Assembly: GCA_015956445.1 (NCBI GenBank)
Contig: WIUZ02000021.1
Span: 434,001-498,000 of the forward strand
Direction: 5' to 3'
DNA: 64,000 bases
From: Thelephora terrestris
Taxonomy: Eukaryota > Basidiomycota > Agaricomycetes > Thelephorales > Thelephoraceae
In this document: one piece after another, positions 1 through 64,000 of the stretch
How positions within the stretch are numbered: position 1 is the stretch's first letter
How the letters are laid out: the number at the start of each line of letters is the position of its first letter
Position numbers and translations under genes: made by a program
The notes under the pieces: model-generated
What the model saw: the letters and a program-made list of their open reading frames with translations, nothing else
What the model was told of the DNA's origin: nothing
Database searches by the model: none

Positions 1-1821
1 CCAGGGTATTTTTGGGAGGAATGATTGGATCCCCTGTGGTCAATGGAGTAACTGACGAATCATCAATGGTGCTGACATATTTTCCGTTTGGGGGGGGGGG
101 GGGGGGGGGGAAGGCCCGTAAATGCTTCTGTGCTCCTGGATACGAAACCACCTCGTGCAGATCTCCGAGAAGTCTGAACATTTGTGTTGAACGCGATTAG
201 CAAGCCGCTGCAACCTGAGATTCTCGCCCGGCACCTGAAGTTTACCTTCAATGCCCCCAGGTTTGCTGGGAGGAGGCGAGCGTGGACTAATGTGAATGCA
301 GGAATATTACATACCAATCAGCTCATTCCGGCGTCTCTGATCTGCCACATTATCTGGGGGTATCGAGACAAGAATATCCAGAAAGGTCATGCGTAGGATG
401 ACAACATCGACTCTGTTTCTGACAGCGCCGGAGTCCTGCAGGATGGGCTAGTAGTCAGGCATGGGCTAGTAGTCAGGCATGGATTCGAAGTTGGAGGCCG
501 TGGGCTAACCTCGTGGTCATTATAGGCCGTTGGGACGCTCTGTGGGAGGGTTTGACCAGAACCAATTCCGTTCGAGGCCCCTATTGTGCCGCCAGTGATA
601 ACCACGGGAGCACAGAGCGCCGAAATTACTGGTCTTTCTCTTGGACTGATAAATACCAAGAGAATACGAGCGACACGATGACCTTCACACACCTATCGAT
701 GCCGGCCTTACTTCGTTTTCCTGTGCTGTATGGCCGACGTTTCCTCCTAGCGGGAAGATGCAGAGACCCTCGTGAAAGTTGCTGCGATGGCAGGGATTAA
801 AACACTCACCTTTCAACTTCTTACCGAGTTGTTCGGCATCGCCAATCGCAGCCACAGGGGTCAAGGTCTCTGGGCTTCGCTTCTCCCTTCACAAAACAGG
901 ATTCGTAAAGGTGTATGGTTCTTCTCATCTGGTCGCAGTAGAATCGAGTTTATCTACTCTCCATCTGTGATGCTAAGCTCGGCTTTGCTCCCCCTAGGGG
1001 TTAATGTCTAGTTCCGCGCATACCGAGCCGACCGATGGCGACGTTAGTGGGGATCACCATCCAGAGGTTCTTGGTAGCAGGCGCAGGTAGTTTCTCCGAC
1101 TTTTTCCTGGACATTGCCATTCCTCGGCGCGGACGTGCGGGGGCGGCGTGTCCTGGAGGATAGAATGGAATCAGGAAAGCAATCGGCTTAGTGTTGTCTG
1201 GTTCGATGCAACGACTTCACCTAAGGTTTATTCAATTGTGAGTAATTGCAACGGAACTGGAATTCATCTGCGTGGCGTATGAAAGCGAAGGGGATCGCCA
1301 GCCCCACGCACGGAGTGTTTTTCTCCGGGCCTAGTTAAGCACTTTAAAAGCGAGTGGGACACTTCATCGTCGGAATTTCATGCCGGTGTATCACTATCGA
1401 GCCACGGCAGGCGTGAAATCATCCCTCTTTCGTTGGTAAATCGCCCGCACGATGATCTCTCGAGCGGAAAGTCACACATGCGAGAAGGATGGCATCTCGA
1501 AATCACATACAATTTTTTCTGTAATCGGAATGTCCTACGCTCGCGACATATTCGTCAAGGCGGCGAGTCCGGTCTGCCTGGAAGTTTGAAAAGTTTTATC
1601 ACGGGTGGCAAGGTATTGTCCCGTCATGTCGCGATTTCTGGAAGAATGGGGGTTCCCAGCAGAGTACAGCGAGTGTGGAATCTATGGGGCGGTAGGGTTG
1701 TCTTTCTTCTAAAGTTGTGGACCTCGTGGCCGCGGAACAACGTTCAACACCAATCGTGGGAACAACGGCGGGAGGCAGTTGCATGCCGATTCCTCTCTGA
1801 GAGCGCCCAGCAACTCTACCG
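1..1821. other. No recognisable gene; G-homopolymer and small tandem repeat
   Basis: I recognise no conserved protein on either strand here; the open frames are short and look like chance. Two simple repeats are visible: an uninterrupted run of 21 G at 90-110, and an 18-nt unit repeated twice in tandem at about 443-478. The last few hundred bases are presumably the promoter and 5' UTR of the TRP channel gene that follows. Confidence 0.5.
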
Positions 1822-4800
1822 ATGGATACCGAGGAGCAGATTGGTTTGCTGGCGACTACAACGGAAGACCTTGAGACTGTGAAGGTATTCCCTCTTATAC
1901 CCCATATCCTCAAAGATGCGAACGTACGTGTTCTTCGGTTCCAGGGGAGTTGATACTGAATCCTTCTACCAGGAGTCCATAGGTTCGTGGGAACGATTGC
2001 GTTACGGTGTGAATGCTGATTGGTGTTTTGTGTGCGGTGCAGACGCGGCGTTGAGCTGGGAGTGAGCATGTTGCACAGACGTATCTCCGCGAAGCTATGG
2101 ACTCACCACGGGCTCATCCTTTCAATTCCCAGTCAACTTACAGCTTCAGACATCAATTTTGCCATAATCCGTCCGCTTGTTTACAAATACGCCAGACTCA
2201 AGAACCCAGCTACAGTCTATGCATGTCTCGTCGTCCGCTCGCATTTCCTGTCCTTGGCCGGAGAAGACATGGCTTGTACCGGGATTATGCTGGCTCGTGC
2301 GGATATGTGCGAGATCTTAGCTATGAAGCTCCTGAACCGTTTTTCGTCGAGGAAGATTGAACTCACCTGCGCGTTGATGACTAGTTGGGATCCGTTGGCT
2401 GGGGCGCCCGAGTACGTGTATGAGGGGTTAAAGTCGGTGTTGGGTCGTGATCGTAGCGAGGTGAACGATCCGCAATGTGCGCTTGAGGTCAGTCTTCTCG
2501 CTCCATCCTGATATCTTCGTGGTACGACATCCGGGGGTGTGTGGGGTCACGTGGTAATCTGCGATCGCGTTTTTGAAACTTTTCCAGATGGCGATCGCGA
2601 CGAAGGCCAAGCAGTTTGTTGCCGCGCCCCTTGCCCAAACCGTTGTGAACGACGTCTACTCGGGAAAGATCGTATTTTCAAACCTGGCTACATCCCGGTC
2701 TGTTCTCGCGGATAACTACAAACGTCAGGCGATCGCGGTTTATGACCATCGGACCGCCCCGTTCTTGGACCATTATCGGTGGGTGGCGGTAGAATGAAAT
2801 AAGTCGGATGCTTAGGCCCGTTATAGGCTGAGAGTTCCGAAGTATGGTGCTATCTTGGAGTTCCTCAACTTTGCCGCTCTTCTCATCGTATTCGTGCTCT
2901 GTCTATCGAGTGAGCGCCATCCGATTTTAAGATTCTCTTCTACGATAGGTTGCTGATATATTCGTGACGTCGCCCAAAGATGCAGAAACGAGTCATATGA
3001 CAGCCTATGAAATACTGTTCATAGTTTTCGCGGCTTCATTCGCTCTGGCCGAGTACACTGCCTCACGAGAACATGGATGGGACAGTAAGTCCTGGTAACT
3101 CCTGGGAGTAACACAGCGTCGGAGCTTACAACGTCATTCAATGCAGTCTATCTTGCCAATGTTCGTTCTCATCTCATAAGCAATGCAAACTCACTCAGGC
3201 CCTGCATATCACAGATGTGGAATGTTTTTGACTCATCGTTTATCCTAATCTTTTTTCTGTACATCGTGCTGAGGGTCAAGGGCCTCGCTACGGGCGATGG
3301 TGAGTCTCGAATTCTCGCGTGGGTGCGAGTTGACTGAGTCTGAAACGGCGTCCCTCACAGAGTCATCGTCCGGGCTGGGTTTTGATATCCTGGCTTGTGG
3401 CGCGTGCATCTTGTTCCCCAGGTGATCTCACAGCGATCGATGGGTTTCACGACGACGAAGCTGAAGGCATATCATCTTTAGGCTAGCGTTCTTTGCTGTT
3501 AAGAACAAAGTTGTGGTTTTGTATGTCCCAGTTATCCTTTGCGAAGGCAAGAGACTAACTGGAAACAATAGGGTCTTGCGTGCTATGATCGCGCAGTTCG
3601 TTTTCTTCATCGGAATTGCAGCCATTTGTTTCTCTGGGTTGCTGTTCACTTTGCACACATTGTCTGCTGATGCGCCGAAGCCGTGGAGCTGGACGTCCAT
3701 AGCATGGTTTATGGTTCAGGTTTGGTTCGGGAACACGTCAATGTCGTTCACTCAAGCGTCCAGTTTCCACCCGATCTTTGGTCCTTTCTTGATGACAGCC
3801 TTTGCCGCATTGTCGAATACTATGTTGTTGACGAGTAAGTCTGAATGGCGGCGGAGCATGCGTTCACAAGGCTCACACCCCTTTCAGTCCTAACCTCGAT
3901 ATTGTCTAACACATATGCTAGGACGGACGCGGTATGTACTTTGAGTATACCAAATTTGGTGGACCTCACTGACCACAATGATGACTATAGAATGCCTCGA
4001 GAGAGGTAGGTGATAAGTGAAGTGCGGACGTGTGCCCCCATTCACTCGCGAATTTCCGCCACCAGTTTCTGTTCCAGTTCGCCATGACCACTATAGAGGG
4101 GTGAGTTCCGAAGATCCATGCCATTGTACCTTTCCGAGCCAAAACTCTAATACATATCAGGTCGAAGTCGGACGCACTCTTCAGCTACCAACTTCCATTC
4201 AATCTGCTGGCTTTCCTGGTTCTATGGCCGCTCAGCTACGTACTATCGCCTCGGAAATTACATTCGGCAAATGTGTTTATGATTAAGTTGACGGTAAGTG
4301 TGTGTCCGGCAATTTTCCATTCAATCCTTCCAACCTCAACGCGTTGATTCAATGTCCAATTCAATTCGGACCACCGACGCCTTTCACCTGTATTGACGAA
4401 CATTGGAAATAGTCTTTCCCAACACTCGTTGTAATTGGCCTTTGCGAAAGGGGGTTCTCCGCGGAACAACCTACCAGGGGGAACCGAGACACTACAAGCT
4501 CATTCTATAACAGTATCAGGAATATGCCACTTCTGGAAACAATTATGGGGACGGGTTCAAACGACTTGTACGACGCGATCTTTTCTGTAGACGCCCCACC
4601 GGAAGAGGGTTTGTTTGGCGATTTCGAAGAGGATGAACGGCCTGCCCTCAGGTCCATCGCCTCGAGCACTAGGCTGAGAAGCATGAGTCGTGGAAGGACT
4701 CCCGGGCCTGGGCCGGTCCCAAAGATGAATGTTCAGAGTCCACCAACGTCTCCAAGGTCCCCGACGACAACGGGTACCCCCGACCTCTCTCCCCGGGTGA

Positions 4801-5330
4801 AACCGATGTCAATCACGACGTCCAACCTCCTCGAACCAGGGCAATCGGGGGAACAAACTTACGGGAAGCTGAGCCCCCTCGCTCGACTTTTCAGTGGGGG
4901 AAACCCGATCAGAGATCGTACGACAAGCATGGGCGCTGGTGCGAGCCTGAAGAAAGTCGAGACGCTGCTGGAGGATATCAAACAACTGCCTGTCAACAAG
5001 TTTACCGAGGAAATGCGGGAGTTGCAGGTAAAGTTTGTTTGTTTGTTGACCATCTCGGAGTCTTTCGCGCAACGGGATCTACATTCAGTTTTACCCTTTG
5101 ACAATACGACGGACTTTTTATGCGAACCCCATGGCCGCGCGCGTCATTTTCCTTATTATTTTCCTGACCCGTGGCGCTTTTGTTACGTCTGATGAGACTG
5201 ATGGGTCGTGACTATTTTCTCACTCACTTTTGTTATTTAGGATCGTCAAGCGCGAATCGAAAACCTGTTGTTGACGCTTACGAGAGGAATGAGGCACGAT
5301 GGGATTCCGTCTCGCCACGGTAGTCAGTAG
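1822..5330 (+). CDS. YVC1: Yvc1-like vacuolar TRP cation channel, 18 exons
   Basis: Homologue of the fungal vacuolar TRP channel Yvc1, which in yeast releases Ca2+ from the vacuole. My splice model gives 752 residues with no frame break. Exons: 1822-1923, 1973-1982, 2043-2061, 2133-2487, 2588-2778, 2827-2909, 2980-3084, 3147-3160, 3215-3299, 3361-3421, 3482-3520, 3572-3834, 3888-3931, 3991-4005, 4066-4100, 4161-4293, 4413-5027, 5241-5330. The soluble N-terminal part precedes hydrophobic segments from about 2840. Family landmarks are TASREHGW, FGPFLMTAFAALSNT near the pore end, LTSILSNTYA, and the post-channel TTIEGSKSDALFSYQ. A hydrophilic Ser/Pro-rich tail with an acidic patch (FGDFEEDE) ends the protein. 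The start is the first ATG in frame with a conserved leader (TVKVFPLIPHIL). Exons 2 and 3 are only 10 and 19 nt, and the last intron is long (213 nt). The family assignment is from remembered fungal homologues; the small exons are the least certain part. Confidence 0.87.
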
Positions 5331-5662
5331 CGTTGATATGTGGTGCTGAACATTGAAAAGAGCCAAGGATCCAGTATTCTGTCATCACTCACGAGGGAGC
5401 CATTGAGGGTGGGAAACGCCGAGAAGGGGGACCCCGGCAACTTGCATGATCGAGTTAGACGATGGTTCCGGGGTCCTCGGAAGAGAACAATTAACAAGAT
5501 GTTGGGATGACATTCCGAAGAGCCATCGCCCTTGTCCATTCCTGTAGCTCATTTACTTACTTATATCATTCAAACGCTCTTTACGCTCCTTATCCCCTCC
5601 CTCCCCTTTCCTTTCACCCGTCGGACCTTCTCCCCACCCCACCACCAAGTGGTTGATGAAAT
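5331..5662 (+). promoter_or_regulatory. Intergenic space and pyrimidine-rich leader of the kinase gene
   Basis: About 330 nt lie between the TRP channel stop and the kinase ATG, both on +. The second half (5550-5645) is a long C/T-rich tract, as is common just upstream of fungal start sites. No gene is seen. Confidence 0.4.
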
Positions 5663-7554
5663 ATGGGCTGCTGTCTCTCTACTCCTGTTGATTTTGAAGG
5701 CGAAGTTAACTTGTACCACTTTGATCTCCATCGGGTCGTCGGAAAGGGTGCCTTTGGGAAGGTGAGCATCTATCTATCTTGTTTTTTGCTTGCATTCGCA
5801 TCCGGTGGTCCCTTGGGATGATGTGTACCCGGGACGCTCCAGGCGGTGTGGGGCGGGGCCTTTGATCGGTTGCCTTTGTTCTTTCAGAGCGTGGAGCATT
5901 TGCTGTCGCCTCTGCTCTGTGCCAGCCCCTCGACTGAACGGACTAACTCAACGTGTCCCAATGCGAATGTAGGTCCGAGTGGTGGAGCACAGGAGATCGA
6001 AGAAACTGTTCGCCTTGAAGTACATCGACAAGGCTCAATGTTCGAAGCAACGAGCGGTCGCCAATGTCATCCAGGAACGTCGGTTGCTTGAAGAGGTCAG
6101 GCTGCTATAAATGTCTTGGCTCCGGTGCTCGGATCGCTGACCGTTTTGGCTCCGGCTTTGTTGGCTTTCCGGTTATGCGGTTCAAACCACACCAGATCGA
6201 CCATCCATTCATCGTTAACATGCGATACGCCTTCCAAGATGACGAAAACTGCTTCTTCGTCTTGGACCTCATGCTAGGAGGCGACCTGAGGTGTAAGTAC
6301 CCGTCCGCCTTTGTTCCTTTAACAGTTGGAGAACTTGTCCCTGATTTGGTATCATGTGGCGCGATCTATGCCGTTGACACGCATATAGTCCACATGGAAC
6401 GGAAGGGCGAGATTAACGAGAGTTGTGTCCGCTTCTGGACCGCTGAACTGGCGTCGGCATGCAACTATCTCCACCGTCAAAAGATCATTCACCGGTGCGT
6501 CCTTGAGGCTTCCACCGAACCGATAAATACTGATGAGCGAATGATTCTAACGTGCAGCGACATCAAGCCGGACAATGTTCTTTTAGATGCCCATGGCCAC
6601 GTCCATCTAACCGATTTCAACGTTGCGATCCATTACTCGGAGCGCCGACTGCACACCAGCGTAGCTGGTAGTATGGCGTACATGGCGCCAGAAATCCTTG
6701 CCCGTACGTCGCTTCTCACGATTGAGTTGCCCTTGTTTCAATGGATTAAATGTTTCCCCATTTCTTTCACCACAGGCAAAGGGTATACATGGCACGTGGA
6801 CTACTGGAGCCTTGGCGTTTGTGTCTTTGAACTCCTCTTTTGCCGACGGCCTTTCGAGAGCCGCTCGGGGGACAAGTTGACACAGGCGATCATGAAAGGC
6901 TCCGTCAAATTCCCACTCGGCGCAGACGAAAAGTGTAGCAAAGAGGGACAAAGCCTCGTTCTCGCGGTAGGTCTCGGTCCACTTTCTAACTTTATGGAGA
7001 GGGGCTCATCTCACAAAACCACGTTTTGGTTTCAGCTCCTCGACCGTAATCCCAAGACGAGGATAGCATGTCAGAGCCGGGAGCGCGGAATGGCCGAGTT
7101 CAAGAAACACCCGTGGTTCGCTGATATCGAATTTGGCCGCTTGATGGAAAAGGAGATCCAGCCGCCTTTCGTCCCCGACTTGAACAGAACCAACTTTGAC
7201 GTGTCGCACGAGCTGGACGAGTTTCTGATGGTCGAGAAGACGCTCACCCACTCGCAGAGGAAGAAGAACGTCGACGTCGACAAGATGAAGCCAGAATACC
7301 GGATGCTGGAAGAGCAGTTCACCGTGTACGATTACACGAGCCAGCACAGGACGTCATATTACCCTCACAACCAACCGATCGTGGTGGGCAAAGCTGACGG
7401 GGAGAGCTATGTGATTCCATCGGCGACAAACACGGTCGTACCGAACCAGACGTACTTGGAGCGGTCGCAGGTTCATGGTTCGATGGCTCATGTTTCTCAG
7501 GGCCAGGTTTCCATCCTGGTGAACCAGTCTAAGGAGAATCTCAAACTCGCCTGA
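5663..7554 (+). CDS. AGC-type Ser/Thr protein kinase, STK32/YANK family
   Basis: Seven exons (5663-5761, 5973-6095, 6196-6292, 6389-6494, 6558-6703, 6776-6966, 7036-7554) give 426 residues without frame breaks. The kinase domain starts almost at the N-terminus: glycine loop GKGAFGK, then FALKYIDK with the ATP-binding Lys, catalytic loop HRDIKPDN (Asp and Asn present), the metal-binding motif as DFN instead of DFG, and the APE motif as MAPE. DFN is typical of the YANK/STK32 family, so the site is not evidence of a dead kinase. The protein begins MGCCLST: Gly2 fits N-myristoylation and Cys3-Cys4 fit palmitoylation, so membrane anchoring is likely. The ATG at 5663 is chosen because it yields this motif directly ahead of the glycine loop. 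The C-terminal tail after the kinase domain (about 7150 on) carries a conserved-looking FVPDLNRTNFD segment and then a polar region. Confidence 0.9.
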
Positions 7555-8529
7555 ACTCCATCTCCTTCGTCCCCGATTGTCCGCTTGCCACCCCATTGGA
7601 TCACTTCCACCCGCTGTACAAGACACGATGTATCCCACCCATGTTCGCTCACGACCGCCTGTCTCCGACCTACATCGTGAGTCCTACTTGTTTGGGTCCC
7701 GTGCGTCAGTGTGCTAACTCTGATTGTCTGGACAGTCCCACCCTCGCTTATAATGTCTAATTTATCCCCCTCACTAATGGCTGTCTGTCTCCCGTCTTGT
7801 AGACTTAACCACCGCACCACGAACCTCATCACGCATTGTTATAAGCTCGCTCATTCGCATGTTCTCGCTCTGATCGTCTCTTCTGACACTTGTTTTTTTG
7901 TTCTTCCGCCTTTGATGTAGGCTCATTCTTACGTTGTGTAACCCGTAGCTGTTCACCACCCTTTTCCCCGTTTCAACTTCTTCCATTTCCTCATTTCCTC
8001 CTTCACCCTTCCAAACCTCTCAGAATTATAACCTATATCACTCTCGCCTCCTTGTTTCGTCCCTTTCACAATGTTGCTCACCGAATTGTATGTGCGTTTA
8101 GTGCAATTTCGTTCCACTCTTCGAGATTCCAATATCGGACGGTGCTTTCGCCCATCCCTTTCTGTCGTAGCTAACGCTGAATGGAAATGATCAACAGTAA
8201 TTGAGATTATCTGGGTGACGGTCTGGACCCTGAACGCGACAAATTATGTCAATCATGTCAGAGGTCGGCTTCTAGCTGGCAAACTACGTACACGTTACGC
8301 GTTGTATGGATCCGTGGTTGGCAGAGCTCTAACGGTGGGGCGGGGGAACGCTCGTCGGCTATTGTTACTGGTTGTTGAACCGTGCTTTATGTCATCAATT
8401 TCAGTGTGTTCGACAGCCTGGTTCTAGCGTTCAATCTTAGTCTCGGAGGTTGTACATTGACCAACGGCACTAATAAAACACACCGGTCTTATATCCCTGT
8501 GCGGTGATCACGAGATGGGGCGAGTATTG
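7555..8529. other. Kinase 3' region and intergenic space, no gene seen
   Basis: The sequence after the kinase stop is C/T-rich to about 8100, with no conserved open frame on either strand. It probably holds the 3' UTR. No repeat or RNA gene was recognised. Confidence 0.45.
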
Positions 8530-9230
8530 AGTCGAATTTATTGTTCTGCTCAACAGAGTTTACGGCACCGAGGCGGGGCATTTGGCGTTCGGTGCCTAAA
8601 ACAGCTCGAGAACCGATGCTTCTGAACCTTTTGCTGCAGCCGTTCCTTTTGTTTTGTATTTCGTGGTTGACCCGACAATAGAGAGTCTCGGGACACCCGT
8701 CGGTGGTCAGCCTTCGCTGAATCTTTTGTGATTGTGAATTAGGGTATTGGGAGAAAGTGCGAGTGTTTCGAAGCTTATTTGGGTGTAGCATTTGCTGTAG
8801 ACAGGAACTCCCGGCGTGGACTATGACTCAGCGACGATGGGGTATGTAGAACCCCAATCATGGATGAGTAGGTGTTCCGCGCTCCCAGTGCTCAGGAGCA
8901 AGAAAACTAGCGAGTTCACAGCTTCGGTTGTGCGGGCCTTCACGCTCACGGGCTGGAGAGCCGGTCCGAGGAATGCGTTCACCTTGCCCTTCTCGAAGCT
9001 TGATCCTCCGAACTCGTCTGGATCAAAGTGGAGTTGTAAACAATACAAAGTCTTCAGATTTTCGTGTACGATAGATGTACGTACACGTCAATCTACTCGG
9101 TCCGGAGCCGCCTCTATGACAGATCTAGGTTAGTGTCCGAACTCCGATAAGGTTTGGTGTTTTTCAGGTTTGTGTCGTGGTTGCCGGGGTGACGTTCGTG
9201 AAGCTTTGAGTGCCTATTGTATTGGTGAGT
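8530..9230. repeat. Segment X, oldest-context copy (duplicated at 30.6 and 40.3 kb)
   Basis: This stretch aligns by eye with 30559-30890 and 40336-40940. Shared landmarks are a CTGCTC..GTTTACG start, the TGAATCTTTTG/AATTAGGG block, and GGAACCCCAATC.TGGATGAG near 8850. On the minus strand, 9048-8821 reads as an open frame (HFDPDEFGGSSFEKGKV), which may be the end of a host gene I cannot name. In the copy at 40 kb that frame is not kept. Here it sits directly downstream of the PLP-homeostasis gene, the same order as in the 40 kb copy. Confidence 0.6.
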
Positions 9231-9305
9231 TGTGATACACGCAGTGGGGATGGTAAATACCAGGCTTGAACGAAGTCCACACCCTAGCTCAGGCATCCCT
9301 ATGTG

Positions 9306-12885
<3,580 letters not shown>

Positions 12886-14410
12886 ATGGCTCAACGGTTT
12901 CCCTTTGAATCCGATTAAACCCTGAAAGAACGGATCCGGTACGTGCGTCCATAGCATTCCTTCGGAACTTCGAACGATTCTAACATCGCACTGGGTGGAC
13001 CCTCTATACAGACATTTTACCTGGGCTTGGCATGCAGTCATTATGGGAACGGAATAACCTCTGCGTTGATCACCAATTTTCCGTATAGCGGTGGTGCCGC
13101 TCCGGCATTGTGGCTTGGATTCGCGGTATTTGCCCTCAATCTGATCCTATTTGTCTTCGTGTGCGGGTGTACAATTGCGAGATATACGATGTTTCCCGAG
13201 GTAAGTGTCCACCTGGCAAGCGGTCCGAAAGCTTATCTCAACTCATGCCAGGTTGGGGGCTGATGTTAAGCCACCCGGCTCAAAGTCTGTTCATCGGTGT
13301 TTTCCCGATGGGTGCTGCAACGTTAATCAATGGCGCCCTTGTGAGTCTTGTCCCGCTCATCTCTCCAGGACCTCTTCATGACATCTTCCAGGCTTTGAAC
13401 CAAGCACGGGGTTGGGGTGGTAACGCATTGCTGTACACACTATGGGGTTTCTGGTGGTTGGACTCATTGGTATCGTACGTAATAGCGTTCGGTATGCTAT
13501 ACATCATGTGAGTTCCTCATACGTCACCATTTCAAGTACACTCATTCCCCAATCTTTACAGGATCGTTCGTCAAGAGCAATCTCTGGCGAAGATGACTGC
13601 CGTATGGTTACTCCCTGTCGTGACCCTGATTGTCGCGTCGTCTACGGGAGGACTTTTGGCGAAGGCTCTGCTTCCTCACTCCACTAAATTGGCCCTGATC
13701 ACTACGACTTTCTCGCTCGTCATGGTCCTCATCGGGCTCTCATTTGCCCTTATGATCATAACTGTCTATCTGCTCCGCCCTTATTACGTACGGTACTCCA
13801 GATATCACATTGATTCTGTCCTCGTTCATCGTGCTAGGTGAGTGCAGAGCCATTCGAAAATGGATCCCATCGTTGATGCCCTATGAAGGGACCGCTTGGA
13901 CAGGGCGGTTACTCTCTCTTTGTTAAACGGCGAGAACATGTCTGAACTACTGCCCCCTTCATTATGGAGCCGACTTCCCATTCGTCCAACGTCCGGTCAA
14001 ATCCCATTCCTCGCGCAGTCTGGTCAAATGATCTTTGTGGCGTGCCTCGCCGGATCTTTTATCCTTTGGGCAATGGGTATCGCATGGATCATCGTGGCAG
14101 TGCTTCGATATTTCTGTAGCGAGAAAAGGAAAGATTCCCTTCTCGATGGCTTACTGGGAATGGTCTTCCCTCACGGGACGTTCGCGAGCTTGTCCGTGAA
14201 GTTGGCTCTGGTTCTGGATAGCTCATTCTATCGAGCTTTTGGCGGTCTTTGGTGTTGTACGTGCCTTTACTCCGCCCGTCGCCCGCTCTGACACATTCTT
14301 TGAAAGGCGTTGTTTTAGCTTATGGTTATGGATGTTCACGCGCAGCATCCCAGCATTTCATAGACGGTTCATTATTCAAGGCACCTTATGTGTCTGAAGA
14401 AGGCAATCGG
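12886..14410 (+). pseudogene. SSU1: SSU1-like sulfite efflux / TDT-family transporter, decayed
   Basis: Relic of a member of the tellurite-resistance/dicarboxylate transporter family; fungal SSU1 exports sulfite across the plasma membrane. Landmarks appear in order: LKERI then HFTWAWHAVIM, ITSALITNFPYSGG, ARYTMFPE, LMLSHPAQSLFIGVFPMGA, LYTLWGFWWLD, MTAVWLLPVVTLIVASSTGG, GTPDITLILSSFIVLGPLG, and DGSLFKAPY at the end. Introns are still recognisable (for example 13341-13391 and 13508-13560). The frame is lost by single-base differences near 13052, 13250, 13790, 13925 and 14355. The frame of LKERI also meets a stop just downstream of the ATG at 12886. With this many breaks across all exons I call it a pseudogene. 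The exact 3' end is unclear, because it runs towards the convergent cysteine-rich gene. Confidence 0.8.
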
Positions 14411-14626
14411 AGAAGTCGATCTTGGAGATTGAGAAAGGGCAGGATACCCCTGTGGGAGATTTTACGTGCCCGCTCGCGAAGGGCGAGAAGAAGCCCTTCT
14501 GAAGATGATATTTTTAATGACTTAGTGGACTTCACGAATACATCACTACATATTTTACTCCACGTTATTACATTCCAAGCCCCGAAGTCGACGAGGCCGG
14601 GGGCCCGGTTCACTGTTCCTTCGTTC

Positions 14627-15811
14627 TTAGACGGCTGTCTGCGGCGGCGTGTAGTGCAGCGATGGATCGGCGAAAGCTATCAAGTGTATGAGAGGTAAGT
14701 GCCCCCGAGTCAAGGACCTGGGAGGATCATTCATGCGACTCAACTCCATCTGCTCAAAGTAGTATTCTCTCAGTTCTGGTGGCGTCGGAGCCGCTGGCGC
14801 TTGTGAATGAAGACTAGGGTGCCTAATGATGTGATCATGACTGAGTGGCGAAGCCACATACACATCGATTAGGTTCACGGTATTAGGTTAGGCGGCGCAC
14901 CGAGGAAGATCGCGATGATGATCACGATATACTGCCAGACCGGGACGCCCCTGAGCTCTTCGGGAGGGAGGACACAGGTTTTGCTTTGAGATCGCAGTTG
15001 TACTTGAACAAGGTCGGGCGTTAGAATCTCCATATTCTGTCGAGATGATACGCACGGATCGGCATTCTTGGTCGTGGTCACATTGGGAACCAGCAGGTTT
15101 TGTGGATTCGCAGACGTTTGATGCGGGGTTGCAAAAAAGTTGAGGGGTCCTGCAGTTGTGGCGGGTGATCGTGGTGACGAACTCTTGTCCGTTTGGACCT
15201 GGGGAGATGTAATCTGAGGAGTCCAGTACGCAGGGTTGTCCGAGCACGACGTTCGCATGACTTTGACATCGACCCAGCCAGACGGGCGCATCATTTAACA
15301 AGAGCGAGAGGCTAGTTAGAAGAAGCAGACACACGAGCAAGCGGATCCAAGACACAGGCTTCCGTTGAAGTTCCAGTCGCTCGCAAGTTCCTCCCAATCC
15401 GATGGTGGGGCACACTGCCGATCCTGATTTATTTGACAAGGTTGTCCGACATCCACGAGCGGTTTACAACCTGCACCTTCGTCGGGACAATACGAACCAG
15501 GATCGCACAAAGGCGGGAGGACATCCCCATCTTTGTACCCGAACGGAAACAAATCGGTCCTGCATCGTTTCGGAATACAGGTACCGTTGGGGAGCCGAAC
15601 AGAAGGTCTTGTCGTCGCAGTCGTCTATGAACCTATGCGAGAGCTTGTCGATTCTGTTGTTTGAGGTTGAACAGGGGCTGCCCCCGGGAAGCGTGCCGCA
15701 CCGAGCCAGTGATAAGAGCGAGCAACAGATGTAAGCGCACACGAAGATCAGGGTGTGTGAGGATGGAAGTGGCAGGGGCATCAATGCAAGTGGCCAACTA
15801 CGACGAGCCAT
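14627..15811 (-). pseudogene. Cysteine-rich secretory/membrane protein gene, probably decayed
   Basis: Begins at the ATG at 15811 with MARRSWPLALMP and a hydrophobic stretch ending at LARCGT, a plausible signal peptide or anchor. Cys-rich modules follow: CSTSNNRIDKLSHRF, DDCDDKTFC, NGTCIPKRC, LCDPGSYCPDEGAGC, GQPCQINQDRQC, then after an intron ANVVLGQPC, NCRTPQLFCNP and CDHDQEC. Near 14960-14900 comes a short hydrophobic helix (VWQYIVIIIAIFLG), and then a cytoplasmic-like tail containing REYYFEQMEL. The pattern resembles a conserved but unnamed basidiomycete family; no function is known to me. Single-base frame changes near 15595 and 15000 interrupt the reading, so the gene is probably non-functional, though sequence error is not excluded. 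A truncated second copy lies at 30893-31555. Confidence 0.65.
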
Positions 15812-16540
15812 AGGAGGTTGGCGTCCAATGTTCAGATCCCGAAGTCGGTGTGGGGAACAAATAGCGGAAGCAGATGATGAAGGTGGTTGGCCGCGAGCGC
15901 GTTTATAAGTGACGTTCTGGAGATACTGAGGATCAGGTACTCTCTCATTTTTCCCTTGGCTGTGCATCACGTGCCCTTTGATTTATCTCACCCAAAAGTC
16001 CGCCGTGAACAGTGCAGGAGAAGTCGACTGAGACTGTGCGGTCCGTTGGGTAATGTCAAAATAATTCTTTGCGAAGATGATCGCGAACGCTGCCGATCGA
16101 CAGCCGGAGTGCGGTCTCGCAGGGAGGCGCACATGGCCCAGCTTTGTGTTCACGCCTTGATGTGCACCGAGATACAAAGAAAGATATGTAAGAATCTGCG
16201 TCACCGCCTTGGAGGTCTAGGTAACGGGCTGTGGCTTGGCCGATATAGGGAAACGGGTGTTGCGCCTGGGATGCCCCCTGGGTCAATCCACCCTACAAAT
16301 TGCAGCGCGGCGCAAAAGAAAGGACCCGCAGTGTATCTATTGGCAACAGTATGGCATTCGTAACTTGGGGCTGCCATGCGTGATGGGGAAACATTACTAG
16401 CGCCCTGAGCTCTCCTCGTTCCTCTCATCATCCTCCAACACAATTATATGAAGTCCAACGTCTGCGCTTCAGCACTCTGTTCGTCCTGTCAGCCCCTTCT
16501 GTCTCGACCATCGTTCTCACAGATTTTGACCCATTCCAAT
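15812..16540. promoter_or_regulatory. Upstream region of Ca2+-ATPase copy A, duplicated elsewhere
   Basis: No gene is seen. The block at about 15930-16010 (CTGTGCATCACGTG and surroundings) recurs at about 23025-23090. The block at 16125-16260 (GGCGCACATGGCC..CACGCCTTGATGTG, CAAAGAAAGATA, GGCTGTGGCTTGGCCG) recurs at 34845-34965, upstream of copy C. The last 100 nt match the leaders of copies B and C, so the promoter travelled with the gene. Confidence 0.6.
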
Positions 16541-19500
16541 ATGGATGACAGCTCTAATCCCACCATAGTCCTCAGTTCAACTCAAGTCACCCACGTCGAG
16601 CATGAAGAATTTTTACCGCTTGCTCCCCTTACGTCATCGACTTCAAGTTTAAGCCCCGGGTACCAAGCCAAGTCCGACACCCGGCCCGCCCACAAAACTA
16701 CCGACGAGGGTCGATCAAGGACCACAATCCCTACCCACCACTTCACAAACACCACCTCTCCTGGCGAAAACAAACCTGGGTACGGAACCACCTCCCTAGC
16801 TCTCCTCGGTCCCGATGGCCCAAATTGCTCTCATTCTCGAGGACAATCGAGTGCTACCATGATCCTCACCGAGGAGGGAACAATTGACAACGGCTCTTCA
16901 GGTATCCCCCGTCTTCACCCAGCTCCTTCAAACATAGATACCGGCAACCTTGAGATTCGGACCAATGCCTGTGAGAAGGCTAGGAACAGGGTTAGGAGCT
17001 ATGCCAAAGGGATATTACATGAGGGCGACGGTGACGAGGAGATGGATCCGGAGCTCGATCCCGCTCAAGATACGAATCTCAATCCCGCCCCTTTCAAGTT
17101 CAGGCCACATCACCTTGCTTCCCTCGTTGACCCGAAGAATTTAGATGCTCTGGAAGCTTTTGGCGGAATCATCGGTCTCTTGGCCGGTCTCGGTGTTAAC
17201 CCTAGATGTGGACTTCCCATTGGTGGAAATGTTTCACGGCCTGAGCACCTCCCCACTGTTACCGTTTCCGGCTTTTCAGGAGGGAAGCTTCAAGGCCTGG
17301 AACAATACTCTTACGAAGGTCCCCCGTTTACCAGTACCATCGAGGACAGGCAACAGGTTTACGGTGTCAACGTCCTTCCCGTCCAAGGAAGCAGGTCCTT
17401 GCTCCAATTGATATGGCTTGCGCTCAAGGACAGAGTTTTGGTGGGCCCCACCCGTTTCATCAAGCCCATTAAATGTGTCGTTGACGCTCACCCCGCTCTA
17501 GATTCTGTTGTCTATTGCTGCGGTCATTTCCCTTGCCCTTGGTTTATTCCAGGATTTCGGCCCGGGCCGGGCGCCAGGAAAACCCCCGGTTGATTGGGTC
17601 GAGGGTGTGGCCATCATCGGTGCCATCTTCGTCGTGGTGTGTATCCGTCGATTACCGCTCGATGCATGTACGCTTACTGCCGCCAACAAAGGTCATGGTC
17701 GGTTCGCTCAACGATTGGCAAAAAGAACGCCAGTTCCGCATCCTTAACGACAAGAAGAAGGAGCGAGGGGTCAAGGTCGTTCGGTGCGGTGACGAACGTG
17801 TCATTGACGTCAAGGATTTACTCGTCGGCGACATCGCCCTCCTCGAACCTGGCGAGATCATTCCTTGCGATGGTGTCTTCATCTCTGGTCACAACGTTAG
17901 ATGTGACGAGTCGGGTGCAACTGGCGAATCAGACGCCATAAAGAAGGTCAGCTACGATGATTGTATTGCCCTCAGAGAGACCGCCAAGTACGCGACCGCC
18001 AACGGCCAGGGATCCGACACAACCCACACGCACGCAGACTGTTTCATGGTTTCTGGCTCAAAGATTAGAGAAGGTCACGGCAAGTATGTCGTTATTGCCG
18101 TGGGCCGCAAGAGCTTCAATGGCCGCACGATGATGGGTGCGCCGTCCAACCTTTCCCCGGGTTTCGACCCTAGCCTAACCCCCGGTTCGCAGCTCTTTGG
18201 GGCAGCCCCGAGCCGACCCCGTTGCAGAAGAAATTGAACAAACTGGCCGAGCTCATCGCTAGGATTGGGGGTGGTGCTGGTTTTGCCTTGTTTATTGCCC
18301 TCACGATCCGTTTATTCGCACAGTTTGGCACTGAAGAACCTGCTCGGTCAGCATCCGTCGTCTCATCGCCGCTATCTTCGGCTAACATACCCCCATAGTA
18401 CTGCTGATGAGAAAGGCATCGCCTTCACTCAGATCTTGATCATCTCTGTGACCCTCGTCGTCGTGGCTGTTCCGGAAGGCCTTCCGCTTGCGGTATCCCT
18501 CGCGCTCGCTTTCGCAACGAGGCGGATGACCACTGAAAAGATCCTCGTCCGCATCCTTGGCTCCTGTGAGATAATGGTAAACGCCTCCGTTGTCTGCACC
18601 GACAAGACTGGCACACTCACTCAAAACGTTATGACTGTCGTTGCCGGTTCGATTGGTGTCCATGGCAAGTTTGCTCGAAACCTCAAAGATAGCAAGAACC
18701 GCACGAACGCCCCGAATCAAGCTCAGGACTGTGACCTGCCTCCAGAACAAGACATTACCGAGGTTGCCGATGAGCCGCATATTGATTGCAAGGATGCAGA
18801 TGACTTCTCGATCGACCAGAGTCAAATCAGCTCTATCCTATCCCCTCAGCTCAGACGCCTTTTCAACCAGTCGATCGCCATCAACTCCACCGCCTTCGAG
18901 GGCGTCGACCCAGAGGCCGAGGAGGTAGTCTTCGTCGGATCCAAGACCGAGACAGCGCTTCTTCAGTTCGCGAAGGATCTCGGCTGGGATAACTGGAGGC
19001 ACACTCGTGATTCAGCGGAGATTTTCCAAATGATCCCCTTTTCCAGCGAACGGAAAGCCATGGGCGTGGTGATTCGCCTTCGTCCCGGCCGCTACCGTCT
19101 GTTCCTCAAAGGCGCCTCGGAGATCCTCACCAAGAAGTGTACCCGTCACGTTGTTGTCTCCAAGAACGCGGATCAGACACCAGACCCCCACTCGGAGATC
19201 GGGACCAAGGCCATCGACGAGACTACGAAGGACAACATCTCGAGAACGATCAGCTTCTACGCCAACCAGATGTTGAGGACTATCGCGTTGTGCTATCGGG
19301 ATTTCAGTTCTTGGCCTCCTCCCGGTGCCCAACTCCAGTCCGCGGATGAAGTTGGATACGACGACCTTCTCGATGACGTGATCCTGGTGGCCATCATCGG
19401 CATCGGTGACCCCCTTCGTCCTGGCGTCCGCGACGCTGTCGCTTCCTGCCGCCGTGCTGGTGTCACCGTCAAGATGTGTACCGGGGACAATGTCCACACC

Positions 19501-20704
19501 GCTCGCTCGATCGCTACTCAATGCGGGATCTACACCGCCGGCGGAATAATCATGGAAGGTTCCGCTTTTCGCGCTCTCGATCCGAAAGACCGTACCGAGG
19601 TCGTCCCTCGTCTTCAAGTCCTGGCCCGCTCTTCCCCTGAAGATAAAAAGCTACTCGTCGAGACCCTTCGCTCTCTTGGTGAAATCGTTGGCGTTACTGG
19701 CGACGGTACGAACGACGGCCCCGCTCTCAAGACGGCGAACGTCGGGTTTTCGATGGGTATCGCCGGAACTGAAGTCGCCAAGGAGGCTTCGGACGTCATT
19801 CTCATGGACGATAACTTCTCTTCGATTGTGAAGGCAATCATGTGGGGTCGTTGCGTTAACGACGCTGTTCCCAAGTTCTTGCAGTTCCAGATATCGACTA
19901 ACATAACCACTGTTATCATCACGTTTGTCTCCGCCGTCGCCTCGGGTGAGGAAGGGTCTGTTCTCACTGCCGTCCAACTCCTGTGGATCAACATTATCAT
20001 GGACACCTTTGCCGCTCTTGCGCTCGCTACCGACCCCGCCTCGAAATCCCTACTGGACAGGAAACCGGACACCCGTGGAACCCGGCTTTTTACTGCAGAC
20101 ATGATCAAGATGATCCTCGGACAGTCGATCTACCAAGTCGCCATCATTTTCACCTTGCACTTCCTTGGTCACGCGATCCTCGGCTTAGATCACTCAGACG
20201 AAGGTGACAAGATCGTTGCGACTCTCGTGTTCAACACCTTCGTGTTCGCCCAGATCTTCAACTCTGTCAATTGCAGGAGGCTCGATAACAAGCTCAACGT
20301 CTTCGAGGGTATCCTCAACAATTGGTATTTCATCGTGGTAACCTTTGTCGGTACGTATCTCCCTTTCTTCTCGCATCAAAGAACTTGAACGCTGAAAACC
20401 GTTTATAGAAATTTTTGGACAGATTCTCATCGTCTTCGTCGGAGGTACTGCCTTCCAAGTCATGCCTATCCCCGCTCGCGAGTGGGGCATCTCGCTAGCC
20501 CTCGGTTTCGCCTCCATCCCTCTTGGTGCTCTCATCCGATATATCCCTACCCCACCTCTTGAGCGTGCCTTCATTAGACTGAGGCTCATGAGTCCCGAAG
20601 TCATCCTACCGATCACCGGACCTAAAGCCCTCGAGTTCCCTGCCCTTGTGGCCTCTTCTGTTGGCGCTGGGTCGGCACCGTTGTCGGAGACGAGATCCAG
20701 CTGA
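16541..20704 (+). CDS. PMC1: PMC1-type Ca2+-transporting P-type ATPase, copy A (catalytically complete)
   Basis: P2B-type calcium pump, expected to move Ca2+ into the vacuole. Six exons (16541-17440, 17502-17636, 17692-18136, 18193-18346, 18399-20350, 20409-20704) give 1293 residues with no frame break. All hallmark motifs are present: actuator TGES (about 17931), VPEGLP in M4, phosphorylation motif DKTGTLTQN (about 18601), KGASE nucleotide site, MCTGDN, GDPLRPGV, hinge TGDGTNDGPALK (about 19700) and the M6 Ca2+ site NIIMD. The first ~200 residues are Ser/Thr/Pro-rich and lack membrane segments. The C-terminus is short after the last membrane helix. I chose the ATG at 16541 over 16448 because it aligns with the ATG of copy B. 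It is the only one of the three tandem copies with intact catalytic motifs. Confidence 0.92.
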
Positions 20705-21235
20705 ACCTAGGCACGAGGCGAGAAGACGCTATTCACAAACGGCGGGGTCCCCAGTAACAATCCGTCTCAGTCCGATCTTTACTTCGGTTCCCTTTCACGA
20801 TCATGTCTGTCCTTTATGATTGAGAACGCTTGCTTGCATTTAGTCTATCAAAACATCCCTCCTCCTCCTTGCAATATCACGACTAGACGAACGCCCTGCG
20901 ACCGTACTTTGACCCTCAGCACATCTTCTACCGCCTTCCCTTCACAAGATCTCGTTGATTGAACGCCACTTTTTCGTTCACGATAAATTTCCTTCATGTT
21001 GTTGCGATGCACCCTTTTTTTTTCGCTTGTTGTACCCTACTCCGGTAGGAAAGGTGTTCAACTTCCTTCGATTGTAAAGTTACGCCTGACTTTACCCTTA
21101 GGCGCTGTATCCGCGTTACATCTAATTTGTATACCTTTGTATAAATACCATAGACTACGAAACCCATTGGATACCGAGCAGCCTGAATATCATACGTATC
21201 ATCTCCTATAGCCGGCATGGAAACCAACGATGTTA
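20705..21235 (+). repeat. 3' flank of copy A, shared with copies B and C
   Basis: About 530 nt after the stop align with 29584-30112 and 39603-40130. Landmarks are AGTCTATCAAAACATCCC, the CTCCGGT.GGAAAGGTGTTCAA block, and GCCGGCATGGAAACCAA at the end. In copy A roughly 185 nt (21236-21420) follow before the shared CTTGAATGGTCGTTG block; B and C have only about 15 nt there. So either A gained or B/C lost this piece. Confidence 0.75.
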
Positions 21236-21523
21236 GAGTATTCCACTTTCGTTCCGTCGCTCCGTAGCCACCAATCAACTAGTCGTGCGTCCTTCCAAGC
21301 AGTTAAGTCTTCACCTTGTGCTCCATAAGCGCGGTCCTTCTCCACGTCCTGCGAGGACCCACTTCTTCTAGGAACTAACTTGCTCCAGACAGAGACCTAA
21401 AGAACAAGTCGTTCTTGGAGCTTGAATGGTCGTTGTATTGACAATCTGTGGCTGTGGAGAATCGGATAAAGCTCAGCCATGGCACGGTGACAAATCCAAG
21501 ACAAATCCCTCCACAATGCGACG

Positions 21524-21672
21524 AGTTGGTGGGTGATGAAGGTACCCTCTGTGATGAGCGATACAAGATTTGGCAGGGGGAGGCGAACGGAAAATAGACC
21601 AGTACGGTTATGGGCTCTCTCCGCCTAGAATCGAACCCTCCTTCCAATCCCGACAGAGCGTCATTCATGTGA
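21524..21672. repeat. Dispersed repeat R1, copy 1
   Basis: About 150 nt are nearly identical to 32278-32426. Landmarks are GGTGATGAAGG/GGTGGTGAAGG, TACCCTCTGTGATGAGCGAT, and ATGGGCTCTCTCCGCC. The minus strand contains GGTTCGATTCTA, which resembles an RNA polymerase III box B, but I could not fold a tRNA around it. Confidence 0.6.
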
Positions 21673-21680
21673 CTCTCATC

Positions 21681-21935
21681 CCACAAAGGGATGAAAAGCC
21701 TCCAGATCAGCCAACCCAGCCATACTTAACAAGCCCTGGTCCGGCACAAACCGCCAAGAAAACCACGATAGTCTGGGAGACAGGAAGGCAGGCGAGAAGT
21801 TTACGCATTTAACAAGTCCGAAACTGGTGTCCCCATGATTGTTCTGGAGAAGAAAAAAGGAAGCGTTCACTGTAGCGGGTAAGGTCGGCGTCGTGAGCTT
21901 TCGACTAGTGACGTCAGCCGTTACACGGCCGCGAC
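21681..21935. repeat. Dispersed repeat R2, copy 1
   Basis: Aligns with 24838-25111 and, in part, 32858-33000, all in the same orientation. Landmarks are AAAAGCCTCCAGATCAGCC, AACCACGATAGT, and ACACGGCCGCGAC at the far end. On the minus strand the copies give related but broken frames (MAGLADLEAFHPFVG and similar), so the unit may descend from a host gene of unknown type. Confidence 0.6.
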
Positions 21936-22218
21936 AACTTGAACCACCGGACAAGAGTATGTCGCTGCCTTTGGGGCGGTGAGCCTTGACCAGTTCGTGC
22001 GGTATTTGAGTACTTGGAAGGGCACAGAGTGAGCCCCTGCAACCCGTCCACTTCCTTCCCGCTCAGGCTTATACGTCACGACCCACGCGCTAGCAATTGT
22101 CTCGAGGTAAGCATCAAGTTGGAGGCTGTACTATTGCGTTCCATACCTCCTGTCTGTTTCTGGGGCCTAACGAACGAACGCCAAACCTGTCGGTTCTCCG
22201 GCATATCTCTACATCTAT

Positions 22219-24146
22219 CAGATCCTCTCAAACGTGTTGAAAATTGCTATACCCATCTTGCACTTTGGCGCTCGGCTGCAACACACGGCCGGTATTAGGA
22301 AGACCAACGTTAGCAGCGTTGGTGAACGCCTCACCAAGTTGACACCCTTGATCGGCGACTCATACTCGCATGCTCTTTCGCGCCTGGGGTAAGTACGAAC
22401 CCTCATTGCAACCTGTGACGAGACTACGCTGATTTCCTTCAAGGGATTCTGCCAATCATCCAATGGTTGTTGTCGCATTCCAGATATCCCTCCGCGACTT
22501 CGAAGTTGTTTAAACTCGAACGTTGGCTCGACGTTGGCAGATCTTTACGATGCTAGCGTGTTTCCCGACTCGGACGGAACAACTATATTACCTGCGCGTT
22601 CACGACGTCATTCCAGCTGCGATCGCCCTTCCTATTCTCGGAAAACCCGTCGCGTTGAATGCAAAGAAGTTGTTGCTGGTCTCCAGCAGGTTCTACCTTG
22701 CGTACATCTTCCTCGAGTTTTTACGGCTGAAGGAGCGGGCTGGGCTTCTGTATACAAAACAAAAAGTCTTAAGCAAGGCTAGCGCAGAGAAGGCCAAGCT
22801 TAAATATGCTGGAAGGCCATCAATTCGCTACCACCTACAACGCGTTCAGGCTCCCTGGGGCTCTTCACACTGGTGAGCTTGTTCTCCACGGTCTTCGCCT
22901 CGTCTCTTTCCGTGGTGGATTGAACCCACCACCCTGTCTCTGAACACCCAATGCTTGCCGTAGACCCCTCATGACGTTCAAAATCCTTCTATCAGAACAG
23001 TGGGTTGCGGACCTTCTCTGATTTTTCCCTGGGCTGTGCATCACGTGTGCCTTTTGAATGACCTGACTGCACACCCAAAATCTCGACTTCTTGGCTCAAA
23101 TACACACCGCGGGTGCGTGGTCACAACGATGCAACGATCACCGCGTCGTGTTTTTGGGATCAGGGGTGTTCAGTTTCCCCTAAATCTCGTTCAAATATCT
23201 GCCAGCTTGGGAGGAATATTCATCGGCAGCTCGCTGGAGTCCGGAATCCCCTTGAACGACGTGAGTCCCTTCATCTGCCCGTTTTGACTTCGTCCTTGTT
23301 TTGTTGCACGTCGTTGTCCTTTTCTTCGACTCCCGGTCCGGATTTCATGTGCCGAGAAAAGATGCATTGCCGGCAAATCGAGTCACCGACTCGGTCACGC
23401 CCGCCGAGCCACCTCCACATTCCGTTCACCGCAGTTTGGCCGGGCCTCGTCCCATAAATTTATCCCCTGAAATTTGCGCAGTCCAGGGGGGCCGCTGGGC
23501 TCTGCTACGCTCAATTCGAGGCTGGACGTTCGGGCCCATCTTTTCGGACCGTCAGTCAGCATGCACGGGACTCGTAAATTACCGCGTGCTTACGCGTGCC
23601 GCGTCATGGGGAAGCGGTCAAACCGTGCGCTGCGTTGATTACCGGGTCATCGCCAGACCTGCTGTCCTAGTCTTGGCTTTCGCTTACAAATCGGCATACA
23701 AGCACAGCGTGCAGAACCGTCCCGAAATATCTGGTATGACATGCGATCCGTTTTGTTCGTCCGAGGGATTCCCCAGGTTTGATCGACATTGTCTGACCGG
23801 GGTTTTCGTCGATGTCGCCGTTTCGTTATCTCTATGAGTTTTCCATTTTATACATCTCTGCATTCGTTGAGTTGTTAGGATTGAGTAAGCTAATGTAAAA
23901 TTTCCCCAGGTGGCTAGCGCGGCATTTGGACTGGCGGCGTCCTTAATTACCTTCCGTGAATTGTGGGCTGCTGCTGGGGTTGGCCCGTCTCCACCACCTC
24001 CTGAGGAGGGTTCCAGGCAGGAAGAGAAAGAGGTTGGAGCAAATGTGCAGGAGATCGAGCCCTCTGGGGTTGAACCAGATCCGGGTGTTTCTGGATCCGC
24101 ATCTTCGTACGTAGAAGTGGAGGCTGTTCAGGCTTGGGCAAACTAG
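22219..24146 (+). pseudogene. PEX11-like peroxisomal membrane protein, frame-broken
   Basis: Resembles the fungal PEX11 family, which shapes and divides peroxisomes. Parts in order: VGERLTKLTPLIGD, then after an intron ILPIIQWLLSHSRYP, MLACFPTRTEQLYYLRVH, SRFYLAYIFLEFLRLKER, then GSSLESGIPLND (about 23225-23262), and after a long intron VASAAFGLAASLITFRELW and a Pro/Glu-rich tail ending at 24146. The order and the RFYLAYIFLEF and FGLAASLITFR segments fit the family. Near 22535 the frame slips by one base. The stretch 22880-23110 contains sequence shared with the 15.9 kb region. The last intron is about 650 nt, far above the local norm, and holds an unrelated open frame. I cannot place the first exon. 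Likely a disrupted gene; the family call is moderate. Confidence 0.55.
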
Positions 24147-24837
24147 TTTTGGGTGAAGGCCAAGAGAGGTGAGACGATTTGGCCATTGTGTGTGGAGATC
24201 GTGGGGATCGATGAGGCGGTGGGGGGTTCTCCGGTGGGTTCGTGTGACATCGCTCGACGTTTCTAGAATATGAATGGCTGTTTGATTGAGCACGATAATT
24301 CACGAGAGATGTTTGTGCACGTTCCGTGTTGGGATTGCGTGTCACCGGTGTTTTTACCACCGCCTGTGTTTGACGTTTGCGCAGCGGAAGGATTATTGGT
24401 ACAGGATTAATAGAAGTTGATTATGTTTCTTGTACTATGACCGACGAATACACGAAGAGGAGTGCTGGATTACACGCGTCGTACGCCGAGGACGTGTTTT
24501 GTCAGTCGCAGTGCTTGGCCTCGGTAATTGGAGCCCATTCCAGGTACAATACCGCACATGGCGGACTGGTCACGAGTCTACCTTCCAGTCACCTTCAGCT
24601 CGCGGCCTATAGTCGATGCCTTGCGGCGGGAGTTTCAACTTCTAATGGAGGAGCTGCGTATCACAATGCTGGAGGAAACCAATCAGGAGAGGGAGGATTA
24701 GGTGATCTGGCACGTGTCCCTCTTCAGAGAACACCGCCATAGACCACCATGTCCTCCCTCTCTCTTCCTCCTCAGAGGACACCGTAAAGACATTTTTACT
24801 CTCTTTGCTACTTCCCTCCGCCAAGACCGGCAACCTC

Positions 24838-25111
24838 CCATCCCACGAAGGGAGGAAAAGCCTCCAGATCAGCCAACTCAGCCATACTGAAAAAGCTCTG
24901 GTCCCACAAGACGTAGGCACAAATCGCCAAGAAAAAATACGATAGTGTGGGAGACAGGAGGGCAGGCGAGAAGTTAACGCATTTATCAGGTCCGAAATTG
25001 GTGTCCACATGATTGTTCTGGAGAAAGAAAAGGAAGCGTTCGCTGCAGCGGGTAAGGTCGGGGAACTTTCGACTAATGACATCGGCGCTCCAGCCATTAC
25101 ACGGCCGCGAC
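24838..25111. repeat. Dispersed repeat R2, copy 2
   Basis: Second copy of the unit described at 21681-21935, about as long and in the same orientation. It differs by scattered substitutions and small indels. Confidence 0.6.
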
Positions 25112-25169
25112 TAGCTAGCCTAGTAGCTTGGTTGGGGCAGTAACCGGCGATTGGCCGGCACTGTCCAGG

Positions 25170-25252
25170 CGTGCCAGGGCTTCGGCGAAGGCTGTGTTTC
25201 TACACAAAGTCACTGCATATTTACGCTTCAGCTTCAGCACTATGTTTGTTCT
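25170..25252 (+). repeat. Direct repeat of the ATPase leader, distal copy
   Basis: About 83 nt (GCTGTGTTTCTACACAAAGT to TATGTTTGTTCTG) repeated almost exactly at 25440-25522. The second half matches the leader of copy A (CGCTTCAGCACT.TGTT). Confidence 0.75.
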
Positions 25253-25439
25253 GGTCAAACGAACCTCTTGTCAACGATCGATTTTCTTCCTTCATAATTA
25301 GGAGTCGCACGACGGATTGGGATTTCCGCGTTGGGATTTTCCCTGATGACCATCAGACACGTGCCCGTCGAGTTTTGAATGGACTCCCCTGATCCCCAAG
25401 GACTCCCTATGGACGCGGCGATCGCCGCCCCTTGCCCAG

Positions 25440-25522
25440 GCGTGCCGGTGTTTCGGTGAAGGCTGTGTTTCTACACAAAGTCACTGCATATTTACGCTTC
25501 AGCTTCAGCACTATGTTTGTTC
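25440..25522 (+). repeat. Direct repeat of the ATPase leader, proximal copy
   Basis: Sits 46 nt before the ATG of copy B, so it likely forms its promoter-proximal leader. The distal copy lies 270 nt further upstream. Confidence 0.75.
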
Positions 25523-25567
25523 TGCCGCCCCTTTCGTCTCAAAAAGAAACTTTTCACCCATTCCAAT

Positions 25568-28500
25568 ATGAAAAATAGCTCTAATCCAACCGTAGTCCTC
25601 ACTTCAACTCCAGTCACCCACGTCGAGCACGATGCCTTTTTACCGCTTGCTCCCCTTACTACGCCTTTGCTTGATGCCGGAGGCTCAAGTTCAAACTCTG
25701 ACACCCGGCCCGCCCCAGAAACCACCAATGAGGGTCGATCGAGGACCACAATCCCTACCCACCATTTCACAAACGTCACCGCTTCTTGCGAAAATAAACC
25801 TGGCTATGAAAGCACCTCCCTAGCTCTCCTCGGTTGCAATGGCCTAAATCGTTCTCATTCCCGAGGTCTATCGAGTGCGACCATGACCCTCATCGAGGAA
25901 GGAACATTTGACAACGGCTCTCCTGGTATCCCCCGTCTTCACCCAGCTCCTTCCAACATAGATCTCGTACATGAGGGGGGGGACCGTGACGAGGAGACGG
26001 AGCCCGATCCTGCCCCTTTCAAGTTTGGGCCATATCAACTTGCTTCCCTCGTTGATACGAAGAATTTGGGTGCTTTGGAAACCCTTGGTGGAATAATTGG
26101 TCTCTTGGCCGGTCTCGGTGTTGACCCCAATTCTGGACTGCTCATTGTTGAACGGCCATCGGAATCCGAGGATCCCCCCGCTGTCATTGTTTCCGAACGT
26201 TCAGGAGGGAAGGTCCAAGCCCCGGAACAATACTCTTACGAAGGCCCCCCCTTCACCAGTACCGTCCAGGACAGGGAACGGGTTTATGGTGCCAACGTTC
26301 TTCCCGTTCGAGGAAGCAGGCCTTTCCTCCGATTGATGTGGCTTGCGTTCAAGCACAGAGTCTCGGTGCGTCCCACTCGTTTCTCCGAGCTTTCAAATGA
26401 GCGGTCAACGCTCATTCCGCTCTAGATCCTGGCATCTATTGTTGCGGTCATCTCATTAGCCCTTGGTTTCTTCGGACTGGGGCGCGAGAAAGGAAAACCC
26501 CCGGTTGCTTGGGTCGAAGGTGTGGTCCACATCGGGGCCATCTTCATCGTGGTGTGTAGCTTTCGATTACCGCCCGTTTCATGTGCGCTTATTGCCATTC
26601 ACAAAGGTGATCATCTGCTCGCTTAGCGAATGGCAAAAGGAAAAGCAGCTCCGTATCCTCGACGACAAGAAGGAGGAGCGAAGCGTCAAGGTCATTCGGT
26701 GCAGTGAAGAACGTGATATCGACGCCAAGGATTTACTCGTTGGTGACATCGCCCTCTTCGAACCTGGCGAGATAATTCCTTGCGGTGGTGTCTTCATCTC
26801 CGGTCACAATGTCACATGTGACGAGTCGGGTGCAACCGGCAAATCAGATGCCATAAAGAAGGCCAGCTACGATGATCGTGTTGCCCTCAGAGAGACCGCC
26901 AACGGCCAGGGATTCGATGCCGCACACACGGGCACAGACTGCTTCATGGTCCCTGGCTCAAAGGTTCTCGATGGTCATGGCAAGTATGTCGTTATAGCTG
27001 TGGGCCAGAAAAGCTTCAACGGCCGTGTCACGATGAGTACGTCATATGATCATTTCCGAATTTCTAGGACCCTAGCCTGACCGCTCGTTCCACAGCTCGA
27101 GGAGACCCCGATCCGACCCCACTGCAGAAAAAATCGAACGAACTAGCCGAGGACATCTCGAAGATTGGCTGCATTGCTGGTCTCGCATTATTTACTGCCT
27201 TGACGATCCGTTTCTTCGCACAATTAGGACCGGGACAACCCTATCGGTGAGCGACCATTGTCCCACCGCCTCCATTTTCCGCTAACATGTCCTCATAGTA
27301 CTACCAGCGAGAGTTTTATCACCTTCACTCAAATTTTGATCATTTCTGTAACCGTCATCGTCGCCGCCGTCCCGGAGGGCCTTCCGCTCGCAGTAACCCT
27401 CGCGCTTGCTGTCGCTACGAAGCGGATGACCGCCGACAAGCTCCTCGTGCGTATCATTGGTTCCTGTGAGACAATGGCAAACGCCTCCGTTGTCTGCACC
27501 GATAAGACCGGAATACTCACTCAAGGCGCCATGACTGTCGTCACCGGTTCGATTGGTGTCCATGGCCAGTTCCCTCGAAACCTCAAAGACAGTAAGGCTT
27601 GCACGAACGCCCCGGATCAGGATGAAGATCGTGACCCCTCTCCCGAACAAGACATCACTGAGGCCGTCATTGAACCCCAAGTACATCCCGAGCACGCAGA
27701 TGACTTCTGGATCGACCAGAGCGAGATCAGATCTATCTTGTCCCCTCAGCTCAGACGGCTTTTCAACCAATCGATCGCGATCAATTCCACCGCCTTCGAG
27801 GACATCGACCCCAAAACCAAGGAGGTGGTCTTCGTCGGATCCAAGACCGAGACAGCACTTCTCCAGTTCGCCAAGGATCTCGGCTGGGAAAACTGGAAGC
27901 ACACTCGTGATTCGGTGGAGATTGTCCATATGATCCCCTTTTCCAGCGAACGGAAGGCCATGGGCGTGGTTATCCGCGTTTGTTCCGGCCACTATCGTCT
28001 GTTTCTCAAAGGCGCCTCGGAGATCCTCACTAAGATGTGCACCCGGCATGTCGTCGTTTCTAAGGACGCGGATCAGTCACAAAACCCCAACTCCGAGATC
28101 GACACCAGGGCCATCGATGAGACTGCGAAGGACAACATCAGAACGATCATCTCCCACGCCAACCAAACGTCGAGGACGATCGCGCTGTGCTATCGGGATT
28201 TCAGTTCCTGGCCCCCTCCTGGTGCCCAGTTCCAATCTGCGGATGAGATATCATACGACCACCTTTCCGATAACGGGATCCTGGTGGCCATCATCGGCAT
28301 CGGGCACCCCCTTCGTCCTGGCGTCTGCGCTGCTGTAGCTGCTTGCCGCCGCGCTGGAGTCACCGTCAAGATGTGTACTGGAGACAACGTCCTCGCCGCT
28401 CGCTCGATCGCTACTCAATGCGGGATTTACAACGCTGGCGGAATAATCATGGAAGGTCCTGATTTCCGTGCCCTCGATCCGAAAGCCCGCACAGAGGTCG

Positions 28501-29583
28501 TGCCTCGTCTCCAGGTCCTGGCCCGCTCTTCCCCCGAGGACAAGAAGATACTCGTCGAAACCCTGCGCTCCCTTGGTGACATCGTCGGCGTTACTGGCGG
28601 CGGTACGAACGACGGCCCCGCTCTCAAGACAGCGGACGTCGGATTTTCCATGGGTATCGCCGGAACCGAGGCCGCCAAGGAGGCTTCGGGCATCATCCTC
28701 ATGGACGACAACTTTTCTTCCATCGTGGAGGCCATCACATGGGGTCGTTGCGTTAACGACGCGGTTCGCAAGTTCTTGCAATTCCAGATATCGGCCAACA
28801 TAACCACCGTCATCATCACGTTTGTCTCCGCCGTCGCCTCGGGTGAGGAAGGGTCTGTCCTCACTGCAATCCAACTCCTGTGGGTCAACATCATCATGGA
28901 CACCTTTGCTGCTCTTGCCCTCGCTACCGACCCCGCCTCAAAATCCCTACTGGACAGGAAGCCGGACACCCGTGGAACACGGCTTTTTACTGCAGACATG
29001 ATTAAGATGATCCTCGGACAATCTATCTACCAGGTTGCCATCATCCTCATCTTCCATTTCCTTGGCCATTCGATCCTCGGTTTGGATCACTCAGACGAGG
29101 GTGACAAGATTGTTGCAACCCTTGTGTTCAACGCATTGGTTTTCGCCCTGGTCTTTAACTCGTTCAATTGCAGGAGGCTCGATCAAAGGTTCAACATCTT
29201 CGAGGGTATCTTTAATAACTGGTATTTTGTCGTGGTGATCTTGATCGGTACGCCTCCCCCGTCCTTTCCATGGTAAGGTACCTCAATGCTGAAGACCGTC
29301 TGTAGAAATGGGTGGACAGATTCTTATCGTCTTCGTCGGAGGTGCTGCCTTTCGAGTCAAGCCTATCCCCGCTCGCGAGTGGGGTATCTCACTAGCCCTC
29401 GGTTTCGCCTCCATCCCTCTAGGTATTCTCATCCGATGCATCCCTACCCCACCTCTTGAGCATGCCTTCATCAGACTGAGGATCATGAGTCCCGAAGTCA
29501 TCCTGCCAATCACCGGACCCAAAGCTGTCGAACCCCCTGCCCTCGTGGCCTCCTATGTTGGCGCTGGGTCGTCACCGTCATAG
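25568..29583 (+). CDS. PMC1-type P-type ATPase, copy B, catalytic motifs substituted
   Basis: Same six-exon structure as copy A: 25568-26365, 26426-26551, 26607-27036, 27096-27246, 27299-29247, 29306-29583, giving 1243 residues with no frame break. VPEGLP in M4, KGASE, MCTGDN and the M6 NIIMD site are kept. Three signatures are changed: the actuator motif reads TGKS (TGES in A), the phosphorylation loop DKTGILTQG (DKTGTLTQN in A), and the hinge TGGGTNDGPALK (TGDG in A). GDPLRP has become GHPLRP. In the P-type family the Glu of TGES is needed for dephosphorylation, and the first Asp of TGDGxND helps bind Mg2+, so normal pumping is unlikely. The phosphorylated Asp itself remains. Length differences from A in coding parts are multiples of three. 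The C-terminus ends about seven residues earlier than A. Splice sites look normal, so a product is expected if transcribed. Confidence 0.88.
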
Positions 29584-30178
29584 GAGACGAGATTAAGCTG
29601 AATCTCGGCACCAGGCCAGACGACGCTTATTACAAGCGGCGCGGTCCCCAGTAACAATCCCTCTCAGTCCAATCTTTACTTTCGTTCCCTTTCACGACCA
29701 CGCCCATCCTTACGATGGAGAACGCCCGCTCGCATTTAGTCTATCAAAACATCCCGCCTCCTCTTTGTATCATCACGACCAGACGAACCCCCTGCGACCG
29801 TACTTTGTACTTCAAGACAATCTTCTTCGCACGCCTTTAACGGATCTATTCCCCTCCACGCGATCTCCTTGATGGGACACCGCTCTATCATTCAGGGTTA
29901 ATTTCATTCACGTTGTTGCGATGCATTCATTTTTTGTTTGTTTGTTGTACTTTACTCCGGTGGGAAAGGTGTTCAAGTTCTCCCTCAGGCTCTGTTTCCG
30001 CGTTACCCGTAATTTGTATAAATACCATAGTCCACGAAGACCATTAAATACCGAGCAGTCTGAATATCATACCCGTTATCCCCTATAGCCGGCATGGAAA
30101 CCAATAAGACATTTTGGAGGCTTGAATGGTCGTTGAATCGACAATCACGGGGTTGTGGGGAATCAAATGACGCTCATC
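29584..30178 (+). repeat. 3' flank of copy B, shared with A and C
   Basis: Nearly identical to 39603-40196 behind copy C, and more distantly related to 20705-21235 behind copy A. It includes an unspliced-looking open continuation past the stop (GACGAGATTAAGCTGAATCT). Confidence 0.75.
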
Positions 30179-30558
30179 TTTGCGTGCTCTATAGTTACAT
30201 TGTACTAGAGTCAAATATGTATATATTCGAAGTATGGATTGGTTACAGGATAGCGTAGGCAATGAGTGGAAGTGTCGGGCGGGAGCCCCGAAGGACTCTC
30301 AGGCCTCAAGATGTGGAATCCGGGGTTACAGGCAGCTGCGTGGGCGGGTGGGACCCACGAAGCTGGCTCGGAAACCTGTTCTCGTGACCGAAGCTGGTTG
30401 TTGTCAGCGTAGTTTGAATATTTTGTTTGGTTCTTCGTGAGGAGTGGTGGGTGGGAAAGAAAAACGAGGGCGATGGAGAGGCGACCGAGTGTGAGGAGGT
30501 GGTGATGCTCTGGAAAGAGCAACACGTGCCGAATCACACTCGATTCGCAAAGACATAA
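30179..30558. other. Repeat-derived spacer, no gene
   Basis: The part around 30340-30375 (CAGCTGCGTGGGCGGG..CCACGAAGCTGGCTCGG) recurs at 32570-32606. The part around 30440-30540 is related to 32690-32790, and inverted to 24700-24790. No coding gene is seen. Confidence 0.5.
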
Positions 30559-30890
30559 GCCTTCCGTAAGGGCAGTCGTGGACCGTGCCGCTTGTCAGCG
30601 ACTTAACTATACAGTATGGCTCTGCTCGGCGAAGTTTACGCCGCTGAGGAAGGGTATTTGCCGATGTGTACTCAAGGTTCTGGGCCGACCGTGATCGTCT
30701 TTCTGGTGATTTTTCGGCCTCACGTCGATTTGCACAATGGAGACGCTTGGCGCCGGGAATGCCCGTCGATGGCCAGTTTTCTTTGAATCTTTTGCAATTG
30801 CGAATTAGGGAAGCGGAAGGTAGTGCGCGATTCAAACGCTTATTCAAGGGCAACCCTCGTTGCGGACAAAAGATCCTGGTGTTGTCTTGC
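30559..30890. repeat. Segment X, partial copy
   Basis: Near-identical to 40336-40666 (CCTTCCGTAAGGGCAGTCGT start, TATGGCTCTGCTCG, GGGCAACCCTCGTTGCGGAC end) and a more distant relative of 8530-8800. It stops abruptly near 30890, where sequence of the cysteine-rich gene begins. Confidence 0.75.
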
Positions 30891-30892
30891 AA

Positions 30893-31555
30893 AACAGTTA
30901 AGGCGTTCTGCAGTTATGGCAGGTGATCGTGGTGACGAATTCTTGTCCGTTTGGACCCGGAGAGATGTAACCGCAGGAGTCCAGTGCGCAGGGTTGTCCG
31001 AGTACGACGCTCGCATGACTTTGAAATTGACCCAGCCAGACGGGCACATCATTTAACGAAATCGAGAAGCCAGTTAGAAGAAGCGGACACACGAGCAAGC
31101 GGATCCAAGACACAGGCTTCCGTTGAGGTTCCAGTCGCTCGCAGGTTCCTCCCAATCCGATGGTGGAGCACACTGCCGATCCTGGTTTATTTGACAAGGT
31201 TGTCCGACATCCGCGAGGGTTTACGCCCGGCACCTTCGTCGGGACAATACGAACCAGGATCACACAAAGCCAGGAGGAGGTCCCCATCTTTGTTCCCGAA
31301 CGGAAACAAGTCGGTCCTGCATCGTTTCGGAATGCAAGTACCGTTGGCGGAGCCGGAACAGAAGGTCTTGTCGTCGCAGTCGTCTATGAACCTATTCGAG
31401 AGCTTGTAGATTCTGTTGTTTGAGGTTGAACAGAGGCTGCCTTCGGGAAGCATGCCACACCTGGCAGGCCAGTGGTACGAGGAAGCAACAAATGTCAGCA
31501 CACACAAAAATCAGAACGTGCGAGGATAGAAGCTGAAGTCGGTCACGAAAAGCCA
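30893..31555 (-). pseudogene. Truncated second copy of the cysteine-rich protein gene
   Basis: Aligns with about 15130-15811 of the first copy. It starts MAFRDRLQLLSS and a hydrophobic stretch, then shows CSTSNNRIYKLSNRF, DDCDDKTFCSGSANGTC, LCDPGSYCPDEGAG and, after an intron, VVLGQPCALDSCGY. It ends near 30893 at the junction with segment X and so lacks the second Cys module, the membrane helix and the tail. The signal region and the first Cys block are out of frame with each other, so the copy is not functional. Confidence 0.75.
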
Positions 31556-32277
31556 TAGAAGGAGGGGTGGGATTTTCAGAGTCCGATTGAGCTGTGACGA
31601 ACGAAAAGCGGAAGCAAATGAAGTTGGGCGATCGATTTCAGAAAGCGGTAGCCTCAGGTGGCCTCAAGTAAAAATTGCCAAGGGACGCCTCTGAAAGGGG
31701 ATTCACTCAGCCTTTTCAAATTCTGCAAAACCACGGAGGGTACCATATATAGGATGATATTTCATCAAATTGATGCCGGTCTAGATTGTATCGTAATGCA
31801 AAAACGAGAAGTTTTGCTGAGGCAGTATCAAGCTTGTGAACAGTGCTGAAGTGCCATCTAGGCATGCGTCGCGACTGAAATACTCGCTAAAATACGACCA
31901 GAGAGTACTTTGCTTTCACTTTTGACATACGATGACAGGGGTGCCCACAGCGGGTTTGTAAAATGACCGCCCGTCGCGGCCGTGGAGGGTCGACAGACGC
32001 CTCCCAGTTGCGACGGCAAAAGCGACGTCAAGTGTTAGTGAACCTCAAGCGATTAATCGACTATCGCCGATACACTGCAAACACACAGTCTACCTCATAT
32101 CAGGAATAGGTGAATTGATATGCTGGAGAACGCCAGTTGACTCTTGCACATACTCCGTTGTGATTCGTGGCCCGGGTGGGGAATACAGACGTGTGTTGAA
32201 GGACAGGGAAGGAACACTACAAAAAGTGCGCTCGATGTGGCGAGTTTTATCCTGTCAAAAAATAGGTTCACCCGATT
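31556..32277. other. No gene recognised
   Basis: Only short open frames occur (the longest about 60 codons at 31658-31849), with no recognised motif and no clear repeat match. Confidence 0.4.
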
Positions 32278-32426
32278 GTGAGTCGGTGGGTGGTGAAGGT
32301 ACCCTCTGTGATGAGCGATATACGATTTGGCAGGGGGAGGCTAACGGAGAACAGACCAGTGTTATGGGCTCTCTCCGCCTAGAATCGAACCCTCCTTCCA
32401 ACCCCGACTGCGTGTTATTCATGAAT
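32278..32426. repeat. Dispersed repeat R1, copy 2
   Basis: Partner of 21524-21672, same orientation, differing at scattered positions. Confidence 0.6.
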
Positions 32427-32857
32427 CTTAGTTTGTCTCTCTGGTGATTAGTGGTGCGCAATCAAGATGAAAATTTTATTCGTTAGGTACATAGGGAATG
32501 AAGAGTGGGATAACCGGGCAAAAGCCCGCAGGGCTTTTGGCAGGCCGAAGGGATCGGGCGTTGGAGGCCAGCTGCGTGGGCGGGAGGGTCCACGAAGCTG
32601 GCTCGGCGGCCGTATCCTTCGGTCAAGTTTGATATGAGCCAGCGAGATTGAAGGTGTTTACTGGAGTAAGCGTCTTCACGAAGAGGATGTGGAGGGTGGG
32701 TAAAAGAGAGAAAGGAAGAGGAGGGTGAGACGGAGAGGGAGGATTATGATACGGCGGTGTAGAGGGACACATGCCGGATCACCTTCCGAGCCGCAACGAC
32801 ATTTCTCCAGATTTCTCCGACTTTGCTACTTCCCTCCGCCGAGACCGGCAACCTCCC

Positions 32858-33000
32858 ACAAAGGGATGAAAAGCCTCCAGATCAGCCAACCCAGCCATAC
32901 TGAACAAGCTCCGGTCCCAAAAGACGTAGGCATAAACCGCCCAGAAAATACACGATAGTGAGGGTGACGAGGCCGCGGTTACCAACTTGTTGGCGAGCGG
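32858..33000. repeat. Dispersed repeat R2, copy 3 (partial)
   Basis: Matches the first half of the unit at 24838-25111, preceded by TTTGCTACTTCCCTCCGCC as in copy 2. The preceding ~80 nt are inverted relative to copy 2. Confidence 0.55.
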
Positions 33001-35000
33001 CGAGCGGCCGCCTCGACCTGATCACCCTGAGCTTTCTGATGAAATCTGGAACCTTATTGAACGGTGCTGGGGCGGTGACCAATCGTGTCCCCGATAGACA
33101 ACGTTCTCGCTATACTTCAGGAGCAGCTCTCGAAACCCGTCTGCGTGTAGTCGACAAACTCGATGTACGACCGACTCCCTATGCGCCATTGCTCTGACTT
33201 GGGCGACACTCCAGTCAAGCCACCTAGATTGGCAAAACCTGATTTCGTTTTTACATCCTCGTATTTAGCAGAGTTTTATAAAGTCGCCGTCCGGAAACTC
33301 ATACGTCATTGCAAGTTTCGCATCTCATTGCCGTCAAGGATTTCCAGGTCCAGTTTTCACCCACAGAACAACTTGGGCGGGATACCTGTGTCAGTCGCTA
33401 CCTCAGCGATCTCCCAACTTCAGCGGTAGGGCGGAATAAGCTTTGCGTGGGCCGTCCCCCGCAGCACTGGACGGGCGCTCGGTTTGACTGGCGTGAATCA
33501 TTTGCCACAGTGTCACATGAGTACTTGGGTGCCCATACTTGCGGTGTAACATCCAAATGGCAGGATTGTGACTGTGTTGCTGTACCATCCATTGTACACG
33601 GGACATCGTCAATGAGTGATTGTCCGTGGGATGTACAAAGTGTACACTTGAATCTAGGTGAATATTCGTGGACCGTTAAGGAAGGCGAAGGACCCCGACC
33701 GCTCTGGAGGGTCAGGAACACCGCGAAATGCGTGAACTGGCACCCTTCTACGGCGGATACATATATTTTCTGTCTAACCTATTCCTGCGGACAGTCACTC
33801 AATCGTGCCCGGAGGCACTCCAGTATATACTCGTCATAATCTCCCACGTATCGGGGCCGAGCTACCCCAGCCCCCGAGTTCGAGCGTGGGGGAATGTATA
33901 CCACCTGGGCTTTGCACCTGTCAAGCCGTCACATGTCAAGATACTTTCTACGAGGCTACACGTCATTCTAGGAGGCGAAATTCGTAGATTTGGACAATGG
34001 TGCACAGGAAAAGAGGATGTATTCTCTCGCCCCCAACCCTAGTAGGCGGGCGGCGTTCGCACGGCCGCTATAGGCGCAGTGTCACTGTTCCCTATTCCGG
34101 ACGTATATGAAACGTCCAGAGCCCGCAGCGGAAACTTTGGTCGCAGGGGATGGGTTTTTTGGAATCGAGCGTTGGTCTGTATTACAGTATAGAACCCTCT
34201 CCAAACTGCACGCTTGATGATTCTGGCGAGAGTTGGAGCTGCGAAAGGGTATAGGCGTCGTGAGGAAGGGCGTTGTAAGGTAGGTAAGCCCTTGGAAGTT
34301 GATTGAAGTAACCGATCGAGCGCCAAGAGGACCGACAGGTGATGTGCTTTGTTTACCATACTTATACCATGGCCTGTACAGATCCAGATTTGGATGGCTA
34401 CGAGCAAGGACTGGGCCAGGTCGCCCCACTTCGTTATGAACTGGCGTAGATGGACCGGTGCCCCTCTCTGCAAGGTATGAGGCGCGCCTAAGCGATGAAT
34501 TTGATAGTGTATTGATGTACACGTGGCGGAAAATTCTTTTATACTCCTATTGAGGGATCTACGGTAGTTAGATTGACAAAGATATGGAGCGTCCAGAGCA
34601 CGCAGCGGAAACTTTGGTCACAGGGGATGGGAACCCTCTCCAAAACCGAAATTTACGGGTAAATTGTGGGCTGTGCAAAGTGACGCGGCGGACGTTTCGT
34701 TTGGAAATGGCAAAATGATCATTTGTGGAGATGATTGTGAAAGATGCCGATCGATGTAAACCGGCCAGAGGGGGATTTCCAAAGGCCAAGACCGTCCGAG
34801 TTTTGAATGGACTTCAAACTACTAGTACATAGGCGCACACGAGGCGCACATGGCCTAGCTCGAATGTAGTCACGCCTTGATGTGCCCCGAGATTCAAAGA
34901 AAGATAAGGATCTGCTCCATTGGCCTGGGGGTCTAAGTAACAGGCCGTGGCTTGGCCGTTATGGGGAAATGCGCCATGTTATCCCCTACAAATCGTAGGG
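33001..35000. other. Repeat-rich spacer upstream of copy C
   Basis: A 177-codon frame (33309-33839) shows no recognised motif and is probably chance. About 50 nt at 34106-34155 (CGTCCAGAGC.CGCAGCGGAAACTTTGGTC) recur at 34587-34640. The part 34845-34965 matches the region upstream of copy A (16125-16260). No gene is recognised. Confidence 0.45.
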
Positions 35001-35006
35001 CCTTGG

Positions 35007-35378
35007 CGCTACAGCTATTTTCAAAACGATAGACCGTTTTCCGTAGGATACAGCCCCAAGTTTTTGTTCACCTTTTGATGGTATTGGGGCCCGGCAACCG
35101 GCATTGCGGCACCTGCCGGTTTGTACACGGGCCTCCAATAGGTCGTAGATTCACCCAGTTCCTTTGATTCTCGGTCCTCAGGGTCTCTAGCTACCCGTGG
35201 TCGATGCCAGGGATGTATTAAAGTTTTCCCGGGAGGGCGGGTGAACTACGTTGAGGGACTTGGTCCGGCACTAGGCGTCATGCCGAAATGCCGAGCCCCA
35301 ATACCATCAAAAGGTAAACAAAAATTCGGGGCTGTATCCTACGGAAAACGGTCTATCGTTTCGAAAACAGCTGTAAAT
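35007..35378. repeat. Foldback (inverted-repeat) element
   Basis: Two arms of about 115 nt (35007-35122 and 35264-35378) are reverse complements with few mismatches, joined by a 140-nt loop. The outer ends are ACAGCT and AGCTGT. The arms include CGATAGACCGTTTTCCGTAG and its complement. No coding capacity, and no convincing target-site duplication by eye. It could be a non-autonomous DNA transposon relic, or an inverted duplication made by recombination. It lies about 430 nt upstream of the coding start position of copy C. Confidence 0.75.
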
Positions 35379-35807
35379 AAAATCATATCACCGCCCCCCC
35401 TCCGTAGTAGAGTATACACAGCATGCATGAAAGGACAAGATACAAGAGCGTCCGTGAGCTTGCGATTCAAACGAACCTCTCTTTCGAAACCAGTGCCGAG
35501 TGCCACCTTCGACTCCAGGACCCGCGCACAAGTCGCGATCGTCACCCCTTGTCCAAACGGCACGTGCCAAGGCTCCCGGTAATTTGCGAGGGCTGTGCTA
35601 CTTTTAAGGTCTCACTCGGCGCTAAGGCTACTCGTATCCTTTAGACCGGACCTCGTTGGAGCTTTGCAAGTTGCAACGGTGCCCTCAGATGGTGGCCGAA
35701 GCCTGGGCGCCTGAACCGGAGGCATATATACACCCCTCGACTTCGCTGTTTTCCCGTCCGCGCTTTCTTTCTCAACCATCCTCTCACGACTTTTAATCCG
35801 TTCCAAT

Positions 35808-38800
35808 ACGGACAATAACTCCATCCTAGCTAAGCATATTCCTCAGTTCAGCTCTAGTCTGTCCTCTTCAATCCCCCTTGCGTCATCGGGCGGCTATCGG
35901 CCCGAAATCGGAATACTCATGATTACCGGAGGTCCAAAGCTCCCCGTCCACAAAACTACCGACGAGGACCCGCCGAGTCCCATAATTATCACCCAGTCCT
36001 CTGTCCACTCTACAAGCACCCCCGCTCCTGGCCACGCCCCTTTCAAGTTTGGGCCACCTCAACTTGCTTCCCTCGTTGACCTGAAGGATTTAGATGCTCT
36101 GGAAACCCTTGGTGGAATCTTTGGTCTATTGTCCGGCCTCGGTGTTAACCCAAGATGTGGACTTCCCATTGGTGGAAATCTACCACGGCCTGGGGATCCC
36201 CCCGCCGTCATCACTTCCGACCACCCAGGAGGAGAGTGCCAAGCTCCGGATCAATACTCTTACGAAGGTCCTCCCTTCAGCGGAACCATCGAGGATAGGC
36301 GACAGGTCTACGGTTTAAACGCCCTTCCCGTTCGAAAAAGCAGGTCTTTGGTTCAACTGATGTGGCTTGCGCTCAGGCACAGAGTCTCGGCGAGTCCCAC
36401 TCGTTTCTCCGAGCCTTTCGAATGAGCCGTTAACGCTCATTCCGCTCTAGATTCTGGCGTCCATTGTTGCGGTCGTTTCCTTAGCCCTTGGTTTCTTCGG
36501 CCTGGGGCGCGGGACAGGAAAACCCCCGGTTGCTTGGGTCGAAGGCGTCGTCCACATCGGGGCCATCTTCATCGTGGTGTGTATCTTCCGATTACCGCCC
36601 GATTCATGTGCGCTTATTGCCGTTTACAAAGGTGATCATCTGCTCGCTTAGCGAATGGCAAAAAGAACGGCAGCTCCGTATCCTCGACCACAAGAAAAAG
36701 CAGCGAAGGGTCAATGTCATTCGGTGCAATGACGAACGTGTCATTGACGTCAAGGATTTACTCGTCGGTGACATCGCCCTCATCGAACCTGGCGAGATAA
36801 TCCCTTGCGATGGTGTCTTCATCTCCGGTCACAATGTCACATGTGACGAGCCGGGTGCAACCGGCAAATCAGATGCCATAAAGAAGGCCAGCTACGATGA
36901 TTGTGTTGCCCTCAGAGAGACCGCCAACGGCCAGGGATTCGATGCCGCACACACGGGCACAGACTGCTTCATGGTCTCTGGCTCAAAGGTTCTCGATGGT
37001 CATGGCAAGTATGTCGTTATAGCTGTGGGCCAGAAAAGCTTCAACAACGGCCGTGTCACGATGGGTGCGTCATATGATCATTTCTGAATTTCTAGGACCC
37101 TAGCCTGACTGCTCGTTCCACAGCTCGAGGAGACCCCGATCCGACCCCGCTGCAGGAGAAATCGAACCAACTCGCCCAAGTCATCTCGAAGATTGGCTGT
37201 GCTGCTGGTCTTGCCTTGTTTACTGCCTTGATGATCCGTTTCTTCGTGCAATTAGGGACTGGAGAACCCGCTCGGTTAGTGTCCATCGCCCCACGGCCTC
37301 CATTTTCCGCTCACACGTCCTCATAGTACTGCGAACGAGAAAGGCATCGCTTTCACTCAGATCTTGATCATCTCTGTAACTCTCGTCGTCGCCGCCGTTC
37401 CGGAAGGCCTTCCGCTTGCAGTCACCCTCGCGCTCGCTTTCGCTACGAAGCGGATGTCCGCCGACGGGCTCCTCGTCCGTATCATTGGGTCCTGTGAGAT
37501 AATGGCAAACGCCTCCGTTGTCTGCACCGATAAGACCGGAATACTCACTCAGAACGTCATGACTGTCGTCGCCGGTTCAATTGGTGTCCATGGCCAGTTC
37601 CCTCAAAACTTCGAAGACAGTAAGGCTCGCACAAACGCCCCGGATCAGGATGAAGATCGTGACCCCTCTCCCGAACGAGACATCACTGAGGCCGTCGATG
37701 AGCCCCAAGTAAATCCCGAGCATGCAGATGACTTCTGGATCGACCAGAGCGAGATCAGCTCTATCTTATCCCCTCAGCTCAGACAGCTTTTCAACCAATC
37801 GATCGCAATCAATTCCACCGCCTTCGAGGATATCGACCCCAAAACCAAGGAGGTGGTCTTCGTCGGATCCAAGACCGAGATAGCACTTCTCCAGTTCGCC
37901 AAGGATCTCGGCTGGGAAAACTGGAAGCACACTCGTGATTCGGCGGAGATTGTCCATATGATCCCCTTTTCCAGCGAACGGAAGGCCATGGGCGTGGTTA
38001 TCCGCGTTTGTTCCGGCCACTATCGTCTGTTTCTCAAAGGCGCCTCGGAGATCCTCACTAAGATGTGCACCCGGCATGTCGTCGTTTCTAAGGACGCGGA
38101 TCAGTCACAAGACCCCAACTCCGAGATCGACACCAGGGCCATCGACGACAACATCTCCAGAACGGTCATCTCCCACGCCAACCAAACGCTGAGGACGATC
38201 GCGCTGTGCTATCGGGATTTTAGTTCCTGGCCCCCTCCTGGTGCCAAACTCCAGTCTGCGGATGAAGCTGTATACGACGACCTTTTCGAAGACGTGATCC
38301 TGGTGGCCATCATCGGCATCGGGGACCCCCTTCGTCCTGGCGTCTGCGATGCTGTGGCTTCTTGCCGCCGCGCTGGAGTCACCGTCAAGATGTGTACTGG
38401 AGACAACGTCCTCACCGCTTGCACGATCGCTACTCAATGCGGGATTTACACCGCTGGCGGAATAATCATGGAAGGTCCTTATTTCCGCGCCCTCGATCCG
38501 AAGGACCGTACCGAGATCGCCCCTCGTCTCCAGGTCCTGGCCCGCTCTTCCCCCGAGGATAAGAAGATACTTGTCGAGACCCTCCACTCTCTTGGTGAGA
38601 TCGTTGGCGTGACTGGCGGCGGTACGAACGATGGTCCCGCTCTCAAGACAGCGAACGTCGGGTTTTCGATGGGTATCGCTGGAACCGAGGTCGCCAAGGA
38701 GGCTTCGGATATCATCCTCATGGACGACAACTTTTCTTCCATCGTGGAGGCCATCATATGGGGTCGTTGCGTTAACGACGCGGTTCGCAAGTTCTTGCAA

Positions 38801-39602
38801 TTCCAAATATCGGCCAACATAACCACCGTCATCATCACGTTTGTCTCCGCCGTCGCCTCGGGTGAGGAAGGGTCTGTCCTCACTGCAATCCAACTCCTGT
38901 GGGTCAACATCATCATGGACACCTTTGCTGCTCTTGCCCTCGCTACCGACCCCGCCTCGAAATCCCTACTGGACAGGAAACCGGACACCCGTGGAACACG
39001 GCTTTTTACTGCAGACATGATTAAGATGATCCTCGGACAATCTATCTACCAGGTTGCCATCATCCTCATCTTCCATTTCCTTGGCCATTCGATCCTCGGT
39101 TTGGATCACTCAGACGAGGGTCACAAGATTGTTGTGACCGTTGTGTTGAACACATTGGTTTTCGCCCTGGTCTTTAACTCGGTCAATTGCAGAAGGCTCG
39201 ATCAAAGGTTCAACATCTTCGAGGGTATCTCTAATAACTGGTATTTTGTTGTGGTGATCTTGATTGGTACGCCTCCCCTTTCCTTTCCATGGTAAGGTAC
39301 CTCAATGCTGAAGACCATCTGTAGAAATTGGTGGACAGATTCTTATCGTCTTCGTCGGAGGTGCTGCCTTTCGAGTCAAGCCTATCCCCGCTCGCGAGTG
39401 GGGTATCTCACTAGCCCTCGGTTTCGCCTCCATCCCTCTAGGTGTTCTCATCCGATGCATCCCTACCCCACCTCTCGAGCGTGCCTTCATCAAGCTGAGG
39501 ATCATGAGTCCCGAAGTCATCCTGCCAATCACCGGACCCAAAGCTGTCGAACCCCCTGCCCTCGTGGCCTCCTATGTTGGCGCTGGGTCGTCACCGTCAT
39601 AG
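35808..39602 (+). CDS. PMC1-type P-type ATPase, copy C, catalytic motifs substituted, start codon changed
   Basis: Exons by homology: 35808-36389, 36451-36576, 36632-37064, 37124-37274, 37327-39266, 39325-39602; in frame throughout (1169 codons plus stop). The codon aligned with the ATG of copies A and B is ACG (35808). The next in-frame ATG is at 35919 and would give 1132 residues. Intron 1 has a GC donor at 36390 where A and B have GT. Like copy B it carries TGKS, DKTGILTQN and TGGGTNDGPALK, while GDPLRPGV, VPEGLP and the M6 NIIMD site are normal. An in-frame deletion removes five codons relative to A around GAIDDNISRT-like sequence (about 38140). It keeps 3' flanks nearly identical to copy B. 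It could be a translated pseudoenzyme from the internal ATG, or an early pseudogene. Confidence 0.82.
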
Positions 39603-40196
39603 GAGACGAGATTAAGCTGAATCTCGGCACCAGGCCAGACGACGCTTATTACAAGCGGCGCGGTCCCCAGTAACAATCCCTCTCAGTCCAATCTTTACTT
39701 TCGTTCCCTTTCACGACCACGCCCATCCTTACGATGGAGAACGCTTGCTTGCATTTAGTCTATCAAAACATCCCGCCCCCTCTTTGTATCATCACGACCA
39801 GACGAACCCCCTGCGACCGTACTTTGTACTTCAAGACAATCTTCTTCGCACGCCTTTAACGGATCTATTCCCCTCTACGCGATCTCGTTGATGGAACGCC
39901 GCTCTCTTATTCGCGATTAATTTCCTTCACGTTGTTGCGATGCATTCATTTTTTGTTTGTTTGTTGTACTTTACTCCGGTGGGAAAGGTGTTCAAGTTCT
40001 CCCTCAGGAGCTGTTTCCGCGTTACCCGTAATTTGTATAAATACCATAGTCCACGAAGACCATTAAATACCGAGCAGTCTGAATATCATACCCGTTATCC
40101 CCTATAGCCGGCATGGAAACCAATGAGATATTTTGGAGGCTTGAATGGTCGTTGGATTGACAATCACGGGGTAGTGGGGAATCAAATGACGCTCAA
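39603..40196 (+). repeat. 3' flank of copy C, shared with A and B
   Basis: Nearly identical to 29584-30178. After the common CAAATGACGCTCA the B and C copies diverge. Copy C continues ACCATGGCATGGTGGCAAATCC, which resembles the region after copy A (21475-21510). Confidence 0.75.
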
Positions 40197-40335
40197 CCAT
40201 GGCATGGTGGCAAATCCCTCCGCAATGCGACGAAAGTAGGCGAGTTTTCTCCCTTTTCAACCTATGGCTATCATTATTTGGTGTGCTCATTTCAATCAAT
40301 CCGGCACCGAGAATATACAGATACTTAGATCGTAA

Positions 40336-40940
40336 CCTTCCGTAAGGGCAGTCGTGGACCGTGCCGCTTGTCAGCGACTTGACTATACAGTATGGCTCTG
40401 CTCGACGAAGTTTACGCCGCTGAGGAAGGGTATTTGCCGTTGTGTACTCAAGGTTCTGGGCCGACCGTGATCGTCTTTCTGTTGATTTTTCGGCCTCGAC
40501 GTCGATTTACACAATGGAGACGCTTGGCGCCGGGAATGCCCGTCGATAGCCAGTTTTCTTTGAATCTTGTAATTGCGAATTAGGGGAGCGGGCGGTAGTG
40601 AGCGATTCAAACGCTTATTTAAGGGCAACCCTCGTTGCGGACAAAAGATCCTAGTGTGGTCTGTGACGCAACGATGACGGGCGATGTGGAACCCCAATCG
40701 TGGATGAGCGGGTGCTGCGCGCGCTCGGCGTTCGGGGGCATGGAATCCAGATAGTCCATAGCTTCATGATCATGATCTGGAAAGCCGGCCAAAAGTACGT
40801 TCGCCTCGCCCTTCCGTCGTCGATCCTCAAAATAAAAAATTCGCCTAGTTCAAAGCGGGTTCTGAGGAGGCAAACATTACTAAGTCTTCAGCTTTGGGGC
40901 CGATTTCCGTGTACAATATGGGTACGTACATGTTGATCTG
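40336..40940. repeat. Segment X, copy at 40 kb
   Basis: Same unit as 30559-30890, but it extends further and matches 8850-9080 as well (GGAACCCCAATCGTGGATGAG near 40690). The minus-strand frame kept at 8.8-9.0 kb is not kept here. Confidence 0.7.
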
Positions 40941-41124
40941 CTCGGTCCAAAGCCGCCTCGATCAGGCATCGCCAGATAACAACTATGTCTGGCGTTTTGC
41001 AGGTGTTTGGTAGTCTCCGGGGCAACGTTCGTGGGATTGAAATAGTGTCTTGGATGTCTGTTGCATTGGTGAGTCGTGATTGTTGCGCGATACTAAACCT
41101 AAATCAGACCGATGCTCTCTAGGA

Positions 41125-41850
41125 AGGCTATTTTCAAGTTACCTTCTTGGCTCCTTCTCCAAAAATACCGGCCTTGACACCGACGATATCGCTCTCTGCT
41201 CTAACAGTCTCAGGATAACTTGGCACCCCCTCACACCCGCCCCGTCTGTCCACCCCTTCATTCTTAAACCTGATCTGTAACCCGTCTCGCATCTTCTTCA
41301 GCAGGTCAAAGTCGCGGTTTTAGTCAACGATAAGGGTAGTCTGATTGCCATCAACTTACGTGAGTGAAGTCGCAGACAGGACAATGGGTCGCGCTTGGGG
41401 TCGCGCGGGATTTGCCAATTCGACGCCTTGTGGGGAGGGTCAAAGTTTTGAATCATCTCTGGAGGTGTAGAGTTGGATGGGAAGGTTGAGAAGCGATTCT
41501 TCTCTGTCCAGCTTGTGTTAAGCGCACTCGCGAGGTTTGGGACGGAGTTGTTCTTTAGAACTTTCAGACACTTTTCAGCGGTCCCAAACCTCCACACGGC
41601 CCAAACAAGAATTGGATGTCTTCCGGACCACATGGAGAGTAGTGACTCACTTCTTCCGCTTTTCCGACCAGCTCTCGCGAATGATTCTCACCAAATGAGG
41701 ATGTCCGGCGTCATGCCAGGCTTGAATATCAACAGTTGGCTTGGGTTTGGACACCCACCTTACACCGCTACTGGGTACACCAAAACGCTGCAGGCCGAGA
41801 CCTGGAGGCGAAGACATCGGCGAGTGCCGAACTCGGAACACTCCCTCCGA
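41125..41850 (-). pseudogene. Decayed copy of the PLP-homeostasis protein gene
   Basis: Aligns on the same strand with 9306-10190. The 3' end reads CTTCTTGGCTCCTTCTCCAAAAATACCGG..GACGATATCGCTCTCTGCTC against the intact gene's C-terminus. The middle retains GGTCCCAAACCTCCACACGGCCCAAAC (about 41580), and the 5' part retains TTCTCACCAAATGAGGATGTCCGGCGTCATG. The family motifs are interrupted in all frames. The flank at 42060-42170 matches 10680-10790, so the duplication covered the whole gene and its upstream region. Confidence 0.75.
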
Positions 41851-42606
41851 CTACTTCGCGCCGCTCCGGTCAGAAGGTTCCACAAGCCCTACTGTGCACA
41901 CTCGTTCCTCCCAAGGAATATATATGCCTCATGTTCTCCGCCCTCTTGTCTAACCACCTCCAGGCCTGTCGTCAAAGTTGGTTTTCTCACTATGCCACCG
42001 CTGGTGTCGAAACATTTGAACCTGCAGCTCTCTTTGCCATCCTTTCAATGAGTCGTTGAAGCAAAACGGTGGCCTCGTAATCGCAGAGACGATCTTCTAT
42101 GGATTCGTTGGCCTACTCCGCTTTGCTCAGCAACCCCATCCCTCCGGTGACCAGGCTAGAGCACAGCGCTCACCCTTGTCTCCAAGCAATAGACTCCAAG
42201 CGAGCTCTCCTCAAATATTCGTATTCAGGGGCTAGGTTTGGCGCCTCCGGGCTCCGATGATTGGGAAGGAGTGGCATTGCCTCCCCCGCCTCCGGCTACC
42301 TACCTATGACCGTCGATCCTGCGGATAAACTCCCCGCAACGATGTTAAATGGCACTGTTGCGGAAAATCCAGCACACACTGCGCCTCCCTTCACCAGCCT
42401 AGTCAAAACGGATAGTGAAAATCGGTGGAATCTTATGAGGCTGTCACAGTACACCGTCGGAGGCTTTGAGGCCTCGTCGAAGATTTTGGGAGCATTATGA
42501 GGCATCGAGACCCCAACGATGTACTTACTGTTCGGACACCGAGTCTGGCATACGATCACGTATACGCGCGAAACTAAATTCAACTACTCCAGGTCGCTAC
42601 CACACC
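41851..42606. other. No gene recognised
   Basis: The first 300 nt are the decayed upstream part of the duplicated segment. The rest (42200-42600) has an 80-codon frame without recognised motifs, and is probably the 3' region of the P450 gene on the other strand. Confidence 0.4.
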
Positions 42607-44952
42607 CTACTCAAGAATGGTAACCTTGAGGGGCATCTGCGGTCCCTTGTGGACTTCTCCGACCACCATTGGCGCTACGCCCCCCATTCTCGTCTTTATT
42701 ATCTCCCGTCCGTCCTCCGGAAGTGAGAAGTCAAATTGCCTGATGAGGGTGACCAAGAACGTATGCAACTCGGTGACGCTATTGACCAGTCGATAAGCTG
42801 GCTATTCGGAGTTTGACCCGCAGCACTGTGGAACTTACGCGAATCGCCACCCAATACAACCCCTGTGGCCCCCGGAGAATGTAGCGCTGAATCGAACGGT
42901 CTTAGCCCACACATGAAGGACATGGACTACACCACGCACAGGTTTCCGTATACCCCGAGGGGCGACTCAGGTTTTTCGTTCATTTCGAGCCATCGTTCCG
43001 GTCGGAATTCATAAGCGTCCGGGCCCCAAATGTCCTTGTTTCTGCGAAGCGTGAAAACCGACACCGACGGGTGTAGAATGGTAGGGGAATACGTACAGGT
43101 TATATGCAAGTATAGAAATCGTTACGATCGTCCCTGCAGGAATTGGCAATTCTTCGTGAAGCTTTCCAGACAGACCAACGAGGGACTTCGAGAGGGGCAG
43201 GACGTCATCTTTACTGGGTGTTCGTTGGACTTCAGGCGAGCTAGGATAGACCCTCAAAATTTCCTATGCAAAGTTCAGGGTTGGCTCTCGTCAACAGCCA
43301 AGAAAGAACTTGGCAAACCTTTCCCACAGCGAGCAAGTACGGCATGGAATCGAAGTCATTCGCGGTGAAATCAATTTCACCCCTGGCTCTGATTCGTCCC
43401 AACGTCTCCGTGATCTCTGCTCGAAGTCTCGCTTGGACATGTCGGTTATTCGCGAGCTCCCATAGGCCAAATGTCAGCTACAGGACCAGTTAAGATTGGT
43501 CGCGAGTCTAAATTTGAGAAGAAGCTGACCGTTTTTGACGTGGTTTCGTGGCCCGCCAACAGGATCGTCCTGCATCAAAGATGAAAAGGGCTCATTATTT
43601 GTCGCAGATGCTTCTCTCACCGAAGTTGTGCGATAATTTCGTCATCTCTCAGCCGTATTTCTGGTCGCAGGGCCGAATTTGCCTTGACTAAAAGGCTGAA
43701 AGTTGTATCGTCTGGGATGCTGTGCAAAAGAAATTCAAGACGGACCGAGCAAGCTGAGGACGTCCTTCCGAGAGGCACCATCCTTCAGTTCTTGTCTCTT
43801 CTCCTCAATCAGCTTCGCAGCGACCTCGTGCGCACACTTCTTGTTTTCCCGAAGTCTTACCATCCCTGGGCTCTTGTTTCTGTCAAAAAGCCAGACACCT
43901 GTGCCCTCCGGAGCCCATGCTAAGACATCCAACACAAATATTCGACCCTTAGAGGGTTTCCCAAATGCATCAAAACTGTGAACAACATTGGTCAGTGTTG
44001 TCCTTGGATTTTGAGGGAAGGGATCCTCACATCAGGTTCGCATAGGACTTGGTGAACTTGTTGTCGGTTTCTTCTAAAGCGCCAAAGTCGTAATCGAAAG
44101 CACCTGCACCAATCCTGATTTCTGAGGTCAGTGAAATCCATGTGCAAACGCTCTCGATTCGGCGACGTACGCGTCAAGCGTTGCTTTGCTAAGCCAGGTG
44201 TTGACGTTTATAATCTCAGCTTGTTCTGACCCTGTGGTCGAAATGATCTCGCGCCATTTGTCCGCAAGCTATCGAGTGACGAGAGGTGAGCTCAGACATC
44301 AATGGTCACCTGTGGATATGACGCTGGCTTACGGAGTTGGAACACCGGGCGAAGCAGGAGTACAAAGCCTTGGCTTCGGCGAGACCGAAGGCTGGGTTCA
44401 TGGCTCTTCTCTGACGTGTGTGTGCTTCTCCTGAGATCGGAGTCAGAAGATGGAGTACATGAAATATGAGAGGCAAATCACCCGCAACTGAGGCGACACC
44501 CCAATCTATGACCATTGCAGATAGTTCCCTGATGAAGCTCGGTTTGTCGTACAGACGATTGGACCCTTGGAGGATATGATGAATGGCCTTGGGGTCTGCG
44601 ACCCACAAGCGTTCTTCCTGCACGAGAACATTGGTGAGGAGCGCACTACGTCTAACCCCCGGAGAAGAAACACACCCCAAGAGACCCGTTCCAACGAGAT
44701 ATTGTTCCGTATTCTTCCAGAATCCTCTTCTCTACGACTGTGAATTCCTCAGACAACCACCACCACGCATGTCCTGTCTCGGATTTTGTGAGAGGATGCC
44801 ATTGATTTCGTTGGGAACACAGAATTACCGTAAATCCAAGATGGATTCTTCGGTCCTGGGACATCGCTGATGGAAAAGGTGCGATATCGTTTATACCAGA
44901 CGTAGGCCGCTGTGGCTCCGAAAATTGCTAGTGCTGCTTGTTGGGAGTCCAT
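42607..44952 (-). CDS. Cytochrome P450 monooxygenase, microsomal, multi-intron
   Basis: Starts at the ATG at 44952 with a hydrophobic anchor (ALAIFGATAAYVWY) followed by DVPGPKNPSWIYG, as in ER-bound P450s. About a dozen short introns are needed; the conceptual splice shows no frame break. Landmarks: WLSEEFTVVEKRILEEYG, MNPAF, I-helix oxygen-activating AGHETTS (about 43540), K-helix EILR (ExxR, about 43255), FRPERW (about 42990), and the heme loop FSGGHRGCIGWRFA with the Cys ligand (about 42860). The last exon ends MPLKVTILE at a TAG at 42607. Substrate cannot be predicted; the heme loop has Ser for the more usual Gly at the second position. No recognisable terpene or polyketide synthase lies beside it, so nothing in the context supports a secondary-metabolite cluster. 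Confidence 0.9.
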
Positions 44953-47170
44953 CCTTAGGTGGGCACTTCCCATTGGCGAGTCACCGCTTATATGGGGATG
45001 GTCGCCCGCGCCAGCCGATAAAGGGAGCGGGCATTGAATGTTGAATATTGAGCCGGAGAGTCGAGGTCCGACCTATAAGGCTTCGGTGGCCATTCATACA
45101 GTTTTTGACTAAGGGACGATTACTTTGATGCAATCCGTGGGAGCAATCCTCCGCTCGCGGGTCTTGATGACAGCGCGCATATTGGGCGCGACGCTGCGCA
45201 ACATTTTCAACCACTGAGGGTAGACAAGTGACATAGATTTCCACGAATTACAGATTAAATCATCTCGTCGAACTGCTGGTGGCGGATGCGACGGTCACCA
45301 CAATGAAAAAGCTGTGGGGAAGTCGGTCCTTAGGCAAAAAATTTATCCGAATAACAAATCAAGCACCTCAACAACCGATGCCGCCAGTTTGCTGATGCTT
45401 CGGTGCCATCGTTGACGACGGTTGAGTTAGGAGTGAACTCCTCCGGTGGTCCATTGGAGGAACCCTCCGCAGCCACAGGGTGGGACACCCGGGAGTGCTC
45501 TCGAAAGTGCAGCACGTGAACATCCCGTCATTGTTCACCTCGATGCAAATTTTACTGACAACTTTATGATTCTTTGAATCTGCGTTGGTGGCCACCTGCG
45601 AGCCTGGATCCCGCGTACTGAGGTCCCAGTGGGCCTCAGAAAACGAAGTCGTCGCTCGTAGATGCCCTTCCTCTAGGCACTGGCAGGTCATGATTCATCC
45701 GCGGTTCCAGGAGTCCTGAGGGCGACAGGAAAATGCCATGCTCTTGCTCCTTTGCTGCACATTTTTTATGTCACTCGGCGCGAGCCTTCCCTGGACGGTA
45801 CTCGTGACGAGGCATCCGCGCGCCCTTTCTGAAAAGCCAACTCAAGAACATATTCTCTTCAACTCCGTCTCGAGTTCCTCATCAACCTGGAGGTCGGTCT
45901 CACCAGAGATAGCTGTGATCGTGGCGGCGTTTTAAGGGCTCTGATATTGCGGGGTTTGGGGGCATCTTCAGGCTCTTTACTCGTGCCTCGCTCATCCCGA
46001 TATCGGAGATCTACTGGAAGCGGAGGAGACGAGCGAGGCTTGTGCCAGCTTTTGCGCTGTGTATGAATTCGGATAGCCATTTTCGCGTAAGGATAGTACA
46101 TTCTTTTTGGGAATGGTAAGCTGCTTCTTGCTTACAGAGTTACAAGGGTTTTTTTACATCGCTTCGCACGGTACTTTAGAACCCGAGAATGTCGATAAGA
46201 ATGAGGGTATTCGCAACTTGCACGCAGCTCGTCCACAGCTTCGACTGCGGAATGATCCCAAGCTCGGACCCCTGATGAAATATTTGAACCACACAAACCA
46301 CAGCCAGGGGGGCACGCTTTTCTCGTCGATCTGACTGGTAGTCGACAGGGAGGAACGAGCTGAATACTAGGGTGAACAGGCTACCACACATCATGTGAGT
46401 TGGATGAGCAAGTCCCTAGCGCACCAACCATCCGCACAAATGAAGCGAGGTTGGGCCCTTGTCGAGACAGCAAGAGTCCTTTGACGCAGACGAAAATCCC
46501 ATATTCAGTGGAAATGTTGCAATTTGGGATGCTCATTCTGGTCAAAAAACTCAGCCGACATAGGAAATCAACTGCAGTTGGTGCGTACCTGATAATGAAC
46601 CAGGTAGCCGAACATTTGGTACACGGATGACGCCGATGCGAGGCCTTACACGACCGCAAAGGAGACGATGAGGTAAGAGTACATGTGATAGCTTGAGTTC
46701 CAATCGTCTAAACGGTTATGCACGTTAGCACAACTTTTCCACCCCGCAGTATGTGCGGAGCTCTGCGTCCCAAGTATCCGCAGGACGGAGGGAAGATTGG
46801 GCCCGGGGCTCTATCGATATGAATCGATGGTAGGAGTCTTACAAACGGGATACCCGTTCCATAAGGGTGTGCGACGCGGATAGAAATTCTGTCCCGGTTG
46901 CAGGGGTGACGGGGAAGTGGTGCGTGTGGTGGTCGGCGGTTCACTTTGGTCACTGGTGAAAAAGTTTCACGCTAGCTGGTACTTGCAAAGTATCCGCACC
47001 AAACGACGGTTCGAGTGCTCGACAAACGGATAGGAAAATGCTTCGGTTCGAGCCTCAAAGTCTTAAAGGTTGCTTGCCCGCTCTCATATCACATCCCAGA
47101 ATTGTCACGGTTTATTCGGCCTCCGTCAGACCGGGAGCATAGAGAGACTGAGGTGAGAAACAGTGGAAGG
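44953..47170. other. Intergenic or unresolved gene remnants
   Basis: No family could be identified. A minus-strand stretch at about 46700-45870 shows hydrophobic pieces (for example SVYQMFGYLVHYQ, VANTLILIDILGF) separated by plausible short introns and could be a membrane protein gene, but no conserved motif confirms it. A + strand frame at 45738-45935 starts with a hydrophobic leader and is probably chance. Confidence 0.3.
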
Positions 47171-48767
47171 TTACAAATATAAGCCTTCCGGGACGCCCTC
47201 ATTCTTCCTGTATAAGACCTAGGGGAATCGTCAACCTGCAACGAACATCGGAACCACAGAGACCTTACCTTCTCCCGTGCGGCGGAGACATCGGCTTTCG
47301 TTACCCTCATCCGCCTCTCGCGCAGAGCCAAAAGACCAGCCTCCGTGCAGACAGCCTTGATGTCAGCCCCAGAGAGGTCATCCTTTGCAGTGATGAACTC
47401 CTCCAAATCGACATCATCCGCGAGTGTCATTCGTGACGTATGCAATCTAACCCATCGCGAATGAGCCGTTGGGATGAAAGATGCGACAGGAAGCCTACCG
47501 GAAGATGTGCCGTTTTGTCTTGACGTCAGGAAGGGGGAACTCAATCTTTCTGTCTATGCGACCTGGGCGGATCAAAGCAGGGTCCAGAGACTCGATCTTA
47601 TTTGTAGCCATGATAACCTTAACGTCTCCCCGTGTGTCGAATCCGTCGAGTTGGTTGAGGAGTTCCAACATGGTTCGTTGAATTTCACGTTCACCGCCTG
47701 ACGTGGATTCGTACCTAGGCGGGGGTCGTCAAACCAACGGTCGACTTCCAGGACACATACATACCGCTTGGTACCGATTGCATCAATTTCGTCGATGAAA
47801 ACAATGCTCGGTGCGTGCTCCTCAGCCACCCGGAACAGTTCCCGAACAAGTTTTGGACCATCGCCGAGGTACTTCTGGATCAGCTCCGATCCTACCACAC
47901 GTAGAAACGTCGCTGACGTTTGGTTTGCGACCGCCTTGGCAAGTAATGTCTTCCCGGTACCTGGAACTCCGTACAAGATGACACCTTTTGGTGGTTTGAT
48001 GCCCATTTCTTCGTATAGTTCGGGGTGTGTTAAAGGGAGTTCAACAGATTCCTGGTGCAGTATACATAAGACTTGCCAATGAAGCAACCGTGCTTGACAT
48101 ACCTTTATCTCCTGGATCTGTTGCTCAAGACCACCAATATCCGCATAACTCTCGGTTGGTGCCTTGTCAAGTTTCATGATCCTGACCATCGGATCCGCAT
48201 CATCCTGCAGGACACCAACAACTGCCTGGCTCTTGTGGTGTAGAAGCACCTGACAACCAGGCTCGAGGAGGTCCTTGTCTACGAAACTCATGATTGAGAC
48301 ATAGAACTCTGGACCAGATGCTGTGCTGATAATAGCGTGGTCGTCGTCGATGATTTCCTCTAGAGTGCCCACAGCCATCGGTGTACCACGCAGATCGTCG
48401 ACCTTTGTTCTGTCCTCCTCGTTCTTCTCTTCTCTGGCACTTTCCGGTTTAAGGCGTTCCTGGTTCTGAATGAACACTTCCTCCATAAGCATATAATCCT
48501 TAATTCGCTCTTGCTTCAACAGCCGGAGTCTGCAGCGGGTGGTAGGGAAGACCTGAGGGAGTTTGGAGGCAGCATCCGGACCGCGTTTCTTCTTTTTTCC
48601 GACTCGAGTGGGCAGGGGAGGCTCCCATTTCTTCTTCTGCGGTTGTTGGTCCTTTTGATCTTTCTTCCCGGAACCGCCGCCCTCCCCAGGCATACCAGAC
48701 GGTGCTTGACCCTGAATTGAATCAAGTCAGTACCGACCAACTCGTGTGCAGCACTCGAACGAACCAT
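47171..48767 (-). CDS. RPT2: 26S proteasome regulatory ATPase subunit Rpt2
   Basis: Subunit 4/Rpt2 of the proteasome base ring, which unfolds substrates and helps open the 20S gate. Translation begins [13 protein letters not shown]: Gly2 fits the N-myristoylation known for Rpt2. The start codon stands alone in a 3-nt coding exon (48767-48765). A 53-nt intron follows and GGT CAA continues at 48711. Then come the Lys/Pro-rich N-terminus, coiled coil, OB domain ([16 protein letters not shown]), AAA+ domain with Walker A GVPGTGKT, Walker [26 protein letters not shown] and [15 protein letters not shown], then [15 protein letters not shown]. The last exon encodes [15 protein letters not shown], ending in the HbYX motif (LYL) that docks into the 20S ring. 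No frame break. Very close to human and yeast Rpt2. Confidence 0.95.
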
Positions 48768-48956
48768 AGTTGAACGATGATTAGAAGTGGGGGGAGTGGT
48801 GTGGCAAAGGAATCTAAGTCCGATCACTGTGAAGGGACGCGTCAGTCTGTTGAACAAGGCGATGGGAAATAATTTCCATATCGGGGTTCAAGGACGTTGC
48901 GAGTAATACTTCCTTCGCGTCCGCTTGCCATCACTTGCGCTTACGGACTTGGAACC
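48768..48956. promoter_or_regulatory. Shared divergent promoter, RPT2 / YIP4
   Basis: Only 189 nt separate the two start codons, which face away from each other, so both genes must be driven from this space. I see no clear known element such as a PACE-like proteasome box. Confidence 0.6.
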
Positions 48957-50236
48957 ATGGATGCAGTTCCAACCCCAACTACAGCGACTTCTCAGTTTAT
49001 TCAAGCAGGTGGGTCAAAGTTATGCTCACCTTGGGTCACGAAACCTGATTGCTCGGCTTTTAGATGATGACGATGACATTGACGAGTCCGCTATCCCGGC
49101 GTTCACGCACCCTACTATGAGGCCCAGTACACCTCCTTACAATAAGGGCAAGCTAAAAGCACCGGAACAACTGTCATTACCGACCGGCTCTGCTTCCTCA
49201 AACCAGCTGTCTGGCAATATAGGCACACCGATTGGTGGCGCGACAAGAGGGGCGAGGCAGAATTTTGGAGGAATCCAGGTCGAGTCGAGGTCCCGCGTCG
49301 TTGCATCTTTCACTCCAAGACGCTAAATTGACCCGCCCTCAGATCTGGCGGGATTGATACTCTTGACGAACCGATCGTCACCACCATCGTCGGTCACTCT
49401 CTTAGAGCCTCTGAAGCGTATGCTGACCGTTAGTTAGGCACGGGACCTTAAGTCAATTTATCATAAACTAATTCAAGTCTTGTACCCCCCAAGACAGGGC
49501 CATAACAGTGAAGTTTTGAGGTACGCCTGCCGGGTAGTCTTTGAACACTGTCGCTGACATCTTCATTCAGGGATTGGGATCTCTGGGGGCCTCTTGTATT
49601 ATGCCTTGGGCTCGGAGCGCTCCTCAGTTTCAGCGTGGGTTTTTATTCTATTGATATTGTCAACACCATCTGACCTCTCACAGGCACCAGCCGCAAATTC
49701 AATACCTGTGTTTACAGCCGTCATCGTCATCGTATCGCTTGGATCATTCGCGGTCACCATTCAGACCAAGGTCAGTCAGTGTTCTGCAGCCCGGGTAGAG
49801 GTTGAGCACTGACACGCCTCAAAGCTCCTTGGTGGTAAAATGTACATGGGGCTATCTTCTGTGTAATCGCAATGCTTACTGCCACAAAGATCATTCTTAC
49901 AAGGGCTTTGCGTTCTGGGGTACTGCATTGCACCCCTCAACGTTGCCGCTCTCGTTGCCTTGTTCGTTCAAAAGATCTACATCAGGGCGCCGGTTTCTCT
50001 CGCTGCATGGGCTTGGTGTATATGGGGTAAGTAACAACTAGACTCTGCAGGATATTGGCTCAAGGTTTCGCCGTTTAGCCGCTATGAATTTTCTTTCTGG
50101 GTCAAAAATCGAGCAGCAGCGAATCTTGCTAGCAGTGTACCCATTACTGTGAGTTATCACCACCTTTCGCAACGCTTGACTGATCGTTTCCAGGCTGTTT
50201 TACTTCATCCTCGCGTGGATGATTTTGATCCAATGA
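48957..50236 (+). CDS. YIP4: Yip1-domain Golgi membrane protein (YIPF6/Yip4 type)
   Basis: Ten exons (48957-49008, 49064-49289, 49343-49388, 49438-49520, 49571-49634, 49684-49770, 49825-49841, 49890-50026, 50079-50148, 50194-50236) give 274 residues, all in frame. The soluble N-terminus contains DDDDDIDESAIPAF. Then come TLDEPIVTTIARDL, the conserved LRDWDLWGPLVLCL entering the first helix, FTAVIVIVSLGSFAVTIQTK, GKISFLQGLCVLGYCIAP, a further helix through ALVALFVQ, and a last hydrophobic segment ending MILIQ. This order fits the Yip4/YIPF6 branch of the Yip1 family, which binds Rab GTPases at Golgi membranes. Its 3' end faces that of the glutathione peroxidase gene, 95 nt away. Confidence 0.9.
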
Positions 50237-50331
50237 TAATAATCTTCATGTTCACACTATCTTTATTCAACACGGCAGAGGCACTTATTGCAGTATAGTC
50301 CTCGCATAGCTCTAAATGTCTCAGCTGGAAG

Positions 50332-51205
50332 TTAGACAAGTTTAGCAATTTCAGCATCTAGGGTTTCCGGGGTTGTTACGGATGCCCAGCGGCCAACGAC
50401 CTTGCCTTCCTTGTCAATTAGGAATTTTTCGAAGTTCCACTGAGGAAGAATTAGATTGAATGATATGCACCCCAACAAATCGGGCGAACCTTGATGCGAG
50501 TAAGGCCGAGCAACCCTGACTTCTGGGACTTGAGGTATTGATACACCGCATTAGCGTTGTCTCCGTTGACTTCAGACTTAGCCATCAAGGGGAATGCAAC
50601 CCCGTGGTTAAGTTCACAGAAGGTGGCGATTCCCCCATCTTCCTCCGGCTCTTGGCCACCAAACTGATACCACGTGGTACTAAGCTATTAGACGAGGCCA
50701 GCAGGCGGCGAACGAAAGTACCTGGTTGCATGGGAAACCAAGGAGAACAAAGTCTTTATCCTGTGGAACGAAACTAGTGAATTTCGTCCGTTATGAAGGA
50801 GAGCTGAGTTCTACATACCTTGTACTTGTCGTGGAGAGCTTGGAGACCTGCGTGATTCCCGAAGTTGCAACTTACTCGTTCGCAAAGAAGAGGCGAGCTG
50901 ACCTTTGTATTGAGGAGTGAATCCACTGGGGTTCAGTCAGCTTCTCTCCCGCCAACCAACGGCACCTCTGCTCACCACTTGGAAGCGACGTTCACGATCA
51001 AGACAACCTTTCCTTTAAGCTGCTCGAAATCGTATTCCTTTCCACCGGGGAGTTTCGCCTTGAGGTTGTAAAAATTGGACATCGTTCGGGAGGAGTATGG
51101 AGAAGAGACAAAAAACTGACGGTAGGGGCGAGGGTGAAGGTGGGACGATAATGGAGGTGGATGAAGAGCCCGCAGCAAAGTTGCAGTCGCTGGCCTGATA
51201 AGCAT
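50332..51205 (-). CDS. Glutathione peroxidase (thioredoxin-dependent type), possible dual targeting
   Basis: Core protein starts MSNFYNLKAKLPGG at 51082. Exon 1 ends at 50976 inside the Cys codon, and the next exon restores VASKCGFTPQYK with the peroxidatic Cys. Further landmarks are GFPCNQFGGQEP, CELNHGVAFPLMAKSEVNG, and IKWNFEKFLID with the active-site Trp and Asn; the protein ends EIAKLV at 50332. This matches fungal GPX/HYR1 proteins, non-seleno enzymes that reduce peroxides with thioredoxin. An upstream in-frame ATG at 51205 adds 41 residues rich in Arg, Ser, Leu and Pro and nearly free of acidic residues, a plausible mitochondrial presequence. Two products from two starts are therefore possible. 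Confidence 0.92.
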
Positions 51206-51315
51206 GAGTAATCAACATCATTTCGCGTGCAGCATTCGTCCTGGTCACGTTTTCGCGACGCGTCGCCTAATCTTGTTCTCCATCACCCATCACCGCGCGC
51301 TGCTCCTGTGCGGAA
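51206..51315. promoter_or_regulatory. Short divergent promoter, GPX / TERT
   Basis: The outer ATG of the peroxidase and the TERT ATG are only 110 nt apart (233 nt if the inner peroxidase ATG is used). A GCGTCGCCT/GCGTCG-rich stretch lies in the middle. No specific site is claimed. Confidence 0.55.
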
Positions 51316-54300
51316 ATGCCTGATGGCAAACAGTCGGACTCAAGTCTCAATATCTTAAAGAAGCATTATCCTCACGTTGCGTCTCTCCAGGATTATATCC
51401 ATTGCATCCTTAGCAACGCAACCGAGGTCTCGCTCGCCGAACCCGGCGACCCGGAGGAGTATCGGGATCTACTTGAGAAGTCCAAGGTTGGCTACCACCA
51501 ACTAGCTTGCCAAAAATATCGTGCCAGAGCTTCTATATTTGAGGTGGACGAGGTGGGCGGATACTTCGCACGAATTCTATACTCCCCTTATTAGTGGCCA
51601 GGTCATCAAGAGGTCACAGTGGTGCCTCCTCCGCCCTCCAGGGTCCGTAAAGAATGTCATTACCGCTGGCTACAAAGTACGCACGGTGGGATATTTTCCG
51701 TCAACCTCCTTAACCTCTTTGTAGGCTGCTCGCGAGGGGGCTGTTGTCAATATCGAGAAATATGGGATAGTCAACACGGCAATAAACACAATCGTCAATT
51801 TCCTCCAGGGAGATAGCTGGGTTCGCTTGCTTTCAAGGTCAGCGTCTTCGTTTCTGATGAAAATATCTGGTTTATGATATCACAGAGTTGGCGAGGATGT
51901 TGTTCTTCAACTCTTCACGGGAACGTCGATCTTTATCCCTTTACCAAACGGGTGTCTTTGCCAAGTCACAGGAGAACACATATTCGACCTTGCTCAAATT
52001 CCTCTTACCCTTTCTCCGTCCGCCGCGGCTAAACGGAAGGCGAGCGGAGAGGAGGAAGAGGAAATGCGGCCCTCCAAACAGAGGAAATTTGACGACTCTG
52101 TAAAGTCCCAGAAGTATGTCTCCCAGCTACATTGCTCTCTCCCTTTATTTTACCTTGCCATAGACGAAGTCCCGTCAACATTACTTTGTCGCGCGTTCCA
52201 CTCTTTTACGCCCGTCCGAATCTGGTACCTCGCACTTCCGTGATTTCTGTTTGTTTGCCCAAAAAGCGTATGCCCATCCGCCTGCTGCATGCTATGAGAC
52301 TTATAGCCTACGATAAAGACATCCTGAATCAGATCAACCCTTCTGGCCCGAAGCCCAAGACAGACCCTGAGAAAGCTAAAGACCCTGGCCCACAGCCCCA
52401 GCTGGAAGGCGCGAGAAACTTCGTTCAATATGTTTTTCCGAGACAACATGGACTTCCTAACCCCTTCACCGTGTCTACTGAAAACGCAGTTCCGTTCTAT
52501 AACCGCGAAATAGAGGCTGCAATCTTAGTTCGTAGTCGTTCCGGTGAAAGCTTTGGTGCTGGCTGACTCCTTATTTCAGACCAAGGGGTTGATTGAGACG
52601 CCCAGGCGGGTCGAAAACGCTCTGGGATTCTTCGAGAAGTTGATCTGGAGACATGGAAAGTGTGGGTACAAACCACTCCTCAATACGGCGTGCCCTTCAA
52701 AAGTAAGTCGTGACGTCTGTCAAAGCAAGCCCAATTTTTGACACGTGGGATTCAGGTAAAAGGCAATGTTCAGAAATCAGATATCCTTGTGAGTTACGCT
52801 ACGGTCTCTCTTTCCCTTCGATTATTCACCTTTGGAACAAAGGAATACATGTCGGAGGGATCCTTGCAGTTGGTCACCCAACCAAACATCCCCTCCGACT
52901 CAACTACCTACTCTGATGGGCAAACTCTTGTCGGTTGCGAATCTACGCAAGAAAAGAAAGAAGCCGCGAATAAGCCGAGATTTGTCGACTTCGCTTGCAG
53001 CCATTCAGAGGTTGGCGTTAGATACCTATAGGCCTTCAGGATGCTAATCTGTAACAGGTCAATCGATACGCTATATTGGTCACGGAAGAAGTTATACCCA
53101 AGGTGCTTTGGGGAGGGAAGGAGAACTTTGAGGTCATCAAGCGTTGTAGGTTACGCTCCTGTCGACCGCTGGCACCTTTCTGATTCGGTGGAATGCAGAT
53201 ATTCGGGAGTTTATTGAGTTGCGAAGGTTCGAGACTCTATCACTGCACCATGTCCTACAGGGTATCAAGGTCCTGAATTGCAAATGGTTGGGACCCGCAT
53301 CCACCGGTGGCAAGTCCAAGAAGCATATGAATGTCACCGACTTCTTGAAAAGACGGGAGATCTTCGAGGAATTCGTGTTTTGGTACTTCAACTCCTTCCT
53401 CTTGCCGCTGCTTAGTGTGGGTTTGCTGCGCTCCACTGCTTCTACTACTGAGACAATGTCGTCAGTCCGCATTCTATGTGACTGAGTCTACTCGGAGACA
53501 GCACGTCTTGTATTTCCGGCATGACGATTGGAGGATGTTGTGCGCTCCCCTGATCGAACACCTTGCTGAGCAGACATTCAAGAGGATTTCCGACGTAAGG
53601 ATTCCTATTAGTTTCCTTAAGTGCTCATGTCACTTTCATCACCTCAATTAGCGCGATGCCAAAGAGATCCTCAGCCAACGGAAGTTGGGATATTCATTCG
53701 TGCGACTCCTGCCGAAAGAGGCCGGCGTTCGGCCGATCGTGAACCTCAAGCGGGCTCCAAAAGATGGAAAGGGACGTCAAGATTCAATCAACCGGATCTT
53801 ACGGGCAACTTTCGAGGTGTTGACCTATGAGAAGGCATGTTTTACGTGCTAGAGTTGGAAAGTACAGCTAATTGTTTTCATAGACAGCGAGGCCAGAGTT
53901 AACCGGAGATGCCGTCTTTGGGCCTGAAGGGGTACACAAGAAATTAAAGAATTACAAGCTTCGTCTTTGCAAAGGGAGCACACATACTCCGCTGTGAGCT
54001 ACAGTCGCCTCTCTTTTTTGCCGGAGTCTAACGTTAGCCATGTGGGAAGACCGAAAATGTTCTTCGTCAAGTTAGACGTGAAGGCTTGTTTTGATACCAT
54101 CGATCAAACGAAACTCTTGCAAATCATGCGTGACGCCCTCGATGTGGGTTTCGCTTCCACCAGACAATTACCTCATTGTTTGACGTTCTTGGGAGGATGA
54201 ATACGCCATCAGAAGGTTCGGTACCATCAGCACAGACGATGGGAAGTACAAAAAACGCTGGCTCAAGAAGGCATTCTCGTCAGGTGAAAATGATTAGGTC

Positions 54301-55841
54301 TGTTCCTGTGTGGAGTCTGATCTGCCTTTAGAGGACCTGGAAGATTTCTTCCCGTACGCCACAAAGTTGGCAAGCACATTGAAGAACGCTATCCTTGTTG
54401 ATCAGGTTCCGTATCAATATCAAGGGAAGGATGAGTTGATGCAGCTCTTGGACGAGCACATCACGGAGAACATCGTCAAGGTAGACACAAAGTGCAGGTT
54501 GATTTATCCAATTCCTGACTGTGCTTCCGCATTAGATCGGGGACCAATACTACCGGCAAGTTGTCGGGATCCCACAGGGATCGGTCTTGTCATCGTTGCT
54601 TTGTTCCTTCTCCTATGGGGATCTGGAGCGCCGTAAATTCAGATTCAGCGAAGATCCTGAGAGTGTAGGTTTCCCCCCCCCCCCCCCCCCCCCCCCTCTC
54701 GCGTACGATTTCGGCAAGTCTGAGTTGTTCCAGGTGCTTCTGAGGCTTGTGGACGATTACCTGCTCATCACGACAAACTACTCGAAGGCGAAGGCCTTCC
54801 TAGAGATGATGATGAAAGGTAAACTCTTTTCAGCATGCATTTCTCAGAGGCGGAACTCATGCATTTGACAGGGAACCCCGAATATGGCTGTTTCATTTCA
54901 CCAGGGAAAACGAGGACTAACTTTGAGTTCGGGGCCGATCCGTCGATGGTTACGGAGCCTGGTCAGAAAGGTTGGGAAGAGTTAACTGGGCTGTGTCACT
55001 CGTAGACTCACTGTGGTGATAGGTTTCCCCTGGTGCGGATATGTGATAGACATGAGTGACCTGTCGATCAAGGCGGACTACTCGAGGTATCCCTCAACTT
55101 GTAAGTCCCTCGCGAGATGAGGTTCGTCGGCTCTTTTGATGGAGCGCGTCTTAGATATCAAGGATTCCATGACGGTTCACCGAGGGAAGTCCCCCGGTAC
55201 AGTCTTCACCACCAAGATGCTACAGTACGTCCCCTCGCCTCGAAACAAAATCGCTCGTAAGAATTCACAACTTCTCAGGTTGGCGAAATACCAACTCAGT
55301 GCGATCTATTGTGACCTCGAATTGAACACGCTGCGTTGCGTGTACTTCAACTTGTACACGGGCCTACTTCTCTGCGGGATGAAGATGCACGAGCATTTGC
55401 GAACTTCGGGTATCATCGTCCCCAAGAGCACCAAGCTAATTCTGGGTGTGTTTGGGTGAAAACTGTAGTCGGCTGACAACTGACTTGATAATCGGGAAGA
55501 TACGATAAACCAAGTCATCGCGTATACGTCTTCGACCGCAAGGGCCAAAGCGTTATCAAGCCGCACTGAAGGCGGCGCGTCCAAGGACGAGATCAACAAG
55601 AAGCGTGTTGAATGGTAGTTCTCTCGATCTCTGTCTGTCTGTTCCATTGCTGATGTGAAGGTCGTCCAGGCTCGGGGTACATGCTTTCCATACCGTCTTA
55701 TCGCGGAAGCGAGGGTTATACCGCGAGGTCGTGTCTGAGCTATCCAACCGGATTTTCTGTCCCGAACAAACGCCACTGAAAAGGGAGTTCGGAGCCCTCG
55801 TGCGAGATGGCTTGGCGGAATTCAAGAACATCGCTTTCTAA
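51316..55841 (+). CDS. TERT: Telomerase reverse transcriptase catalytic subunit
   Basis: Host telomerase protein. About 19 exons; from the TEN region on they splice in frame to the stop at 55841. The N-terminal part includes KNVITAGYK, GDSWVRLLSRVGEDVVLQ and PLPNGCLCQVTG, typical of the TERT N-terminal domain. The RNA-binding domain contains the T-motif region WYFNSFLLPLL then FYVTES and LYFRHDDW (about 53390-53535). RT motifs follow: LPKEAGVRPIVNL (motifs 1-2), FFVKLDVKACFDTID (A), GIPQGSVLSSLLCSF (B'), LLRLVDDYLLIT (C, catalytic Asp pair), SPGKTRTNF (D) and WCGYVID (E, about 55040). The thumb ends EFKNIAF. All three catalytic Asp are present. One intron (53835-53883) uses a GC donor. The intron between B' and C (54664 on) holds a run of 25 C. 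The exon between about 51490 and 51600 is the least certain. Confidence 0.93.
54673..54697 (+). repeat. Poly-C tract in a TERT intron
   Basis: Twenty-five consecutive C, starting about 10 nt after the intron donor and ending about 38 nt before the acceptor. Length is likely to vary between strains and between sequencing reads. Confidence 0.9.
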
Positions 55842-55912
55842 ATAGAGGGGCCGAGGGTCTGCAGTTCTACAATGGGAAGTTAAATACGGTGCAGATGGTG
55901 AAATGCCTCGGA

Positions 55913-57661
55913 TTATGAACAGATATTAGGATATAGTCTCTCTGTGGGGTTACTGGGGATCCAGCCCCCAGCTATCCCTTTACTATAGCTCCACTCGTCG
56001 GCGCTCTCAGTCTGTGACGGTCGTTATGCCCATTGGCTCATAGGGAGTCAGCAATAACTGCGTACCTTCCAAGCCCAAAAGACCCAGCCCTGTACGCTCT
56101 CCCCAACCTCAACCTGTACCTCGAAGTATTCCCTCATTTGAGACTTGTAAGTTTGGGAGAAATTAGAGTAGTTTCCCGTATAACCTTCGCAGCTGCCGAA
56201 GACCTGTTGGCCTGAGGCGCCACCCCATTGCCCTTCCCAGCGAGCGCCAACGCCGCGCCCATTGAGCCACATGGCACAGTCGTTTAAGGCATTTGACCAC
56301 TCTCCGACGACTGTCCAGGTGTTAGAACTTTCGAAGTTCGCATACGATTGGCTCAGGTTGCATGCGTAGGAGATGTGTTGATCGAAGGAACGAGCAAGCT
56401 CTTCATCGCTGAAGATTTGGTACATGTGCTTTTTGGAGTGACCGTTAGTGGTGGGTGCAAAGAAACTGAGGCCAAACAGCATACAATATCAAATGACGTT
56501 GAGTTATATTGAGGTGGATTAAAGGAGTCTGCCCAGGACTGGGTTGTAGATTGAGTCATTGACTCGCTTATCTCGGTGAGGGTACTCACATCTAAGCCAA
56601 GGAATCCATCGCTGAACATGACACCCGTACTATTGCCAACTGCCATCCGGATTGAATTATAGGAGTCGATATAGTACTGTCTCAGAACGCTTGTGAAGCT
56701 ATCTCCAAGGAAGCCGGCAGGTTCGTTCATAACTTCCAGAATGTCAATCTTATCCCCTGCATTTTTCACCAGAAACATGACGCAATCTATCGTCTTTTGA
56801 ACGTCGCTTTGGTTATAGGCCCACATGGGTGAAGAAGTCCTCTGACCGGAATTGTCGTAGCCGTTTTGCGAACCTGGGGCACCGTGAATGTCGACGATTA
56901 CGTTGAAAGAGTAGGATTTGGCCCAGCTCAGGGCTTGTAGGAAGTACGGCCACGCTCCAGATATGTAGGGTGATACGCTTGTGGAAAGTTGGGTGTCGTT
57001 GGACGTGAGGGGTATCGACCAATACCCCAAGGGAATCCTGCATGGCGTAAGAGGCATGCCGCGTTGGGAAGGGGTCGTTGTAGCGGCGTGAGGGACTAGC
57101 GTACCGGACGTGGTTCAAGCCGACCGCTTCCATCTGTCTGAAGTCATCCTCGACAATCCAGGTCTGCCAATGATTTTGTAACACGCCCAGGGCGGTCTGG
57201 TAGTTCTGCATTTGTCCAAACGTATATTCGTCGACGATATTATCGTTTCCCGTGTTTTCAAAGATACTCGGCGTTATCCACGGCTGGATTTCATCGGGTA
57301 AACGATTCCGCTGTGGATACCTGGTGTGAATGATGAACACACCTCTAAAACGAACCAGCCACCTCTAGGGAAGATAGTAAGCGCACGGAAACTCCAGAAA
57401 ATACAAGATCGCATACAAGTTGACGCCGCGGATCTTATCTCGACCATAGACAAAGGGTGTGCTGCTTGGTTGAGGATGAGTGAACGATGTGGACGAGCCG
57501 TTGGTGATCGGGGAGACACTGGGCGACGGAACGCTAGGATCAAAGGGTTGTTGGGCAGATTGCCTCCTTGATTGGTTAAGGTGACAATGTTGACTTGTTA
57601 TTGGGAGAGCTAAGAGGCTAAGCTGGAGAACGAGCGAGACAGCCGTGGGCAGTAGAAACAT
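55913..57661 (-). CDS. EXG1: Exo-beta-1,3-glucanase, GH5 family
   Basis: Secreted glucan 1,3-beta-glucosidase of glycoside hydrolase family 5, acting on cell-wall beta-1,3-glucan. Signal peptide: MFLLPTAVSLVLQLSLLALP, cleaved near ITSQ. A Ser/Pro/Thr-rich spacer leads to KIRGVNLGGWFVLE, split by an intron. Then come PSIFENT, AVGLNHVRIPLGYW, DIHGAPGSQNG, the acid/base Glu in EVMNEPAG (about 56730), HMYQIF, the nucleophile Glu in TVVGEWS (about 56300), and GWVFWAWKTESADEWSYS. The protein ends TERLYPNICS at 55913. About seven short introns; no frame break. Its stop lies 71 nt from the TERT stop, tail to tail. Confidence 0.93.
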
Positions 57662-59116
57662 TTTGCGTCGGGGTGAGGCCCGAGGGAGGAAGGCGCAACA
57701 AGCATATTAATAGAGAATACACATTGGGTACGCGTTGTACGCCGTCTGTGGAACGAGTCGGTCCGGGCATGAGGCACAATTGCCTTGAGAAGCGTTTTAC
57801 GACACCGATGACCTTGGAGTGGGAACGGAAGGGGTTTCCAAGGTGCGCGTGAGGTCCGATTCAACCTCTTTACCTTCACCGCCATCCCTGCAGGGTCAGG
57901 TCACCACAACTTAGGATCGTGCAACACCTGACTTTGGCTACACTAAACCCTCCGCGACCATGCACACGATTCGACGATAGAACTACCGAGAGCCCTCTGA
58001 CACGTGCCTGTCTGAACTCTCCAAGACCTTTGCAGTGTTCATCATCCAGAACATTTTGCTGGATTAGACAGGTCTGACGAGTTTTCACAACCGCCAGCGC
58101 CACGGAGAACTACGTCGCCATAGCCAATCTCCATCTCACTCATTATCATGCTCACACTCGTAATCGTTATCGTTATGCGGGTCGTTACACACAGCAGGAA
58201 CTGCCGAAAGGCCCTAGGGGTTGCAGCAGGAGCTAGTGGATTGCACGACCCCATCGTCATCATCTTCATTAAGTCTTTCGTCCTTTACAACGTGAGCAGT
58301 TATCAGGCCGTAGCTCAATTCCTTATCGTTTTACGGGGTTTCAACCTGGCGGATCCATCAGCCCCGCCATTGTCACCGCTTTCCGTGGGGTTGGCTGGAT
58401 GGGGAGACCACCGAGAACCTTGGTATCGAATAGGCCCAAAAAAACACGCAAAGCCCGACCCCGCGCTGTGTAGTCCAGGCCCTTTCTTCCATTTGTGCAC
58501 CGATTGTTTTTCTGGCCAATCTCACCGCGGAAAACCGGCGAGCGTGTTAGGCAACAACTTCAACTCGTCTTTAGTCGTACGGCGGAGCGAGCACTATCGC
58601 AAATCTGCCTCTCCTCATTGGCATATCAATTTGACAGCCTTCTCTAACTGGATTGTTCCAACGTACACATTTCATGGAGATATATATGGTCATGAAGAGA
58701 AACAATCTGGGCGGGCGAAACAATACATATTGATAATCAACAACGGAGCAGTCAAGTGCAGAAAAATGTATAGTCACGGAGCATCAACCAGTATCGAAGA
58801 TAATTTCCCAGGGAAGAGGCGAAGAAGGCCGTGTTCGGGCGGGGATGTGGTATATGCTTGGGCTAGTGGTGGGAGCCTCGTATCAGTCAATACATTGCAC
58901 CAGCAGACATCAACCCATTATTTGAACGGAAAAAAGGGGCACCAAATAACGGTAAACAGAATGAGGAACGCGTAAAACCGGGAGGAGCGGCGGGTTGTTG
59001 AACCCCAGAGGTACAAAAGTACAAGAGGAATCCCAAGGATCCCTGACGTGGATGCCGCACCACACGATGAAAAGGGAAGATTAAAAGGTGTAGGGAAGCG
59101 GCACGGATCTGGGAAC
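57662..59116. other. Intergenic region, no gene recognised
   Basis: The longest open frame (58148-58975, +, 275 codons) starts with a hydrophobic stretch but shows no recognised domain and has features of a chance frame. The right end (58980-59116) contains a second, worn copy of the terminal intron unit of the STAND gene. The left 250 nt are the promoter side of the glucanase. Confidence 0.4.
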
Positions 59117-59307
59117 TCACTGATGAACCAGGACGAAAACGGCCAATCGAGGGAGCCGGCGAGAGCACGGAAGGCGGCGGTCTTCAAGTCCCAGAGCTGC
59201 AAAAGCACCTGAGCGATTAAGAAGGACTCTGATGTGGATGGTGCACGCCATAGCAAGAAGGGGGGGTTAACAATGTTAGGAAATAGCGCCACCGCTAGAA
59301 AACTCAC
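58980..59307 (-). repeat. Tandem duplication of the terminal intron-exon unit of the STAND gene
   Basis: Read on the minus strand, GTGAGTTTTC at 59307 and GTGAGTTCCC at 59120 each begin a related unit about 187 nt apart. Both contain a GCACCATCCACATCAGAGTCC-like block and a TTTTG.A/TACCTCTGGG block. In the distal unit the acceptor CAG of the proximal one is not conserved. The stop codon of the gene lies within the GTGAGT of the second unit. Confidence 0.65.
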
Positions 59308-62130
59308 GGTAGATTGACCAGAAGATCTTTTCCTTTCTGATGGCAGGGATCGAAGCTCTACAATTTCTGGCATCCTCCGCTGCCCCGAGCTTCTCATATA
59401 TCTCGAGCGCACGCAAGGCATCGGACGCCGCGTCGCCAAACCGGTACTGTACATACCAAATCCCGGCCCGTATCTCCATCGCGCGACCCAGGCAGTATGC
59501 GTCCTCAACCGCGTGCATCTTGGCTTGCTCGATGTGAGCGTGGGCGTCGTTGAACTTTTTTTGGTTGAGGAACAGCTTGGCCAGACAGTAATGAATCCAA
59601 AATAATTCGTTGTGCCAATTGAAAGGGGATGCGATTCCGAGAGAGACCTCGTAGTGGTGGACGGCCTTTTCTCTCTCGCCCTTGGAAGAATAGATATCGC
59701 CGAGAACACGGTGGGACCGACAAACGAGAAAATCTTCGCCTTTCCCCACGAGGACGATGTTGATTGCGCGAGACGCAGCTTCCTCTGCCGCGTCAAGCAA
59801 CCCACTATCCACCAACAACCAAGCGAGGGAAATCAAGCACTCTGCTTGTCGCGCCGTGTCACCACACCGTTCGTAGATTTCCAAAGCTTCCTTCGCTTCT
59901 TGTATCCCTTCCACCCGGAGGCCGAGCATCCGATTTGCATAAGACGAGTAAGTCAACGCTCGAGCGACCCGTAAGTCATCCCCTTGCTCTCTCTTGAGCT
60001 TTAAGAGGCGAACGAGGATCCGTTTTTGTTCTGCATAATTTCCGGCAGAATAGAAAAGCTGTGAGAGGTTGAACGAGCATTCAGGCTTGGAGTGGTGGTC
60101 ATCGGGAAGGCCTTCGATCTTTTTCCTCATGACAGTTGGCCGCGGTTTGTACCAAAATAGGTGTTCCATGAAGTGGGCACAAGCATCCCAGGCGTCCCCC
60201 GGATTTGTAACGGACGTGAAGACATTGAGCAAGTGCTCAACGTTGACATCTTCTGACCTGATCCAGCGCGCCTCTTCGAAGCCCGGTTTTCCAGGGTAAA
60301 GGTTGACCGATAACCGACTGAAGTAGGAATCCTTGATTGCGCAGAGTAACGGAGATGATGCGGGATCTCGAGGACAAAGATAGTCCCGAATCGGTGCCAA
60401 CATGGTGGTGAAGCCGTTATTCTGGGACGTCAAAGAAAGAACACGGAATTTGTCGAAGATCGTTTTTATGTCGGATATGGCAGGAAACAACCAGTCGAGG
60501 TTGTTCTCATCGATCCCCTGAGGGAAGAAGGCGACGATACCGAGGATCTCGCGGGCGTGGGGGCCGAGTTTGCCAAACGTGGGGGAAGTGAGCGAGAGTT
60601 CTATGGTTGCCGCCAGGCTTTCGTTGTAATCCGTTCGAAGTAGTTGCGCATGGTGTGTGTCCCACTCCTTGGCCAATCGGTCATGATCCCATGCGTTGTG
60701 ACATGCGGTAGTGGCAAGCAGCGTTATTGAAAGGGGGTGAAAGTCCAAGCGCCGGAGAAGGTCGTTAACGATATCGGACCGACCGCCGTTGTTATAAATA
60801 CCATAGAAGATATCGCATGCGGATTCCATCGACAACGTAGGGATAATCAGACGCCTGCAGTGTGGGGGGACGGTGAAGATGCGGGAGGTGATGCCAAGAC
60901 AAATGTTGGTGAAGCGGCTCAATTCCTCCACCACGGCGTATATCTCCTGTGCGTCAGCTCCCAGTGGGTCGAGGATTGATTCAGCGTTGTCGAGGAACAA
61001 GATCATCTCCCTCGAGGACAGGAAGGGTCGCAGCTGAGTTAGATCCTCAGGGTTCTCGATGCCCGCACCGACGACCTGAGATAGTCGGGCGAGGAAATGG
61101 GCACACGAAGCCGGGAACCTATCGCAGCGGATGAATCGACGATCATCGCCAAACCGGGCCTTGATGCGATTATCGTGAAGTACGGTGAGAGCGGTAGATG
61201 TTTTCCCAATCCCCCCTGCACCTATGAGAGCGATAGGTTCGAGGTTCTCAGCGAGTCCGACAATCTTCTCTATCAGCTCGTCACGTCCGAAGCAGGCCTT
61301 GGGCGGGGGAGGTAACTCTGCCGGAGGAACACTATACACGTGTGAGACTATGGACTTCCGACCTTCACAACCACTGACCTTGCTTGAATCTCGAGGGCGG
61401 TCAGTTTTTGTCGTTGGTGGATAAAAGACGAAGCTTACCGGTTGGTGTTGATCATCGGTACCTTCCTGATCTGACAACGTGTTCCTGCGGATGTCCAAAA
61501 GTATCAAATGGTTATTGATTAACAACTCCGCCTGAAAAGGAGACTATCAGCGATCGTCAAATCAAGGCAAACCGAACGTGCGTTGAAGAGGTGCAAAATC
61601 CTGCTGAGGTCTCGCCTCCAGGCTGCAATAGCGGCCTTATCGACCTTCGCGTGGACGAGTCGAGAGAATGCATTCCGTTTGCCTCGATTTGTGACGTCCT
61701 TCTGAATCTCAGTCACAGTTCTGCGATTGAGATATTGGTTAGTAAATAGCTCAGCACTGCCATTGCTGGTCCAACACACGTGGTAAGTTGCTCAATTGCC
61801 CCGAGCACAGACTGGCTGAGGTCAGCCAATTGTCTCCCATTTAACCCCCGGTCGAGGACTTGAGATACATCAGCGCAGGATAGCCCCAGCTCGACGTAAT
61901 CTCGCTCGCTGGCCATGGAATCCTAGGTGGTCGTGTGCAAGAAGTTCGTCGTCGGAGAATAGCAGTGAACGTACCCTAATAGTGCACAAGAGGGCACTGA
62001 CAAAACCAAAAACGGCTTGAGCTGGTGGAATACCACAGTCATCCTTCGCAAGGCCTAAAGCCTGGATAGACACATCTAACGTTGAGCGATCGCCGTCGCG
62101 CTCTTTCCGTCGCTGAGACTTCGAGGCCAT
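59117..62130 (-). CDS. STAND ATPase with NB-ARC-like domain and TPR repeats
   Basis: Start MASKSQRRKERDG at 62130. Two short helical exons lead to TEIQKDVTNRGKRNAFSRLVHAK and an AAWRRDLSRILHLFN..ELLINNHL segment, an all-helical N-terminal module seen ahead of many basidiomycete NLR-like proteins. The NTPase follows: CFGRDELIEKIV, Walker A GAGGIGKTS (about 61195), Walker B MILFLDNAES, sensor LGITSR, then FHPLSITLLA. The C-terminal half has TPR-like repeats (YSSYANRMLGLRVEGIQEAKEAL, AEEAASRAIN, HRVLGDIYSSKGEREKAVHHYE, ALRALEIYEKLGAAEDA). One intron (61581-61532) uses a GC donor. The last intron (59307-59209) leads to a short exon ending at TGA, 59117. Such proteins are thought to act in nonself recognition or signalling; no effector domain is recognised here. 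Whether the stretch just after LSDQEG is intron or exon is unclear. Confidence 0.85.
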
Positions 62131-63114
62131 CGTTGAAGCTCGCGGTGGGTGCGAGAAGCTGCGTAACACGGAAGCTGGAAGGAAGAAGCCGACAAAAGAG
62201 GCGAGCGGTCATTTCCCAAGCACTCCTCGATCGGCTCGATCCGGCAATGGGCGTTGCCGAATTGGGATCCGGCTTTCGGCAAGCAACAGGGCCTGGGACC
62301 GCCGGGAACCGCCGGGGACCAGCTGAGACCGCTCGTCTTTGAGTCTAGAGTATAGCTCGGTTACTGCCTTGGGCGCTGATTGGCATAGGACTCAGGCCAA
62401 GTGTTCGGTGTAAGACTATGTCCCGTAAGACAAGTACAAGAAAGGATAAATTGTCGCCCCACCAGTAAGAGCTTGACTTCAATCCCACCGGGCTTGCTAG
62501 CGCGATCAGCAGCGAGTTTGAGGGACTCAAAATGGTACGAAAGGCTAGTTGGCGTTGCGAATGTCCTGCTGTACATAACCTAGAATTCCGGGATCAGAAG
62601 AGGACGCGGAAGGTCTACTATAGCTGGTAGTGGGTCCCTGGCAAGTGCGGCTTCAGCACACCCATATAGACGCTGCCCCGCTAGCACCGTATGGTAGTTG
62701 AACAACAAACAACAGCTCCGTGGCTATGTCGCAAGAAGGTGAAGCTAGGGTCAAGGGCGCACGCGTTCGGAACGCGGATCCGGAGAATGATCAGAATGAG
62801 AGCTTCATGGCTCGTGACTCGTGAGAATACTTGGTCCCAGTCCACTGCGCCTGCGTCCCATCTATGTACACCCGATCCAGCGTTCTCTAGTACTTGAGGT
62901 TCCTCCCAACGGCCCGTAGGAGGCGGTGCGCGGACCAAGCGCTGCCGGGTGTCTTGGAGGGTGATCTGACGTGTTGTACCCGTCTTCCTGTGAACATGCA
63001 CCGCAACCGTCCCTTTCACTGTCAGGATTCCGCTTACCAGAACTCCACCCTGCTCCACCTGGACTTCGGGACATAAAGGATGACAACTGTCGTCTTGTCT
63101 ACCACAGAAATGTC
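62131..63114. other. Intergenic region, no gene recognised
   Basis: This space separates the divergent STAND and F-box-like genes. A short GGGACCGCCGGG..ACCGCCGGGGACC..TGAGACCG repeat occurs near 62290-62330. Open frames are short on both strands and no domain was recognised. Confidence 0.4.
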
Positions 63115-64000
63115 ATGCATACCCCACGCAGCCACCACCTCGTACCAGGCTCGAGGGCCAGCACCATGCGAACCATCCCGTGGCACGATATCGCCGTCGA
63201 GGTCATCTCTCGCATCGATCCTAGCGATACCACAACACTCCTCGCGTGCACATTGACGCACCGATCGTGGACGCTTCCTGCCCAACGGCGTCTTTACCGC
63301 ACGCTCAGAATTCGGAATGGGGAAGCTATGCGCCGCTGGTATGAGTTTGAGGCGAAAGATAGGTTCGCACTCTACGTTCGTCATCTCATCTATTGCGGGG
63401 ACAAGGCCATTCCACTTCGTCCTCGCGACTTCTTGGATATATATGGTAGTCAGTTCTCGTGCTTCGGTAAAGTGGACACGTTGGAGATTCGGTACCTGGA
63501 ACTGGAGCGATTTGACCTCAACTTGTTCAGGCTTGCCTTTGGGCACCTTGTGAACACCCTCAAAGCTCTCCACATCAGCGACGTGGCAATGACGCTGAAG
63601 AAACTCCTCGAGCTTCTAAGCCTCTTCCCAAGACTCCAATGTCTCGGACTTTCCCGTTTTACGATAGGCCACGAACCTTCTCAAGCTATTAGCAAGCGGC
63701 CGGCTTTCCGTGGGACCCTTAACCTCTCTGGGCCGGCCAACGAGTACGGCCTCAGGTTCATCATAGATCTCACACGGAACCTTCCCAATTTCCCCTCGGT
63801 GCGGTTGCGGTTGAACCTCAGCGATCGCGCTACACGGCGCCTTCTTGAGATTCCGGCCATTGCGAAAAACGTTACCACGATGTTGTTAGGCTATCAAGAC
63901 GGTAAATCTGGTCCACTCCCCACGCGTGGGACTGTTTCTGACCGCGAGGTTTTGAACAGGTGCACCAGGATGTTTAGACCTCTCCCGATGTCACAACCTC
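63115..64000 (+). CDS. F-box-like protein, 3' part beyond the window
   Basis: A frame open from the ATG at 63115 (or 63168-proximal ATG at 63166) to the window edge without a stop. The start of the domain, TIPWHDIAVEVISRIDPSD followed by LLACTLTHRSWTLPAQRRLY, has the spacing of the F-box-like domain common in large basidiomycete families (hydrophobic helix, then CALTCRSW-like block, then RRL). After it come leucine-rich stretches (VDTLEIRYLELERFDLN, LFPRLQCLGLSRF). F-box proteins select targets for SCF ubiquitin ligases, but for these fungal families targets are unknown. The ATG at 63166 gives MRTIPWHD and may be the true start. Confidence 0.7.
   Translation, partial: MHTPRSHHLVPGSRASTMRTIPWHDIAVEVISRIDPSDTTTLLACTLTHRSWTLPAQRRLYRTLRIRNGEAMRRWYEFEAKDRFALYVRHLIYCGDKAIPLRPRDFLDIYGSQFSCFGKVDTLEIRYLELERFDLNLFRLAFGHLVNTLKALHISDVAMTLKKLLELLSLFPRLQCLGLSRFTIGHEPSQAISKRPAFRGTLNLSGPANEYGLRFIIDLTRNLPNFPSVRLRLNLSDRATRRLLEIPAIAKNVTTMLLGYQDGKSGPLPTRGTVSDREVLNRCTRMFRPLPMSQP

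Follow-up and report, generated by a model that had tools for sequence, protein, structure and literature searches.

Two neighbouring P2B Ca2+-ATPase paralogues of Thelephora terrestris with altered catalytic motifs and open reading frames: a possible pseudo-pump and its apparently drifting sister

The window, by which we mean the whole stretch of 64,000 nucleotides of Thelephora terrestris DNA that was analysed, carries three genes of one Ca2+-ATPase family on its forward strand, here called copies A, B and C. Copy A (16541..20704, + strand) is a canonical P2B gene of the PMC1 type, PMC1 being the fungal name of this family, with 6 exons encoding 1293 amino acids. Its paralogues are copy B (25568..29583, +; 6 exons, 1243 amino acids) and copy C (35919..39602, +; 6 exons, 1132 amino acids counted from the first in-frame ATG). 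All three have five introns, of 52 to 61 nt, and none of the gene models contains an in-frame stop. The introns of copy B (26366-26425, 26552-26606, 27037-27095, 27247-27298 and 29248-29305, +) are all GT-AG, while those of copy C lie at 36390-36450 (with a GC donor), 36577-36631, 37065-37123, 37275-37326 and 39267-39324 (+); only intron 1 differs in length between the two (60 versus 61 nt). The neighbour of copy C on its upstream side, outside the gene, is a MITE-like element of 366 bp with 87-bp terminal inverted repeats (35010..35375, no strand assigned).

An initial annotation of this DNA had described the frames of B and C as open, with coding length differences that are multiples of three. 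Both gene models are indeed full length, and the net differences in exon length are multiples of three for exons 1 to 5 of A, B, C and copy D, single indels being uncountable in the variable N-terminal part, where the DNA alignment is too poor. Copies D and E are intact canonical copies elsewhere in the genome; the C-terminus of E is longer than that of A. Frameshifts, stops and lost introns, the usual marks of decay, are absent from B and C, yet in copy C the ancestral ATG is gone and one donor is GC. Its intron 1 reads GCGAGT...CTCTAG, as opposed to a GT donor in A, B, D and E, and if left unspliced brings the frame to a stop at 36425; the ancestral start, located by eye in the alignment, is an ACG at about 35808.

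The Pfam domains of A, B and C (exons 1, 3 and 5) follow the same order: Cation_ATPase_N, E1-E2_ATPase, Cation_ATPase, HAD hydrolase and Cation_ATPase_C. The HAD/P-domain scores 53.9 bits in A but only 33.2 and 30.7 bits in B and C, respectively, whereas the C-terminal membrane domain keeps its score (115.2, 112.2 and 106.5 in A, B and C). The solved structures closest by sequence are 8qmp (plasma membrane-type Ca2+-ATPase 8), 6a69 and 9gsd (PMCA1/2). Because domain order, closest solved relatives and tree all point the same way, copies B and C are, on sequence criteria, P2B (PMC1/PMCA/ACA) Ca2+-ATPases by descent.

A six-frame motif scan placed TGES at 17920, DKTGT at 18601 and TGDGTND at 19696 (+) in copy A. 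In copy B, the A-domain phosphatase motif reads TGKS in place of TGES (26835..26846, +), the phosphorylation motif DKTGI in place of DKTGT, with its Asp kept (27501..27515, +), and TGDGTND has become TGGGTND, with its first Asp gone (28593..28613, +). The same three replacements are found in copy C, at 36860..36871, 37529..37543 and 38612..38632 (+). The underlying codon changes, GAA to AAA, ACA to ATA and GAC to GGC, are identical in B and C; the matching codons in A, D and E are GAA, ACA (ACG in D) and GAC, and D and E read TGES, DKTGT and TGDGTND. Scan and codons thus bear out the motif readings first given for A, B and C. Equally sound was the statement that B and C keep PEGLP, the M6 NIIMD site and the phosphorylatable Asp: PEGLP, KGASE and NIIM are retained in A, B and C, the Asp of DKTG is present in all of A to E, and the residues of the single Ca2+ site (the Glu in PEGLP of M4, and the Asn and Asp in NIIMD of M6) are present in B and C. 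Copy B carries further replacements: HPLR instead of DPLR (D to H; 28305..28316, +) and Gly where the PCDG motif of the A domain has an invariant Asp (26784..26786, +), both in B only, and T to A in TGDNVLTAR; at each of these sites the residue is uniform in every prokaryotic relative that has a letter there.

Our yardstick of conservation was a set of 30 prokaryotic, not fungal, P2 relatives (a contig scan for more gave one bacterial relative). In B and C the Glu of TGES is replaced by Lys, the last Thr of DKTGT by Ile and the first Asp of TGDGxND by Gly; among the relatives with letters at these sites, the original residues occur in 29/29, 29/29 and 30/30, respectively. The three residues are also unchanged in two PMCA/ACA alignments and in canonical A, D and E. 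In SERCA the cycle is strongly impaired by mutations at the equivalent positions (E183, T353 and D703); the Asp that opens TGDG is a Mg2+ ligand. Pump catalysis has very probably been lost in B and C, in agreement with the impairment that had been expected from the motifs. That the phosphatase motif has its Glu in all pumps is stated in PMC10654040. A base-calling error behind the changes was ruled out, since the residues are invariant in relatives and identical codons occur at two separate loci. The redundant contig C40 illustrates what sequencing error looks like in this assembly: over the 9.8 kb examined it matches the A region at 99.5% identity, with 3 mismatches against 44 gap openings. 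Directed mutation, by RIP or a comparable process, was also rejected: changes in B, in C and on their stem show no dominance of C-to-T in one context, and one of the three key changes is A to G.

Copies B and C might still be pumps with an unusual catalytic site, slow or devoted to a different ion, and the presence in both of the phosphorylatable Asp, the Ca2+-site residues and the nucleotide-site Lys is compatible with this. We consider it very improbable, as all three altered residues are invariant among the relatives examined, the SERCA mutations are so damaging, and replacements on the B/C stem fail to avoid conserved columns (see below).

Codon analyses started at LASLVD (one codon earlier in the first set) and excluded columns in which any copy lacked a letter; they comprised 1050 codons initially and 1036 later, ending before MSPEV of copy A, and masking of conversion tracts left sets of 816 and 766 codons. 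Branch-model omega was 0.104-0.123 for the canonical copies, 0.38-0.49 for the B/C stem, 0.52-0.59 for copy B (0.59 after masking) and 0.299-0.369 for copy C. Selection is therefore relaxed on the B/C lineage relative to the canonical copies. Evolution of the pair is nevertheless jointly non-neutral: B=C=1 was rejected with p 2.6e-8 on all codons, 1e-5 on the 816 masked codons and 3e-4 on 766. Copy C by itself rejects omega=1 on three nested data sets (p 8.1e-5 on 1036 codons, 2.2e-4 on the 816 masked and 0.0031 on 766), whereas for copy B p was 0.0017 on all codons and a marginal 0.052 after masking. The check by dN/dS suggested earlier thus came out below 1 for B versus C (pairwise omega 0.449, p = 1e-8), while for B by itself neutrality is only marginally rejected once tracts are masked. 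Private changes were counted from single-step codon changes only (57/71 in B, 50/60 in C, 124/144 in A and 102/123 in E); those of B, 39 nonsynonymous to 18 synonymous, are indistinguishable from neutral (p = 0.39), with a filter biased against synonymous changes.

Conserved columns separate the two copies as well. We considered 868 columns with letters in A to E and at least 20 prokaryotic letters. Ultra-conserved columns were struck at the chance rate on the stem (5/47 replacements, 5.6 expected) and in B (3/25, 3.1 expected); copy C has 0/19, an avoidance like that of A, D and E. For columns at least 80% conserved, the figures were 0/19 in C (4.0 expected; p 0.012, one among 18 lineage-by-threshold tests), 8/47 on the stem (9.7) and 5/25 in B (5.4), and at thresholds of 95% and 50% p for C was 0.086 and 0.12. 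These results bear on the proposal of the initial annotation that both copies are retained pseudo-pumps, serving as a Ca2+ buffer, a sensor or a partner of copy A. The pairwise omega, the rejection of joint neutrality and of omega_B=1 on all codons, the open frames and the Ca2+-site residues of both copies agree with it; the additional invariant residues lost by B, replacements in B that ignore conservation, and the masked omega_B do not, and we regard retention of both as improbable. If either is a retained pseudo-pump, it is more likely copy C; B looks nearly released.

A stronger competitor is that B and C are both young pseudogenes, whose catalytic codons mutated at random after escape from selection and whose frames are open through the small number of mutations so far and through tracts overwritten by intact copies. 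This reading, a serious one that we rate as fairly possible though short of likely, is favoured by the chance-rate hits on the stem and in B, the neutral-like private changes of B, the damaged start and donor of C, the conversion tracts described below, and the existence of several decayed P-type genes elsewhere in this genome. These decayed genes are two SERCA-like copies, S1 and S2, on contig 5, and PMC1-like fragments on contigs C11, C60, C23 and C12; by eye they show single-base gaps throughout, unlike B and C. Retention rather than decay, as first claimed, is helped by this difference and harmed by the start and splice donor of C. Counted against copy E, frameshifts number 8 in 3280 nt for A, which is open, 3 in 3226 for B and 6 in 3204 for C, as against 3-9 in 234-1802 nt for decayed copies, a count too noisy to serve as a test, since variable stretches produce paired gaps. 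The aligned codons of the six decayed copies hold 1 stop in total, so that few stops alone are no sign of function. A neutral simulation gave a probability of no stop of 0.019 for B and C together, which goes against young pseudogenes, but of 0.096 for B and 0.19 for C alone, and with decayed copies nearly stop-free the absence of stops proves little. Also contrary to the pseudogene reading are the rejections of omega_C=1 and of B=C=1, the avoidance of conserved columns by C and the net exon length differences.

Thirty loci were read from 35 PF00122 matches; of the remaining five, three fall within E, A and contig C40, and two are weak matches on contigs C16 and C56. In this partial check no other family member showed the same set of losses: DKTGI was confined to B, C and the copies of contig 5, and TGGGTND was seen in B and C alone. 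Many of the 30 loci do not extend over the TGDG stretch, and the TGES stretch was covered in part of them.

Gene conversion in the family is patchy, producing mosaic copies. B and C differ at 3/210 nt around TGKS, as against 47/210 nt at the 5' end. The TGKS change could accordingly have passed from one copy to the other by conversion. The shared changes therefore need not all predate the B/C duplication, and the earlier assertion that they do is unsafe. Patchy conversion also weakens every dN/dS argument, and within a family it can mimic constraint and hold frames open; together with the lost ATG and the GC donor, it speaks against a constrained copy C. Omega and the column test argue for purifying selection on C since the putative loss of catalysis, and weakly for the same in B, conversion complicating both.

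Overall, we give slightly less than an even chance to B and C being a non-pumping P2B tandem pair in which C is a constrained Ca2+/nucleotide-binding paralogue and B is released and drifting. Under this proposal, tandem descendants of a PMC1-type Ca2+-ATPase would have lost selection for P-type pump chemistry on their shared lineage, where TGES would have lost its dephosphorylating Glu, DKTGT its last Thr and TGDG its first Asp. The protein should still bind Ca2+ at the single M4/M6 site (PEGLP Glu, NIIMD Asn and Asp) and probably ATP, as the Lys of KGASE is kept; phosphoenzyme formation and discharge should fail, and with them pumping. After the split, C would have evolved as a constrained membrane protein, most simply a non-pumping Ca2+/nucleotide-binding paralogue, and B would have been largely released, its frame still open. 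Loss of transport, retained binding and a cellular role of C are predictions from sequence. The narrower claim that C is a genuine pseudo-pump, selected as a Ca2+-/nucleotide-binding membrane protein while its tandem sister is being lost, we advance only tentatively.

Dead enzymes, pseudokinases among them, are well known; among the open-access papers listed, which for two broad topics were the best-ranked 10 of 5,358 and 12 of 9,216, we found no natural P-type ATPase pseudo-pump described. With PMC1, ACA and PMCA pumps, B and C share domain order, M4 PEGLP and the M6 N...D Ca2+ site (for PMCA2, the site is described in PMC12488499), and they differ in lacking the TGES Glu, the last DKTGT Thr and the first TGDGxND Asp. 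Caenorhabditis elegans CATP-1 offers a precedent for a P-type ATPase with a function apart from pumping: PMC11631496 cites Ruaud and Bessereau 2007 for its proposed pump-independent roles. It differs in that CATP-1 retains the DKTGT Asp (D409) and its impaired forms are laboratory-made, and PMC11631496 finds its pumping to be important for another phenotype. KdpB, inhibited through Ser phosphorylation in TGES according to PMC9651954, PMC7535926 and PMC10654040, is likewise a P-type pump halted by alteration of TGES; that is a reversible regulation of an active pump, whereas B and C would represent an inherited loss. We also considered apicomplexan guanylyl cyclases, which carry an appended P4-ATPase domain; they are no precedent, as the activity of that domain is reported to be required. 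The SERCA-like copies of contig 5 are also tandem P-type duplicates reading SDKTGI, and were considered as a second pseudo-pump pair; they differ in having single-base frameshifts and in losing similarity before TGDG, as ordinary pseudogenes do, and were used as a control instead. If copy C is merely a pseudogene, the pair is an ordinary case of this kind; B and C may, alternatively, be non-pumping relatives caught between new use and decay, and a post-catalysis pair beside intact A, D and E would allow the fate of dead pump duplicates to be tested directly.

Our main finding is that two of the three P2B (PMC1-type) Ca2+-ATPase genes in the window, copies B and C, share the loss of three catalytic motifs and that the two seem to differ in the constraint acting on them. 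Copies A (16541-20704), B (25568-29583) and C (35919-39602) have the same orientation, on contig 14 of an assembly of 40.6 Mb in 60 contigs; their short introns hint at a fungal source. B and C are 92.3% identical in DNA over 4.17 kb, introns and 3' flank included, and A is 81-82% identical to each. Two intact relatives with canonical motifs, D (contig 1, 1142 aa) and E (contig 45, 1362 aa), lie elsewhere in the genome; phylogenetic analysis places the copies as (A,(B,C),(D,E)), supporting B+C at 100% and D+E at 70% (nucleotide) or 91% (codon), and B and C are P2B ATPases by descent. Flanking stretches are also duplicated (15129-15769 and 30887-31532, 89% identity; 8696-9752 and 40539-41552, 65% identity), so the tandem array grew by duplication beyond the pump genes.

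Partial or decayed family copies occur on contigs 11, 60, 23 and 12: those on contigs 11 and 60 (L024, L025) are PMC1-like, about 93-95% identical to E and contain the stretch around DKTGT twice, while contig 23 holds smaller scrambled pieces and contig 12 one short piece. Contig 40 (L023, 26.8 kb) repeats the copy A region at 99.5% over the 9.8 kb compared; 44 gap openings and 3 mismatches separate the two, and the contig is probably an unpolished redundant one. The C-terminal stretch after the last membrane segment (WNDAI...) is present in E and absent from A, B, C and D (window 20409-20704), a difference that extends even to the canonical copies A and D. Elsewhere in the window, an open frame on the minus strand (59276-61543) looks like fungal NLR-type genes: it has a tetratricopeptide-repeat region and a weak similarity to nSTAND that scores below the curated cut-off.

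The initial annotation held that B and C had lost three P-type signatures and kept open frames, and both claims are borne out. Both copies read TGKS, DKTGI and TGGGTND, and the altered codons (AAA, ATA and GGC) are identical between them. All five copies share one gene structure, six exons separated by five introns of 51-61 nt, and none contains a stop; the net length differences of exons 1-5 among A, B, C and D are multiples of three. Two features point against an intact C: its intron 1 starts with GC, and the ancestral ATG, read by eye, is ACG, the first in-frame ATG being at 35919. In its 5' part, C aligns with B only from about 36036 onward. Upstream of C there is also a 366-bp element (35010-35375) with inverted terminal repeats of 87 bp that are 93% alike; the genome has six sites, counting this one, where at least 363 of the 366 bases are matched (87-100% identity), and many partial matches besides, and the element resembles a young MITE.

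Conservation was gauged on 30 prokaryotic P2 ATPase loci (search of 94 genomes, with a match in 75). The Glu of TGES and the last Thr of DKTGT are each present in 29 of the 29 loci with letters, and all 30 loci carry the TGDG Asp; the two PMCA and ACA sequences compared have the same residues at all three sites. Mutation at the equivalent sites cripples SERCA. B and C retain the Glu of M4 PEGLP and the Asn and Asp of M6, together with the KGASE Lys and the Asp that can be phosphorylated, and lack three of the four sequence features examined as marks of a functional P-type ATPase. A review (PMC10654040) places Glu in the phosphatase motif of all pumps, and the retained Ca2+-site residues would correspond to E412, N869 and D873 of PMCA2 (PMC12488499). 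Most likely, to judge from these motifs, neither protein would pump.

In a branch model on 1036 codons that grouped A, D and E into a single canonical class, omega was 0.123 for that class, 0.488 for the stem (the branch common to B and C before their split), 0.517 for B and 0.369 for C. The stem differed from the canonical class (p 1.5e-8), and neutrality (omega = 1) was rejected at p 0.014 for the stem, 0.0017 for B, 8.1e-5 for C and 2.6e-8 for B and C together. An earlier model without E gave 0.465 for B and 0.443 for C, and the B-C pairwise omega was 0.449 (p 1e-8 against 1). Private single-step changes, nonsynonymous to synonymous, numbered 39:18 in B (0.89 of neutral, p 0.39), 26:24 in C (0.44, p 0.0037), 51:73 in A (0.28) and 20:82 in E (0.10), with a filter that overstates nonsynonymous changes because synonymous ones coinciding with another copy drop out. 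The substitution spectrum gives no indication of RIP.

Gene conversion spoils simple readings of these selection data. Per stretch of 70 codons (210 nt), B and C differ at between 2 and 47 positions, and at 3 in the stretch that includes TGKS. Site patterns reveal B-E patches at codons 0-100, 600-650 and 700-760, and C-E patches at 0-100. With conversion patches masked (816 codons), C remains constrained (omega 0.299, p 2.2e-4) and B is only marginal (0.592, p 0.052), as was also found when a B-divergent cluster was removed as well (C 0.354, p 0.0031; B 0.562, p 0.067).

We also determined the share of each lineage's amino-acid changes that falls on columns conserved at 95, 80 and 50% across the 30 prokaryotic relatives. 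Neither the stem, with 5, 8 and 10 of 47 changes (expected 5.6, 9.7 and 14.0), nor B, with 3, 5 and 7 of 25 (3.1, 5.4 and 7.7), avoided conserved pump columns at any of these thresholds. C had 0, 0 and 3 of 19 (2.3, 4.0 and 5.8; p 0.086, 0.012 and 0.12, values that are suggestive only, given 18 comparisons and the small number of changes in C), a tendency to avoidance as in working pumps: A had 0, 2 and 3 of 32 (3.8, 6.7 and 9.6), D 1, 3 and 7 of 65 (7.4, 12.9 and 18.9) and E none of 12 (1.5, 2.5 and 3.7). The pairwise omega below 1 speaks for the initial annotation's reading of both copies as retained pseudo-pumps; after masking, omega = 1 is only marginally rejected for B, and the equal treatment of the two copies does not hold, B changing at the chance rate at conserved columns.

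The main rival reading, somewhat less likely than the one favored below, is that both copies are young pseudogenes, with short time and conversion keeping their frames open. In neutral simulations at the observed private counts, the probability of no stop was 0.096 for B, 0.19 for C, 0.019 for both and 0.045 for the stem; an open frame in a single copy therefore means little. On contig 5, at about 980 kb and 997 kb (L059-L061), the genome contains another tandem family of dead P-type ATPases, a pair of SERCA-like copies that are 89-93% alike over three blocks totalling about 7.4 kb. These read SDKTGI, contain single-base frameshifting gaps, and lose similarity to SERCA before TGDG. Their frameshifting gaps (7 in 1802 and 9 in 1611 aligned nt) are only illustrative, because open copy A scores 8 and the decayed copies have hardly any stops.

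We favor a different history for each copy: B seems nearly free of constraint, and the evidence for constraint on C is of moderate strength. The residues kept in C suggest that it may still bind Ca2+ and ATP; if made, C would be a membrane protein able to bind Ca2+ and probably ATP but unable to complete the phosphoenzyme cycle, and it might have some cellular role. Searches of the open-access literature, the broad ones covering their best-ranked matches, showed nothing relevant on natural P-type pseudo-pumps. The nearest precedents are CATP-1, for which pump-independent roles have been proposed (PMC11631496), and KdpB, which is inhibited at TGES.
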